A DNA stretch of 64,000 bases from Notolepis coatsorum (taxonomy: Eukaryota > Chordata > Actinopteri > Aulopiformes > Paralepididae): assembly GCA_963971535.1 (NCBI GenBank), contig OZ020585.1:24123236-24187235 (forward strand). The letters run 5' to 3'. The notes under the pieces were generated by a model that was not told the DNA's origin, searched no databases, and saw nothing but the letters and a program-made list of their open reading frames with translations. The position numbers were made by a program, and so were the translations under genes. This document shows, piece by piece, positions 1-64,000 of this stretch. Positions within the stretch are counted from its first letter, which is position 1. Each line of letters starts with the position of its first letter.

Positions 1-1826
1 GAGCATGCACGCGCCCCCCTCCACGAATAGTTGGGTGGCGCATTGGACGTTGCGTGTGTACCCGATTCAATATTAAAAACCGTTCTCAGTCATATTGTAA
101 GTGCCAATTTACAGATTGAATCCATACACATCACGCAACGTACATAACCATAAATCCTTTCACTCATACTCAAACATCATACACCCACAAATGTTTAACC
201 ATAGCTTGCAACATACGACTCCCCATTAAGTACTATTCTTATGTTACAGCCTATCGCCGTTTAAATTTAACACGCCCGGCGGTGCCCAAGGTTAAACCAG
301 ACCTATTTGTGCTCCATCTCTACTTTAGAAAATACGACGCACATGTGCTAAAGCCAATACTGTAAGGCATACAACGCACATGTTTACCTTGCTTAACCTC
401 GAGCACGAACCTAGACATGTCTCTAAATACTTCCTTACCTTTTTTTAATGTTCCGACTGCCAGCGGCGTCCCGTTTATTGTGCTAAAATTCTACTTTAGA
501 ATGTACTACGCACGATTGTGCTTAAAACCCTTACTTTAAGGTATACGACGCACGGTGTGCTTAAAATCCTGCTTACAGGACATATAACGCACACAGAACC
601 TAGAGCCGCCATCCTTTGGTCAGAACATTCCATTCAATATCTTTTTACAGTCATATTTTTAGCAACCCCCTCGTTGGTTCGAATAGAGCCCCCATATTTA
701 TCATCACACTCACCTCTCAGCAACTCCCTAGTCACTTGAAGACGGATCGATTGATCAGTTGATTCCCCGTTGACCGTTCGTGAAGAAAGCGAAGAGAGAA
801 AAAAAAAAAACTTTTCTTTGTTGTGATGACAAAACGAGCGCGCTGATTCTTTGTCACGGCACCACAATGAAGTGGATTCCCAGCTTAAATTCCCTATTAC
901 TACTTCTTTCTGCGTTGTGATTTAAACCTTTTTACAAGCTCTTGGGATCCACTCTTTGCTAAATGCAGATAACCACTGTTGAACAGACCTGGTTATTGCT
1001 TTCCCAGAGAGAAAAATACGGCGCTGCCGTTTGAAATGAAGCAAGATCTGAGCAGTTTGAAAAGAACCAGTTTTTAATGAAAATGGATTTCAATCAGATG
1101 TTACAAAAAGAAAATATTGTGCAATGAACCTGCGAGACGCATCCAATATGCCGGATGTTCGCAGAAATTCAGACTAAATTCTCAATAAAAAGCTTGTCTA
1201 TAAACAGCCTCGCGTCTCGTTCTTCTTCGTCAATTTCTTCTCCTTGCTGGGTTCTAGTGGAGAAAAAGGGTGTGTTTGTTTCTTGTTGCTTCCTGGGTTT
1301 TTGGGTTGGTTGTTGTGTCTCCTGGCGAGGAGTTTTTGGTTATATCTTATTTAGGCTCCGCCTCTAATTTTACGGCAAGCGGGCGTTTCCAAAACTCTCC
1401 TCGAGTGTTCCTATTGGAGAACACTTATTCTCAGCTCTCATTGGCTAACTCCTTACCGTGACGTTTTGCACCAAATTAGGTCACGATGTGGATTCAAAGT
1501 CCAGAATGCTTTGATCAACTGATCCTTTGTAAAGAAGAGACTGTCTGGCGTCTCTCAAGGCAGTTTCTTTGTCTTCTTATTTAATTGGACAATTTGCCTA
1601 GAGCACTAGGTTGTAAAATCACCCAGTTTATTAACTTTCCCAGGAAGTTCAAACGAGACTATCTCTTTATTCAATCAGCAGCTGCCTGTTTCAACACCCT
1701 GGTTAAGAGCCTTGAGTCACGCAGCTGCTTCAAATCAGCGATACGTCTCGTTTGTTTTGTCGGTGTTTCTGCCATTCTGATCCAAGGTGTACAGTACAAT
1801 AAATAGTTTGACTGGGAATCTACTAC
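1..1826. other. Upstream region without a recognisable gene
   Basis: No open frame here looks like a known protein and no RNA gene is visible. The stretch is moderately AT-rich. It carries a block of degenerate short repeats at about 322-600 (listed separately). Part of it presumably contains the promoter and 5' UTR of the P2X7-like gene that starts at 1827, but I see no clear TATA box or other decisive promoter signal. Confidence 0.5.
322..600 (+). repeat. Degenerate tandem-like repeat, about five units
   Basis: A motif close to ACTTTA(A/G)G-ATA-TACGACGCAC followed by TGTGCTTAAA recurs near 322, 358, 492, 532 and 570, with units of roughly 35-45 bases and an unrelated gap in the middle. Similarity was judged by eye. 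It could be a decayed satellite, or the promoter part of an old mobile element. I could not assign it to a family. Confidence 0.45.
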
Positions 1827-1990
1827 ATGGGTTTAATCGTCGGAGACTTTGATGGACCTGCTCCATACAATTTCGAGCCTGTTAGGCAAGAGACACCAGC
1901 AGCAGATGCCTCTGTCAGACCTCGATATCGCCAGGAGATGGAGTTATTATGGGGCAACAACAACATGTGGAGGATCGCTCAGACGTCGTG
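1827..1990 (+). CDS. Exon 1 of P2X7-C-like gene
   Basis: Encodes about 54 residues from an ATG, with PAPYNFEP near the start and ending in AQTS plus two bases of a Trp codon. The donor GTAAGC follows at 1991. The proline/phenylalanine-rich leader before a WC..C motif is typical of the stand-alone fish P2X7-like genes. Phase 2 at the boundary fits exon 2 exactly. Confidence 0.7.
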
Positions 1991-2020
1991 GTAAGCCGCA
2001 CGCGTCATTATCAACAGTAT

Positions 2021-2170
2021 AGAATGAATGAATGAATGAAAACTTTATTTAACAGATTGCAGAATGGGTACAATACAGTACGGCTCGATACACACAATTG
2101 TTAAGGGGATGCAGACCAGAGAAAGACGTTTGTCTTGTTTACATCAGGTTCCCCCATTTTCAATTCATAG
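2021..2170 (-). repeat. Interspersed repeat, copy 1 (in intron 1 of P2X7-like gene)
   Basis: Begins with (GAAT)n followed by ACTTTATTTAACAGATTG and ends near CCATTTTCAATTCAT. Other copies lie at 28288-28436 and 33833-33905 (opposite orientation) and 50040-50190 (same orientation). The short tandem tail and a TTTATT box (AATAAA on the other strand) point to the 3' end of a LINE or LINE-driven SINE read on the minus strand. Confidence 0.6.
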
Positions 2171-2296
2171 TGATAGCCTAACGTTTGCAGTGTATCAATA
2201 ACAGTTGGTTTCATTGGTAGGGCTACTGCATGTCAGCAGTAGCCTAAAGTTCAAACTTGTTCGGCGACCTTTTCTTTTTTCTGTCTTTGAACTCAG

Positions 2297-2482
2297 GTGT
2301 CTGTGTGGAGAATGTCAACCTATGACCACTGGTATAGAGAGCATGTGTTGCAGAGAGATACAGCCCTATTGGAAGCTAGTAGAGGATTTAGCACCCAGAC
2401 CTGAGAACATCCGTTGTCTGACACAACACCCTGGATTTGAAGGTTCCTGTCTGAATCCTTTTGTGCTGCAGATAGCATATCT
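2297..2482 (+). CDS. Exon 2 of P2X7-C-like gene (cysteine-rich core)
   Basis: Follows a polypyrimidine tract and an AG at 2295-2296. It encodes WCLCGECQPM, then SMCCREI, CLTQHPGF and SCLNPFVLQ, the cysteine and histidine pattern of the P2X7 C-terminal domain. Phase with exon 3 requires the exon to end after 2482, where the sequence reads CT/ATAG rather than CT/GT. Reading on without splicing meets TAG at once (2484-2486). The simplest reading is a donor destroyed by one G-to-A change. A non-canonical AT-AG intron is less likely. Confidence 0.75.
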
Positions 2483-2667
2483 ATAGCCTTCCACCAGGAG
2501 CATGTAGAACTCACCCTCAGGACTTTTGATTAAGTTGTACAATATTTTATGAAAAGTATGACTCACACCTGAAATGAACATGACCTGTATTTTCATGCCT
2601 ACTGCAGTGCTATGACACGAGAATGTCCCTTGCAGGATTAATAAAGCAATCTATCTCTCTCTTCCAG

Positions 2668-2807
2668 CCAATACCGCTACACAGCGTACAGACAGATGAT
2701 TCGCTGGGTTTATGGTAAACTTGGTCGCCACAATAGGAAGGTCATACCTGCCTGTGTAGTCCACGCCATCAGACGGACGTTTTCAGAGGAAGGTGGAAAC
2801 TACAGAG
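2668..2807 (+). CDS. Exon 3, first part, of P2X7-C-like gene
   Basis: Starts after CTTCCAG. It encodes QYRYTAYRQMIRWVYGKLG and ends with RRTFSEEGGNYR, the conserved C-terminal end of the domain. The last nine bases are the target duplication of the L1. The exon resumes at 9729-9757 with GFLWSDLSQ and a stop, matching the usual short tail after the last aromatic residue. Confidence 0.75.
2799..2807 (+). repeat. L1 target-site duplication, left copy
   Basis: ACTACAGAG, repeated at 9720-9728. It is exonic sequence of the P2X7-like gene, followed directly by the T-tract that is the L1 poly(A) tail on the other strand. Confidence 0.85.
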
Positions 2808-2840
2808 TTTTTTTTTTTTTTTTTTTTTTAATTTTTTTTG

Positions 2841-4167
2841 CACAAATCTCTCCAATATTCAACACATATCTTCCCACATCACAATATGCAACATCCAAGA
2901 TTTGCCTTTTTCTTTTTTTGTAAGAACATACAAAACATGTAAAAGACTCATACAAATACATAAAAAACTGACATGGAAATTAAAAAAAGACTTACGAAAA
3001 AAAATACTATACAGTACATTGTGCATATATATCCCTGATGCACATACTTTACATGTAGACCGATCTACCTGCGAGCAGGTATGTGCTGCATCTTCTATCG
3101 GGATGCCATCCTTCTCCATATTGCCTGTGAGAGAATGCGTCTCAGATATAGTCAAGAGTCAAGAGTTTTATTTGTCACGGCATACAAGTATACAATGAAA
3201 TGCGGGTGGTCTTGCCCGCAACGATGTGCAATACAGTGGTACAACATATAATAGAATCCAATAAAAACAACATTGTGCAATAACAGGTAACAGGTAACAT
3301 GGTGTGACATCTCGGTATCTGTACATAGTTATTTACAGAGCATATAGGACATGCTAGGTAGCTTTGGTAGTGCAATACACTGTTACTGTTGCTATACTAA
3401 TTAAAAATTTAAAGTGGCCTTTCCTTTTGGCAATAAGTGTGTGTGAGTGCGGCATGTAGGTGTGCATGAGAGCATGCATGCATGTGTGTCTCAGATATAT
3501 GTACGTGGGTACGTGTATCACGTAAGTATGTGTGCACGCCTCATACGTGTGTGTGTGTGCATCTTTCTGGTGTGTGACTGTACTCCTACCTCTTGTGTGT
3601 GTCTCGTATCCATGTGTGCCTCTGCCCCCTATGTGAGTGTGTATCTCAGGTATGTATATGTATGTGCGTCTCAGCTACGTATGTGTGTGTCCCCTATGTA
3701 TGTGTATATCCCCGATATGTGTAAGTGAGAGCCTATGCTTCAACTATGTGTATATGTACGTGTGTGTATGCCTATTTCCTATAAATGAGTATGTGCATGT
3801 ATGTGTGCCCCTGGCATGTATATCTCAGCCTTGTGCATATGAGTGTGTGTAAATCTAGTATGTACACATACGAATATGTGTATCCTAGATACGTGTATGC
3901 GGCTAAACATGCGCATATGAGAGTGTGATAGAGACGGTGGCCATTCCATAGATACACCATCCGGACATAAAATCTATGCATATACATACATAATACAATA
4001 TAAAGTACAAGTACCATCAGATCAGATCCCCTTTTTCACATTCATCCTTGATACCATTGTAATCCCACCTTAATCATTTGTCCCCAGACTGTTCAGTCAG
4101 GTGTAGAAAACTGTCCCATACCTCAGCGAAGATATCCTCTCTCCCTGCGACTCTATATGTCACCCTT
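2841..4167 (-). other. L1 3' UTR with TG-rich simple repeat and an inserted fragment
   Basis: The stretch holds no gene. About 3154-3420 looks like a separate insert (TTTTATTTGTCACGGCATAC type, resembling a LINE 3' tail read backwards). About 3430-3900 is a TG-rich degenerate array in which TGTGTGTCTC and ATGTATGTG recur. Many short frames here are simple-repeat artefacts. Confidence 0.55.
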
Positions 4168-7100
4168 TCATATGATGCTGTCCGGAACATTAGTTCCATC
4201 CATTCTAAAAGTAATATCAACGGGTGATTTCCAATGTCGTAATGCAATTCTACATCCTGATATCATGGCCATTCTATACCACATTCCCCGGTATTTAGGC
4301 AGTTTAATCCCTTTCGGTACTATACCCAAAACACATGCCATTGGGGAGTTATTTATCTTCACATTCAGAACCTTACTTAGGAATATCACAATTTGATCCC
4401 ACATTTTCCGGACCTTCTCACATTCGTATAGCATATGTAGTAACGTGCTTGTCTCCTTCTCACATCTCCAGCAGATGTCACTGTCCCTTAATTTTAGTCT
4501 GGCCAGTTTACTAGGCATCCAATAGCTTCTGTTCAACACTTTGTAAAAGATAAGTTGTGATTGTGCCTCCCGAGAGAATTTACCCCATTTGGACACCAGC
4601 TTCTCCCACATTTCCTCAGTAATATCCTCACGTACATCGTTCTCCCAGCTCAGCCTCAGACCCGCCAACTTGGGTGCATTGTATTCTCTTATAACATCAT
4701 AGAATCTTGACGCACCGCCTTTCCTACGCCATCCTTTATATTTCTTGAATTGCAGTAATCGGGCCACACTTTGGCCCTCCCATTGATGACGATATACAAT
4801 GTCTAATCTGTAGGAATTTATAGAAGTTTTTATTATCTATACCAAAATCCTCTTTAATATCCTCAAAAGGTAAAACCCCATCTTCCCCGGCTATATCACC
4901 TAGTACATGTATCCCCCTTTTAATCCAGTCGTCCCATATGACTGATTTCTTACCAATCTTTAGTTTTTTATTATACCATATAGAGGCTCTTGTAGTTAAA
5001 TATGGGCTATCACCAGTCAGCCTGTGCGACTGATTCCAAGTTTCCCTGACAAATGCCATTAGAGGGTTCTTAAAAGGTATAGGTCTGTCTGATTGTGTCA
5101 GGAAGGATTCCAGAGATGAGGGATATAACATTTCCTCCTCCATCTTGACCCAAGCAGGTGCCTCCTCAGTCGAGTGATTCAATTTGGAGAGCTGGGAGAG
5201 CGAGAACGCATAGTGATACCAGTCTAGTTTAGGCAGGGATAAGCCGCCATTTTCCTTTGCTGAATACATTTTGGCCCGTCCAAATAGCGGCCTTTTGCCC
5301 CCCCCACAGATATACATGAATGACTTTGTCATACTGTTTGAGTAACTGGGTCGGGAGAGTCAGCGGCAGCATATATAGGATATAATTTAATTTGGGAGCC
5401 AATATCATTTTTACTAAGTTTATCTTCCCCAGGAGGGACATATTCATCTTGGCCCAATTCTGGGTCAAAGCACTAATGTGTTCGATTATAGGGGCAATAT
5501 TGGCTTGCACTATCTCTTTCAGACCTGGGATCAGCTTTATTCCTAGGTATATCAACCCTGACGACATCCATCTGTACTGCCAGCCCCTCCTGATAGCAGG
5601 GGGACAACATTTAGAGAGAGGCATTGCTTCTGACTTGCTCCAGTTGATTGTGTATTCAGATATTTCGGAGAAGGACTCGATAATAGTTCCAATGACCCCA
5701 GCTGCTGTTTGGGGATTGCTGGATACCAATAAGATATCGTCCGCATATAAAAATAATTTATGTTCCACCTGCCCCGCTATTACCCCTTTGATGTCTTGAT
5801 TAGTCCTTAGTGCGATAGCAAGTGGTTCGAGGAAGAGCGCAAACATTTGGGGAGGAAGCGGAGAACCTTGCCTCGTCCCCCGCCCTAGATTAAAGGGCGA
5901 GGATACGATCCCGTTGGTCAAGACTGAGGCCATCGGATTTGTGTATAACAACTTTACCCACCCAGTAAACGATGGTCCGAACCCGAAGCGCTCTAGCGTG
6001 TGAAATAAGAATGCAAATTCCACCTTATCAAAGGCCTTTTCGGCGTCCAATGAGAACGCCACTGTAGGTTCTGTATCATCCCTAACCTTCCACAGTATGT
6101 GTAGGAGTCTGCGGATATTATCAGCTGAGTTTCTCCCCTTCACAAAACCCACTTGATCTGAGTGCACCAAAGTTGGTAGTACATCTTCTATTCTATTCGC
6201 TAGTATCTTTGCCAATACTTTTTCTTCCAAATTGCTCAGGGATATAGGCCTATAGTTTCCACAGTATTGAGGGTCTTTGCCCTTTTTCTGTAGTAATGTA
6301 ATAGTGGCCGATCTCAAGCTAGTGGGCAATCCCCCTTTTAACAGTGAATCTTGATATACTTTCAATAGTCTCGGAGCGATTATATCACTGAATTGTTTGT
6401 AGAAATCGGGAGTAAACCCATCGTCTCCTGGTGCTTTACCCAATTTAAGGCTGTTGATTGCCGCGTGTATTTCCTCTATCGAGACCCCCCCTCCATTGAT
6501 TTTACTTGTTGTTTCGATAACGACGGCAATTAAATTTTGTCGAAGAACGCGTCCAGTTTTACCTGATCCACCGCCGTCTGTGGGGTATATAAATCCTGGT
6601 AAAAGCACCTGAAAACATTATTAATTTCCTTTTTGTCTGTAATAATTTTGTCATCCTTATTACGAATTGAGGATATAATATTTTGATTTTGCATTTGTTT
6701 AACCCGATTCGCTAGTATTTTACCCGCTCTCTCCCCTTGTTCATAGTATCTTTGGTTGGTCCTAAATAACGCATATTCGGCCTTCTTTTGATATATGTTG
6801 TTCAATTCATATTTGGATTTGTTTAGGTTTCTCCACGTTTCTGGGTCTGGTCTCTGACTGTGCTGTTTCGAGAGTGTTTTAATTTCCTCGTCCAATGCTG
6901 TCATTTTTTGTTTCTCTGCCCTTTTTAGTATTGCACTGTATTGTATGAGTCGCCCTCTCATGTAAGCTTTACATGTGTCCCACATTATGCCACTATCATC
7001 TATTGACCCTTCATTAAGTTCCCAGAATTCCTTAAATATAGTTCTAATGTATGCACACGACCCTTCATCATTTAACATCAGGTTATTGAATTGCCATCTC

Positions 7101-7837
7101 AGAGATCGTTGCCCTTCCTCCATGGATGTGATCACTAAATCAACCGGAGCATGGTCAGATATTACAATGCTCCCTATCCCAGTATCTGCTACTTGTTCTA
7201 CCAGTGCGCTAGAGATCAGGAAATAGTCTATTCTAGAGTATGAGGAATGCGGGTGAGAGTAAAACGTGTAGTCTCTTTCCTGTGGGTTCATAACCCTCCA
7301 AATATCCACTAGACCCAATTCCTCTACCAGTACACCAACCGCCATTCTCCCTGCGTTGTCAGCGGTCCTGGGTTGATATGATTTGTCCAGCAAGGTGTTT
7401 CCAACCAGGTTGAAGTCCCCCCCTATGATTACATTGCTATTCCCTATTTTCCTGATCACCTCACATACTTCATGGAAAAAGTCTGAGGACGACCCGTTGG
7501 GCGCATATATATTAGCTAAGGTAGTCCTCTGCCCCTCCAAATCAGCATCCAGTATAACCCATCTTCCCTCATCATGTGAGAAACTATTGTGCACCTTAAC
7601 GTCTATGTTTTTTCTCACCAATATTGCCACCCCCCTCTTCCTAGAAGAGAACGTACTATAGAATATTTGTCCCACCCAATCCCTCTTAAGCTTGGCCGAC
7701 TCCTCCTCATTCAGGTGCGATTCCTGAATTAGTGCAATATCCGTCTTTTTTTGTTTCAAGAACGTCAGTATCTTTTTTCTCTTAATGGGATGATGACATC
7801 CGTCTATATTCCACGATACTATTTTAATCAGCCCCAT
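4168..7837 (-). pseudogene. L1 ORF2: endonuclease and reverse transcriptase, frameshifted
   Basis: Would cut target DNA and reverse-transcribe the L1 RNA. The apurinic-type endonuclease is in the first frame (7837-6530), with SWNIDG, LIQESHL, GGDFNLV, SRIDYF and SDHAP. The reverse transcriptase follows (6608-5229), with FSLDAEKAFDKVEF, GTRQGSPL and the catalytic YADD. The C-terminal frames (5332-4736 and 4767-4168) end in a zinc-knuckle-like CWRCEKE..LLHMLYEC. The reading frame shifts near 6.55, 5.29 and 4.75 kb. The start ATG at 7837 gives the usual MG-IKIVSWNI L1 endonuclease opening. Random target sequence and ORF1 type favour the L1 clade over site-specific Tx1 relatives. Confidence 0.9.
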
Positions 7838-8579
7838 ATTCCTCGTAATGTATCTCCCCTGTGCAATCCAGGACGTAGTGCCTCTATGTCTGGGGCGCCA
7901 TCTCCCATACTTCTATATCTAGAACCTGAGATTGTGATGATATATATACAATAGCATAGCACATAATGAAATAAAAAGGAACATATAAAAACATAAATAC
8001 ATTCCCCCCCCCCACATTTACCCAAGCTACATTCGATAGGACCCCAGATAGAACAATTGTACCGAGGGTGAGATCGATACTCACCCGTGCATCTTGGTCC
8101 CCCTCGACTAACAGAGGAGTGCATTTGGCACAAGGCAGGTTGCCCAAAACCGTGTCCCTACTATTTTGTATACCCTGATGTAACGTATGGCTCACACTGT
8201 AATCTATATACAGTGCGATCAATTCAACTGAACTTGTCAAAACGGTAACGTTTTTTCTCTTCCAACAATTAACATTTGTATATCTCTTAGATATATATTG
8301 GTACATTGTAACTTCTATGACATATCCATAATGGACTGTGGTTCATTTCGTTATCCTTTTTTTTATTTTATTTTATTTTTTTATCTATCCAGGATATTTC
8401 CCCTCCCACACTTTTAGCATATTCTCCTATACATTGCCCCCTATTCACATTTCAAGTTTTTTTTTTTTTTTCATTACTTTTTTTTTTTTTTATATACATA
8501 TTGGCACTTTGTGATGTTTGTTATTCTATGACGATGCCCCTGTGACTTATCTGTATCCACGCGCTTCTTGAACGTTATC

Positions 8580-9602
8580 TTAATTGTCCGCCTCCGACTG
8601 TCCCCGTCTGAATCCCTGTAGTTTCTCCCGGTATCCGTGATGCCCATTGCCCTGCTGCGCGGGGCCTTCATTCCCCGTCGCCTGTATGTCGTCCCCCGGT
8701 CCCCGTTTTCTTCCCACCGTCTGCCAGGTAGACAGCCGCAGTATCTCCTCTCGATCTGGGTCGGTAGTCGGGTTCACCACGGTGATCTTGTATCCACGTC
8801 TTGCCATATCCGCCGTCGCCTCCGCTGCGTTCTGGTACAGGCGGGTGCCATCCTCATAGAATACCCTCATCATCGCTGGATATGGTGTCTGGAACTTGAG
8901 ATTCTTCTCCTTCATTATTCTCTTGGCCTCGGCATATTCTCCTCGCTTCTTCAGTATTTCAGTGGGGAAATCATGGTCGACATAGAAGCGTTCATTGTCA
9001 CATGAGACGTTTTTCTTCTGCCATGTTCGGCGTATTATCTCTTCCTTCATTTTGTAGCTCCCAAACTTAACCACGATTGACCGTGGTTTCAGCTGCGGGT
9101 TGTTAGGCCTTGGGGCCAATGCCCGGTGTGCTCGTTCGATACGAAGGTCCATGTCATGAGGCAGGCCGAGTGCGTCCTTAAACAGGCCGTCTAGAAATCC
9201 ATGCATGTCTTTTCCCTCTTTCTCCTCTGGGATACCATATACCCGTAGGTTCTCTCTCCTCGTTCTGCCCTCCTGGTCGAGCAGTTTAGCCTCCATGTCG
9301 GCCTGCCTCTGTAACAGTTTCTTGATTAAAACCGTCGCCGCATCAAGCACATTTTCATTTTCTCCGATTCTTCCCTCCGTTTCACCGAGCCTGTCGTTCA
9401 TTCTGTTCATATCCCGAAATTGACGTTCATTGTCTCTTCTGAATTATTTGAGCTCCTTGTATATGTTCAACAGCGTGGCCTCTCGTTCAGAGTCATCGTC
9501 GCCATCTTTTCCTCCCGTTGCGTCGCCATTCTCTGCCATTCCGTCGTCCTTTTCAGTTGTAATCGTGTTCGCCCTACGTCTTGTGATAGCCCCTTCTTTC
9601 AT
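8580..9602 (-). pseudogene. L1 ORF1: RNA-binding protein, one in-frame stop
   Basis: Encodes the nucleic-acid chaperone that coats L1 RNA. The chosen start at 9602 gives MKEGAITRRRANT. A TAA interrupts the frame at 9444-9446, after which it is open to 8580. A heptad-like region (NRMNDRLGETEGRIGENE, then LLQRQADMEAKLLDQE) suggests a coiled coil. Next come RRENLRVYGIPE and the RRM-like and C-terminal domain (RIERAHRALAPRP, RSIVVKFGSYKMKEEI), as in the Transposase_22 family. The tail is charged and disordered-looking. Confidence 0.85.
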
Positions 9603-9719
9603 CCCTATTAAATATATACCCTGGTGTTGTTAATAAATGTTTTCCGGGGCTATATCATTTTGCTGTCGGGGAGCTCGCGAGTTAGGCTGCCATGTTCTTC
9701 CGCGGTCAAACCGAAAGTC

Positions 9720-9728
9720 ACTACAGAG
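9720..9728 (+). repeat. L1 target-site duplication, right copy
   Basis: ACTACAGAG, identical to 2799-2807. The P2X7-like reading frame resumes directly after it. Confidence 0.85.
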
Positions 9729-9752
9729 GCTTCTTATGGTCAGACTTGAGCC

Positions 9753-9758
9753 AATAAA
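9753..9758 (+). promoter_or_regulatory. Polyadenylation signal of the P2X7-like gene
   Basis: AATAAA overlaps the TAA stop codon, giving a very short 3' UTR. A position this close to the stop is unusual, but it follows directly from the reading frame. Confidence 0.5.
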
Positions 9759-11167
9759 GTTATTGAACTGAATTGACAGTATTCATGTTTTTCTTCCTTA
9801 GATGCCAAAAACATTTGGTCACTATTGTCAAAGATATGATATACTACACAGGTAAGGTCTTACAATGGCTTAGTGATTATAACAGTGCAGTTCAGCATTC
9901 AGTAACCCATACTTTTTGTGAACATGTTTTTGATACTACATTCTGTTGAACACACACCTCAAAACCGTACCTAAGGAAAATTGTCTCAATTGCAAGAAAG
10001 ATTATAGACAGTTATGATATTACATTCTGCTCAGCATAATTTGTATGCAAAATATTGTGGTTCCCTGCTTTAGTCTGTTGACACATTTCTATACTAAATG
10101 TTTTTGTAGTCCTGTGTCATACCTAAATGTCATATAAGTGAATTGTATAGAAACAACTCACCAAAAGTGACTATTTGTCAACTGATTTGACTAAACAAAT
10201 CCACCAAAGGGGGGAAACCGCCCCTTCACCCCCACATCCGTCCCTCCTTGCCATACCTTAGCTTTTACTGAAATGACGCCACTGCATAGCAATAGATACA
10301 TGTGGGAAGCACATGTGAATAGAATATATACTATATGTAGTAAGCATATGTGGTGTGGGGGTAGAACCAGTCTAACCTGCTTGGGTTACCATTGCATTCA
10401 TTACCTGTACATCCTCTCCCACTAGAACCTATTCACTCCATCTTACGGAGCCTCTCCCTCTCAGGAGAGTTTAGAGACCTCTCACACGTTTCATCATTTT
10501 GAAAACCCCCGGTGCTCCCCCCCCTCCCCTCCTCTATGTAAAAAATGATTAGGGTTTTCCTTTCTCGTTTACCAGTCATTTTGTCCATGACACTGCATAT
10601 GGGGGTAATGAGGAAATTGTGTTTCACCAAGAGGATTTAACGTTTTGTAAACATTCCCATTTTTAAACGTCAAATTGCTAACACTAAATGATGGAATGCT
10701 AAGCTATTTTTGTTGCTATTTTAAACTGCGACTTCCAGGCTTTATCGGAGAGAGAAATGTCTATTAGAGAAGGCCTTGTCCACGGGACCACAGCCGGCAT
10801 GAACACAGACGAAGCTAGGAGCGATCTATTAATAGTCCATTAATTTTCCTGCAGCAAAGACTGAAGAGAGGGGAGCAGACGGAAATACGTCCCCCGTGAG
10901 AGGTCTCCTGAGCGCCTGCAGACTTCCAGAATGAGGCCCCTTCAATCTTCTGCTGTGAGACCCCGCCCCAACCGTAGTTGGAGAAGTTACCAAGCGTCAT
11001 AGAAACTTTGTTGAATATTGTACTTTTAATTAATACACCATGTTAGCCTTGTTAGCATTCCCATCAGGTTAGCTTGCTGGCAGGGACAGTAGCTCGTTCC
11101 TTTGTGGTGCTGGTTGGAGTGTGTGTGGCTTATGTAGTCTGTTATACCAGTGTCTGTGTGACAACAA
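9759..11167. other. Intergenic stretch, nothing recognised
   Basis: No open frame with family resemblance, no RNA gene and no clear repeat copy. Base composition is ordinary for the window. Confidence 0.5.
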
Positions 11168-11354
11168 GCAGACAGTGGCTCAGGAGGTAGAGCGGTCGTC
11201 TGGCAATCGGAGGTTCCCGGTTAGATTCCTGGTCCTCCCGGGCAGCGTGTTGAACTGTCCTTGAGCAAGCCGCTTGACCCCCTAATTGCTGTAAATCAAA
11301 ATGCTAAATTGTAAAGCTCTTTGGATAAAAGCCCTATATAAATGCACCATTTAC
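11168..11354 (+). repeat. tRNA-derived SINE
   Basis: The head reads GTGGCTCAGGAGGTAGAGCGG (A-box region) and GGTTCCCGGTTAGATTCC (B-box-like), as in a tRNA gene. The middle has TCCTTGAGCAAGCCGCTTGAC, and the tail has AAGCTCTTTGGATAAAAG and CTATATAAATGCACCATTTACC. This is the layout of a widespread teleost SINE whose 3' end is shared with a partner LINE. Confidence 0.8.
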
Positions 11355-12389
11355 CAAGCAGCTGAGTGAATCCAGACTTGGATCACTTTTGTCAACACAA
11401 ATCACAATGCAGAGCCCAAATCGCTAACAGCGTTAACAGTGTGGCACACTCAACCTACTCCAGAACTGATTCAACTGAACTATGTTGTCTATATTATTGT
11501 TACTATCTTATCTACTGCCTACATCTGTCTTACACTGTATTCATACCTACTTTCAATTTACTACTTTTATCCAACCTATAGTTTATCCACATAACACTGT
11601 ACAATAATATGTACGTATATCTATATGGTTGGTTGGTTATATTTACCATAGTGTATTCATAATTATACCCCTGTGTACAAAAATATTGTACCTACATTAG
11701 CTTAGCATATTTACTCTAACCTTTTCATATACTGTACTCCATATATACACACGCTATATATATGTACACTACAATGTACATATTATTTATACGTGTGCAA
11801 TGACAAATACATTGAACCTATTCTAATCTAACACAGAATGGTTGCAACTGTGAAGGGAAGTGTAGTGACGCTGCAAATACTATGATTAGTCGGCTGTTGC
11901 CCATTGGGCCGTGATGTCCAAAAAGGTGTCAACATCAATGTCTTTCTGACAATGGTCTTTAGACCAACATCGGTTCCACGTTAAATGTAGGCTACTACAA
12001 CTGCTTAAAAAATCTTCCTATGAGACAATTCAGATTTGGGTTTAATGAAAATAATTAGTGTAAGTTGTACTGTGACATCAGTTGGTCTGGACTCCGGGGG
12101 GCCGTTGCTAGCCGGGGGAGCATCCATTATACATGCACTAATGTGGGCTTAAACATCAGAATTTAGCAGTCAACCCCTTAACCAACCTCTAAGCCTCGCA
12201 ATTTCCACGTCTCCTTTCAACGCTACGACACTGGACAGAGGAAATGATGAGGCAATTACACTGTGAAATTATGTCTGCTATAGGCTATATATACCATCTC
12301 CTCTGATCTGCTCTTTCTCTCCCTCTCTCTCTCTCTCTCTTCTCTCACTTTCCCGGTTAACGCTGCCATGCAGTTGACTATTCTCACCT
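11355..12389. other. Intergenic, AT-rich, with a short CT tract
   Basis: No gene is seen. A short (CT)n tract lies near 12310-12345. The rest shows no repeat I could match within the window. Confidence 0.5.
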
Positions 12390-12650
12390 TCCCCCCATCG
12401 CCACGGTCGGGGAATGAATTTTCATAATGAATTGTTCACGTCCTCTGTGGCGCTACAGGCGAGCGGTGAACCCCTGACAGTGGAGACGGACGCGGCCGGA
12501 CGCGTCACTCCTCCGAGATGGAAGGAGAATCGATTAATGGAAGCATGAGGCCAAAACAATTACAACGTACCGGGGCGGCAATGAAATTACAACGTGTCTG
12601 TGGCTGCATGAGGAAAATTGCAGATTTCAAACATTCAATAATCCAGGGAA
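12390..12650. other. Possible conserved non-coding element
   Basis: This piece stands out from its surroundings. It is balanced in composition and low in simple repeat, with several homeodomain-like ATTA/TAAT cores (TCATAATGAATTG, CGATTAATGG, CAATTACAACG) next to GC-rich blocks (GGACGCGGCCGGACGCGTC). There is no ORF. This is an impression from the sequence only; no alignment could be run. Confidence 0.25.
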
Positions 12651-12783
12651 CACAGGTTTGTTAGCTCACTTGCGCTAAGTAAAGTAACCTGGAGAACCAT
12701 TTAATGGGGACATATTTTATAATAATATATATACGGTAGGTCTTTGAGGTCTCATAAACATGTCTTTAAAGTTTTCTGCTGAA

Positions 12784-14177
<1,394 letters not shown>

Positions 14178-14314
14178 TGATTGTGATTGGTCAATAGCGC
14201 TCGGTTGCCCATAGCAGCGGTCAATTATTTCTCGATAATTCACCGCTGCTATGGGCAACGCGCAATAATGACCGCTGTTAGGGGCAACAGAGCGCTATTG
14301 ACCAATCACAATCA
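14178..14314. repeat. Palindromic MITE-like repeat 1
   Basis: The outer arms GATTGGTCAATAGCGCT (left) and AGCGCTATTGACCAATC (right) are inverted copies. An inner hairpin pairs GTTGCCCATAGCAGCGG with CCGCTGCTATGGGCAAC around a short loop. A third partial arm (CCGCTGTTAGGGGCAAC) lies between. Such compact nested palindromes are typical of small non-autonomous DNA elements. Confidence 0.7.
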
Positions 14315-14500
14315 AGCATTTTGATCGCAGTCACGAAAGCTAAGGTCAGCATATGCACAGCTGCACTACATCAGGTGCAATCAGACCACACACCTGCCGG
14401 CGATGACAGAGGAGCAACAGAACAACTGCGTCTGCATTTGATCTCGTCTTGTTGATGGTGTAAAATGAATTACGTTAGTAAGTTAGCCCTGTAATAAGCG

Positions 14501-14615
14501 GGATAATGTATAGCTATACTCGGTCATTATCGCAAAATAATTGACCTTCACTGCGTTTAGAACACCGTGCCGGTCAATTATTTTGCGACAATGACCTTGT
14601 AGCTATACATTATCC
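14501..14615. repeat. Palindromic MITE-like repeat 2
   Basis: Arms of about 45 bases (GGATAATGTATAGCTA..ATAATTGACC and GGTCAATTAT..TAGCTACAAGG on the complement) flank a 25-base loop. It shares the GGTCAATTATT motif with repeat 1, so the two may be related or parts of one element. Confidence 0.65.
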
Positions 14616-14838
14616 CTTACTTAAATACTCACTCTTGAATCCCTCCGTCTAGTCCTCTCCATCCAGAGAGGGTGGCCGCTTTTCCTTTTCCATTTCTGCT
14701 CCCTGTACATAAAATAGAAATTATTTTTTAACTGATCACTCAAATGAATACTGTGATGGTCAAGATGGGTCAACAATTAAGTGTTGGGGTACATACTATA
14801 AATGTGAGAATAAGGAGCATGCATTGTTAAAAAAGGCT

Positions 14839-15231
14839 TCAGAAGGCCTTGGGAACAGCAGTATCAGGGGCTGGAGCTGGACAGGCTCTTTCATCAGCAC
14901 TTCTCCTTCCCTTTGCCAGCCACAACCTCACATCATTTTCTGGATTGAACTGTCCTAGCGGTGGTCCATTACATTTGATAAAAACCAGACTGGACAGTCG
15001 GCTGACAGAGAGAGCATTCCTTTTTGCAGTAAGGATATCATTCATGCTGCTGAATCCCCGCTCACACTCACTAGTGGAGACAGCGATGGTTCGGAATGCT
15101 TTTAGTAGAGGCTCCATGGCAGCAGGTGTACGGGATGCGCTGATTTCCTTATATTCACGAAAGCCCTGAACAGTCTGTCTTCTGTGACTCGAAGCTTCGA
15201 AGCTTCGTTCGATGGCACAAGCTTCGAACAT
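14839..15231 (-). pseudogene. hAT transposase C-terminal fragment
   Basis: Encodes 130 codons ending in the hAT dimerisation region: AFRTIAVSTSECERGFSSMN, then LTAKRNALSVSRLSSLVFIK. The Ser-x-Cys-Glu-Arg-x-Phe-Ser motif carries the last acidic residue of the hAT catalytic triad. The N-terminal two thirds are missing. The upstream sequence on that strand runs into CTTCGAAGCTTCGA-type repeats, so the ATG at 15231 is probably accidental. A KIAA1586/ZNF862-like relative is likely. Confidence 0.8.
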
Positions 15232-15472
15232 TAAAAAAAAATCGAAGTAAAAAAAAAGAAAATCAAAGAAAAAAAAACACTTGATACTGACTCAAATAAT
15301 AAGCTCAGAAATACAAAAATACAACACTATGTCCAGGCAAACCTTTGTCTATGTAGGCTTTAGAGGGTTATGGTAACTCTTTCATGTTTTTATTGTTTCA
15401 TGTTTGCTGTAGCCTGTAGTTACTGTCATCTGTTTCTGCAGCGGATAACTGTCACACTCTGTCGCTGCCTGG

Positions 15473-15592
<120 letters not shown>

Positions 15593-16103
15593 CCAGTGAG
15601 TCGTAGTTTATAGTGCGCTCAGTGATCTATTCCGTTGTTCTTTAATCCGTGCCTAACCCTGTGTTGTCCTCTTTTCCCGCTGTCCGATACCTGGCTCTTC
15701 ACCCCAGGCATGTGAGCTTTGAGATCGGGTAAGCATAACAATATTTTAATACACTTAATTACACATTGTGCCAAGCACAAATGCTATGGATGAATGCAGT
15801 GTCAAGGAAATGCCATTCACACAAATGTATGCCCTAGAACCCACTAATATTTTTTTTTAACCCTAGTTGCCAGTCGTGATATGTTTCAAATCAAGGGCCA
15901 TACACGTTGCCCATATAAGGGCCGTTGGACGCTTAAATAAAGTAAAACCAGTGCAGCACAGCAGTCGACTCAGATCGCCACTTCATAGTACATTACAAGG
16001 CATACCTTCAAACGTAAATTAGACACGGCGGTCTTAAATTAATAAAGTATAACCAGTTGTTGACGTCACACAGCCAGACACTGTTACACAGTGCAGCACA
16101 GCA

Positions 16104-16295
16104 GTTCTGTTTCGTAATGGCTCTCGCTCGGCGTCACTCTCTGCACTGTACCTCACTCGTGCACGCGCACTGAATAAAAAATTCCACAATGCACCTTTAC
16201 ATCCCAACATCCGTCTGGCCACACCCCCATCAGCTTACCTACATAAGCAGGGGTGGGGCCACACACTCGCCTCCTTCTTCGCTTTCACCACAAGG
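16104..16295 (+). repeat. Left inverted terminal repeat of the DIRS element
   Basis: Starts GTTCTGTTTCGTAATGG. It includes CTCGGCGTCACTCTCTGC and GTGGGGCCACACACTCGC, and matches the right end in reverse complement with few differences. Confidence 0.85.
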
Positions 16296-19200
16296 AAGTG
16301 CCTTCGGTAGATCCCCACTTGACGAGGTTGTTAGTAGAAGAAAGTTGGAAAACAAGAGATACGTTGACATCATATCTTTATTTTCTCTCTCACTATTTTC
16401 GAGAAAATACGCTGATATTGTCTTCGTTACTGGAGTGCCTGGAAGATGATGATCATTCTACACCTCCACCGGTTTTTTCGTATTAGGAGTTCAAGCCGCT
16501 GACATGCCTCCCAACTACAATCCTCCTTGCTGCGGCTGGATGGGGTAAGACCCTCCAGCAACACAGCTGGACTGTAGGACGCACCGACTGTTGTGAGAAG
16601 CGGTGGGTTCCAGGTTTGGTGAGTAATGTTTGCTTGCGAGCACCACTTGTCTGTTAGTGCTATGGGGGCTAGCTGACAATGTTTACGAAAACCGGCCCCA
16701 GATTAGGGTCCTTCTGTTCAGCCTTTTAGGCGACGGCGGAGGATCTTGGTTTGAAGCCCATTATAGTCAACTAGTGGGCCACGACCAGTAACTGGTGATC
16801 CCAGGATTCTCTGGACGAGTGGATGCTTCTCTGTCACCGTGTAGGCCCCATCTTTCATATACAAATGAGAGTATACCCTCACGAGGAAATGTGGGCATGG
16901 ATGTTCGTTATCGGGAGATCCATGTTCAAGTCGGCTACAGCCCAGATGGGACTTGTGCTGGCTCCGCCGGATGTCTGGTAAAATCACCGTTGTAAACTGT
17001 GTTGACATCTCTTTTTCTCTTCTCTCTTAAAAGGTGAGGAGGGTTTCAGAACGGCGGCTTGTCTGAAGTGTGGCTTCTTATATCGTTTGTGTACAAGTTC
17101 AGGTGGTAGCTGCTTAGCAGTTAGCTGCTTAGCTTGCGTGCTAGTTGTGGCCTACTGTGTTAGCCAGTCAGCTGTTAGCTGCGCAGCTGTTAGCTGCGGT
17201 ATTAGCTCGCTGTGTTTACCAGGCTAGTACACGTTAGCTTGCTGCTATCAGCCGAACGGCTGTTAGCTTAATGCTACACTGTTGAACGTTTCTGTGACTA
17301 TAACATGCCTTAAACACTCTGACTACGACGTCATCTTTGACAGAGGATGTTAGTCGAACCTACCCGGAGCCGGCCGGCGAGGACTGCGTCAACAAGGAGA
17401 ACCGTAGCGGCGGGATGGAGCAGCGACGCTGCCCGTGTCGTCAAACACAGGATGCTGTGTTTACTACTGGTGCCCTGTTAGAGACTGCAGTTCGCTTGAT
17501 TTGCGCTCTCGGTAGGAAGGTCCTGACCAGACCTTAAAATGCGTCTTCTTCCTTCCCTTCTAAATGTTTTGTAAATAACAATATTTTCCAAAACGAGTGT
17601 TGCTGCACTACATTTAGGATACGACGCGAGTTGTGTGTGAATTGTCTTGTCACTGGTATTAGCTTCTCCATGCAAATCGGGTTGTTTGTTACAGATGTAA
17701 AAATGATCTGGTTTGTTGTGTTGAGAAACATCATGTGTGTTCATGTACCGTGTACTCACAACTAAGGGGGTTAAACTAACCTATAAAGCTATGCTTAGTG
17801 ACATATGAGTGAAGAATGAATTCTTTTCTCAGCCTGTAATGACAATGAACAGTGTGTTCACATATTAACAGGTTTACCTGTTCAACTGGCCGTATTAAGG
17901 GTAAGGCAGGAGGGGTGTTTCCCCCCGGTTCCCTGGGGACTTCCTCACCCTCCTCTCAGACATGTTGTTTACAATATATTGTGTCAGTGTGTGGTGGGAT
18001 ACGATGTAACCCTTGGCTTGATTGCTGGGGTTGTGCTAAAACTGCTTGAGGAACTGTATTTTCCTAAAAGAAAAGATTGTTTGGTCACTTTTCGTGTGTG
18101 CTTAGCAAGGCCTGTGGCCGATACTAATCGAGAATTGTGTATTCTCTCATTATGAAAAACGGCGTTCCTCTGTAGAGTGTATTGCCATTTTTTGTGGTGG
18201 TAAAGGGTTGTGTGTATCTTGTGATCTACAACTGGGTTGGGTTGGCCACAGAAGCACATGTGTAAGTCTGGTACCGGGGCTCTTAAGGGGGCCCTCTCTA
18301 TTCTGTGTTTTTTTCCTTAGTAAAAATCAGATAGCAGGTTAGCACATGAGCTGTGTGAAGCTGTTAGACGCTTCATGTAGCTGACTATGACTGTCATACT
18401 CTGTCGTTACATCGTATCATGGGTGTGGGGTCGTAAAGGGGTGAACTGGTAATCCTTTCCTCCCCTTGTTTGATGGGCAGGGGTTAAGACCTCCTGTCCT
18501 TCAAGGTTCCTGTCACATTGCTGTTCGGCACGTTACAGGGTAAGAGGGGGGGGGGGGGGGAGTTTCCTGGTCCCACGCCCTGGAATATTGGGCGTGTGCA
18601 CTGCAGAAATTCCCCCGCCACAGAGTACGTTACTGTGCGCATCTCTGTTGGTAAGACTTCCGTGAGCTGTTCAGGTCCATATGATGGATCTGTTTCAGGG
18701 AGGGGTCAGGGCTCCTCCTCACGAAGCTCCTACTCGGGCCTTCTGTGAGTTAGGACTCTCCTTCCATGTGAGGGAGCCTCCTCAGAGTGCAGAGCCTCCT
18801 CCTCAGATTGTCAAGGTGAGTAGAACTCCAAAAAGGAGTCCTGCTCTATTGTGTGTGTATTCGATTCAATTCGATTATTGAGTGTATTTGTTCAGTGCCT
18901 CCTCCTCGGAGAGCCCTAATCCAAATATTACATAGCTCAATGTTACAATATATTCTTTTCAATCTATACAGCTCGCGTGGGAAGTCTCTCTGGGGATTTC
19001 CGCCTCCTCCCTATGGGAGGGTGGTGGGATGTAAAAATGTAAACAATTTTTACCCTCAGCCTGCGTCACAAGGGATTCATGTCAGTCTGTGTTCTTTCTT
19101 TTTTGGATAAAAAGAGGAAGGTACATGAAGCACGACGGCTCCGTGTCGTTCTCCCAGGCGACTTGGAGGAACAATGTTGGTGTCTGGCTAGACTATCCAT

Positions 19201-19753
19201 TGATGTGGGTCTCGACGCATACATAGTGCTGGCTCGGTGTGTTTCTGTTACAGGATCACACAGGGGCTAAGCGCGCCTTGGTTGCTTGTAAAAACAGCGT
19301 TTTTATAGGGCAACTGGGATGGAGTTTTGTCTCTTCCGAGCCCCAGTTTACTAGGTTGTCTCGATGAATTCTCGTTCATATCTGGGGGATGTTAACGGAA
19401 TAGATCAGAACATAGGTAGAGGGGTCTCACGCCCTTGGGGTGGGCCACTGAGCACGGTCTAAATGAGGACCGTCTGGGTGGCGCCCTCTTTTCATGTTTT
19501 AGATCGACACGCATACCTACCCCCTCTCCTGGAGTGGGCATGTCGGCGTGGTTAGGACACGGGACTGGTCTGGTCACGCTGGTCCAGGTCAGTTAACCCG
19601 TTGTCCGCCGGGGATGCAGATCTGCTGTTCTGGTACCCAGAGGGACTTGTGCTTTTTTCAGGGGGAAAAATGTCAGGTCGGTCCGGGTGTCACAGGGTTA
19701 GGCGCTATGGAGACCCTTGTTGGGTACATATTGTACTCTGCACTGTCGTAATG

Positions 19754-19872
19754 GCTTACGGCCATGCAAACCTGTACACGCCCGATCTCGTCCAATCTCG
19801 GCCGCTACGCAGGTTTGGTCCTGGTTAGTACTTGGTTGGGAGACCGCCTGGGAATACAGAGTGCGGTGTGCT
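19754..19872 (+). rRNA. Diverged full-length 5S rRNA-like sequence inside the DIRS element
   Basis: All 119 positions align by eye with vertebrate 5S rRNA: GCTTACGGCCAT at the 5' end, CACGCCCGATCTCGTC, then the internal promoter region GGTTAGTACTTGG.TGGGAGACCGCCTGGGAATAC. Helix II has changed on both sides yet still pairs (CAAACCTG with CAGGTTTG, against CCACCCTG/CAGGGT in standard 5S). Helix I near the 3' end (GCGGTGTGCTT) pairs less well. It may be a 5S pseudogene, a minor 5S family or a captured pol III promoter. No SINE3-type tail was recognised. Confidence 0.75.
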
Positions 19873-20533
19873 TGGGGCTGGTTCTCCATTCTTTTCGCTC
19901 CTCTCTCACGTGTGGCGAAGAGGGGGCTGTTGGGGTGGTCTTGGACCTCCTCTGGCAACCCTGTGCTTCCCGTGCCGCCGGGCCCGGTCCGAAGTAATGT
20001 TTCGTCGACCCGTAGGCCTGGAATAACCCTTTTTTGAAAACTGAAACACTTGTACTGCGGTATAGCCAGTTATGCCCGCAGGTGTGTTTTGGAGTTTTCT
20101 CTTGAGGGGTTATAGGAACAACCACCGCATAGGGTAACGACAAGGTGGTTGATTCCCTGGTGTGTTGGAGCAGTGTCAACTCCCGGGTTACCCGGTTGAG
20201 TGTGCCCCTGCACGTTCATGATGTCTGCCAATCATGTCAGCCTTCTCTGCCTCAACCCCTCTGGGTGGTTTTTTTTTAATGGAGGCTTGGTCATGCAACA
20301 ACGCCAGCTTACGCCCCTTCCGCCGGGGGGGCTGTTCTCACCTAACTCCCTTGGCGCCTGTCTCGTCCGCAGGGCTCCAGGCTCAGGTTACAGCCTGTTG
20401 CCTGGTTTCCCCGGTGCGCTGCCTGCTTCCGTTGGTTAACCTTTTTTGTGTGCTTACGGCCATGCTGACTGCCTGTTCTGCAGGGTCAGTGTACCAGGCG
20501 GTGTGCTATTGGGGGGAAAGGGCCCGCTCTTGG

Positions 20534-20775
20534 AGTTCAAGTTCAAGTTTCTTTAATAGTTGTCATACAGAAGTACAGAATACTTTTATACAAAATGCTT
20601 CTTACTGTTACGCTCCAGAGACTGTGCAAGACAAGATAAGTATGAAATAAAATAACATAGTATAGCATGTAAATTAGAAGTAAAAAAATTAGGTCACAGT
20701 GTTCAGTATAGACATATGTACAATGTTCGATGCAGAATAGACGTAACTGAGTTACCATATAATATACAATACAAT
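20534..20775 (-). repeat. LINE-like 3' tail inserted in the DIRS element
   Basis: Begins AGTTCAAGTTCAAGTTTC followed by TTTAAT, which on the minus strand is a tail of tandem TTGAAC after an AATAAA-like signal. The same tail type ends a unit near 33750. AT-rich content contrasts sharply with the GC-rich DIRS sequence on both sides. Confidence 0.6.
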
Positions 20776-21266
20776 GGAGGGGCCTTATCCGAATACGCTG
20801 GCGATGTGGGGGGCGGTGTCACTAAGTGACCGCCTGGTGGGGTCTTGATGCCTGGCGTCATTGACCTCTCCGGGCCCCCGTTTTCCAGGGGATCCAGTCC
20901 CTTTGGTGGGTCTGGGTCTTCCTTCATGCTCCGCTGCTACGGCCTTGCCACGGGGTTGGGTTTGCTCTTGACCCTGTGATTTCTGGGGGCAGTAACGAGG
21001 TTGTTCCTTCCGTTCGTTCCCGGGTGGCATGCGGGTTGTGCGTGTGTGTAGTCGTGGGGTCAGGCCACGGTCTGCTCACCCTGTGCGTTGAGTTGCTTGA
21101 GTGCCTCTTCACACGGTCGGGTCCGTCGCCCTCCCGGGAACCTCCAATAGGGGGGGTGCCCTCCATTAGGGGGGGTCGGGGGGGCTCGGTCCTCCCCGAT
21201 CTGATGGTTGTGGGGGGCCTCAGCGGGGTATATTTGTCGGCCGATGGCTCTCGCTCGGCCTCCCTT

Positions 21267-21360
21267 GTGCAGAGAGTGACGCCGAGTGAGAGCCATTACG
21301 AAACAGAACGATAGGTTATAACTATAACCAAGTTCTGTGAGTAATGGTGACGCTCGGCGT
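21267..21360 (+). repeat. Internal complementary region of the DIRS element
   Basis: Reads as the mirror of the left end (GAGAGCCATTACGAAACAG) joined through AAC to the mirror of the right end (ATAGGTTATAACTATAACC). In DIRS elements this region templates repair of the ends during circle formation. Confidence 0.8.
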
Positions 21361-21387
21361 CCGACGCCACTGCGGCCCTTGATCTCG

Positions 21388-21603
21388 CCTTGTGGTGAAA
21401 GCTTGGGAAGGAGGCGAGTGTGTGGCCCCACCCCTGCTTATGTAGGTAAGCTGATGGGGGTGTGGCCAGACGGATGTTGGGATGTAAAGGTGCATTGTGG
21501 AATTTTTTATTCAGTGCGCGTGCACGAGCGAGGTACAGTGCAGAGAGTGACGCCGAGCGTCACCATTACTCACAGAACTTGGTTATAGTTATAACCTATC
21601 GTT
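21388..21603 (-). repeat. Right inverted terminal repeat of the DIRS element
   Basis: Mirror of 16104-16295 plus an outer extension ending in TATAACCTATCGTT. The flanking AACTCAGATTGCCA continues the pre-insertion sequence. Confidence 0.85.
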
Positions 21604-22199
21604 AACTCAGATTGCCATCACCATCGCCACCGTATTATAACTGCTGAAATATAATAATATGAATATGTTATCTTACCGTTATTTGAACACAAAATCCATG
21701 CGTCTCTCCTTGCAATTGAACACCTCTGTGACTCTTTAAAAGTCGCCCGCTTGTTGAAGTCTCGAAAGTCTCAGCATGATGATGTTGATTAAAAAAGACA
21801 TCCTAATTTACCTAGTAACAGATAATGTACCAGAACGAAAGAGCTACTGATTGGTTTGTAAGCATGCTTACCCTGGGCATATTAGTAGCGGGCTGAAGGA
21901 ACAAATTCAAAGCCTGTGGTGGAAATCATGCTTTCAAATCGAGAGAGAGCAGAGAGAGTGCTTATAGGCTACCTGCGGGTGGCGCCAAAAAACTAAAGCA
22001 AAATTAATGACTGCTGCTGCACTGGGACCACAGATGAGGACTCTTTTAATGATTTAATTATTTTTATTTTAATATTTCACAGTGTTCTTTTTAAATGTTT
22101 CCCTTGGGTAAGCATTGCTTACCTTGCTTATATGGACGGCCCTGCTTCACCCTGATCTCGTGCTCGGATAACGTGTTCTGACCTCCGCCTGCCTGTCTG
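21604..22199. other. No gene; possible hAT terminus at 22107-22144
   Basis: The end TTATATGGACGGCCCTG resembles a hAT terminal repeat (CAGGGCCGTCC on the other strand). No partner end was found, so this is tentative. It might belong to the hAT whose transposase remnant lies at 14839-15231, with the DIRS element nested inside. Confidence 0.3.
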
Positions 22200-22966
22200 A
22201 CTATTCTCCTTGCTTTTTCCCATATCAAGTGCCTCATCTTTCACTCTGTCATCTTTCTCTCGCATTACAGATGCTGAAGCGTTGACCCTGGTGATGTTGA
22301 ACCGTCCCACTACATGCCAGCTGGTACCCGATACCCTCCCCACTCCTCCAGACCATAGCACCAGACATCCTCCCATTCCAACGGCAACCATCAACTGCTC
22401 TCTCAACTCTCAAGTCTCTCTAAAACAAGCCAGTCACACCGCTCGTCAAAATACCAACCATGAACCCCACCGTCATTGATATCTATCGCTCTGTCTCTCT
22501 TCTGTCTTTCCTCTCTAAATCACTTGAATGTGCTGTATCCAACCAGCTCACTGATTATCTATTACAGAACAACCTCCTAGATCCAAATCAGTCGCCACTC
22601 CACAGAGACAGCCCTCATAGCAGTCATAGAGGCTATTCACTTAGCAAGAGCGAAAAGCCTCTCCTCTGTCCTGATTCTCCTGGACATGTCAGCAGCCTTC
22701 AACACAGTCAACCATCAGATCCTCCTCACATTCCTTGCAGGAATGGGAGCTGTAGGCTCTGCCTATGGCATGGCTGTCATCCTACCTCGACGACTCAACT
22801 CATTCAACTCTTCCTCTTATTTCCTCCCTCAGATACCCATGTCTCGGAACAGATCTCGGCCTGCCTGTCCAACATCTCCTCCTGGATGTTGACCAACCAC
22901 CTCAAACTGAACCCGAGCAAAACAGAGCTATACTTCACTTGCCGACTGTTGGATTTCGATGGCTAA
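22200..22966 (+). pseudogene. L2-clade (Maui-type) LINE reverse transcriptase fragment
   Basis: Pieces in several frames match the L2 reverse transcriptase: SLLSFLSKSLECAVSNQL, LLQNNLLDPNQS, MSAAFNTVNHQILL, WLSSYLDD and MLTNHLKLNPSKTEL. The segment that should carry [10 protein letters not shown] and YADD is missing, so there is an internal deletion as well as frameshifts. A weak continuation may reach about 23830 (NLSTRIASTTRTFRQ). It is old and inactive. Confidence 0.75.
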
Positions 22967-23844
22967 TTAGCCAGTATCACCTCTTCCTCTGTGCTCGTGT
23001 AGTTTCTGCGTTGTGTTTATCTCTCTCTCCGAAGTCGACCTTCTCATACTGGCTGTATATCGAATGTCATTCCCCTTATATGCAATCCGTAATCATAAGA
23101 ATTCGACACTGGCAACGTGATACCTTTCTTGGAAAACGTTGTTTATTCCATAAACAAAGCCTCGTAATCAGATGGAAAGCAGTTCTGTATTGTCCTTGAA
23201 AAGTCTTTGGAAGAAACTAAATTCATTATTCTAATGATCTCTCCTTTCACCCTGCTCGGTGGTCGTCGGGGCCTAGAAGGGGGGGGGGGGGGGGGGGGGG
23301 GGGGAAATCGTATCTGAATCTGACCTACACTGCAAGAAACTCGCAGCTATAAACTATAGTCCTTAGCAACGGCTAACCCGCCCCTTCGTCTTGTTACTAT
23401 GTGACACGCTGTCTTCTTTGACCCAAATCACTATAGCAACGGCCCATAGCTCTCTCTCTGACCAAAACCCTGCCTGCTCAGTGCTTATCTAGTTGTTTAT
23501 GGTACAAGCTGTCGAACGACCTCAGAGCACTGGGCTCTGCTTGCTACCGTGGAGACACAGAACTGACTGCCCTACTTTTAAGATCTATAGATCAGTCTGA
23601 GTAGATGCTGTCACCCACCAATATTTTACATTATATACACATTGAAAAACATAGACATCCTTCACGGCTGAATCCTCACCACTGACCGACCTTTCAATCA
23701 CAGTGAAGAACCTCTCTACTCGCATCGCCTCAACAACCAGAACCTTCCGCCAGAACCCTCAACTAAAAACACACTACTTCTGGTGCACTCCAGCTGTTTT
23801 CAGCATATTTCAGCAGCTTTGTTAAAAAGACCTACAGCCCCAGG
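22967..23844. other. No gene; poly-G tract and decayed LINE sequence
   Basis: Contains a 25-base G run near 23280-23304 and possibly the eroded 3' part of the preceding L2 LINE. No other feature is supported. Confidence 0.4.
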
Positions 23845-24026
23845 CGCCAGGGTTGTGCACCACGTAACTGCCCTCGCAGTAACGCAGCCGTCCCGGGTTC
23901 GACTCCAGCCCGGAGACCTATGCTGCACGTCTTCCCCCACATCTTCTCCCAACTTTCCTCTCTGCCGGGTCTATCCGAAACAAATAAAGCTGTAAAATGC
24001 CAACAAAAAAAAATAAAAAAAAATAA
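23845..24026 (+). repeat. tRNA-derived SINE with A-rich tail
   Basis: The head contains a B box (GGGTTCGACTCC). The body reads TGCTGCACGTCTTCCCCC and CTTTCCTCTCTGCC, then AATAAAGCTGTAAAATGCC and an A-rich tail. The body and tail match the common teleost SINE that ends in AATAAAGGC-AAAATGCC. Confidence 0.8.
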
Positions 24027-24489
24027 AGACCTACATCCCACCTTCAAAATAAACAAATTCCCAGTTGACAACAGCAAACTCAGGGGTGTTGGCAGCCATA
24101 CTAGAGAAAATGTCATGAATCATCATTGCAAATGCTTGTTTACACAGTGGCATGCTTATATAACACTCTACATATTGGAGAATAGATGCAGTGTCTTTGC
24201 TTTGATAATGAAAAGAACAATGTTCTCATCTATCTCATTCCATTTTTAGAACGAGTGTGGGTGACAGAGGAAAGACATGCTCGCTTACGCTGAAGTCTCG
24301 ACCACCACAGTTTTAAAATGCTGAAACAATTGGCTTCATACTCCAGGAGGTCTAATTCTGCTAGTTAGGGTCAATTGACCGTTTCTCCCTTGGCAGCAAA
24401 AAGGTTTTAAGGTGATTGAATGGAGATACCATCTGCTGTGATCATAACAGAGCCTGAGTAGTAAGTGGCATATACCTGTAACACAAAGC
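24027..24489. other. No gene recognised
   Basis: Only weak, short frames. No repeat copy was matched within the window. Confidence 0.45.
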
Positions 24490-24661
24490 CTGATCGGATA
24501 GACATTGTTGAACACACCACCACCCCTCCCACAGCCCGCTCTCCCTCCTGCCGGCTGGGAGGAGGTACAGAAGCATCTGTGCCAAATCCAGCAGGATGCT
24601 CCACAGCTTCTACCCACAGGCAGTCAGGATTATGAACAGACTATTACCTCCCCCAACATAA
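24490..24661 (+). pseudogene. LINE reverse transcriptase C-terminal fragment
   Basis: An open stretch encodes LPAGRRYRSICAKSSRML followed by HSFYPQAVRIMNRLL and a stop. This is the basic C-terminal end typical of CR1/Rex1-type LINE ORF2 proteins (consensus LPSGRRYRS). The rest of the element is absent, so it is a 5'-truncated insertion. Confidence 0.65.
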
Positions 24662-24916
24662 TGCCAACATTGAAGTGAACATTTTGAAAAAAGGCACATT
24701 ATTACACTATAATGAACTGTGCTTGCTGATTTTATTTAATCGTTGATTGTCTTATATGTCGACTTATACGTTTTTCGTACCGCTTCTTCACTCATTGGAC
24801 GCCAACCACGAGTATAGTCGGGTTTTAATCGTTATTTCTTTTATTAGCGATATCCATTCATTTTCATCCATCCAACCTGATGTTATCGTTGGAAATGGGT
24901 CTGAGCTCGCAAAAGG

Positions 24917-25372
24917 GCAAATACTAGGGATGTCCGATATTATCGGCCGACCGATATTATCGGCCGATATCGGCAGTAAAATGTGATATCGGAAAATATC
25001 GGCATCGGTAAAAAAAAAAAAAAAAAAACATTTTTTTTTTTTTTTTTTTTAACCTTTATTTACCCAGGCAAGCAAGTAAGAACCAATTCTTATTTTATTT
25101 ATTGTCAAAAGTATGCATGTTGGTTTAATTCAACAACTTGTATGTTAATTTAAACTTTTTTAATTATCATATTTTGCACAGATAATGCTTACATTTAGAA
25201 AGCCTTTTGAATGCATCCAGTGAAATTATTAGTTACCTGAAATTATTCCGTTTTTTTGGGGGGAAACCCTGCATATATCGGTATCGGTTGATATCGGTAT
25301 CGTATCGTATCGGACAATATCGGAATATCGGTATCGGTAAAAAAGCCAATATCGAGCATCCCTAGCAAATAC
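24917..25372. mobile_element. hAT MITE with perfect 8-bp duplication
   Basis: The 440-bp element (24925-25364) runs from TAGGGATGTCCGATAT to ATATCGAGCATCCCTA and is flanked by GCAAATAC at 24917-24924 and 25365-25372. Eight bases is the hAT signature. Subterminal regions are dense in ATCGG/CCGAT motifs and there is no coding sequence. Part of a second copy lies at the window end. Confidence 0.92.
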
Positions 25373-25679
25373 CACCGCCTATCGTCTCCCGGATGGTATT
25401 GCACATCATTGGATTGGATTGGCTGGGGATGTGCATCAAAAAAAAAAGTGCGGTCTGGGTTTTGCTTCTCGGGCATGCAGTATCGTTGTACCACGTTGAC
25501 TGGGGGGACTGGGAGCAGCGTGGATTATGTGTTTTGGACTATAACGTTGGATCAATGGACGCGATCGATATTTGGAATGGCGATCAGGAATTGGATTAAT
25601 CTTTTTTCAGAACATCTGATGTGAGGTATGATGTTACCAGTCTTGGGTTAATCAGATGTTTTTTTCTCTGCGATCACAA

Positions 25680-26396
<717 letters not shown>

Positions 26397-26560
26397 GCGA
26401 CCCAGACGCCTATTGCTTATTAACAGCGAAGGAGTGCGCCGAATGCTTCCGCGTTTTCCCTGATTGGCTGCGACACGCCCCGCGGCAGGCGAGGCAACCG
26501 CAGAGCGGAGCGGCAGAGCTTGCGGCATTATTTAGCCGTAAACCGCCATGATTCTCATTT

Positions 26561-26635
26561 GAAGCTTAGCTCACCTGGCAGCGCGGCGGTCCTGCGGTCC
26601 TGCGGTCCGTTGGTTTCAAGTTCGAATCCCATACA
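26561..26635 (+). repeat. tRNA-like block with B box and T-run terminator
   Basis: TAGCTCACCTGGCAGCGCGG resembles a D arm with A box. CAAGTTCGAATCCCATAC is a near-perfect T arm with B box, followed by a run of T that would stop RNA polymerase III. Between them GGTCCTGC repeats occupy the anticodon region, so it is unlikely to fold as a working tRNA. Confidence 0.6.
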
Positions 26636-26677
26636 TTTTTTTTATTTTCTTTTTTTTAACATGTATTCTTTTGCCGG

Positions 26678-26960
26678 TTAAGGTTAGGCATGGTTAAGGT
26701 TAAGGTTAAGGTTAGGCATTGTTTCGGAGTTGGTTAAGGTTAGAAAGGTTAAGTTTAGGCGCTGTTAAGGAGCTGGTTAAGGTTAGAGTTTGTCTTAGAG
26801 AATGGCAATATTCTTTCTATGGTTAAGGTTAAGGTTAGGCATGGTTATGGTTAAGGTTAAGGTTAGGCATTGTTTCGGAGTTGGTTAAGGTTAGAAAGGT
26901 TAAGTTTAGGCGCTGTTAAGGAGCTGGTTAAGGTTAGCGCTTGTCTTACAGAGAATGGCA
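26678..26960 (+). repeat. Telomere-like GGTTAAGGTTAGG tandem repeat
   Basis: About two copies of a ~140-bp unit built from GGTTAAGGTTAGGCAT, TGTTTCGGAGTTGG and GCTGTTAAGGAGCTGG. The motif is close to, but not, the vertebrate telomere TTAGGG. It lies wholly inside the 26408-27059 element. Confidence 0.8.
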
Positions 26961-27213
26961 ATAGACAGCCTATTTCCGCACTGCCGTTCTCTCGCGCTGC
27001 CGCGGTCACATGGTCACATTGTCACATTCTTGCACTCCTCCGCTGTTAAAAAGCAACACGCGACCCAGACAAAGGTTTTGTACAAACAACGCTTAGTGCA
27101 ATGACAGGTGTGACCCAGACAGACATGAGTATAGTGCTGGGGGTTATATTTAGTTGATTTGATCTGTATTTCCCTCTACGTTTAGGTTTAGTGCAGGAAG
27201 AAATGGACAGAGG

Positions 27214-28860
27214 CCTGGGCCCTCATTCGTCAACGTGGACGTAGAACATGTTCTATTTCCACACGTAAGCACAGAATGTAGAATCAGTGCACGCACAGGA
27301 AAATCGGGATTCACCACACGTGCGTACGCAGGTTCTACGCACACCTGTCATGATGAATATGACTTTGATCCTACGTTTGAGCTCGTGCATTTGCATACCA
27401 GAACCGCCCCGATTAATACGGTAATGGAATACCCCCATGAAATGTGGAAAAATGGACTAAGCCGAGGGAAGCGTGTCATGAGACAGGCTGACAGACGTGT
27501 ACACTTACGGTGATGTCGGATATGATATCCATTAACCATTGCTGCCTGGGCAGTGCAAACACTAATAAAGACCGCGCTGGAATATGACTGCCTTTTCCCG
27601 TGTTGTTTGATTAATACCCAGGGATTAAAGTTCTCCTCAATTTTATTCCAAATCGCGATGGATCTTCCGTCAATTTTCTACCTGCTGCATATGATTTCTA
27701 GAGGCATACTACAATCTATTTTGATGTCAGTATTGGGTAGCCTATATAAACAATAATACGAGAGCATATACAAGAACAATGAATCTCACTGCATGTATGA
27801 TAGCCTGCCTTTCAATACATGAACTTGAATTCCATCATGTTTGTGTGCGGGACTCACAAGGCTGTTGTCACAATGGGTGGTACCGGTACAGTAATAACAG
27901 TCCACACAATATCACGATGGACCATGCCATAGCCTATGTTCTATTAGGACATGATCTGTGACGACGAATGTTCTAGAATGTTTGATTAAGATATCATACT
28001 CTGACAGCATGCCTATGATCAACAAAAACGCGAACTTGAATCCCATCATATACATAGTCTGTCCACTATCTGGTGTCATTGCAATGCGTTTTCTATTCTT
28101 TCTTATACAGTAAAAAGGGGGAAGAACACTATATCGTGGGTGTTCATATGACTTGTATTCTGCTTACAGCTTCGAAATTCCACTTGTTTCGTTTAACGTA
28201 AAGCCTTTTAAATATAATCAAAACGTTCCCGTGTTTCTGCGGTCTGTGCGCAAAATAATAACGAGTTGAGCTTTATGATTTATGATGAATTGAAAATGGG
28301 GGACCCTGATGTAAACAAGACGAAAGTCTTTCTCTGGTCTGCATCCCCTTAACAATTGTATGTACTGAGCTGTACTGTACTGTACCCATTCTGCAATCTG
28401 TTAATAAACTTTTCAATCAATCAATCAATCAAGCTACGCGGAGCGCAGTCAGTCAGTAGCCTACACCCCGTATATTCCGATAACGCTATATAAACCATGC
28501 TGCATTCATTCTGAGAGAAAGATCTATTATTCCAAATGCTATTTATAGGGTTTTGACCATAATTACACTACTGTTGCTATTTCACAATGAACTATAATGG
28601 ATTACGGGGGTCATACAGAACACGCGCCAGTGTCTTTATTTCCGCCTTGAAACTAATGCAGAACTGAGGAGCGCTTATGCGTAGTAACGATATTCTACCA
28701 CTGGGCGTCAGCTAAGTGTGCTCCGATCTGTGCGTACACGTAAGCACGGAGTCAAGTTCAAGTTGAAATTGATGAATCCCACTCTTTGCTTAGAAATGAT
28801 CGTACGCACAGGTTAAGCACAAATCTGTGCGTAAGAGACGTTGATGAATGAGGGCCCTGG
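27214..28860. mobile_element. Non-autonomous DNA transposon with CCTGG duplication
   Basis: Terminal inverted repeats start GCCCTCATTCGTCAACGT (27219) and end ACGTTGATGAATGAGGGC (28855). CCTGG lies outside both ends (27214-27218, 28856-28860). Because GGGCCC is palindromic, the exact border is uncertain by a few bases. Subterminal motifs GTGCGTACG and GCGTAAG recur in mirror form. There is no transposase frame. The superfamily is not certain; a PIF/Harbinger relative is possible. Confidence 0.7.
28288..28436 (+). repeat. Interspersed repeat, copy 2
   Basis: GAATTGAAAATGGGGGACC and GTCTTTCTCTGGTCTGCATC lead to AATAAACTTTTCAATCAATC. It is inverted relative to the copy in 2021-2170 and is nested in the 27219-28855 element. 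The AATAAA plus (CAAT)n end marks the 3' side. Confidence 0.75.
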
Positions 28861-29402
28861 AGCGACAGGAAGACAGAGAAGCTGCAGCCTCCAGCCATTT
28901 AGTCTGAAAGGCAAAATGCCTCCATGCTATCTGTGTTTCTCAGTAGAGGGCTGTTGTATTGGAAGACAGCGCCCGGTAGATAAGAAAGTAGATCTTAAAA
29001 AAATGTATATGTATGCATCACACATAATGTTATGTATGAACAAGTTGAATTGACTTAAATCTTTATTTTTTATCTTTATGTGAAACATTTTAAATACATA
29101 ATTTTTTTTACAAATGTTTAAAGTATTGTCTGAGCTAGCAACAAGAGGACTGACCAAACGTGAGATTTTAGGCTGTGAAATGTTTTTTCATGTTGGTAGT
29201 GGTAGTGTTTAGAAACATCTGAGTCAACAGATCTGTATTTTGAGTTAAGATATTTAGGGCTAAGAAAGTCTGGTAAATGCATTAGATTACAGCCTGCAAT
29301 GTAGTACAGCACAGTTACTTCGGAGCAGTGACGTCACCAGACCATTTTTAGGGGGGCTTATATTCCTTTAAATTCCTTTTCCTTCCCAAACACAAATATC
29401 TT
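28861..29402. other. No gene recognised
   Basis: AT-rich stretch. CAGTGACGTCACCAGACC at 29326-29343 looks like a hAT end, but no partner was found. Confidence 0.4.
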
Positions 29403-31628
29403 GGCCCCATTGCGTGTATGCTTTTACCAACTCGTTCGTGTTTCCGGGTTCCCGTTTTGCGCTCTGATTGGCTACTGACCTATGCTATTACGCCCCCCTT
29501 TACGCTCTCGCCTGAGACGCGCTGTGAAGCACCAGCGGGGCGAGGCGGTGGTTTCCCCCCCGGCTCCGTGCGCCTTCAGCAGCGGCCGTCTTCCGCCTGC
29601 GGTATCCTCCCTCCAGGCCCCCGAGGCGGCTCGTTCTTATTATTATCCCCCATTGTTCAGGTCGACATGGTCACACAAACAAGTAGGTTTCTACTGTACA
29701 TGGAGATGAGACCCCCGCCCAGGCGCGGAACTTTGTTCCTAGCGGTGGGGGGGACATATTAGGGGGCGTGGTCAGTGACGTCGCAGGGGGGGGGGGGGGG
29801 GGGGGGGGGTAGGGGTTGGTTGCCCCCCCTTCCAATTTTTTTTTTCTAATACCAGGTGTGCAATACGCATTTTCCCAGGCGGTGGCGCCTCTTGTAAGAA
29901 GTGGTCATCGTGGAGCCAGGGCTTGTCCAGCTGCACGTCCGCTAATTTAATATAATGATACTAGTGACATTTCTTTAACTCTGTCAAAATAAACGAGCTG
30001 CATAGGCATAATAAACTGTAAGCGACATATACATGTTTGCACTGTCTTTTTTCTATTATAAAGTGCCTCTCGAGACTCGGATCCATAACACATAACAGAT
30101 CATTTGATTGTAATGCAGGTGCTCGCATTATAAATCGAATGTATGCGAGACAAACAATGTAATCGTTTTGATGCATACATCTCTGCCCAGCCTACCCCAC
30201 CTGTTGCTGTTGCGCCCCCGCACAGAGAGATCCATATCCCCGCACCAGAACGCTACGACGGGGACATCTCTAAATGTCATGCCTTTATTTTTCAATATTC
30301 ACTAGTATTCGGACAACAGCCGCACACTTAAAGTGATACATCTAAAATCACTTACCTTACCTGTCGGGGGTCCAGGACTCCTGCGTTAGAATGGGCGACA
30401 GGCAGCTCTCCACAGTCCACTTCCCTCTGCAATTCGTTCCCTGCATACATCGCAAAAGGTATTCGACCACCCTCCCGGGGGCTCGGATAGTTCTTGTAAC
30501 TGCCTCCGTGTTCAAGTTTAAGTTAAGTATGATGTCATAGACTATGTCAAATGTCATGACTCATAGTAGAATCGGCTGGCTTGTTCGCCATCCGCCAGGG
30601 AAACCGCAGATATACCTTTACTGCGAATTGAGAGCGTCCCAAAAAATTATTCCAGGCCGCTATTTCTTTACCAACGGATTTCCAGTTCCGCGTTGACGCT
30701 TCCAACTGGTTCATGCGTCGGCTACACGCTGCTTTAATAACACTGCATTATCGAGACAGCGCCCCTATGTATGACTTTGAGGATCTGGCAATGAATTCCA
30801 AGAGTATAGGGTAAATCTGCAGTGCCGGCACTGTGTAGTAGCAACTAGCGAGTCACAGTGCTGGCCGCCAGGCCGCGCAGTTGCAGCGGTTTGGGGGTAA
30901 AAACATGGGGGGGACAAATACTGCATTCTGAAATCATGCGGGGGACATTTTCCGGGGACCCCCCCGCAAGTTACGCCCCTGCCCCCGCCTCTCTCTCCAT
31001 ACAGTACCAGCAGCTTCAGGTCTGACGAGCACAGAGTTGCCAGTCGATAATTCTTGCTATTTAAAAATATTCCTCTTCTTCTCCCCCACTACTCCTCCAA
31101 CGGGTGGTGTATGGTTTTATGTTGACGGTAGATGGGGAAACACAACTAACACTCGTCTTTATTAAATGTTGTTTCGGGTTTTCCCACGAGAATGCACGCC
31201 TGGTTGCGTCTATTATGGAGAGAGAGGCGGGGGGTCTCATCTCCATGTACAGTAGCCGAACCTAAGAAGACACAACAACAGACAGACAGCTCAGTGATTG
31301 AAACCTACGTGTTTGTGCGACCATGTCGACCTGAACAATGGGGGATAATAATAAGAACGAGCCCCCTCTGGGGCCTGGAGGGAGGATACCGCAGGCGGAA
31401 GACGGCCGCTGCTGCTGGAGCTGGACCGAGTCATGTGAGACAAGCCGGCGGCAGCAAGGCGCACGGAGCCGGGGAGAAACCACCGCCTCGCCCCGCTGGT
31501 GCTTCACAGCACGTCTCAGGCGAGAGCGTAAAGGGGGGCGTAATAGCATAGGTCAGTGGCCAATCAGAGCGCAAAACGGGAACCCGGAAACACGAACGCG
31601 TTGGTAAAAGCATACACGCGGCCCCATT
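29403..31628. mobile_element. Fold-back element with 9-bp duplication, carrying hAT copy A
   Basis: Two long inverted arms (29412-29719 continuing at 30990-31003, and 31216-31619) enclose a loop of about 210 bp. GGCCCCATT lies at 29403-29411 and 31620-31628. Arms over 300 bp and a 9-bp duplication fit a Mutator-like fold-back element. Without the nested hAT it is about 0.94 kb. The arms are GC-rich and give spurious proline/arginine-rich frames. Confidence 0.8.
29712..30989. mobile_element. hAT element, copy A, with captured gag-like fragment
   Basis: The 1262-bp element (29720-30981) starts CAGGCGCGGAAC and ends GTTACGCCCCTG (mirror CAGGGGCGTAAC). It is flanked by the 8-bp duplication CCCCCGCC. 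There is no transposase. Around 30185-30330 it encodes about 48 residues resembling a Ty3/gypsy gag (IPAPERYDGD, then FIFQYSLVFGQQP). A shorter copy is at 59089-60083. Confidence 0.85.
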
Positions 31629-33639
31629 AGCTGAATTTGCGGGCTCTAGCGAGAGTGTGGAACTATCATATGAAACTAGACAGCCTAAGGCGCTGTGTCC
31701 ACAGAAAACGTTTTGGATATCAAAAATATGAATGCCCAGAGCGCTTCCAAAGTGCAGGGAGCGCTTATTGTTGCATCATCTGTGTTATAAGTCGTATATA
31801 CCTTAGGTCGTATATTACTGGGTTGTCAGACAAGAATCGGCCATGTTTGTTGATCTTTTTAGTCCCGCTACTTCCTCGATTTTGATTGGTCGGTCGAATA
31901 TTGATGAGCGGCGCTCCTATCCAAATGTTGAACAATTTCCTACTCGAGGCGCCCAGAGCGCTCCCCCAAAAAATGCTAGCCGCAGAGAGAGTGCTAAAAC
32001 GCGAGGTGCGGCACTGGGAAGAGGAGCGCTCCTAGTAGACGGTGGGCCGTACCTTGCTAGAGGCTTCCGTTAGTGAAATGATTGGTCTGGTTTTAGAGAG
32101 TATATGATATTGTAATATGAACTTCATAATATACTATATTAACACATTTCCGTTTGTTGGCAACAGTTTTTGGGTCATACCTTTTATGAAAATGTATGTT
32201 TTGATAAGCTAAAAACTACCTACGTTTGTGAAAAGGGGCGTTGCTGCGGAACCAATCAAAACGCGTTACAACGTCAAGTGACTTGATTTCTCCCAATGAC
32301 ATTCCTCCAACTCAGGAACTAGGAAGTACATATCGCGTCTCGTCTGTTGACAACAGTGGATTTAGCTCTCAATCTGTAAGCTCTTAATTCATATACATTA
32401 CTATTGAAATGCATTTTTACTTAACTTTACAGCATTATTCAAACGTGATAGGAAGTTATGAGTCATCAGCAGTTTATATGCAGTCCGTTTTGCCTTCAGA
32501 TTACACATGGCAAATGGTGTAGCCAGCTCACATAGACTAACGTTACGTTAGCATTGTAACTTTCTCAGATAGCAATCTAACATTACGTTAGTGGAAATCA
32601 AACAACTCTAACCCAATACTAATAAGTTGTTTCACATTCTTGTTAGGTGTTACACTATGAATGACGGTATAGCGATCTGTGTTGTTGCCGTGACGTTAGA
32701 AGTTTGAGGTGACGTTGTCACAACCGCTACATATGTACATCACCGGCAATCATTCTCCCACCTCTTGCAGAGACAAGTCGCATTTCTTTCCTCTCTCCCT
32801 AGGCCTTCAAGGCCGTTCCTACCGCCGCCTCTACTGCTCCATGGAGCCCGACGCTGCTATGCCCTGCTTCGTGCCGGTGGCCGGACTATACTCAAATCAA
32901 CTCTAAATGGATCTAATCAGTGGATTGCATATTTTCTTCAAGAAGCAGAATAAGGCTAACCCTCTCTGCCTATTGGGACATCATAATCGGGCTACCAACT
33001 TGAAGACGTGGTCATTTTTGGATTATCGAAGCTTTTGGACTGCAATAAGAAGATTTTGGATCTGTTTACCGCGCACAGGATCTACCAAAATGAACTGATA
33101 AGACACTTGGACACTTGGACTAATAATGCATTCAGTCATTTGGACGGAGTTGTTAAAACTCACTCCACTCAAATCAATAGAGTTATATTTCACTCTATTC
33201 AAATCAAATTTAAAGTGACGTGGCTGGGATAAATTGTGCCAGTCAGCCAAAACAAATGCCTGGACCAAGGTCGAACCAGAGAGCTGTGGAGTCGAAGGCC
33301 CTCTGGGAGATAAGAGTGGCGAGCGGCTTCCCCACCCCCAATCCCTACCTCCCCCACCCAGGACTTGGCTTGTGCACTCCCCCCCACCTTCCCCCCCCTC
33401 CAGTCCCACCCCCCCCCCTTCCTCTGCGTTGGCGCTGCACTGTCGGCTGCCTCGTGTGAGGGATCACTCCCCCCCCCCCCTACAGCCCTGTAACAACCCC
33501 AACCCACTCCCCCCTCCTTCCGTACATGGCGCGTCTGTTTGCGGTGGTGAATATGCATATGTTTGTCTCAAGGCTCTGTACCATTATTACTATCTAAAAT
33601 GTAATAATTGTGGAATATTACTGTAATGAGCTGTATGTG

Positions 33640-33752
33640 TATGATCCAAGCGTCCTATGATCCTCATAGGAGCATAACAGAAAAAAGCATTCCATGTGAA
33701 GGTATTCTGTATCTTTGCATGTCAACTAATAAAGAAACTTGAACTTGAAACA
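33640..33752 (+). repeat. LINE-like 3' tail ending in tandem TTGAAC
   Basis: TCAACTAATAAAGAAACTTG followed by AACTTGAAAC: a polyadenylation signal and short tandem tail of the same type as the mirror copy at 20534-20775. How far the unit extends upstream is not clear. Confidence 0.5.
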
Positions 33753-33832
33753 AAATATACTGTCTCATAAATATACTCTTCCAATATATAAATATACATA
33801 TAAATATATTGTTTTAGATGCTGTTGTCACTA

Positions 33833-33905
33833 TGAATTAAAAGTGGGGGGCCCTGATGTAAACAAGACAAACGTCTTTCTCTGGTCTGCATCCCCTTAAT
33901 AATTG
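33833..33905 (+). repeat. Interspersed repeat, copy 3 (fragment)
   Basis: GGGGGGCCCTGATGTAAAC and CGTCTTTCTCTGGTCTGCAT match the 28288-28436 copy. The tail half is missing. Confidence 0.7.
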
Positions 33906-34134
33906 TTTGATATTGGATGGTCCCTGTGCTGTTGTTTTTCTTGTACAGAAATACTGTGTAATCTCTGTAACATCTGAAATGGTACTTTGCCTCTGCAGCA
34001 ACCAGATCCACCCCACGTATATGGAGGAGCAGGTGCTCATCTTTGGGGGCCTCTGCTGCATCACACAGCCTATAAGAGACGAAGATCATAGTGGTAGATC
34101 GACCTAACCACCTCCAATGTACAGTTCCCCCACC

Positions 34135-34475
34135 CTGATGTGATATTACAGAGGATTTTGATTGCGGTATCTTATTGTGAAATAAGAATAATATAATGTG
34201 ATATGTTGATATGCTATTGTGAGATTACAACATCTGATGTGATATTACAGAGAAAGACTTTCGTCTTGTTTTGTATAAAATTACAATATTTTATTGTGAA
34301 ATAAGAATAATATAATGTGATAAATTGATATGCTATTGTGAGATTACAACATCTGATGTGATATTACAGAGAAAGACTTTCGTCTTGTTTTGTATAAAAT
34401 TACAATATTTTATTGTGAAATAAGAATAATATAATGTGATAAATTGATATGCTATTGTGAGATTACAACATCTGA
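34135..34475 (+). repeat. 119-bp tandem repeat, about 2.9 copies
   Basis: AATAAGAATAATATAATGTG recurs at 34181, 34300 and 34419, a period of 119. The last two units are nearly identical. Each unit includes AGAGAAAGACTTTCGTCTTG, the core of the interspersed repeat found at 2021, 28288, 33833 and 50040. Confidence 0.85.
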
Positions 34476-34545
34476 TGAATAGAAATGAATGACAGAAAGG
34501 CGATGGCAGCTCAAAACACGCTTTCTGTGGACACAGCCCCTAAGG

Positions 34546-35284
34546 CCTAAGGGATCCATTGGTACCAAGCACATCATGCTACCTCGTCAGGAAGGGGGCT
34601 AAATTAGGCACATTTTGGTGGGGAAAAAAAACTGCAGGGCCATTTTCAGAGGGGTCCCTTGAACTCTCACCCAAATATATCAGAATGAAAATGGGTTCCT
34701 CTATGGATATCCAAAAATCTCCGCCTTTTACCAGATTTCTGCTAATCCCATACAGTTTTGGGGCAAGGTCATGACATTTGTTTCACCCTAGTCACAGTAG
34801 CCATTTTAATGTAGTGAGAATTTTTTTTTTTAAAACAGCCTCATGAAAATGTACAACCACAAACTAGAGACCTGGGCCATTCAGAAGTTATGGTATAAGG
34901 TATGCCTATGTATATTGAAAATAAATGGGGGGTTCTGAGCCATTTTCAGAACAGAAGTGCTCGCTATTCAATCGTCTATGCAAATATTGCTGCAACACCT
35001 TACCTTACATAATTGACCATGGGAATGGCCATAATTAGGCATAGATATAATGTCCCACGCCTCTATACTAGGGCTGTGCAGAGATGTCATTATCTGTATT
35101 ATGTATCTATCTTAAAATAGCCTATACTTGCACCATGAATCCAAAGGTCTCCTCATTTCATGAAAATAATTATGAATGCCAGCGCTTTCAGATAATATGT
35201 GTCTAAGCGGATCATGTGTGGGGAAAAAGGGATATAGACAGCTGCTATTCAGTATTGCAAAGGTTAATGACGGATGAACATAAA
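34546..35284. other. No gene recognised
   Basis: Only short frames. No repeat match was found inside the window. Confidence 0.4.
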
Positions 35285-36555
35285 TATTAGAAAAACTCTT
35301 CAACAACAGATTAGATAAATTCATTGATAAACATAATTTACTCACCGATAGCCAGTATGGATTCAGAACACACCGGTCAACATCACTAGCGTTAATAGAA
35401 CTCATTGAAAAAATCACAAATTCCATAGATCAAAAAAAACATGTAGCTGGAGTATTCATTGACCTAAAAAAAGCATTTGATACTATTAATCATGATATAT
35501 TAATCAGGAAATTGGAGAGATATGGGATCAGGGGGGTAGTATTGGACTGGGTAAGAAGCTATCTAAATAAAAGACAACAATTTGTGACAATGAGAGATTA
35601 TAAATCTGAATGTTTGGACATTGCTTGTGGTGTCCCCCAGGGGTCAGTGTTGGGTCCAAAACTGTTCATCTTGTACATTAACGAGATATGTAAAGTATCC
35701 AATATATTTAAATGTATTTTATTTGCGGATGACACTAATCTTTTTTTTTCTGGTGAGAATGTCCAACAGCTTTTAGAGGTCATCACATCTGAAATGAAGA
35801 AATTGAAGGAATGGTTTGATAGAAACAAATTATCATTGAACTTGAGCAAAACTAAAATTATGTTGTTTGGAAACTGTAGATTGGATACTCAGGTACATGT
35901 TAAAATAAATGATGTGATTATTGAAAGAGTTTATGAAAATAAATTCCTAGGTGTAATAATAGACCATAAAATCTGTTGGAAACCTCACATAAAACATGTC
36001 CAATCTAAACTCTCACGAAGCATTTCAGTCATGAGTAAAGTAAAGCACATCCTGGATAGAAAATCACTCTACATTCTCTACTGTTCACTAGTTTTACCAT
36101 ATTTAAATTACTGTGCTGAAGTCTGGGGAAACAATTATAAGTCTACACTACAACCACTTTTTATACTCCAAAAAAGGGCCATAAGGATAGTTCACATTGC
36201 AGGTTATCGTGATCACACTAACATATTGTTTCTGGAGTCAAAGACATTGAAGTTAAATGATCTTGTGGAATTTAAAACGGCACAATTAATGTATAAAGCA
36301 AAAAGTCATGCACTTCCAAGAAACATTCAAGAATTGTTCTTTGATAGGGAGGGGGGTTATAATCTGAGGGGAGAACACAATTTAAAGGTGCTAAACGTAC
36401 GCACTACCATGAGAAAACACTGCATCTCAATATGTGGAGTGATACTGTGGAACAGTCTTAATGTGGTGTTAAAGCAATGTCCAAACATGAGACAATTCAA
36501 ACTGATGTATAAGGAAATTATGTTCACAAGGTACAGGGATGAAGAAGGGACTTGA
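35285..36555 (+). pseudogene. CR1/jockey-group LINE reverse transcriptase, 5'-truncated
   Basis: A frame of about 420 codons lacks its own start because the element is truncated at the 5' end. It opens with LTDSQYGFRTHRSTSLAL. It carries the reverse transcriptase blocks [34 protein letters not shown], the catalytic FADD in LFADDTNLFF, then NKFLGVIID and the C-terminal region YILYCSLVLPYLNYC. The endonuclease is missing. The long open frame (stop at 36553-36555) suggests a fairly recent insertion. Assignment within CR1/jockey/Rex types is uncertain. Confidence 0.85.
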
Positions 36556-36862
36556 TATTCACGGGTGTTTAAATTTTTATTTTGTTTCTATTTTATTTTA
36601 TTTTATACATATATAGTTTTTGTTTTTTGTTTTGCATATATATATATATATATATTTTTTTTTTTTCTTTTCTTTTCTTTTCTTTTTTATGTTTAAAATA
36701 GTACACTCATTTGAGTAGTGGAAAAGGGGTAGGATTAAATAAGTGTATACTTCTTCCTACTCCTTTTCGAACATGCAGATTGAGTTGTTTTTCTTTTTTT
36801 GTTATTGTTTGTTGTATTCATTGCATGTTCGAAATAAAGACTTCAAATCAAATCAAATCAAA
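36556..36862 (+). repeat. 3' UTR and tandem tail of the preceding LINE
   Basis: T- and TA-rich sequence, then CATGTTCGAAATAAAGAC and a tail of CAAATCAAATCAAATCAAA. A five-base tandem tail in place of poly(A) is typical of CR1-like groups. Confidence 0.7.
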
Positions 36863-37715
36863 CATTATTCCCATCATATTTGTTCAAAGCAATGTCTGGT
36901 ACCTGCGTAAATCCGTGTGCCTTCCACACACATGCCTGATGCAGATTAATCATAGTAAATAAAGGTATTGGAATGATTTGATAGTGTAATGTTTTTTTTG
37001 AGAAAAAGATAGTATGCAGCATATACTATATTAGCTTCAAAGTTAGGCAACAAGGTTTTGACATCGCTTTGCATGTACAGTATAGAAGGGCGACATCTGG
37101 GAGTGAATAACCTACATTTTGGGCGTCGCAATTATGCAAGCAATTGCGGACGCAATTATGTGCACAATTATTAACCCCTGCTCACCTGAGAAAAGGCATC
37201 ACAGACATTTACACAGATTGGAGGAGACAAGACCATGACACTATTCAAAAGGTGTTGGAATAGAGGCTACTAGCTCTCTCTTCAAAAGATGATGGCCAGT
37301 TCTGTCCCATGGGACCCGGTTCGCAATGGAAGGATCAGAGCAGAAATCTACGACCCAAAATACAATAGGCCTAACAAGTTATTATGTTTTTTAAGGGCTG
37401 TGGTCCCTGTGTAAACTTGGTCAAATTGTCACTGTAATCAAATTATATAAAATATGGGAGGTAGCTGTGTAGGCAGAGTGCATTGCTGCATCAATGGAGC
37501 GCATAACATAGTGTAAAAAGAGACTATTCCTCCCCCCTGGATAATAACGAGCATTATTGAGTATACACATTATCTGTGTCCATCTCATTATGATGGTGTT
37601 TTTCCAAATTCATATTTGAATTTAGGCTCATCCCCACTCTAAACACTCAGACTGTTTATAATTTCAATAGGCACGATTCAAAACACGTTTATTGCATGTT
37701 GATAGACGTAGAAGA
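36863..37715. other. No gene recognised
   Basis: Nothing supported. Confidence 0.4.
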
Positions 37716-37910
37716 TGTTTACATTTACATTTAGTCATTTAGCTGACGCTTTTATCCAAATCGACTTACAAGTTTTGTACGACAAGTCAGTATGAAGGGT
37801 ACAACTCTATCAGCTGAGTAACAATGTTCATCAAAGTGTTAAGACTTGAGTGCTATAGTGTTGAGTGTATGTTAGTATATTAGGAAGAGTGCATGACAGT
37901 AACAGGGTTC
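37716..37910 (-). repeat. SINE/LINE 3'-module (ATTTAGCTGACGC type)
   Basis: TTACATTTAGTCATTTAGC followed by TGACGCTTTTATCCAAATCG, a sequence shared by many teleost SINEs and LINE tails. A second copy is at 46674-46760. Confidence 0.65.
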
Positions 37911-38747
37911 GTTTTTTTTTTGTTTTTTTTTATTTATATTTCCATACAGTGTTGAGCTGCATCTCAAATTAGTCCTTAGGGTCCCAGCTTTCCATTGGTG
38001 TATGACACTTGTACTGTATGTGGTACCTACGGCTGACTTTGACCTTGGAATCCTTTTGAAAAAGTCTTAGGGCTAAAAAGATGTTCTGCTCACAATCCTA
38101 GTACCTTTCCCACTCTAATAATACAAATAATACAGTTTATTTCTTCATTCTCCCAGAGGGGCATGCCCCAGGACCCCCCTATAGGGGCTAATCCGCTGTA
38201 TAGTGAACACTCTGGCTATTCTCCTGCTCTGGAGTTACCTTTTGTGTACCAGTACAGTATATGTATCAATATGTAGGGACAGGCAAACAGGAGGTGAAGA
38301 ATAATGGGCTAACACATCAGGATCCTACAAATAACGTATACTGTAGTTATTATTAAACTACCAGGTACCTGTGCTATTATAACAGGGTATACGACCTACT
38401 GAGCAATAATCTAATCAAACATTTGGGAGGAATTTAGAGAGAATAGTTACTTTTTAACTACTGCGTAGCAATTATATTATTACAGGATAATGTATGACAA
38501 TAAAGCTGAGCTAAAATCTGGACATTTCAGGGAAGATGGAGTGATGATTTCTTCAGCACGTGATTTTATTTTCAAAATAACTTTATTACCGACACACAGG
38601 CAAACTACATTACTCCTTTATACTTTTGAGGCACTTAAAATAACTACGGGGTACATCTGTGCATTTACTTTGGAACAAAGGTCCAGCGGACGATGTGTTG
38701 TCATCGATACTGTCAGCCTCTGAAGACTCAGCTGTCGTTCCCCTCAC
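37911..38747. other. No gene recognised
   Basis: AT-rich. Nothing supported. Confidence 0.4.
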
Positions 38748-39262
38748 CAGGCACGGTGGTGTAGTGATTACACTGTCGCCTCACAGCTAGAAGGTCCTGG
38801 GTTCGATTCCCGTTTGGGGACCAGGTTGCCGTGTTGCCAGTTACCCAGGTGGGGTATCTTCTGGGCCTTTCTGTGTGGAGTTTGCATGTTCTCCCCGTGC
38901 TCGCAAGGGTTTCCCCTCCCTATAAGATAAACCTAATGGAAAAACATGCACAACAGATCGCTAACGCTGTCGCATCCCTGACGCATAACGTCTCCTCAAG
39001 GGGAAAGCTTCCATTTTTCCAGCTCTGTGCACAGTCCTCCTTTCATCCCTGGAAATAAATACAAATAGCAAGATATGCATACAGTATATGGTTCATCTTT
39101 GCATTTTGTTTAGCATTTTGTACTTTAGTTGTATATTTTTTGTATAGTGTTTGGTCTTTATTATTTCACTTTTTTTTACTGTATGAAGCACAATTCCAGG
39201 AGGGTCATACAGAACCAATCATTTCACTGTAATGTACGTGTACCTTATATGTGACAAATAAA
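38748..39262 (+). repeat. tRNA-derived SINE (V-SINE-like) with LINE-type tail
   Basis: The head GGTGGTGTAGTGATTACAC (A box) and CCTGGGTTCGATTCCCG (B box) is followed by TTTCTGTGTGGAGTTTGCAT and GTTCTCCCCGTGCTCGC. These are diagnostic of a common fish SINE. The distal part (TTTCACTGTAATGTACGTG, then TGTGACAAATAAAAC) looks like the LINE-derived tail, though the middle 39060-39200 may be foreign. Confidence 0.75.
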
Positions 39263-40696
39263 ACAAAACAACACACATGTGCTCTTCTGACAGCAAACCC
39301 AAAGGCTGCCCTTTCCAGTAGACAAAATGAGATGCAGTGCTATAAAGGGTATGCCTACATGCGTGAGCATGTTGGAAGGTTTCCTAATGGATGCCCCTCC
39401 AGTGGGGAAAATGTGATGTGTTGCCATACAGTCGACCTGTGCCGTTACAATGGGATAAAATTGAGGTTCCCTACAGGTGCTTTTCTGATTGATGTCCTTC
39501 CAAGTGAGAGACGGAAAATAATAGGGAAACAAGTATTGAGGGCCCTCTGTGCCCCTTCATGCAATACATTATGATGATCTGCCCTCTAGAGCCAGACAAT
39601 TCAATAATGAGTGCTCTGCTAGTGGAGAGAACAGGATGCAGCGTGATAAGGTGCCTTTACAATGGTCTAGACTTGACCTTCCCTATGGGTGCTGATCTGA
39701 CAGAATTCACCATAGAATAATCTTGAGCCATATTTCATTAGGGGGAAGCTACTCTTATAACACACTTACAAATTGTTGGGTGAGGGTGATGTGTGAACTG
39801 GAGGGGAAAAATGTTTTCTCAATAAAAGGGCAATAAAATAATTGGGTTTCGGAGATAACAGCTATGGTCTAAAGCTATGAGTCCTGTTTCTATGTTTGGG
39901 GACAACGGATGGAAATTAACCTTGTGCTAAATCCGGCAATTTTTACACTCCACAGTGTTAATTAATTTTGCATTGTCCCGTCCAAATAAACAAATTAAAT
40001 AAAAATAAATAAAATTCAAGGATCTATGAATATGCAAATTGGCAACAAACACCATTGATATTTACCAGGAATTCCTAGTCAACAGCTTTCAAGACAGTAG
40101 CATACATACTCAGGTTTCTATGTGTGCTGGAGCTAAAGCTGTCAAGTTACCACAAATTTGACCTATTGATGACATCACACATGCAACTCAGATTTCAGGT
40201 TAGTACAGATAAGCTCTTTCTCCAGTGGTGTGGGGGGAAAAAATAACGTAAAAAATTTGTGACTATTGACTAAATATCAATCTGTACAGTCATGCCTCCA
40301 ATAGGAGTTAACCACACACATTTTCTTTTTACATTTTTGAGTGGAGGGGATCTTTAATAACAAAAACCAAGAACGAGCCATTAATGAAATATACCTTTAG
40401 GAGTGGATCTTCTCTAGGAGATTGCGCTTTCTCTGGAGCTGTCCGTGGAACCCTGCGCAGCTATCATCAAAGTTAATGTGCATGTGTAATGAGTTATGAC
40501 TAATGAGTAGTGCTTTAAGAGTTGTTCCTCTCGTCAGTCCAGGTGTTGTGCACAATGGAAAAGATCCGCTCCGCGTTGGCAATCGTGCGGGTAAAAACGT
40601 GGCGAACCGACAGAAATGTGGCGAGCCGAAATTAACAATGCACACTCTGCACTGGGCTGTTTCTCCCCTGCCCCTTACTACCGGTGTCCCTGAAAC
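39263..40696. other. No gene recognised
   Basis: Short frames only, including one on each strand near 39250-39570 that match nothing known. Confidence 0.4.
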
Positions 40697-40701
40697 ATAA
40701 C

Positions 40702-40820
40702 TGTTTCAGTATATCTTTTATTAAACTGAGGTTACAGCAGTGCGCATGTCAACACATCACATCCGGTCAAGCACCACTAGGTGTCCCTCTAACACAGGCT
40801 ATAAACATATGCCTGTAACA
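40702..40820 (-). repeat. 3' LTR of the Ty3/gypsy element
   Basis: 119 bp with TG..CA ends, identical by eye to 45178-45296. Confidence 0.95.
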
Positions 40821-41021
40821 TCTCCTTTACTTTAGCTGTTTGCAAATAATGATATGCTTGCATCTTGTTTATCAATCACAACTTCAAATGACATTCTAAC
40901 ATAACATTGCCCAACTGTTTTTTTTTTTTTTTTATTTTTTTTTTCAAAGTCCAGTCATCATAATAACATTACTTCGATGACATTCTAACATAACATTGCC
41001 CAACTTTACTCTTAAAAAAAA

Positions 41022-44000
41022 TTACAAGTCCAGTCGTTGTGGTGGCCGTGACAGGCGGCCACTCCGTGAGTAGACACCATGGCCTGCCGTGTCAGTACCC
41101 CTTGTCGTCACGCCCGTCACCGGTGTCCTCGGTGCGTGTGGCGTGCAGGGATGTTCCTCGCCACCTACCTCCCCTTGACTTGGGACAATCTGCGTCCCGG
41201 CAGAGGCTGTCACTCCAGTGACATGAGCTTGGTCAGGACTGCTTTGCTCCGGCCGTAGTATGTCCGACTGTTGTGCTTGGGCTGAGCGCTCCGCAACACG
41301 CAGATCCACTCGGTTGCGTCTGTAGTGTGTGCCGTCCACATCCACCACAAATGAGCGAGGAGCGACCCTCTGGAGGCATTGGCCCAGGCGCCACCTCCCT
41401 GTGCGATCACCGGGCAGAGGCTTCATCCTTATGTGATCTCCAACATTAAGCTCTGGAAGGTCCCTGGCAGCCGTGTCGTAGACTGATTTTGCGATCCGCC
41501 TTTTCCACCGCAGCTTCTCTGCTACTCCGTCCACCACCCGTGGTAGAAGCAGGCTGTCTGTGACCGGCAGTGAAGTCTTGAGCCTGCGTGCCATTAAGCG
41601 CTGGGCCGGGCTGCTGTCCATCCCCTCGGTGGGTGTGTTACGCCAGTGAAGGATGGCCAACCATGTATCCGTGCCATCCAATTTTGCCCGCTTACAGAGT
41701 GATTTGACAATCTTAACGGCCGACTCCGCCTTGCCGTTGGATTGAGGATGTCGGGGTGAAGACGTGACATGGGAAAAACCCCAGCTCGCTGCAAACCTCC
41801 TGAACCGCTCGCACGCAAACTGTGGGCCATTATCTGAGATCACCCTGTCTGGCTGTCCATAACGTGCAAACTGAGCTTTGCATCGTGTGATGAGTGTGTC
41901 AGCAGACAGATCCGGCAGATGATCGATTTCCCAGAAGTCTGAGTATTGATCTACAATGATAAGATAGTCCTTTCCCGCATATGAGAAAACGTCCATGCTT
42001 ACTGCTTGCCACGGGCGTGCTGGTATGTCATGCGACATCATAGATTCCTTCTGCTGGACTCGTGCATACTCGTTGCATGCGGAGCAGTTTGCCACAAAGT
42101 CCTTTATTTCCGCTCTCATGTTTGGCCAGAAAAGGGTATCCCTGGCCCGCCTGTAACATGCCTCCCCACCAATGTGGCTAGTGTGTATGCGTTTGAGCAG
42201 TTCAGACCTCATGGCTTTTGGTATAATGACACACTGTCCCCTGTATAACACCCCATCTTGAACACTCAGCTCGTCTCTGAAGGGCCAGTATTCCCGCACT
42301 GCCAGTGGGGTGTCCTCTTTAAAGTCTGGCCAGCCACTGAGAATCACAGACGCCAGCTCCTGGAGCACATTATCTGTCTCTGTGTGCTGCACAATCTGGC
42401 CAAATCTAAAAGCCGTAACATTCAGGTGCTGCGCCTGGTCCAGTTGTGAATACTCTGCCTGGGTGCTGTCCACAGCGCACACAGCATGCTGCACGTACGG
42501 GGTGTCAGACCCATGGCACGGCAGGGTGGCCCTGCTCAGGGTGTCGCTGACATACATCTCGGGGCCAGGCTTGTAGACCACATCAAGATTATAGTTCTGC
42601 AGCTGCAGCAACATACCCTGGAGACGTTTCGGTGCACTCAGGAGGGGCTTCTTGAATATTGTGATCAGCGGCTTATGGTCAGTCTCTGCGGTGATAGTGT
42701 TCCTGCCATATAAGTACTGGTGGAATCTCTGGCAGGCGAAGACTATGCTCAGACACTCTTTCTCGATCTGAGCGTAGTTTTGCTCTGTCTGCGTCAGTGC
42801 CCTCGAGGCGAAAGCCACGGGCTGTCCCCCTTGCAACAAACAGCCCCCCAGCCCGGTCATGCTGGCGTCGCTCTGGATCGTAACAGGCTTTGTGATGTCA
42901 TAATATTTGAGTACAGGTGTGCTGGTGACCATTCGCTTCACTTCACGCACCGCATCTTCGTGTTTTGGCAACCAATGCCACATGACGTCTTTATCCAAGA
43001 GCCTGCGGAGCGGCTCACAGACCTCAGAGAGTTTTGGCAGAAACCTTGCTAGATACGTCACAAATCCAATAAAGCGCTGCACCGCTTTCACGTCTGTGGG
43101 CGTCGGCATTTCCAGCACGGCACGTGTTTTCTCTGGGTCAATTTTCAGTCCCTCCGCAGACAGTATGTGGCCGTGGAAGTGTACGGCCTTGAGTTTGAAT
43201 TGCAGCTTGCGCTCACTCAGCCTGAGTCCCACTGCTCTGCATCGTTCCATGAGAGCACTCAAGTTTTTGTCGTGGTCCAGTTCGGCTTCGGCATCCGTAT
43301 CGCCACATCCGACCACCAGGATGTCATCAGCGATCGGTTCGATACCGGCCAAGCCCGTTAGCAGCTCATGTTGTTTGCGCTGATATATCTCAGGCGCAAC
43401 AGAGACTCCGAAAGGGAGCTTGAGCCATCTCATCCGACCCCACGGCGTCCAAAAGGTCGTCAGACGGCTGCTCTCGTCGTCAAGTTTGCACTGTAAAAAG
43501 GCATCGCGAGCATCCGCCAGTGTGAAGAGGCGGGCCTTTGGCAACTTGTACAACACATCTTCCAGTGTAGGCATATGGTAGTGAGACCTCCGCAGCGCTT
43601 GGTTGAGAGGCTTCAGGTCAATACAAATCCTTATTTTATCTGGCTTTGCCACCGTCACCATGTTACTTATCCATGGTGTGGGCTCAGTCACAGGCGTGAT
43701 GTTGCCGACCCTGACATGTCTGTCAAGTTCCTCCTTGACTCTCTCCTTCAGAGCCACTGGGACATTCCTTGGTGCGCACTGCACCGGCACCACTTCAGGA
43801 TCCAGCTCAAAGTGTATCACTCCCGGGCCCGACTCGATTGGGTCATTAAAAACGTCATGATAGTCTCTCAGCAGCTGAACTTTTGTGAGGGGCATAGGTG
43901 GACTTGTATCAACTTTATTAAGTTCATCCGGAACCGTGAAGCTCACGAGGCCCAGACGTTCGCACGTGCTCCCCCCGAGAAGAGGCTTCTGCTCGGTGTC

Positions 44001-44468
44001 GACTACCTCAAATGTGAGATTGTGCTTTTCTCTGCGGATGACACATTCAGTGTGAAATTTTCCCAATGATGGCATGATCTCCCCAGAGTATAGTTTCAAC
44101 CTGGCCGTGCTCTGGTGTAGCGCCGCTCTGGGTGACAGCTTCTCTTTAATCCTGCGGCCCATGACATTGCAGGTAGAGCCTGTGTCCAGCTGGCACTGCT
44201 GCTTTTTTTTATTTAGGCTTAGATTCACAAACCACTTGCGCCCCTGCTGGGCCTTTGCAGTATTTACACATTCAGTGACTTGAAACAGTCTATCATCTGT
44301 ATCTGAGTATTCCCCCTTCTTGTCATCATCTTCAAGCACATTTATCTTTTTTACTCTGTCAGACCTGCTACCAGCCTGGCATACCTTGGCAAAGTGATTT
44401 GCTATGCCACATATCCGGCAGGTTTTACTATAGGCTGGGCACTGCCCCGTTTGTGGCTCCCCCCACAA
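41022..44468 (-). CDS. Ty3/gypsy pol region
   Basis: A frame of 1148 codons. In order: a CCHC knuckle (CRICGIANHFAKVC), an aspartic protease (LDTGSTCNV, near residue 95), reverse transcriptase (TLADARDAFLQCKL, WLKLPFGV, IADDILVVG), RNase H (TIQSDASMTGLGG, TEQNYAQIEKE, AETDHKPL) and integrase. The integrase has an HHCC finger (HTSHIGG..CSAC) and core motifs MDVF, ISDNGPQF and PQSNGKAES. Domain order is that of Ty3/gypsy, and the K02A2.6-like/Mag group is the likely relative. The product would copy and insert the element. Confidence 0.93.
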   Translation of the reverse strand: MWGEPQTGQCPAYSKTCRICGIANHFAKVCQAGSRSDRVKKINVLEDDDKKGEYSDTDDRLFQVTECVNTAKAQQGRKWFVNLSLNKKKQQCQLDTGSTCNVMGRRIKEKLSPRAALHQSTARLKLYSGEIMPSLGKFHTECVIRREKHNLTFEVVDTEQKPLLGGSTCERLGLVSFTVPDELNKVDTSPPMPLTKVQLLRDYHDVFNDPIESGPGVIHFELDPEVVPVQCAPRNVPVALKERVKEELDRHVRVGNITPVTEPTPWISNMVTVAKPDKIRICIDLKPLNQALRRSHYHMPTLEDVLYKLPKARLFTLADARDAFLQCKLDDESSRLTTFWTPWGRMRWLKLPFGVSVAPEIYQRKQHELLTGLAGIEPIADDILVVGCGDTDAEAELDHDKNLSALMERCRAVGLRLSERKLQFKLKAVHFHGHILSAEGLKIDPEKTRAVLEMPTPTDVKAVQRFIGFVTYLARFLPKLSEVCEPLRRLLDKDVMWHWLPKHEDAVREVKRMVTSTPVLKYYDITKPVTIQSDASMTGLGGCLLQGGQPVAFASRALTQTEQNYAQIEKECLSIVFACQRFHQYLYGRNTITAETDHKPLITIFKKPLLSAPKRLQGMLLQLQNYNLDVVYKPGPEMYVSDTLSRATLPCHGSDTPYVQHAVCAVDSTQAEYSQLDQAQHLNVTAFRFGQIVQHTETDNVLQELASVILSGWPDFKEDTPLAVREYWPFRDELSVQDGVLYRGQCVIIPKAMRSELLKRIHTSHIGGEACYRRARDTLFWPNMRAEIKDFVANCSACNEYARVQQKESMMSHDIPARPWQAVSMDVFSYAGKDYLIIVDQYSDFWEIDHLPDLSADTLITRCKAQFARYGQPDRVISDNGPQFACERFRRFAASWGFSHVTSSPRHPQSNGKAESAVKIVKSLCKRAKLDGTDTWLAILHWRNTPTEGMDSSPAQRLMARRLKTSLPVTDSLLLPRVVDGVAEKLRWKRRIAKSVYDTAARDLPELNVGDHIRMKPLPGDRTGRWRLGQCLQRVAPRSFVVDVDGTHYRRNRVDLRVAERSAQAQQSDILRPEQSSPDQAHVTGVTASAGTQIVPSQGEVGGEEHPCTPHAPRTPVTGVTTRGTDTAGHGVYSRSGRLSRPPQRLDL

Positions 44469-45120
44469 TATTTACAGCTCCACTGGGGCTCCCTCTCCGC
44501 TGGCGCCGCCCTCCTTTGAAATGCGCGCCTCTCGCTCTGTCTGTCAGCGGCATTCACACTGTCTGTCTGCGCTGGCGGGGCCATCACCCTTATATGTCTC
44601 TCGGTCAGTTCAGCGAGCCGACAGATTTCAGTCGCCGCTAGTAACGTTAACTCACGTTCCCGCAGTAAGCGCCTCCTGGTACCTTCATTTGCGACACCCA
44701 GCACAAGCCTGTCCCGAATCAGCTCGTCCTTCAGTGCGCGGTATTCACATGCTGACGCTCTCTCCTTTAGCCTCGTCAGGAACAGTCTATTGGCTCATCA
44801 GTCTCCTGTTTGCAACATCCAAACATGTATCTTTCATAGATCACATTCTTCGCCGGCTTGAAATGATCCCTCAATGCGCGCAAAATATTAGCTGGGTCCT
44901 TACGTTGATCATCCGTCAACTCGAGGCTGTGTGTATAAACATGACGGCACTCACTTCCCATTAGCCGTCTCAGCGTGGCTGCTTGGACTGGCTTCGGCTT
45001 TTCATTCAGACCGGTAGCTAGCAAAAAATCATCAAACTCTGCCCTGAAAACATCCCAGTTCTTCGCCAAATCCCCAGACATGCGCATGCCCTCGGGCGCT
45101 GGGATGCTGTTGCTCGCCAT
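44402..45120 (-). pseudogene. Ty3/gypsy gag region
   Basis: Starts MASNSIPAPEGMRMSG. It continues with WDVFRAEFDDFLLATGL and RRLMGSECRHVY, a capsid-like helical region of the gypsy gag type. A basic region and the zinc knuckle lie toward the pol junction. It shows about one break. Confidence 0.75.
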
Positions 45121-45177
45121 GGCGTGGTTTTATTCCTTATACGTTTATTTCTTTCGGAGCTCCCGCTTCTGACACCA

Positions 45178-45296
45178 TGTTTCAGTATATCTTTTATTAA
45201 ACTGAGGTTACAGCAGTGCGCATGTCAACACATCACATCCGGTCAAGCACCACTAGGTGTCCCTCTAACACAGGCTATAAACATATGCCTGTAACA
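45178..45296 (-). repeat. 5' LTR of the Ty3/gypsy element
   Basis: 119 bp, identical to the other LTR. On the minus strand TAATAAAAGATATAC near its downstream end could serve in transcript processing. Confidence 0.95.
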
Positions 45297-45301
45297 ATAA
45301 C

Positions 45302-46203
45302 CATGAATGAATGATATGTTTGTAACACAGCAGGGTCATTACAATAGGCTGAAAATGTTCATCGTTTTCTTGTTCACCTAATAATGTTAACCAATGGAAA
45401 GACACACACACACACCAACGTTCTTTCGCACTACTTTCCCCTCACAGCTGATCAGAGTATGGCTGGATGTACCGAACCGCGAAGTCGTGGGAATGAATAC
45501 ACGTACCGTTACACCCCTACTAGGGAGCATTCAAACTCATCCCACTGTGGAACGCTATTCAGCTAAAGGCCCTTTAGCTCAGTGAATGTTGCTCCCCATT
45601 CTAGTAGGTATGAGTCAAGGGTCACAAAAGGATTGGACACCGTTGTGGAACACCTCCACTTTCCGTGGATCAAGAGTGGTCAGGAGATTCTTCACCTACT
45701 GTATGATGATAGTACAATAACAAAACAAATAAATGAATCAAGTTTATTTTTACCGGACGTAAAACATGCTCAGGGTATCAACCAGAACGGTTTGGGCTTA
45801 TTGCATATAACACGTTTTATGTCGCAATCTATGGAAAAATACTGGATTCTCTTGGAAATGGACGATGTTTAGCGTGTAATAAACTACAATCTACAGTGTG
45901 TAGAAACAAACTATTTTTTACATGTTGGACTAGAAATAGTGTCTGTCAAATGAGCCATACTATTGTCTCCATAGCTATAATATAGAATATACAATAGTGT
46001 CCGCAAAGATCGTGAAATATCGCGAAAATGGTCATGAAAAGCTGGCGATAGACAGTGAATGATGGGGGAAGCTTATGGCGCTTAATGTGTTAAGAGGGCT
46101 TAGCCCCTTCAGTTGTATTGTTTGCCCCATCAGTTTAAACTGTATGTATCTATAGAAAAATAGCTAAATCAACAAAGTTATTGGCTGAGATACATCTACT
46201 CCT
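45302..46203. other. No gene recognised
   Basis: A short (CA)n tract near 45402. Frames match nothing known. Confidence 0.4.
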
Positions 46204-46410
46204 TAGCTGTTGTTTCAGGTCCATGAACAGCACTGGGAGAGAAAGAGGCTTAGCTGTTGTTTCAGAACAGAGAGAGAGCATGGACTGGGAGATGGAGAGA
46301 GAGAGAGGCTTACAGTAGCTGTTGTTTCAGGAAATGGACAGAGAGAGAGCGAGAAAGAGAGAGAGAGAGACCATGGACAGCACTAAGGCTTAGCTGTTGT
46401 TTCAGAACCA
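46204..46410 (+). repeat. Minisatellite, unit about 45-75 bp
   Basis: CTTAGCTGTTGTTTCAG occurs four times (near 46203, 46248, 46316 and 46388), separated by variable GAGA-rich spacers containing CATGGAC. Confidence 0.8.
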
Positions 46411-46673
46411 TAGACAAAGAGGGAGAGAGAAAGAGCTGCAAGCCGGATTTTGACCATTCATGAATGTTATAATTTTTTATTAACAATAATAATAAACACA
46501 ACACATAACATAGGCTAAAGTAATTGATTTATCAGTTGGTTGTGCATGAACCACATCCAGGCCTCACACACAGGGTCTTGGAGGAACTTTAGAATTGCAG
46601 TGGGGGCTTTTCTCATGGGAGCTGAAATAAAATTGTAGGGCTGAGTACAGCTTCAGCATCCTCTCACCCTCAC

Positions 46674-46760
46674 ATTTACATTTAGTCATTTAGCTGACGC
46701 TTTTATCCAAAGCGACGTACAAGTTCTGTATGACAAGTCAGCAGGAAGGGTACAACTCTT
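46674..46760 (-). repeat. SINE/LINE 3'-module, second copy
   Basis: TTACATTTAGTCATTTAGC followed by TGACGCTTTTATCCAAAGCG, close to 37716-37910. Confidence 0.65.
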
Positions 46761-47059
46761 ACAACTAATAATAATAATAATAATGCATTTTATTTATAAG
46801 GCGCCTTTCAGGACACTCAAGGTCGCCGTACAACAATTAAAAACAGTTAATTAACAATCACAATACATTTTTTAAATATAAATACAATAAATTAATACAA
46901 TAAATAAAACAATAAAATACAATCAATACATTTCTTTAAAAAATCAGACATATGCCTGCCTAAACAGGTGGGTTTTAAATGGGATGATGGAGTCAATGTT
47001 CCTGATGTCGGGGGGGAGGGAGTTCCAGAGGCGGGGGGCAGAGCAGCTGAAGGCTCTTG

Positions 47060-47459
47060 ACCCCATCCCACCCCGGACACAGCCTCTTCACCCTGCTCCC
47101 CTCTGGGAGAAGGCTGAGGATCCCAAAGGCTGTGAAAGCTTGTCACAGACTGAGTTTTTTTCCCTCAGTCGCCAGGCTGATCAATGCCTCAGGACCCCCC
47201 CCCCCCCTCCGCCCCCAAGTGACACTGGCACAATGCCACTGCACTGCACTGGTCTTTACTGGAACTCTGCACTTTACACTTTATACATATATATATATGT
47301 ATTTAAATTATTAATCCTCCACTGCACTGTTTTTGTCCTGTGTCTGTGTTGTTATTACTGTGAAAAAAACTATGAAAATGCATACACTGTAATGCCGCAA
47401 CAATTACCAATGTGTTTTACACAAATGGCTTAATAAAGGAATCTGAATCTGAATCTGAC
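47060..47459 (+). repeat. Nested LINE 3' fragment with GAATCT tail
   Basis: Encodes LLPSGRRLRIPKAVK and SFFPSVARLINAS, the C-terminus of a CR1/Rex1-type LINE. A 3' UTR follows, ending AATAAAGGAATCTGAATC and further TGAATCTGA units. It is inserted in the 3' part of the L2 element on the opposite strand. Confidence 0.75.
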
Positions 47460-49976
47460 AGACGGGCTGGGGGGACGGTCAGGTTAATGGAGGAGGCAGA
47501 CCTGAGGGACTGACTGGGAATGTTGATGTGGAGGATGTCGGACAGGTATGGAGGGGCGAGGTTGTGGATGTCCTTGAATGTATGGAGGAGGATCTTGTAA
47601 TCAATGCTGTGTTTAATGGGAAGCCAGTGTAATTGGCGTAGGACGGGGGTGATGTGACTGATGACAGGGGTTCTGGTTATTATACGGGCAGCAGCGTTCT
47701 GGACCAGTTGGAGCTTATGGAGGAGTTTGTGGGGGAGACCAAAGAGAAGGGAGTTGCAGTAATCTAAGCGGGAAGTGACAAGGGAGTGGACCAGGATTGC
47801 GGCACTGTTGGGAGTGAGTGAAGGGCGGAGGCGGTTGATGTTGTGAAGGTGGAAGTAGGCAGACCGGATGGTGTTGTTGATGTGGGGAATGGAATGATAG
47901 GGTGCTGTCGAGGACGACACCCAGACTCTTGTCTATGGTGAGGGTGAAACTGGGGTGATTGGTGAGTGTGGACTTGGAGCCAATGAGGACTACCTCTGTT
48001 TTATCACTGTTTAGTTTGAGAACATTTAAAGTGAACCAGGATTTGATTTCCTGTAAACAGGCACAGAGGGAAGAGGGAGGGAGGGTGGGAGTGGGTTTGG
48101 AGGAAACATAGAGTTGGGTGTCATCCGCGTAACCGTGGAAATTGATGTTGTATTTACGGAGAATCAGACCAAGTGGGAGGAGGTAGATGATGAAGAGGAT
48201 AGGGCCAAGGACAGAGCCCTGGGGAACACCGGAGGAGAGGAGGGATGGATGGGATGTGAATGATTTTAACTGAATGAACTGAGTACGACCAGAGAGATAT
48301 GAGTGGAACCAGTCATGTGTGGGAGATTCCAATGGAGGCTAATCGGTTTAGGAGGGTGGAGTGAGATATGGTGTAAAATGCGGCCCTCAGATTGAGGAGG
48401 ATGAGGATGGATAATAGTCCGGAGTCAGCTGCTATCAGGAGGTCATTAGTGATTTTGAGGAGGGCTGTTTCTGTGCTGTGACGGGGGCGAAAACCAGATT
48501 GGAACTGTTCATAGAGGTTATTGTTGGAGAGGTGAGCATGAATCTGAGAAGCCACTACTTTTCCCATGATTTTTGAGAGAAATGGCAGGTTGGAGATGGG
48601 ACGGAGGTTATTGAAGATGTTGGGGTCTGAACCAGGTTTATTTAGAATCTGTGTTACAGCAGCGGATTTGAGAGATGATGGGACAGAACCAGAGGTGAGG
48701 GAGGAATGGATGATTGCAGTTATAAGGGGCAGGAGAGAGGGGAGGGAGGCTATGACCAGGGAGGAGGGCAGGGGGTCAAGTTGGCAGGTGGATGGCTTGG
48801 ATTTACGGATTAGTTTTGATACATCGGCAGCAGAGGGGAGATGGAAGCAGGAGAGAGGTGCAGAGAGGGGGGGGGGGGTGGAGCTAGGGGAGATGGACAA
48901 CTGGACATGAGAGAGGTCAGTTGCTGGTGGATATTGGCTATTTTTAAATTGAAAAATGACATCAGGGAGTTACAGTGTTCAGTGGAGTAGAAGTGTGAGG
49001 GAAGGGAGTCAGGGGGGCGGAGTGAGTTGTTCACCACTGACAACAGGGCCCTGGTGTTCTCAGCACCAGCAGTGATTTTGTCTGCAAAATATTGGGATTT
49101 GGCTGAGGAGAGGGCGTCTTTGTAGTGGAGGATATGGGTATGGTGCATCTGTTTGTGAACAGTGAGTCCGGTTTTTCTGGAAAGCCGCTCCAGCTGACGT
49201 CCTTTGGCTTTCAGCAGACATAGGTGAGGGGAGAACCAGGGGGCAGAGTGGGAGAATGAGACAGTCCGGGTTTTGAGGGGGGCAAGTGAGTCCAGCAGAG
49301 TTTGGAGGCCGTCATTGTAGTGAGATACGAGCTGATCCGGGGTGCATGGGGGGATGATGGTGGGGAAACTGTCGATGCCTGTGGTGAGATCTGCTAAATG
49401 AATGTTTTTGATGTTGCAGAAGGACATAATACGTGACTGTTTGGTTTGGGATAGTGTCAGAATTAAATTAAATTAAACAAGCATGTGGTCAGAGATGGGG
49501 AGATCGACAGCAGAACAGTTGAGAGGAGTGACACCTGAGCAACAAACCAAGTCCAAAATTGTACCCTTAGAATGCGTAGGGAAATCTATGTATTGTTTGA
49601 GAACAAACCTGACCAGGGAAGAGATGAAGTCCTTAGTGAGAGCACGATTCGTGTTGTCCATGTGAATATTTAAATCACCCAACAGAATTAAGTTGGATGA
49701 GAGTGAACAGATGTGGGTGAGAAATGTGTTGAATTCATCAATGAAATCCTTGTTTGGTTTGGGTGGGCGGTAGATATTTACTAAAATAGTTGGTGTAGGT
49801 CCATTTAATTGTAGAGCTACAGACGAATGAGACACTGGTAGTGTGACAGATGAGACTTTCCAAGTCTCGCGGTAGATTAGCACGAGACCTCCCCCTCTGC
49901 CGGTGAGGTGGGGTTGGCAGGTGTAAACAAACCCAGGTGGGGTAGACTCGTTCAGCTGAGAGAAGTCAGGCCACAA
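47460..49976 (-). pseudogene. L2 ORF2: endonuclease and reverse transcriptase, frameshifted
   Basis: Endonuclease end in the first frame (49976-49473): GRGGGLVLIYR, VNIYRPPKPN, LLGDLNIHMD and ISDHMLV. A linker frame follows (49427-48810). Reverse transcriptase is in the next two frames (48900-48313, 48332-47715): [56 protein letters not shown] and YADDTQLY. The last frame (47920) holds [17 protein letters not shown] and LRQLHWLPI. At least four frame changes (near 49.45, 48.9, 48.33 and 47.9 kb). The [10 protein letters not shown] block is altered from the usual LDLSAAFDT, including loss of the catalytic Asp, so it is dead. Confidence 0.88.
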
Positions 49977-50039
49977 CTGGGCAACATTAAATTATGCTTG
50001 TTAAGCACTATACCAAAAATAAATAACAAATATATATAC

Positions 50040-50195
50040 TGATTGATTGAACATTTTAATTAACAGATTGCAGAATGGGTACAGTACAGTACAGCTCAAT
50101 ACACACAATTGTTAAGGGGATGCAGACCAGAGAAAGACTTTCGTCTTGTTTACATCAGGGTCGCCCATTTTCAATTCATGACATTTATGACATAC
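50040..50195 (-). repeat. Interspersed repeat, copy 4
   Basis: Starts (TGAT)n, then AACATTTTAATTAACAG and ATTGCAGAATGGGTACAG; ends CCCATTTTCAATTCATG. Closest to the copy in intron 1 of the P2X7-like gene and in the same orientation. Confidence 0.75.
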
Positions 50196-50270
50196 ATGAC
50201 ATACAGATATAAGAATCTAATCTAATCATCTAAACTAATCTAATCATGACATTTAAGACATGCATGACAT

Positions 50271-50273
<3 letters not shown>

Positions 50274-50340
<67 letters not shown>
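50274..50340. repeat. (AT)n microsatellite
   Basis: About 33 AT units. Confidence 0.95.
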
Positions 50341-50342
<2 letters not shown>

Positions 50343-52292
50343 GAGCACCTGAAGACTGTGCTATTAAACCAGGAAGATAAGGCTGTCAGCACTGGCAGTA
50401 GAGCCTCCACTACTGTAGTGCCCTGCGCTGCAACACAACTAACACAAGAGTGAACAAAAAACGCTCATGGACCCGCGAGCAGTCTGTCGTTGACTGCTCG
50501 CTTGTGTTGTTCGTTGGATTAGTTTTGGATTATTTGGGCTCGCCAAACAAACTATCAAAACTGAGTCGCTTGTGTTGTCGCTGTGTGTCAGACTCTGGAT
50601 GCTTTCGAACACCCGCCCACCTCTACCTCTGATTGGCTTATCATGACATTTTACTCAACCTCAGCCAATCGTCAGCATGTATGCGCTTGTCTCGCGCACT
50701 GCCCACTAACCAAGGAAGAACAGTATTGCCTCTCGGCGCAGAGATCTGTCTGATGAAAAAAACAGCTTCAATCATAGTAACGCGCCCAGGGACCGAAACT
50801 AAAGCCCGCCGCCCGCCGGGCTGTTTTTACCTTTGGCGCATGACACTTAGAGGGCTGCCCGCCGTGTGGCGTGTAGACGTGTAGTTCATAACTTCATAAC
50901 GATACTCTTGTGCGAGTACAGATTATAGCCGCTCGTCTTTTTTTTCTCCGCCGCGAGATCGTTAAAAAACTACAAGTCCCACATCGCACTAGGTCCAATC
51001 ACAGTAGAGTGACGTGACTGGTTTCATGAGAAAAAAAGCAAATGACCAATCGGAAGCTATCATTTGGCTTGTTTACTTCCATCTGCTCTAGTCTATATCG
51101 GACCTCCAAGAGTCTAACGTTACTGTTTAAACAATGACCCAGTCAACTATTCACTTTTAGTTTAATACATGACGAGGCATTGTCTAACGGTATCTAGCTG
51201 GCTAGCTACTGATAGCTGCTGATATCAACAAATGCTCCAGCAATAGTCTACTCGAGTGCATAATACCTCCGGTCCCTCGTTAGCTAGCTTAGCTAGCTCA
51301 CGTTGATCCATATGTTCCAGTAAACTAAATTGTCTTAACGTTATCTACCGGGCTAGCAGTAGCTACAGATAGCTCCTGATATCAATGTCTTATAACATTG
51401 ATTGAATGCGTATTCTAGCTGAGGGCATGTTGAATGTGATTTGACAAAAGAACGGTAACGTTATAAATAGGTCCAGCTGCATCGCCGGAGAATCCTTGCA
51501 TGCTGAATGTAGGGTCTAGCTGAATATAGGGTCTAGCTGCAGGGCCGGAGAATCCTTGCTGGAGCTGGAGGCTACTCAAGTATACACACAGACAGTGGAG
51601 CTGTTTGCAGATAGCAAGCATTTTGACTTATTGCGTGGTGGCGATGTCTCGCAGATAATACAACTACAAGTATGATTATATAATATATATTTTATTTAAA
51701 AAAAAAATTTTATATAAAATATATATATATATTTTTTTAATCAACAATTTTTTGGCAGGTAAGAAATATGCTTGGCGGGTAGACTCTTCCCATCTACCCG
51801 CCACTGGCCGGTGAGTCAAAAAGTTAATTTCGCTCCCTGAACGCGCCGCATTTTTTGGCAGTAACGGTAACAGCGTTATTAAGATTGGAAGAGTAATCCA
51901 TTAGATTACTCGTTACTGAAAAAACTAACGCCGTTAGTAACGCTGGTATTCTTCCCATCACTGGTCAGCACTATGAAGTACCGTAGGCTTACCTTGTCAA
52001 TGGACCTGGACAGATTTGTTAAATCAGAATATCCAGTGGTGGTCCAGGGATTGTTTAGTCCCGCAGCCACGTTGTCGAAAATAAACCTCTTGAATCTTGA
52101 AACATCTCCAACAAAACAATTGTCCTCTGTTAGCCGAACCAGTTAGCCATTCCAGTTTGCTTATAGTTATCGACATTAAAAGTACGTCGTCCCTTCCCGG
52201 CTCTTGCCTGGACAATGCAGAGCTGTGGTGTCGGCCTTCCTTTTGTTTTTATGAGCAATTGTTGTTTCATTTAGTGAAATCATTTAGTAATA
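50341..52292. other. Intergenic with small tandem duplications
   Basis: No gene is seen. CTGATATCAA with GCTAGCTA-rich surroundings occurs twice (near 51215 and 51376). GCCGGAGAATCCTTGC occurs at about 51483 and 51543. An AT palindrome lies at 51676-51735. CGTTACTGAAAAAACTAACG near 51905-51945 is of a kind common in hAT-derived fish MITEs, but no ends were defined. Confidence 0.4.
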
Positions 52293-53114
<822 letters not shown>

Positions 53115-55193
53115 CAGTGGCGAAGCGTACCGGAGTTAACCGGGCCTTCATAATATTATATATTATTAATATTATATTCCAAATAAAATAAGTCCCTCGA
53201 TACTCCGTGCTGCTGCTGCTGACTTGAAATAAAATAGACCGTTCTGTGGGCAGTCGGCCCGACACTAAACAGCAGTCTGTTATAATCACATTTGTATGAG
53301 CTAACGAATTCCGTTATATTGGACATTTGTATTAATTATATCAAGCGAAGAATTGAGAAAGCAGAGAGAGACGGCAACATTATCGCGTGGTTCAACGTTG
53401 CGTGATCGCTGAAACCAATGCCGATCTCCGCCTCCCAGCGAGTTGTCATTATTAGACATGCATGGTGACTCAACAACGAAACAAATGTAACTATTTTAAT
53501 ACAATTCAAATTGTGCTTAGAGGGAAGTTACGGTATGCAAAGAAAGATCAAGTCAAGAATTACCAAATGAAACGCACAGCAGCCCAGCCAATATTTCAAG
53601 ACAGACATATATTTGTGTGGAAATAAAATGCGCAGCGGCAGATCAATATAATCAATATAAATTAATTTGTTTCACTCACCATTTTGACGTGGTTCACCTG
53701 AAGACGAAATCCATCCTCCTGTCCGTTTGGGTGAACTTTTCAATGACCCGGTCATACAGCTGATCAGTCCTTTTCAGATCCAGGAGCATTTCTTTTTCAA
53801 TTGACATGGAGGATAATGCAGAGAGTCGGGCTTGTCCGGTTGTATTCCTCGCATATGTTTTAATGCGCTTGAGGGCAGAAAATGTCCTTTCCACGGTTGA
53901 GGTGGTGACAGGGATAGTTACAACTAAACACGTCAGTTTATATAGCTGCTTCATGCTTTCACTGAGTTTTTTTTGTTGAAGAAATAGAAGAAGGTCAGAT
54001 GGGTCCTTTCCCTGAAAATCTGCCATAGAATACATGACACCGAGTTCGGTTTTCAGCCGTGGCAAGTCAAAACGCGGCCCGTAGCTGTCAGTCAGGCTTG
54101 TGAAAGCAGTTTCAGGGAACGTTTTCTTGTAGATGGTGAACTGCGTGGGATCCAGAAGGGAAAGGAATGAAAGCTTTTCGTGATCTTTAAAACAAGTTGT
54201 CATTTGATTTAGAATATTGTCAATAATGCCATCATGCACCTTCTTGTAGTATGTACGTGGATCTCCGCACGCTCTGCGCCCAGGTGGCACACCGGTGGTG
54301 TTCACTGTCTCGTCATAGAGTTGCTCAAAACGTGGCCTCTGCTCCTCAATGCGAATGCAAAACTCGTCCACCCGAGCCAAACAAAACTGCATGTCAAATG
54401 ACTTGCTCTGCAAAATGTCAAAAAGAACATCTGCATGGGAAAACATTTCGTAAAATGTTGAAATTAAAAAGCTAAATTCAAAGGTGCTCAAGTATGATAT
54501 ATGAGCATCAGCACCGCCTGTAGCAGTATCGTCAAATTCCTCATGGTGGTCAACTATGTACTGGAACACGTCCTTAAGAGCATCTTTCTGTTCAAATACA
54601 GTGCAAACCAATCTTGATGTGAAATTCCACCTAGTTGGTGCAACTCGTGGCAGTCGCCTTTGACACATCTGGTCAAGCACTTGCGTACGTTTGGGCGATT
54701 TAGTAAAGAACGCGGCCATGGAAGACAGGTGTGAGAGGAAGATTTTGCATTCTTGAATTTTTTTTACACCTTGAGATAAAACTAAATTAAGGACATGTGC
54801 ATAACAGTGTATGAAAAGCGCATCGGGGACCCTTTCCTTCACTTTGGCTTGGACACCGTTTAGTCCCGAGGCCATAACGGGTGCACCATCGTAACACTGC
54901 GCTACAAGTTTATCTGTGCATGCATATTCCTCCAAGAAATTAAGAGCCAGGGTTGCAACCTCTTCTGCTGTTTTGCCCCCCGACACATCCACATATTTAA
55001 TGAACCTCTCTTTTACGCCACCGTCTGTTACATAACGAAGAACAATCGACAGCTGTGCAGCATTGCTCACATCGGACGTTTCATCCAGCATTAGAGCTAC
55101 ACATGACGCGTTTTTTAAAATTCATATTTTCTTTCTTCTGAGGCTCACAGGGCCTTCTCTGAATACCTTGAAGGCCCTGAGAATTCGCCACTG
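53115..55193 (-). mobile_element. hAT transposon with long open transposase frame
   Basis: The left end starts CAGTGGCGAAGCGTACC and the right end is the mirror of CAGTGGCGAATTCTCAGG. Both sides carry GGGCCTTCA just inside. No convincing 8-bp duplication is seen (ATATATAT against ATTTATTT), so the real right end may lie further out, beyond 55660. The transposase lies between on the minus strand. Confidence 0.6.
53694..55115 (-). CDS. hAT transposase, catalytic and dimerisation domains
   Basis: A frame open for about 473 codons, starting before the Met at 55091 (ASCVALMLDETSDVS). The RNase H-fold acidic residues lie in MLDETSD and QCYDGAPVM, and the Glu in STVERTFSALKRI. CYAHVLNLVLSQ is the usual Cys-x2-His block. 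The C-terminus has the hAT dimerisation motif with ARLSALSSMSIE. The BED finger and N-terminus are not in this exon. It resembles ZMYM1-like hAT proteins of fish. The complete catalytic set and lack of stops suggest a young copy or a partly domesticated gene. Confidence 0.85.
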   Translation of the reverse strand, partial: KNASCVALMLDETSDVSNAAQLSIVLRYVTDGGVKERFIKYVDVSGGKTAEEVATLALNFLEEYACTDKLVAQCYDGAPVMASGLNGVQAKVKERVPDALFIHCYAHVLNLVLSQGVKKIQECKIFLSHLSSMAAFFTKSPKRTQVLDQMCQRRLPRVAPTRWNFTSRLVCTVFEQKDALKDVFQYIVDHHEEFDDTATGGADAHISYLSTFEFSFLISTFYEMFSHADVLFDILQSKSFDMQFCLARVDEFCIRIEEQRPRFEQLYDETVNTTGVPPGRRACGDPRTYYKKVHDGIIDNILNQMTTCFKDHEKLSFLSLLDPTQFTIYKKTFPETAFTSLTDSYGPRFDLPRLKTELGVMYSMADFQGKDPSDLLLFLQQKKLSESMKQLYKLTCLVVTIPVTTSTVERTFSALKRIKTYARNTTGQARLSALSSMSIEKEMLLDLKRTDQLYDRVIEKFTQTDRRMDFVFR

Positions 55194-55257
55194 ATTTATT
55201 TAAAATAAAATTCATATTTTTGGGGAAGCTTGGCTCCCATGAATATTCGCCACAGGT

Positions 55258-55475
55258 AGTTAGAGACCCTTGACTGGAAGTAGGCGGGAGCTGTTCCCTT
55301 CGCTGTGCGATATGCCAGGTTGAGGATCTTGAAGCGATCTTGTGTGGCGATGGGGAGCCAGTGCAGGTCCCTAAGAAATGGGGTAACATGGGCTGACTTT
55401 GGTAGGTGGGAGATGAGACGGGCGGCTGCGTTCTGAATGAGTTGAAATTGATGTAAAGTCGAGGATGTTGACACT
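55258..55475 (-). pseudogene. L2-type LINE C-terminal fragment
   Basis: Encodes FQLIQNAAARLISHLP, then HVTPFLRDLHWLPI and FKILNLAYRTAKGTAP, the L2 C-terminal region. It lies between the transposase frame and an upstream exon-like piece, on the same strand. Confidence 0.75.
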
Positions 55476-55484
55476 CACCCCATT

Positions 55485-55650
55485 CAGTTAATTTGAAGTA
55501 CCAGGTAACTACTGGAATAAGCTCCGCCGCCTTATGGTTTGAGGCAGCAACAGCAACAGAGACCAGGTTGACATCCATAGTGTTTGCCTTCGGCACCTCC
55601 ATAGCATGACGGTCAATTATGTTGCTCACAATTGCCTCCGCTTTGGTGCA
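55485..55650 (-). other. Exon-like segment upstream of the hAT transposase
   Basis: On the minus strand a frame encodes KAEAIVSNIIDRHAMEV and continues to VVTWYFKLTEWG, followed by GTGAGT, a good splice donor. It could be an upstream transposase exon whose intron later received the LINE fragment, or unrelated. I do not recognise it. Confidence 0.35.
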
Positions 55651-55659
55651 AGCATGTGT

Positions 55660-56190
55660 AGAATTATCTTAAAGAATAGGCAAAGGCCAATTACTGAGCT
55701 GCATGTTTCAGTTGGCTGTCCCCGGTGTTACTCTCACTGAAATAGATGGCAATCGTGCTACTTCTTCCCATGTTTTTCAGTCCTCTGGGAAATCAGCAAA
55801 TTAATAAGGCTCTTGTTAGGTGCATCCAGTGACAGCTGGAGGCAACCTCTACAGACACTTACAGCCCATCTACAGTAACTATCTAAAACGGCCCATCAAA
55901 CTATCTAAAACAGCCCATATATCTATCTATGTGTATTTTATTGTGACAATTTATTTTTAAACAATATTTTATTGCATTTTCTTTTTTTCATACGTACATA
56001 CATACATAAAGACATTAACAGAGGACAAAAAGTAAAAAGACACCCTTCAATCCCCTCCCTTCCCTAATCATAATTTGAATTGACATTTACGCAGACATAT
56101 TACAATAATAAAAACAAATATTAAATAAATTATAAGAGATCACAAAAATACTAATAACAATTAAAAAAAAATATATATATATATATATTA
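55660..56190. other. No gene; AT-rich, possibly L1 3' sequence
   Basis: ATACGTACATACATAC and A/T-rich runs. It may be the eroded 3' UTR of the L1 piece at 56200-56565 on the minus strand. Confidence 0.4.
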
Positions 56191-56199
56191 AAAAAAAAT

Positions 56200-56565
56200 G
56201 TATCCTTCCCCAAATCCGAACCTTTTAAGTGTTTCAAACAGGTATCCCCATTCAATCCTGTCAAATGCCTTTTCGGTGTCTAATGACAGAACTGCGTGGT
56301 CTTTTTCGTTTTTCTTAGCATGTAGAACATTTAGTAGTCTCCTAATGTTATGAAATCCCTGTCTTCCCAATACAAATCCGTTCTGGTCATTCTTAATCAG
56401 ATGTGGAATCAATTTCTCTATGCGTCTAGCTAGTGCCTTACATAACATTTTTGTATCACAAGACATGAGGGACACAGGATGATATGAAGTTGTGTCTGAG
56501 GGATGTCTCAGAAATGGAAGACAACAGCGATCCAGACTATGAGCCTGACCAACAGTCAACAGACC
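56200..56565 (-). pseudogene. L1 reverse transcriptase fragment
   Basis: Encodes HPVSLMSCDTKMLCKALA, then LIKNDQNGFVLGRQ, HNIRRLLNVL and LSLDTEKAFDRIEWGYL with FGFGEGY. These are the first reverse transcriptase blocks of an L1-type ORF2 with the first catalytic Asp. Downstream blocks are absent. Upstream it runs straight into the minisatellite. Confidence 0.85.
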
Positions 56566-56569
56566 AGGG

Positions 56570-58805
56570 AGAGGCCGCTGCGGGAGAGGAACCTGAGAGG
56601 CCCCTGAGTGAGAGGCCCCTGAAGTAGAGGTGCCTGAGGGAGAGGCACCTGAGAGGCCCCTGAGGGAATGGAGCCTGAGGGAGAGGAGTCTGAGTGAGAG
56701 GCCCCTGAGGGAGAGGAGCCTGAGGGAGAGGAGTCTGAAGGAGAGGAGCCTGAGGGAGAGGAGCCTGAGGGAGAGGAGTCTGAAGGAGAGGAGCCTGAGG
56801 GAGAGGAGTCTGAGTGAGAGGCCCCTGAGGGAGAGGAGCCTGAGGGAGAGGAGTCTGAGGGAGAGGAGTCTGGGGGAGAGGAGCCTGAGGGAGAGGAGCC
56901 TGAGAGAGAGGAGCCTGAGAGAGAGGAGCCTGAGAGGAGAGTAGCCTGAGAGAGAGGAGCCTGAGAGGAGAGGAGCCTGAGAGAGAGGAGCCTGATAGAG
57001 GATCCTGAGGGAGAGGAGCCTGAGAGAGAGGAGCCTGATAGAGGATCCTGAGGGAGAGGAGCCTGAGAGAGAGGAGCCTGATAGAGGATCCTGAGGGAGA
57101 GGAGCCTGAGAGAGAGGAGCCTGATAGAGGATCCTGAGGGAGAGGAGCCTGAAAGAGAGGAGCCTGATAGAGGATCCTGAGGGAGAGGAGCCTGAGAGAG
57201 AGGAGCCTGATAGAGGATCCTGAGGGAGAGGAGCCTGAGAGAGAGGAGCCTGATAGAGGATCCTGAGGGAGAGGAGCCTGAGAGAGAGGAGCCTGATAGA
57301 GGATCCTGAGGGAGAGGAGCCTGAGAGAGAGGAGCCTGAGGGAGAGGAGCCTGAGAGAGAGGAGCCTGAGGGAGAGAGGAGCCTGGGAGAGAGAAGCCTG
57401 CGAGAGAGGAGCCTGAGAGGGAGGAGCCTGAGAGAGAGGAGCCTGAGGGAGAGGAGCCTGAGAGAGAGGAGCCTGAGGGAGAAGAGCCTGAGAGAGAGGA
57501 GCCTGAGAGAGGAGCCTGAGAGGAGAGGAGCCTGAGAGAGAGGAGCCTGAGAGAGAGGAGCCTGAGAGGAGAGGAGTCTGAAGGAGAGGAGCCTGAGGGA
57601 GAGGAGTCTGAGTGAGAGGCCCCTGAGGGAGAGGAGCCTGAGGGAGAGGAGTCTGGGGGAGAGGAGCCTGAGGGAGAGGAGCCTGAGAGAGAGGAGCCTG
57701 AGAGAGAGGAGCCTGAGAGGAGAGGAGCCTGAGAGAGAGGAGCCTGATAGAGGATCCTGAGGGAGAGGAGCCTGAGAGAGAGGAGCCTGATAGAGGATCC
57801 TGAGGGAGAGGAGCCTGAGAGAGAGGAGCCTGATAGAGGATCCTGAGGGAGAGGAGCCTGAGAGAGAGGAGCCTGAGGGAGAGGAGCCTGAGAGAGAGGA
57901 GCCTGACGGAGAGAGGAGCCTGGGAGAGAGAAGCCTGCGAGAGAGGAGCCTGAGAGGGAGGAGCCTGAGAGAGAGGAGCCTGAGGGAGAGGAGCCTGAGA
58001 GAGAGGAGCCTGAGGGAGAAGAGCCTGAGAGAGAGGAGCCTGAGAGAGGAGCCTGAGAGGAGAGGAGCCTGAGAGAGAGGAGCCTGAGAGAGAGGAGCCT
58101 GAGAGAGGAGCCTGAGGGAGAGGAGTCTGAAGGAGAGGAGCCTGAGGGAGAGGAGTCTGAGTGAGAGGCCCCTGAGGGAGAGGAGCCTGAGGGAGAGGAG
58201 TCTGGGGGAGAGGAGCCTGAGGGAGAGGAGCCTGAGAGAGAGGAGCCTGAGAGAGAGGAGCCTGAGAGAGAGGAGCCTGAGAGGAGAGGAGCCTGAGAGA
58301 GAGGAGCCTGATAGAGGATCCTGAGGGAGAGGAGCCTGAGAGAGAGGAGCCTGATAGAGGATCCTGAGGGAGAGGAGCCTGAGAGAGAGGAGCCTGAGGG
58401 AGAGGAGCCTGAGAGAGAGGAGCCTGAGGGAGAGAGGAGCCTGGGAGAGAGAAGCCTGCGAGAGAGGAGCCTGAGAGGGAGGAGCCTGAGAGAGAGGAGC
58501 CTGAGGGAGAGGAGCCTGAGAGAGAGGAGCCTGAGGGAGAAGAGCCTGAGAGAGAGGAGCCTGAGAGAGGAGCCTGAGAGGAGAGGAGCCTGAGAGAGAG
58601 GAGCCTGAGAGAGAGGAGCCTGAGAGAGGAGCCTGAGGGAGAGGAGCCTGAGAGAGGAGCCTGAGAGAGAGGAGCCTGAGGGAGAGGAGCCTGAGAGAAA
58701 GGATCCTGAGGGAGAGGAGCCTGAGGGAGAGGAGCCGGAGGGAGAGGAGCCTGAGAGAGAGGATCCTGAGGGAGAGGAGCCTGAGAGAGAGGAGCCTGAG
58801 GGGAC
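56570..58805. repeat. 2.2 kb minisatellite of 15-bp GAGGAGCCTGAGAGA units
   Basis: About 145 units, mostly GGAGCCTGAGAGAGA with variants (GTCTGAGG, GATCCTGAGG, CCCCTGAG), some of 12 bp. Because the unit is a multiple of three, all three minus-strand frames stay open for 780-880 codons, reading QAPLS, GSSLS or LRLLS. A higher-order pattern is visible: the rare variant GCCTGGGAGAGAGAAGCC occurs at 57381, 57918 and 58439, giving a period of about 520-540 bp. The long frames are repeat artefacts. Confidence 0.95.
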
Positions 58806-58949
58806 ATTCCAGTCCAAGAATGGCAACTTGCTCTGGCATCTATCCCCCCGGGAGAGTAAGCATTTCCATCTCCAGTAAACACAGCCTACATGGCTAGCAT
58901 TTTTATATATACAATATACAATACAGAGTAAAATGAGTAACAGACCCAT

Positions 58950-60935
58950 TGTGCCCTCCTGCCTCTCTATTAGACTCAATCTTGAACTGTAAACTGATCC
59001 AGAAGCAAGCTATAAGCAGAATCTACGAATTACTTAATACAAGCAACTTGACACCTCTAGATCTCCTTAGGGGCAGATGGGAAGCAGACAGGCGCGGAAC
59101 TTTGTTCCTAGCGGTGGGGGGGACATATTAGGGGGCGTGGTCAGTGACGTCGCAGGGGGGGGGGGGGTAGGGGGGGGCACCCCCCCTTCCAATTTTTTTT
59201 TTCTAATACCAGGTGTGCAATACGCATTTTCCCAGGCGGTGGCGCCTCTTGTAAGAAGTGGTCATCGTGGAGCCAGGGCTTGTCCAGCTGCACGTCCGCT
59301 AATTTAATATAATGATACTAGTGAAATTTTTTTAACTCTGTCAAAATAAACGAGCTGCATAGGCATAATAAACTGTAAGCGACATATACATGTTTGCACT
59401 GTCTTTTTTCTATTATAAAGTGCCTCTCGAGACTCGGGTCCATAACACATAACAGATCAGTCATTTGATTGTAATGCAGGTGCTCGCATTATAAATCGAA
59501 TGTATGCGAGACAAACAATGTAATCGTTTTGATGCATACATCTCTGCCCAGCCTATACCCCACCTGTTGCTGTTGCGCCCCCGCACAGAGAGACCCCCAT
59601 ATCCCCGCACCAGAACGCTACGACGGGGACGTCTCTAAATGTCATGCCTTTATTTTTCAATATTCACTAGTATTCACAGCCGCACACTTAAAGTGATACA
59701 TCTAAAATCGCTTACCTTACCTGTCGGGGGTCCAGGACTCCTGCGTTAGAATGAGAATTGAGAGCGTCCCAAAAATGATTCCAGGCCGCTATTTCTTTAC
59801 CAACGGATTTCCAGTTCCGCTGCTTTACACGCTGCTTTAATAACACTGCATTATCGAGACAGCGCCCCTATGTATGACTTTGAGGATCTGGCAATGCATT
59901 CCAAGAGTAGGGTAAATCTGCAGTGCCGGCACTGTGTAGTAGCGACTAGCGAGTCACAGTGCTGGCCGCCAGGCCGCGCAGTTGCAGCGGTTTGGGGGTA
60001 AAAACATGGGGGGGGACAAATACTGCATTCTGAAATCATGCGGGGGACATTTTCCGGGGACCCCCCCGCAAATTACGCCCCTGGAAGCAGACTTAGATGA
60101 ACCAATCACAGAAGACACATGAGACAGAATAATACAGGGGATTTTCTCTTCCTCCATTTGCCTTAAACATGGCTGTTATCCAATAAAAAAGTGTACACCG
60201 GCTGCACTGGTCTAAAGACAGATTCTCTAAAATACATCCCGACATAGATCCTCTGTGTGATCGCTGCAGACAGGCTCCAGCCACTCTCCTCCACATGTTC
60301 TGGACGTGTCCAAAGCTACACACCTTTTGGCAAGCCATCTTTGACACCTTCTCTAAGATATTTGGAAAGATAGTAGAGCCATCTCCATATATTGCAATGT
60401 TCGGAGTGGCCCCAACAGACATCCACTTTAGATGGTGGGAATCTAGAATGTTGGCCTTTTGTTCACTCTTGGCCATGAGGCTAATACTGTTTAAATGGAA
60501 AGACCCAAGTCCACCTGTGTATGGTCACTGGATGAGAGAAGCCATGTATCATATTAAACTGGAGAAGATCAGGTATAGTGTCAGAGGTTGTACGGAAAAA
60601 TTCCACAATATTTGGGATCCTTTCCTGACTTTTTTTGAGGATATGGAAGCGGATAATGTTACAGAGGCGATTTGACCAGCCTTCCTCTTTTCTTAGTTTC
60701 TTATTCTTTTGTGTTCTTGTCTTTCTCTTTCTCTATCTGCATAATGCAAGAGATGTATATCCACTACTGTCTGGTGATTTAAAAGGAAAAACTATGTTTT
60801 AAAAATGCTTAAAAATGTTGAAGAATGTCGATATATCTGGTAAAGGGGTGGGGGGAGGGAGGGTTTTATTTAACTTTTTCTTTCTTTTGGCCCATGTGGG
60901 CCTAACTGTAAAAAATAACCTTAAAATAAAAAAAA
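58950..60935 (+). pseudogene. L1 ORF2 C-terminal region and 3' UTR, split by hAT copy B
   Basis: Encodes IYELLNTSNLTPLDLLRG before the hAT and LDEPITEDT after it. Then LLHMFWTCPKLHTFWQAIF follows with the C-terminal zinc-knuckle region (CDRCRQA..HMFWTC), ending at TGA 60673-60675 and an A-rich tail near 60920-60935. Stops and frame changes interrupt 60100-60290; from 60295 the frame is open. Orientation is opposite to the reverse transcriptase piece at 56200-56565. Confidence 0.85.
59081..60091. mobile_element. hAT element, copy B
   Basis: The 995-bp element (59089-60083) is nearly identical along its length to copy A (29720-30981) but shorter by internal deletion. It is flanked by GAAGCAGA at 59081-59088 and 60084-60091. 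It carries the same gag-like stretch near 59551-59692. Removing it rejoins the L1 sequence cleanly. Confidence 0.92.
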
Positions 60936-60959
60936 ACCTTGATCAAAAATTTTTTTTTA

Positions 60960-62215
60960 ACAGGAATGAGATGAGGTACACAACGTAGGGTAAGGTGCAA
61001 ATGAGGTATGAATGTAGTGCAAATCTATTTAATAATAGATAAATATAAAGTGTGTTAAAGTGTCTAAAGTGAGTAAGTGAGTGGTAAGGTGAGTGTTTGT
61101 TTAAAGTGAGTGTGTACATTTGGATGTGTGTGCAGTGAGTGTAGATGATGGGTTGTTACATATAGTGTCATTGTCATTGAGCATCCTGATGGCCTGGGGA
61201 TAGAAGCTCCTTCTGAGTCTCTGTACTGGCCATGAGACTCCGGTAGCAGTTCAAAGAGGCAATTGTTTGGGTGACTAGAGTCTTTGATTATTCTCTTAGC
61301 CTTGGCCCTGCAACTCTTGTTATAAATGTCCTGGAGAGTGGGAAGCTCACCTCCAATTGTGCGTTCGGCTGAACGGGCCACTCTCTGTAGTCTGCTGCGG
61401 TCTTGTGCGGTGCTATTCCCAAACCAGGAGGTGATGTTACCAGTCAGGATGCTCTCTATTGTGCACAAGTAGAAGTTCTTAAGGATCTTCTGACTCACTT
61501 TGAACCTCCTTAGGCGCCTAAGGAAGTAGATGTGTTGCCGTGCCTTCTTCACTACACTGTCAATGTGTGGGGTCCATGTCAAGTCCTCGGATATGTGGAC
61601 TCCGAGGTACTTAAAACTGTTCACTCTCTCGACCGGTGCCCCGTCGATGCTGAGGGGGCTGTAATCCCTGGCCCCCGACCTCCTAAAGTCCACAATAATC
61701 TCTTTTGTTTTTCTGACGTTCAGGGAGAGGCTGTTCTCCTGACACCACTGTGACAGGTCCTCTACCTCTTCCAGGTAGGCCCTCTCGTCGTTGGCAGAGA
61801 TCAGGCCCACCACGACTGTGTCGTCAGCAAACTTGATAATTGTGTTGTTGTTCCGCTGTGCCACACTGTCATGTGTGTACAGCAAGTAGAGGAGGGGGCT
61901 CAGAACACAGCCCTGGGGGGCCCCTGTGTTGAGAGTGATGGATAAGGAGGGGCAGTTGCCTGCTCTCACCACCTGGGGTCTTCCTGTCAGGAAGTCCAAT
62001 ACCCACTGGCAGAGGTCATAGTTCAAGCCCAGGTCCCTGAGCTTGGCTACGAGTTTGGAGGACTCTATGGTATTGAATGCTGAGCTGTAGTTGATGAATA
62101 GCATTCTTACATAGTTCCCCTGCCTTTTGTCCAGGCGTGATGCTGCTGTGTGCAGCACATGGGCTATGGCCTCCTCCGTGGACCTGTTAGGGTGATATGC
62201 AAATTCGATATGCAA
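60960..62215 (-). pseudogene. Rex1-like LINE reverse transcriptase, 5'-truncated
   Basis: A frame of 383 codons (62215-61064) opens in the reverse transcriptase: YHPNRSTEEAIAHVLH, LFINYSSAFNTIESSKL, GAPQGCVLSPLLYLLYTHD, catalytic FADD in IKFADDTVVVGL, FKYLGVHISEDLTW and LTGNITSWFGNSTAQD. The block and C-terminal order match Rex1/Babar elements of fish. The basic C-terminal end is altered (LPESHGQYRD for LPSGRRYR). The 3' UTR probably runs to about 60960. The endonuclease is missing, so it cannot move. Confidence 0.85.
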
Positions 62216-62503
62216 ACTCTAGCATCCCAAATACCTATGAATGGATTCTTCTGAACTCCATGTTCTCTCAAAGCGTCCATGGTTGTACTACCACAAAGTA
62301 AAGCATAAATCATAGTCATGTTATTATTCATGAAACTGAAGGACATGACTTGAAAAAAATTTAAGATACAATTATTGTCTTGTAAACTGTTGTCATTCTT
62401 GTGGCAGCAGCAGGGGGGACGACGACGACTTCATAACCTAGTTTTTTAAAGGAGTAATCAGTAATCAGTAATCAGATAATTTTTTACAAGTAATCTGTGG
62501 CAT
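62216..62503. other. No gene; short GTAATCA tandem
   Basis: Three GTAATCA units near 62454-62474. Otherwise nothing recognised. Confidence 0.4.
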
Positions 62504-63070
62504 CACTGTTCTCAACCTTTCTGCTGCCAAGGCACCCCTGTGTTCAATAAAATATTCCAGGGCACCCCTACATACGATAAAGACTTTTCCCGTCCTGTCT
62601 TTTTTGCTACAATGATGAAAATTACAGAAAATTATCACTAAAGTGCACACTTTTCCATAAAAATAGCATATTTGGATAAGTGTGACCATTTTCTCAAAAA
62701 CTAAAAATCATGTATTTTTTTTACTTGGTACTCAGCACCACACTCTGAAACTAGCTCTCCAGGTGGTATCAGATGAGATTTCAATGTGTCAGGAAGCTTT
62801 GTCTCAATGTTGTCTGTAAATTTTATTTTTATCCAGAGTAACTTGGTGATCCTTTTCTGTGTTTTATTACATAATGATTTTCAGATTTTGAGAAATGGTC
62901 AAACTTATTCAAATATGGTATTTTCATCGAAAACAGTGCAGCTGCAACAGATAGCACTTTAGTGATAATTTTCTGTAATCCAAAAAGAATGTAAGTTTTT
63001 TTAATTTGATCTCAAGGCACCCCTGGCAGCTCTCTGCGGCACCCTAGGGCACCCCTGTTGAGAACCGCTG
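62504..63070. mobile_element. Palindromic hAT-like MITE
   Basis: The left end CACTGTTCTCAACC and right end TTGAGAACCGCTG mirror each other, near the CAGNGGTTCTCAACC end of Charlie-type hATs. AAGGCACCCCTG and CAGGGGTGCC follow inside. The inner parts are also mirrored (TTATCACTAAAGTGC with GCACTTTAGTGATAA), so the whole 567 bp folds back. No clear 8-bp duplication. Confidence 0.75.
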
Positions 63071-63670
63071 CTCTAGAGAGTCTAGACGTTTGGCGGCACT
63101 GCCGCTGGAGTGGCGAAGGGTGTCATACACCTTTTGTAATGGACGCAGCACCTCCACAGACACCATCCTCGATCATGTCCACATGTATTCTCCTAAGACC
63201 TTGAGCTAAAACTGAAAGGACAAAATAACACCTAATACCTCTAAAACACATCAAATTGCCTATTGCACACTGCAGTGTTCAGCAATGACCAGTGACCACC
63301 AATCCATAAAACAACTATACATAACTATACTATACTGTATGCTACAGTAGTATTAGAGGGTTATTATCAGAGATGCAAAGATATATATACTTTTTATACA
63401 CACACACACACACGCACACACAAAGACATGAAACTCCTACTTGCCTCATTTACAGTCTGGCCTGGATCATCACACCAATTACAAGTTCCGAACTTCCAGC
63501 CACTCTCCATATACAAAAATGTTTAACCAACAGCTACCAAATTATTAATCAACAGATGTACCGTGTGATATAACCAGAGGTGCGTTCCTCATATCAACAC
63601 TGATTGCACGCATGCTAATGACGCCACATGCACGCATGCCCATGCGCATACATGTTACCTCGCGCACATG
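63071..63670. other. No gene; short (CA)n tract
   Basis: (CA)n near 63400-63420. No recognisable coding sequence. Confidence 0.4.
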
Positions 63671-63765
63671 TATAATAATAAACATTATTTGTATAGCCTT
63701 TCATACAGAAACTGCAGCTCAAAGTGCTTCACAACAGAAAAAAGACAGGCATAAAATGAGCACAT
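63671..63765 (-). repeat. LINE/SINE 3' tail with ATT repeat
   Basis: AATAATAAACATTATTTGTA followed by TAGCCTTTCATACAG and TCAAAGTGCTTCAC, the same tail type as at 46765 and 52440. Confidence 0.5.
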
Positions 63766-63947
63766 AAAGTGCAGACATATAAAATCACAGTTTTGTACAT
63801 TAGGATCTAACATTGGTTTATGGTTTGATTCTGTTTTAAATAGACAATAATAAAAAGCCACTGTGTAGTGTGGTAGACACAGCTCCCTGCCTCCCTGCCC
63901 TCAGGTTTGGTGTGAACGATGGTCTATTCAGGCAGAGCACCGTTTAC

Positions 63948-64000
63948 TAGGGATGCTCGATATTGGCTTTTTTACCGATACCGATATACCGATATTGTCC
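63948..64000. mobile_element. hAT MITE, second copy, cut by the window end
   Basis: TAGGGATGCTCGATATTGGC and the following ACCGATACCGATAT match the right end of the 24925-25364 element in reverse orientation. The rest lies outside the window. Confidence 0.85.

Follow-up and report, generated by a model that had tools for sequence, protein, structure and literature searches.

An L1 retrotransposon is located inside the last exon of a gene copy that encodes a P2RX7_C domain, and the reading frame of the gene continues past the element, a conclusion that is well supported. The copy would represent a stand-alone version of the P2X7 tail domain, the zinc-coordinating "ballast" domain, and it occupies positions 1827–9757, in an animal genome that is probably that of a fish, of the window (the whole stretch of 64,000 nucleotides that was analyzed). 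Its sequence suggests a non-functional locus, most likely a pseudogene. The best explanation, which we regard as probable, is a copy with two independent lesions, the L1 on the one hand and, on the other, damage to exon 2 through either a nonsense TAG codon or the loss of its donor. Through target-primed reverse transcription, the L1 would have inserted in antisense orientation to the gene, nine residues short of the C-terminus of the product, leaving a 9-bp duplication behind, and the element would have decayed after insertion.

Results

Structure of the Interrupted Gene

The gene was modeled on the plus strand with three exons. Exon 1 (1827–1990) starts with an ATG, comprises 54 codons and two bases, and ends at the donor GTG|GTAAGC; by itself, it yields no Pfam match. 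Of the window's 3866 GT sites, no more than 1.1% equal this donor in score. Intron 1 contains a short interspersed repeat (2022–2168) with 90–93% identity to three other sites in the window. Exon 2, as delimited in the preliminary description (2297–2482), encodes six of the domain's seven zinc cysteines and stops at a position without a GT donor; an alternative end is found at 2503 (AT|GTAGAA). Exon 3 is divided by the L1. Its left part (2668–2807) follows the acceptor TCTCTCTTCCAG and covers P2RX7_C profile positions 145–189, and its right part (9729–9757) encodes Gly-Phe, seven more residues, and a TAA stop codon that is overlapped by an AATAAA signal at 9753.

Joining 2807 to 9729 keeps the frame and restores Gly-Phe, the conserved terminus of this tail domain in P2X7. 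Within the window, Gly-Phe with a stop in the next nine codons begins at 43 of 63,940 frame positions. The joined model matches P2RX7_C (Pfam PF20478) with 56.5 bits at a cut-off of 23.5, and inclusion of 9729–9757 lifts exon 3 from 38.0 to 42.8 bits. An L1 in the last exon with a frame that resumes behind it, as originally proposed, is well supported, and the segment 9729–9757, whose lack of a counterpart had been named as speaking against the proposal, does have one in the Gly-Phe domain end. Exon 3 reading into the L1 (37.3 bits) also attains profile position 191, so the joint is favored by score rather than by reach.

Comparison with structurally characterized P2X7 sequences is consistent with this assignment. 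Four P2X7 chains in the PDB match the model, with weak E-values (best, 0.0025), and the three listed alignments pass through the 2807/9729 joint to GQYSGF. In an alignment with stretches of three P2X7 chains, all seven zinc cysteines (C56, C58, C61, C72, C73, C95, and C146) are invariant, the sixth aligning only past a 15-column gap in P2X7. In PMC7016195, motif 3 is defined as (L/I/V)PSC(C/S)x3IRx2(F/Y)Px5Y(S/T)G. In relaxed form, with the published spacing and the final Gly, this motif is complete over the 2807/9729 joint and absent from the L1 read-through frame; the strict letters are violated at four positions, which have Ala instead of Ser, Val instead of Cys/Ser, Ser instead of Pro582, and Arg instead of Ser/Thr. 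Motif 1 (PxWCxCx2C) and motif 2 (LCCRx3GxCITTS/T) were both derived from P2X7 in the same paper. Judged by eye, the former has Thr in place of Pro and the latter reads Met-Cys-Cys-Arg with a different distance to the next Cys, deviations that, because of the origin of these motifs, say more about whether the copy belongs to P2X7 than about the domain itself. Of the residues given as conserved there, eight are kept (R546, A549, Y550, I/V568, P570, C572, R578, and F581), and E496, Y/F553, and P582 are replaced by Ser, Met, and Ser.

The L1 Element and Its Target Site

A 6912-base L1-type retrotransposon fills the interval 2808–9719 on the minus strand, with its poly(A) end on the left and its 5′ end on the right. 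It is flanked by ACTACAGAG, a perfect 9-bp direct repeat at 2799–2807 and 9720–9728 on the plus strand, and a poly(T) run begins at 2808, directly after the left copy. Counting both strands, ACTACAGAG occurs three times in the 64 kb; the mean in shuffled sequence was 0.51, and three occurrences were reached in 1 of 100 shuffles. In 162 of 199,334 trials, a random 9-mer was found again within 31 start positions of a second, randomly chosen site. The position of the L1 5′ end is set by the ACTACAGAG repeat only.

Pfam searches of the minus strand between the repeats identified an L1 endonuclease (62.6 bits), a reverse transcriptase (119.6 bits), and zf-RVT, and it is the AP endonuclease, the reverse transcriptase, the poly(A) end, and the target-site duplication together that place the element among L1s. 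ORF2 survives on the minus strand as four overlapping frames (4168–7837), comprising the endonuclease piece (6530–7837), the reverse transcriptase piece (5229–6608), a piece without a Pfam match (4736–5332), and the zf-RVT piece (4168–4767). ORF1 (8580–9539, minus strand) shows a weak Transposase_22 match (17.7 bits, under the 22.4 cut-off) and an in-frame TAA at 9444–9446, near its start. With this stop and three frame changes in ORF2, the L1 copy is dead rather than intact or active. A tract of 337 bases in the L1 3′UTR (about 3151–3487) is probably a later nested insert, lying between the 12-bp repeats GTCTCAGATATA at 3139–3150 and 3488–3499, although its status is uncertain because the surrounding sequence is of low complexity. 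Of the initial view that a 9-bp duplication brackets a full L1 from poly(A) to 5′ end, the duplication stands, whereas the single clean unit does not, given the probable nested insert and the decayed reading frames. No second copy of this L1 was found in the window by blastn.

The Exon 2/Exon 3 Joint

The proposed gene of three exons adds up to 519 bases with one stop, as had been stated, but its splicing does not hold at the joint of exons 2 and 3, where the bases around 2482 read CT|ATAGCC and lack a GT donor. The acceptor at 2668 requires a phase-2 donor. The next phase-matched GT, at 2504, brings an in-frame TAG (2484–2486, plus strand), which lies immediately 3′ of the 2297–2482 exon, inside exon 2. 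Scored as one stretch with X at the TAG, exon 2 extended to this GT reaches 55.1 bits, compared to 51.1 bits when cut at 2482 and 50.7 bits when cut after 2476. Upstream of the TAG, phase-2 GT donors exist only after 2302 and after 2344, and their use would remove five and three, respectively, of the six zinc cysteines of exon 2. Other in-frame GT-AG pairs are available in other phases, at the cost of conserved residues; a donor after 2442 combined with an acceptor at 2685 gives a shorter product that keeps the seven cysteines and loses 19 residues. With a crude matrix built from textbook frequencies, the in-phase GC donor after 2464 receives −13.8 and the one after 2467 receives −7.1.

A U12-type intron 2 is unlikely: despite the similarity of ATATCTATA at 2477 to an AT-AC donor, no matching branch site was apparent by eye, and the acceptor of intron 2 is an ordinary pyrimidine tract followed by AG. 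Across the joint of the 519-base model, the distance from residue 75 to residue 118 is the same as that from position 101 to position 144 of the Pfam profile. An apparent deficit of 15 columns at this point was discarded as an argument: in the alignment with the P2X7 chains, the model also has 15 extra columns from its fifth to its sixth cysteine, and it matches the Pfam spacing exactly. This copy has no canonical junction of exons 2 and 3 by which the whole domain would be preserved. We infer that the joint reflects a mutation and not an unrecognized gene structure.

Relatives and Flanking Sequence

With the three exons as tblastn queries, only the gene itself was recovered in the window at E < 0.2. 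Searches for relatives of the model protein covered contig collections that are viral, bacterial, and archaeal by description. Two pattern matches in viral contigs, 22 in an alignment-based search of viral contigs, and 66 in an alignment-based search of genome contigs gave no confirmed case. Among the literature matches listed, no title names such a locus. The P2X channel part had no Pfam match in five fragments left of 1827, where the window provides only 1.8 kb.

In appearance, the gene is a zinc-domain copy standing alone, of the nanor/KolX type, and not a P2X7 receptor gene. Nanor-like proteins (PANTHER PTHR36981) consist of a stand-alone P2X7 zinc-coordinating domain, as described in PMC7016195. 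According to PMC9587614, KolX proteins of the Kolobok Kol0 DNA transposon lineage carry the same cytoplasmic ballast domain, from which nanor and the tail of P2X7 have been proposed to derive. Traces of a Kolobok element were sought around the gene, with a TTAA duplication and 5′-RR...YY-3′ inverted termini as the criterion for its ends. No Kolobok transposase was recognized by Pfam in 9 of the 72 flank fragments of at least 48 amino acids, or by a local search with two transposase fragments. The best of 130 TTAA pairs under the RR/YY rule matched at 9 of 16 positions, and at least nine matches occurred in 180 of 200 shuffled controls; the best of 2808 pairs taken without the rule, and without a shuffled control, matched at 10 of 16. 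Inverted repeats of at least 30 bases within 1–20,000 did not bracket the gene. All of these Kolobok negatives are weak because of the short upstream flank.

Discussion

In the original description, a LINE insertion had clearly led to the loss of the gene. With no canonical junction preserving the domain, and a stop in the best-scoring version of exon 2, this is possible only, and because the copy seems to have another defect, gene loss cannot be ascribed to the L1. The end of exon 2 is ambiguous, which makes it too strong a claim that the locus reveals the gene's ancestral structure. Inactivation of a functional host gene by this L1 and nothing else, with the AT at 2483 put down to an error in sequencing, to a rare type of splice site, or to a change that followed the insertion, strikes us as unlikely. 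The exons of the model are open over 519 bases, the seven zinc cysteines and exact Pfam spacing are kept, the exon 1 donor is good, and a shorter in-frame GT-AG route is present; against this reading, the joint has no GT and no canonical route that spares the whole domain, the version that uses a canonical donor gains in score yet carries a stop, and three positions conserved in the literature are altered. In addition, the insertion spares 163 of the 172 model residues, so that nearly the whole domain is still coding, and adds a 38-residue tail read from the L1, which makes complete loss through the L1 alone uncertain. A chimeric gene that is still expressed with this antisense-L1 tail, and that takes its poly(A) signal from the same L1 strand, is scarcely credible, even though another 38 codons are open in the L1 (which brings the product of the 519-base model to 201 residues), an AATAAA is located at 3260, and read-through exon 3 still matches the profile. 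It requires a spliced exon 2/exon 3 junction, which is non-canonical in the full model, and its tail is hydrophobic and opens with a run of Phe.

A different question is what kind of gene was interrupted. As KolX belongs to Kolobok DNA transposons, the locus may be a transposon within a transposon relic, that is, a KolX gene or fragment of Kol0 hit by a retrotransposon without any host gene being lost. We regard this reading as possible but less likely than not; it is compatible with the best explanation, and both may be true. The proposed KolX origin of nanor and the P2X7 tail (PMC9587614), the missing conserved synteny of nanor-like genes (PMC7016195), and the density of mobile elements around the locus all point toward it, whereas the flanks searched contain no recognizable Kolobok transposase and no TTAA-bounded inverted termini above shuffled controls. 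A recently domesticated KolX-derived gene, like nanor, which the L1 as a second mobile element would now be remodeling, either by destroying it within a lineage or by providing it with a new C-terminal tail, is very unlikely. If true, the locus would capture, at a datable moment, how genes arise and disappear in a family that stems from a transposon.

As to the pseudogene with two lesions, decay of the copy is not heavy, because its exons are open apart from the joint and its exon 1 donor ranks in the top 1.1%. Either the L1 or the exon 2 lesion may have come first. This limited decay, the exact Pfam spacing at the 519-base joint, the modest 4-bit gain of the alternative, and a possible shorter in-frame GT-AG product (2442/2685) count against this explanation.

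The insertion is real but ordinary, the L1 being a common jumping element. LINE insertions into exons are common, and with a target from a dispersed domain family, the locus carries little weight alone. Its value lies in annotation, as the split last exon illustrates how the final residues of the P2RX7_C domain get missed. More generally, "P2X7-like" labels for stand-alone copies may denote transposon-derived KolX genes.

A poly(A) end, a target-site duplication, and remains of ORF1 and ORF2 are shared with ordinary L1 insertions, the element here being antisense to the gene. Human L1 prefers a T-rich site, whereas the nick site at this locus, AGAG/GC, is not T-rich. KolX of Kol0 has the same ballast domain; limited searches revealed neither a transposase nor TTAA-bounded inverted termini here. 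With the C-terminal domain of the P2X7 receptor, the copy shares seven aligned cysteines and the Gly-Phe end, here resumed beyond the L1, but the domain lies within one exon in P2X7 (exon 13; PMC7016195) and extends over two exons here. Unlike nanor-like proteins, the copy has an L1 in its last exon and an exon 2/exon 3 junction that is non-canonical or stop-bearing; nonetheless, the 172-residue model has the architecture of these short proteins, a C-terminal zinc domain preceded by a short N-terminal part.

An Antisense L1 Insertion in the Last Exon

The element between the two exact copies of ACTACAGAG, at 2799–2807 and at 9720–9728, is a standard antisense L1 insertion. A poly(T) run starts directly after the left copy, and the minus strand carries Pfam matches to L1 endonuclease (62.6 bits), reverse transcriptase (119.6 bits), and zf-RVT (28.5 bits), together with an ORF1 piece matching Transposase_22 at 17.7 bits, below the cut-off of 22.4, and a fifth coding piece with no Pfam match. 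On both strands of the window, ACTACAGAG occurs three times compared to 0.51 expected, with at least three copies in 1 of 100 shuffles. Local recurrence is the better chance measure for the pair: in 199,334 trials, a random 9-mer recurred at most 31 starts from a second random place 162 times (0.0008). These data bear out the target-site duplication proposed in the preliminary description. Because blastn detected no second copy of the L1 within the window, its 5′ end at 9719 is fixed by the duplication alone.

The reading frames show that the L1 is not young: close to its start, ORF1 is interrupted by an in-frame stop, and ORF2 is spread over four overlapping frames, which implies three frame changes. 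In the 3′UTR, a 337-base tract (3151–3487) is flanked by two copies of GTCTCAGATATA, 12-bp repeats that extend the whole to 3139–3499. This tract is probably a later nested insertion, a reading that is likely rather than certain because its surroundings are repetitive.

The Reading Frame Across the L1

Without introns and L1, the proposed P2X7-C-like gene (plus strand; 1827–1990, 2297–2482, and 2668–2807 continued at 9729–9757) comprises 519 bases encoding 172 residues, with one stop, which is terminal. The piece downstream of the L1 encodes Gly-Phe and seven further residues. Against the P2RX7_C domain profile, exon 3 alone scores 38.0 bits and ends at position 189 of 192, compared to 42.8 bits and position 191 once the downstream piece is appended. 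Exon 3 read on into the L1 scores 37.3 bits and likewise ends at 191; the downstream piece therefore gains score, not reach.

Four solved P2X7 chain sequences match the model with weak E-values (0.0025 to 0.046); a fifth match, at 0.5, is an unrelated protein. The P2X7 alignments listed, three in number, all extend to the GQYSGF end of the chains. An alignment of the model with parts of those three chains shows no variation at any of the seven zinc cysteines or at the Gly-Phe pair, with two 15-column gaps between these positions. The third published domain motif ends in x5-Y-(S/T)-G (PMC7016195). A relaxed pattern with the published spacing is present across the joint and absent from the read-through frame, while the strict letters give four mismatches in the joined exon. 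By chance, 43 of the window's 63,940 frame positions begin Gly-Phe and reach a stop within nine more codons. The assignment of the 29 downstream bases as the exon end is upheld by the Pfam gain, the invariant Gly-Phe, and the relaxed motif spanning the joint. The L1-split exon is a real observation, well read, and not chance.

Among the positions described as conserved in PMC7016195, mapped through the same alignment, R546, A549, Y550, I/V568, P570, C572, R578, and F581 are retained, and E496, Y/F553, and P582 are altered to Ser, Met, and Ser, respectively; W559 was omitted, being Gly in the chain used for numbering. The changes may represent decay or lineage differences.

Two further features lie near the gene. 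An exon-like stretch at 9802–9851 (plus strand), 45 bases past the stop, has TTTTTCTTCCTTAG, rich in pyrimidines, as its acceptor and CACAG|GTAAGG, strong at 11.5 bits on a crude matrix, as its donor; the fragment enclosing it has no Pfam match. A short repeat in intron 1 (2022–2168) has relatives at 28285–28430 (minus), 50040–50179 (plus), and 33827–33909 (minus) that are 90–93% identical.

The Exon 2–Exon 3 Joint

The acceptor at 2668 requires a phase-2 donor. The cut originally placed after 2482, CT|ATAGCC, scores −12.9 compared to 8.0 for the exon 1 donor on a crude matrix of textbook frequencies that is good for ranking only. Ahead of the in-frame TAG at 2484, phase-2 GT donors occur only after 2302 and 2344, and their use would lose five and three, respectively, of the six zinc cysteines in exon 2. 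The first phase-2 GT past the TAG, at 2504 (1.1 bits), leaves the stop inside the exon. With exon 2 extended to this GT and X at the stop, Pfam reports 55.1 bits in a single continuous stretch; the original joint (51.1 bits) and a cut placed after 2476 (50.7 bits) score lower, and both match as two separate stretches. The four-bit margin is modest, and the exact profile spacing of the original joint (residues 75 to 118 versus profile positions 101 to 144) counts against the 2504 version. Other in-frame GT–AG pairs are present; a donor after 2442 with an acceptor at 2685 would keep the seven cysteines and drop 19 residues, including a conserved Arg. A shorter in-frame product of GT–AG splicing is thus possible. 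As the sequence now reads, the predicted 172-residue protein cannot arise by canonical splicing, with the L1 in or out. The 519-base model therefore stands in its sum and single terminal stop, but not in its exon 2–exon 3 cut, which lacks a GT donor.

Possible Gene Loss and the Nature of the Locus

The preliminary description regarded the locus as a clear case of gene loss by LINE insertion, which is too strong: a second, independent lesion besides the L1 is likely from the sequence, and most of the domain is left coding. The L1 takes away nine residues, and its antisense strand would add a 38-residue tail, for a predicted read-through product of 201 residues in the original model, or 117 if intron 2 is retained. 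With a second lesion likely, before or after the insertion, the L1 may have disabled a functional gene or may have entered one that was already dead. From approximately four disabling changes in approximately 4.6 kb of L1 coding sequence, about half a change would be expected across the exons (0.5 kb) after the insertion, and the condition of the exons would therefore not decide between these orders. The insertion itself is an ordinary LINE event, and the copy that it entered, one of a dispersed domain family, is most likely a pseudogene.

The 64-kb window contains no N and many mobile elements, including a hAT transposase frame (53697–55121), a frame (41025–44471) that combines reverse transcriptase with RNase H and integrase domains, and further reverse transcriptases at 35284–36552 and 61067–62218 (minus). 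The last frame also matches Pfam ALKBH8_N (49.5 bits), a model that probably represents a LINE-derived segment. Inverted repeats with arms of 41–46 bases (14178–14314 and 14517–14601) lie near a weak, below-cut-off hAT dimerisation match (14842–15291, minus). A 5S rRNA match at 19754–19872 (plus; 69.6 bits) spans the full model length and could represent a copy of the 5S gene or a 5S-derived SINE, of which it would be the head. A 15-base unit is repeated in approximately 149 copies at 56595–58802, where the minus strand has three open frames of 782–883 residues.

As far as the window shows, with 1.8 kb upstream covered, the P2RX7_C domain stands alone at this locus. Within the same upstream limit, no Kolobok transposase was recognised by Pfam in 9 of the 72 flanking fragments of at least 48 residues, and a search for TTAA-bounded inverted termini gave nothing above chance. 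According to PMC7016195, the domain occurs both in P2X7 and in stand-alone nanor-like genes, the latter without conserved synteny; PMC9587614 describes the same domain in KolX, a protein of the Kol0 group of Kolobok DNA transposons, and proposes it as the origin of the others. The locus could possibly be either a nanor-like gene or a KolX relic.
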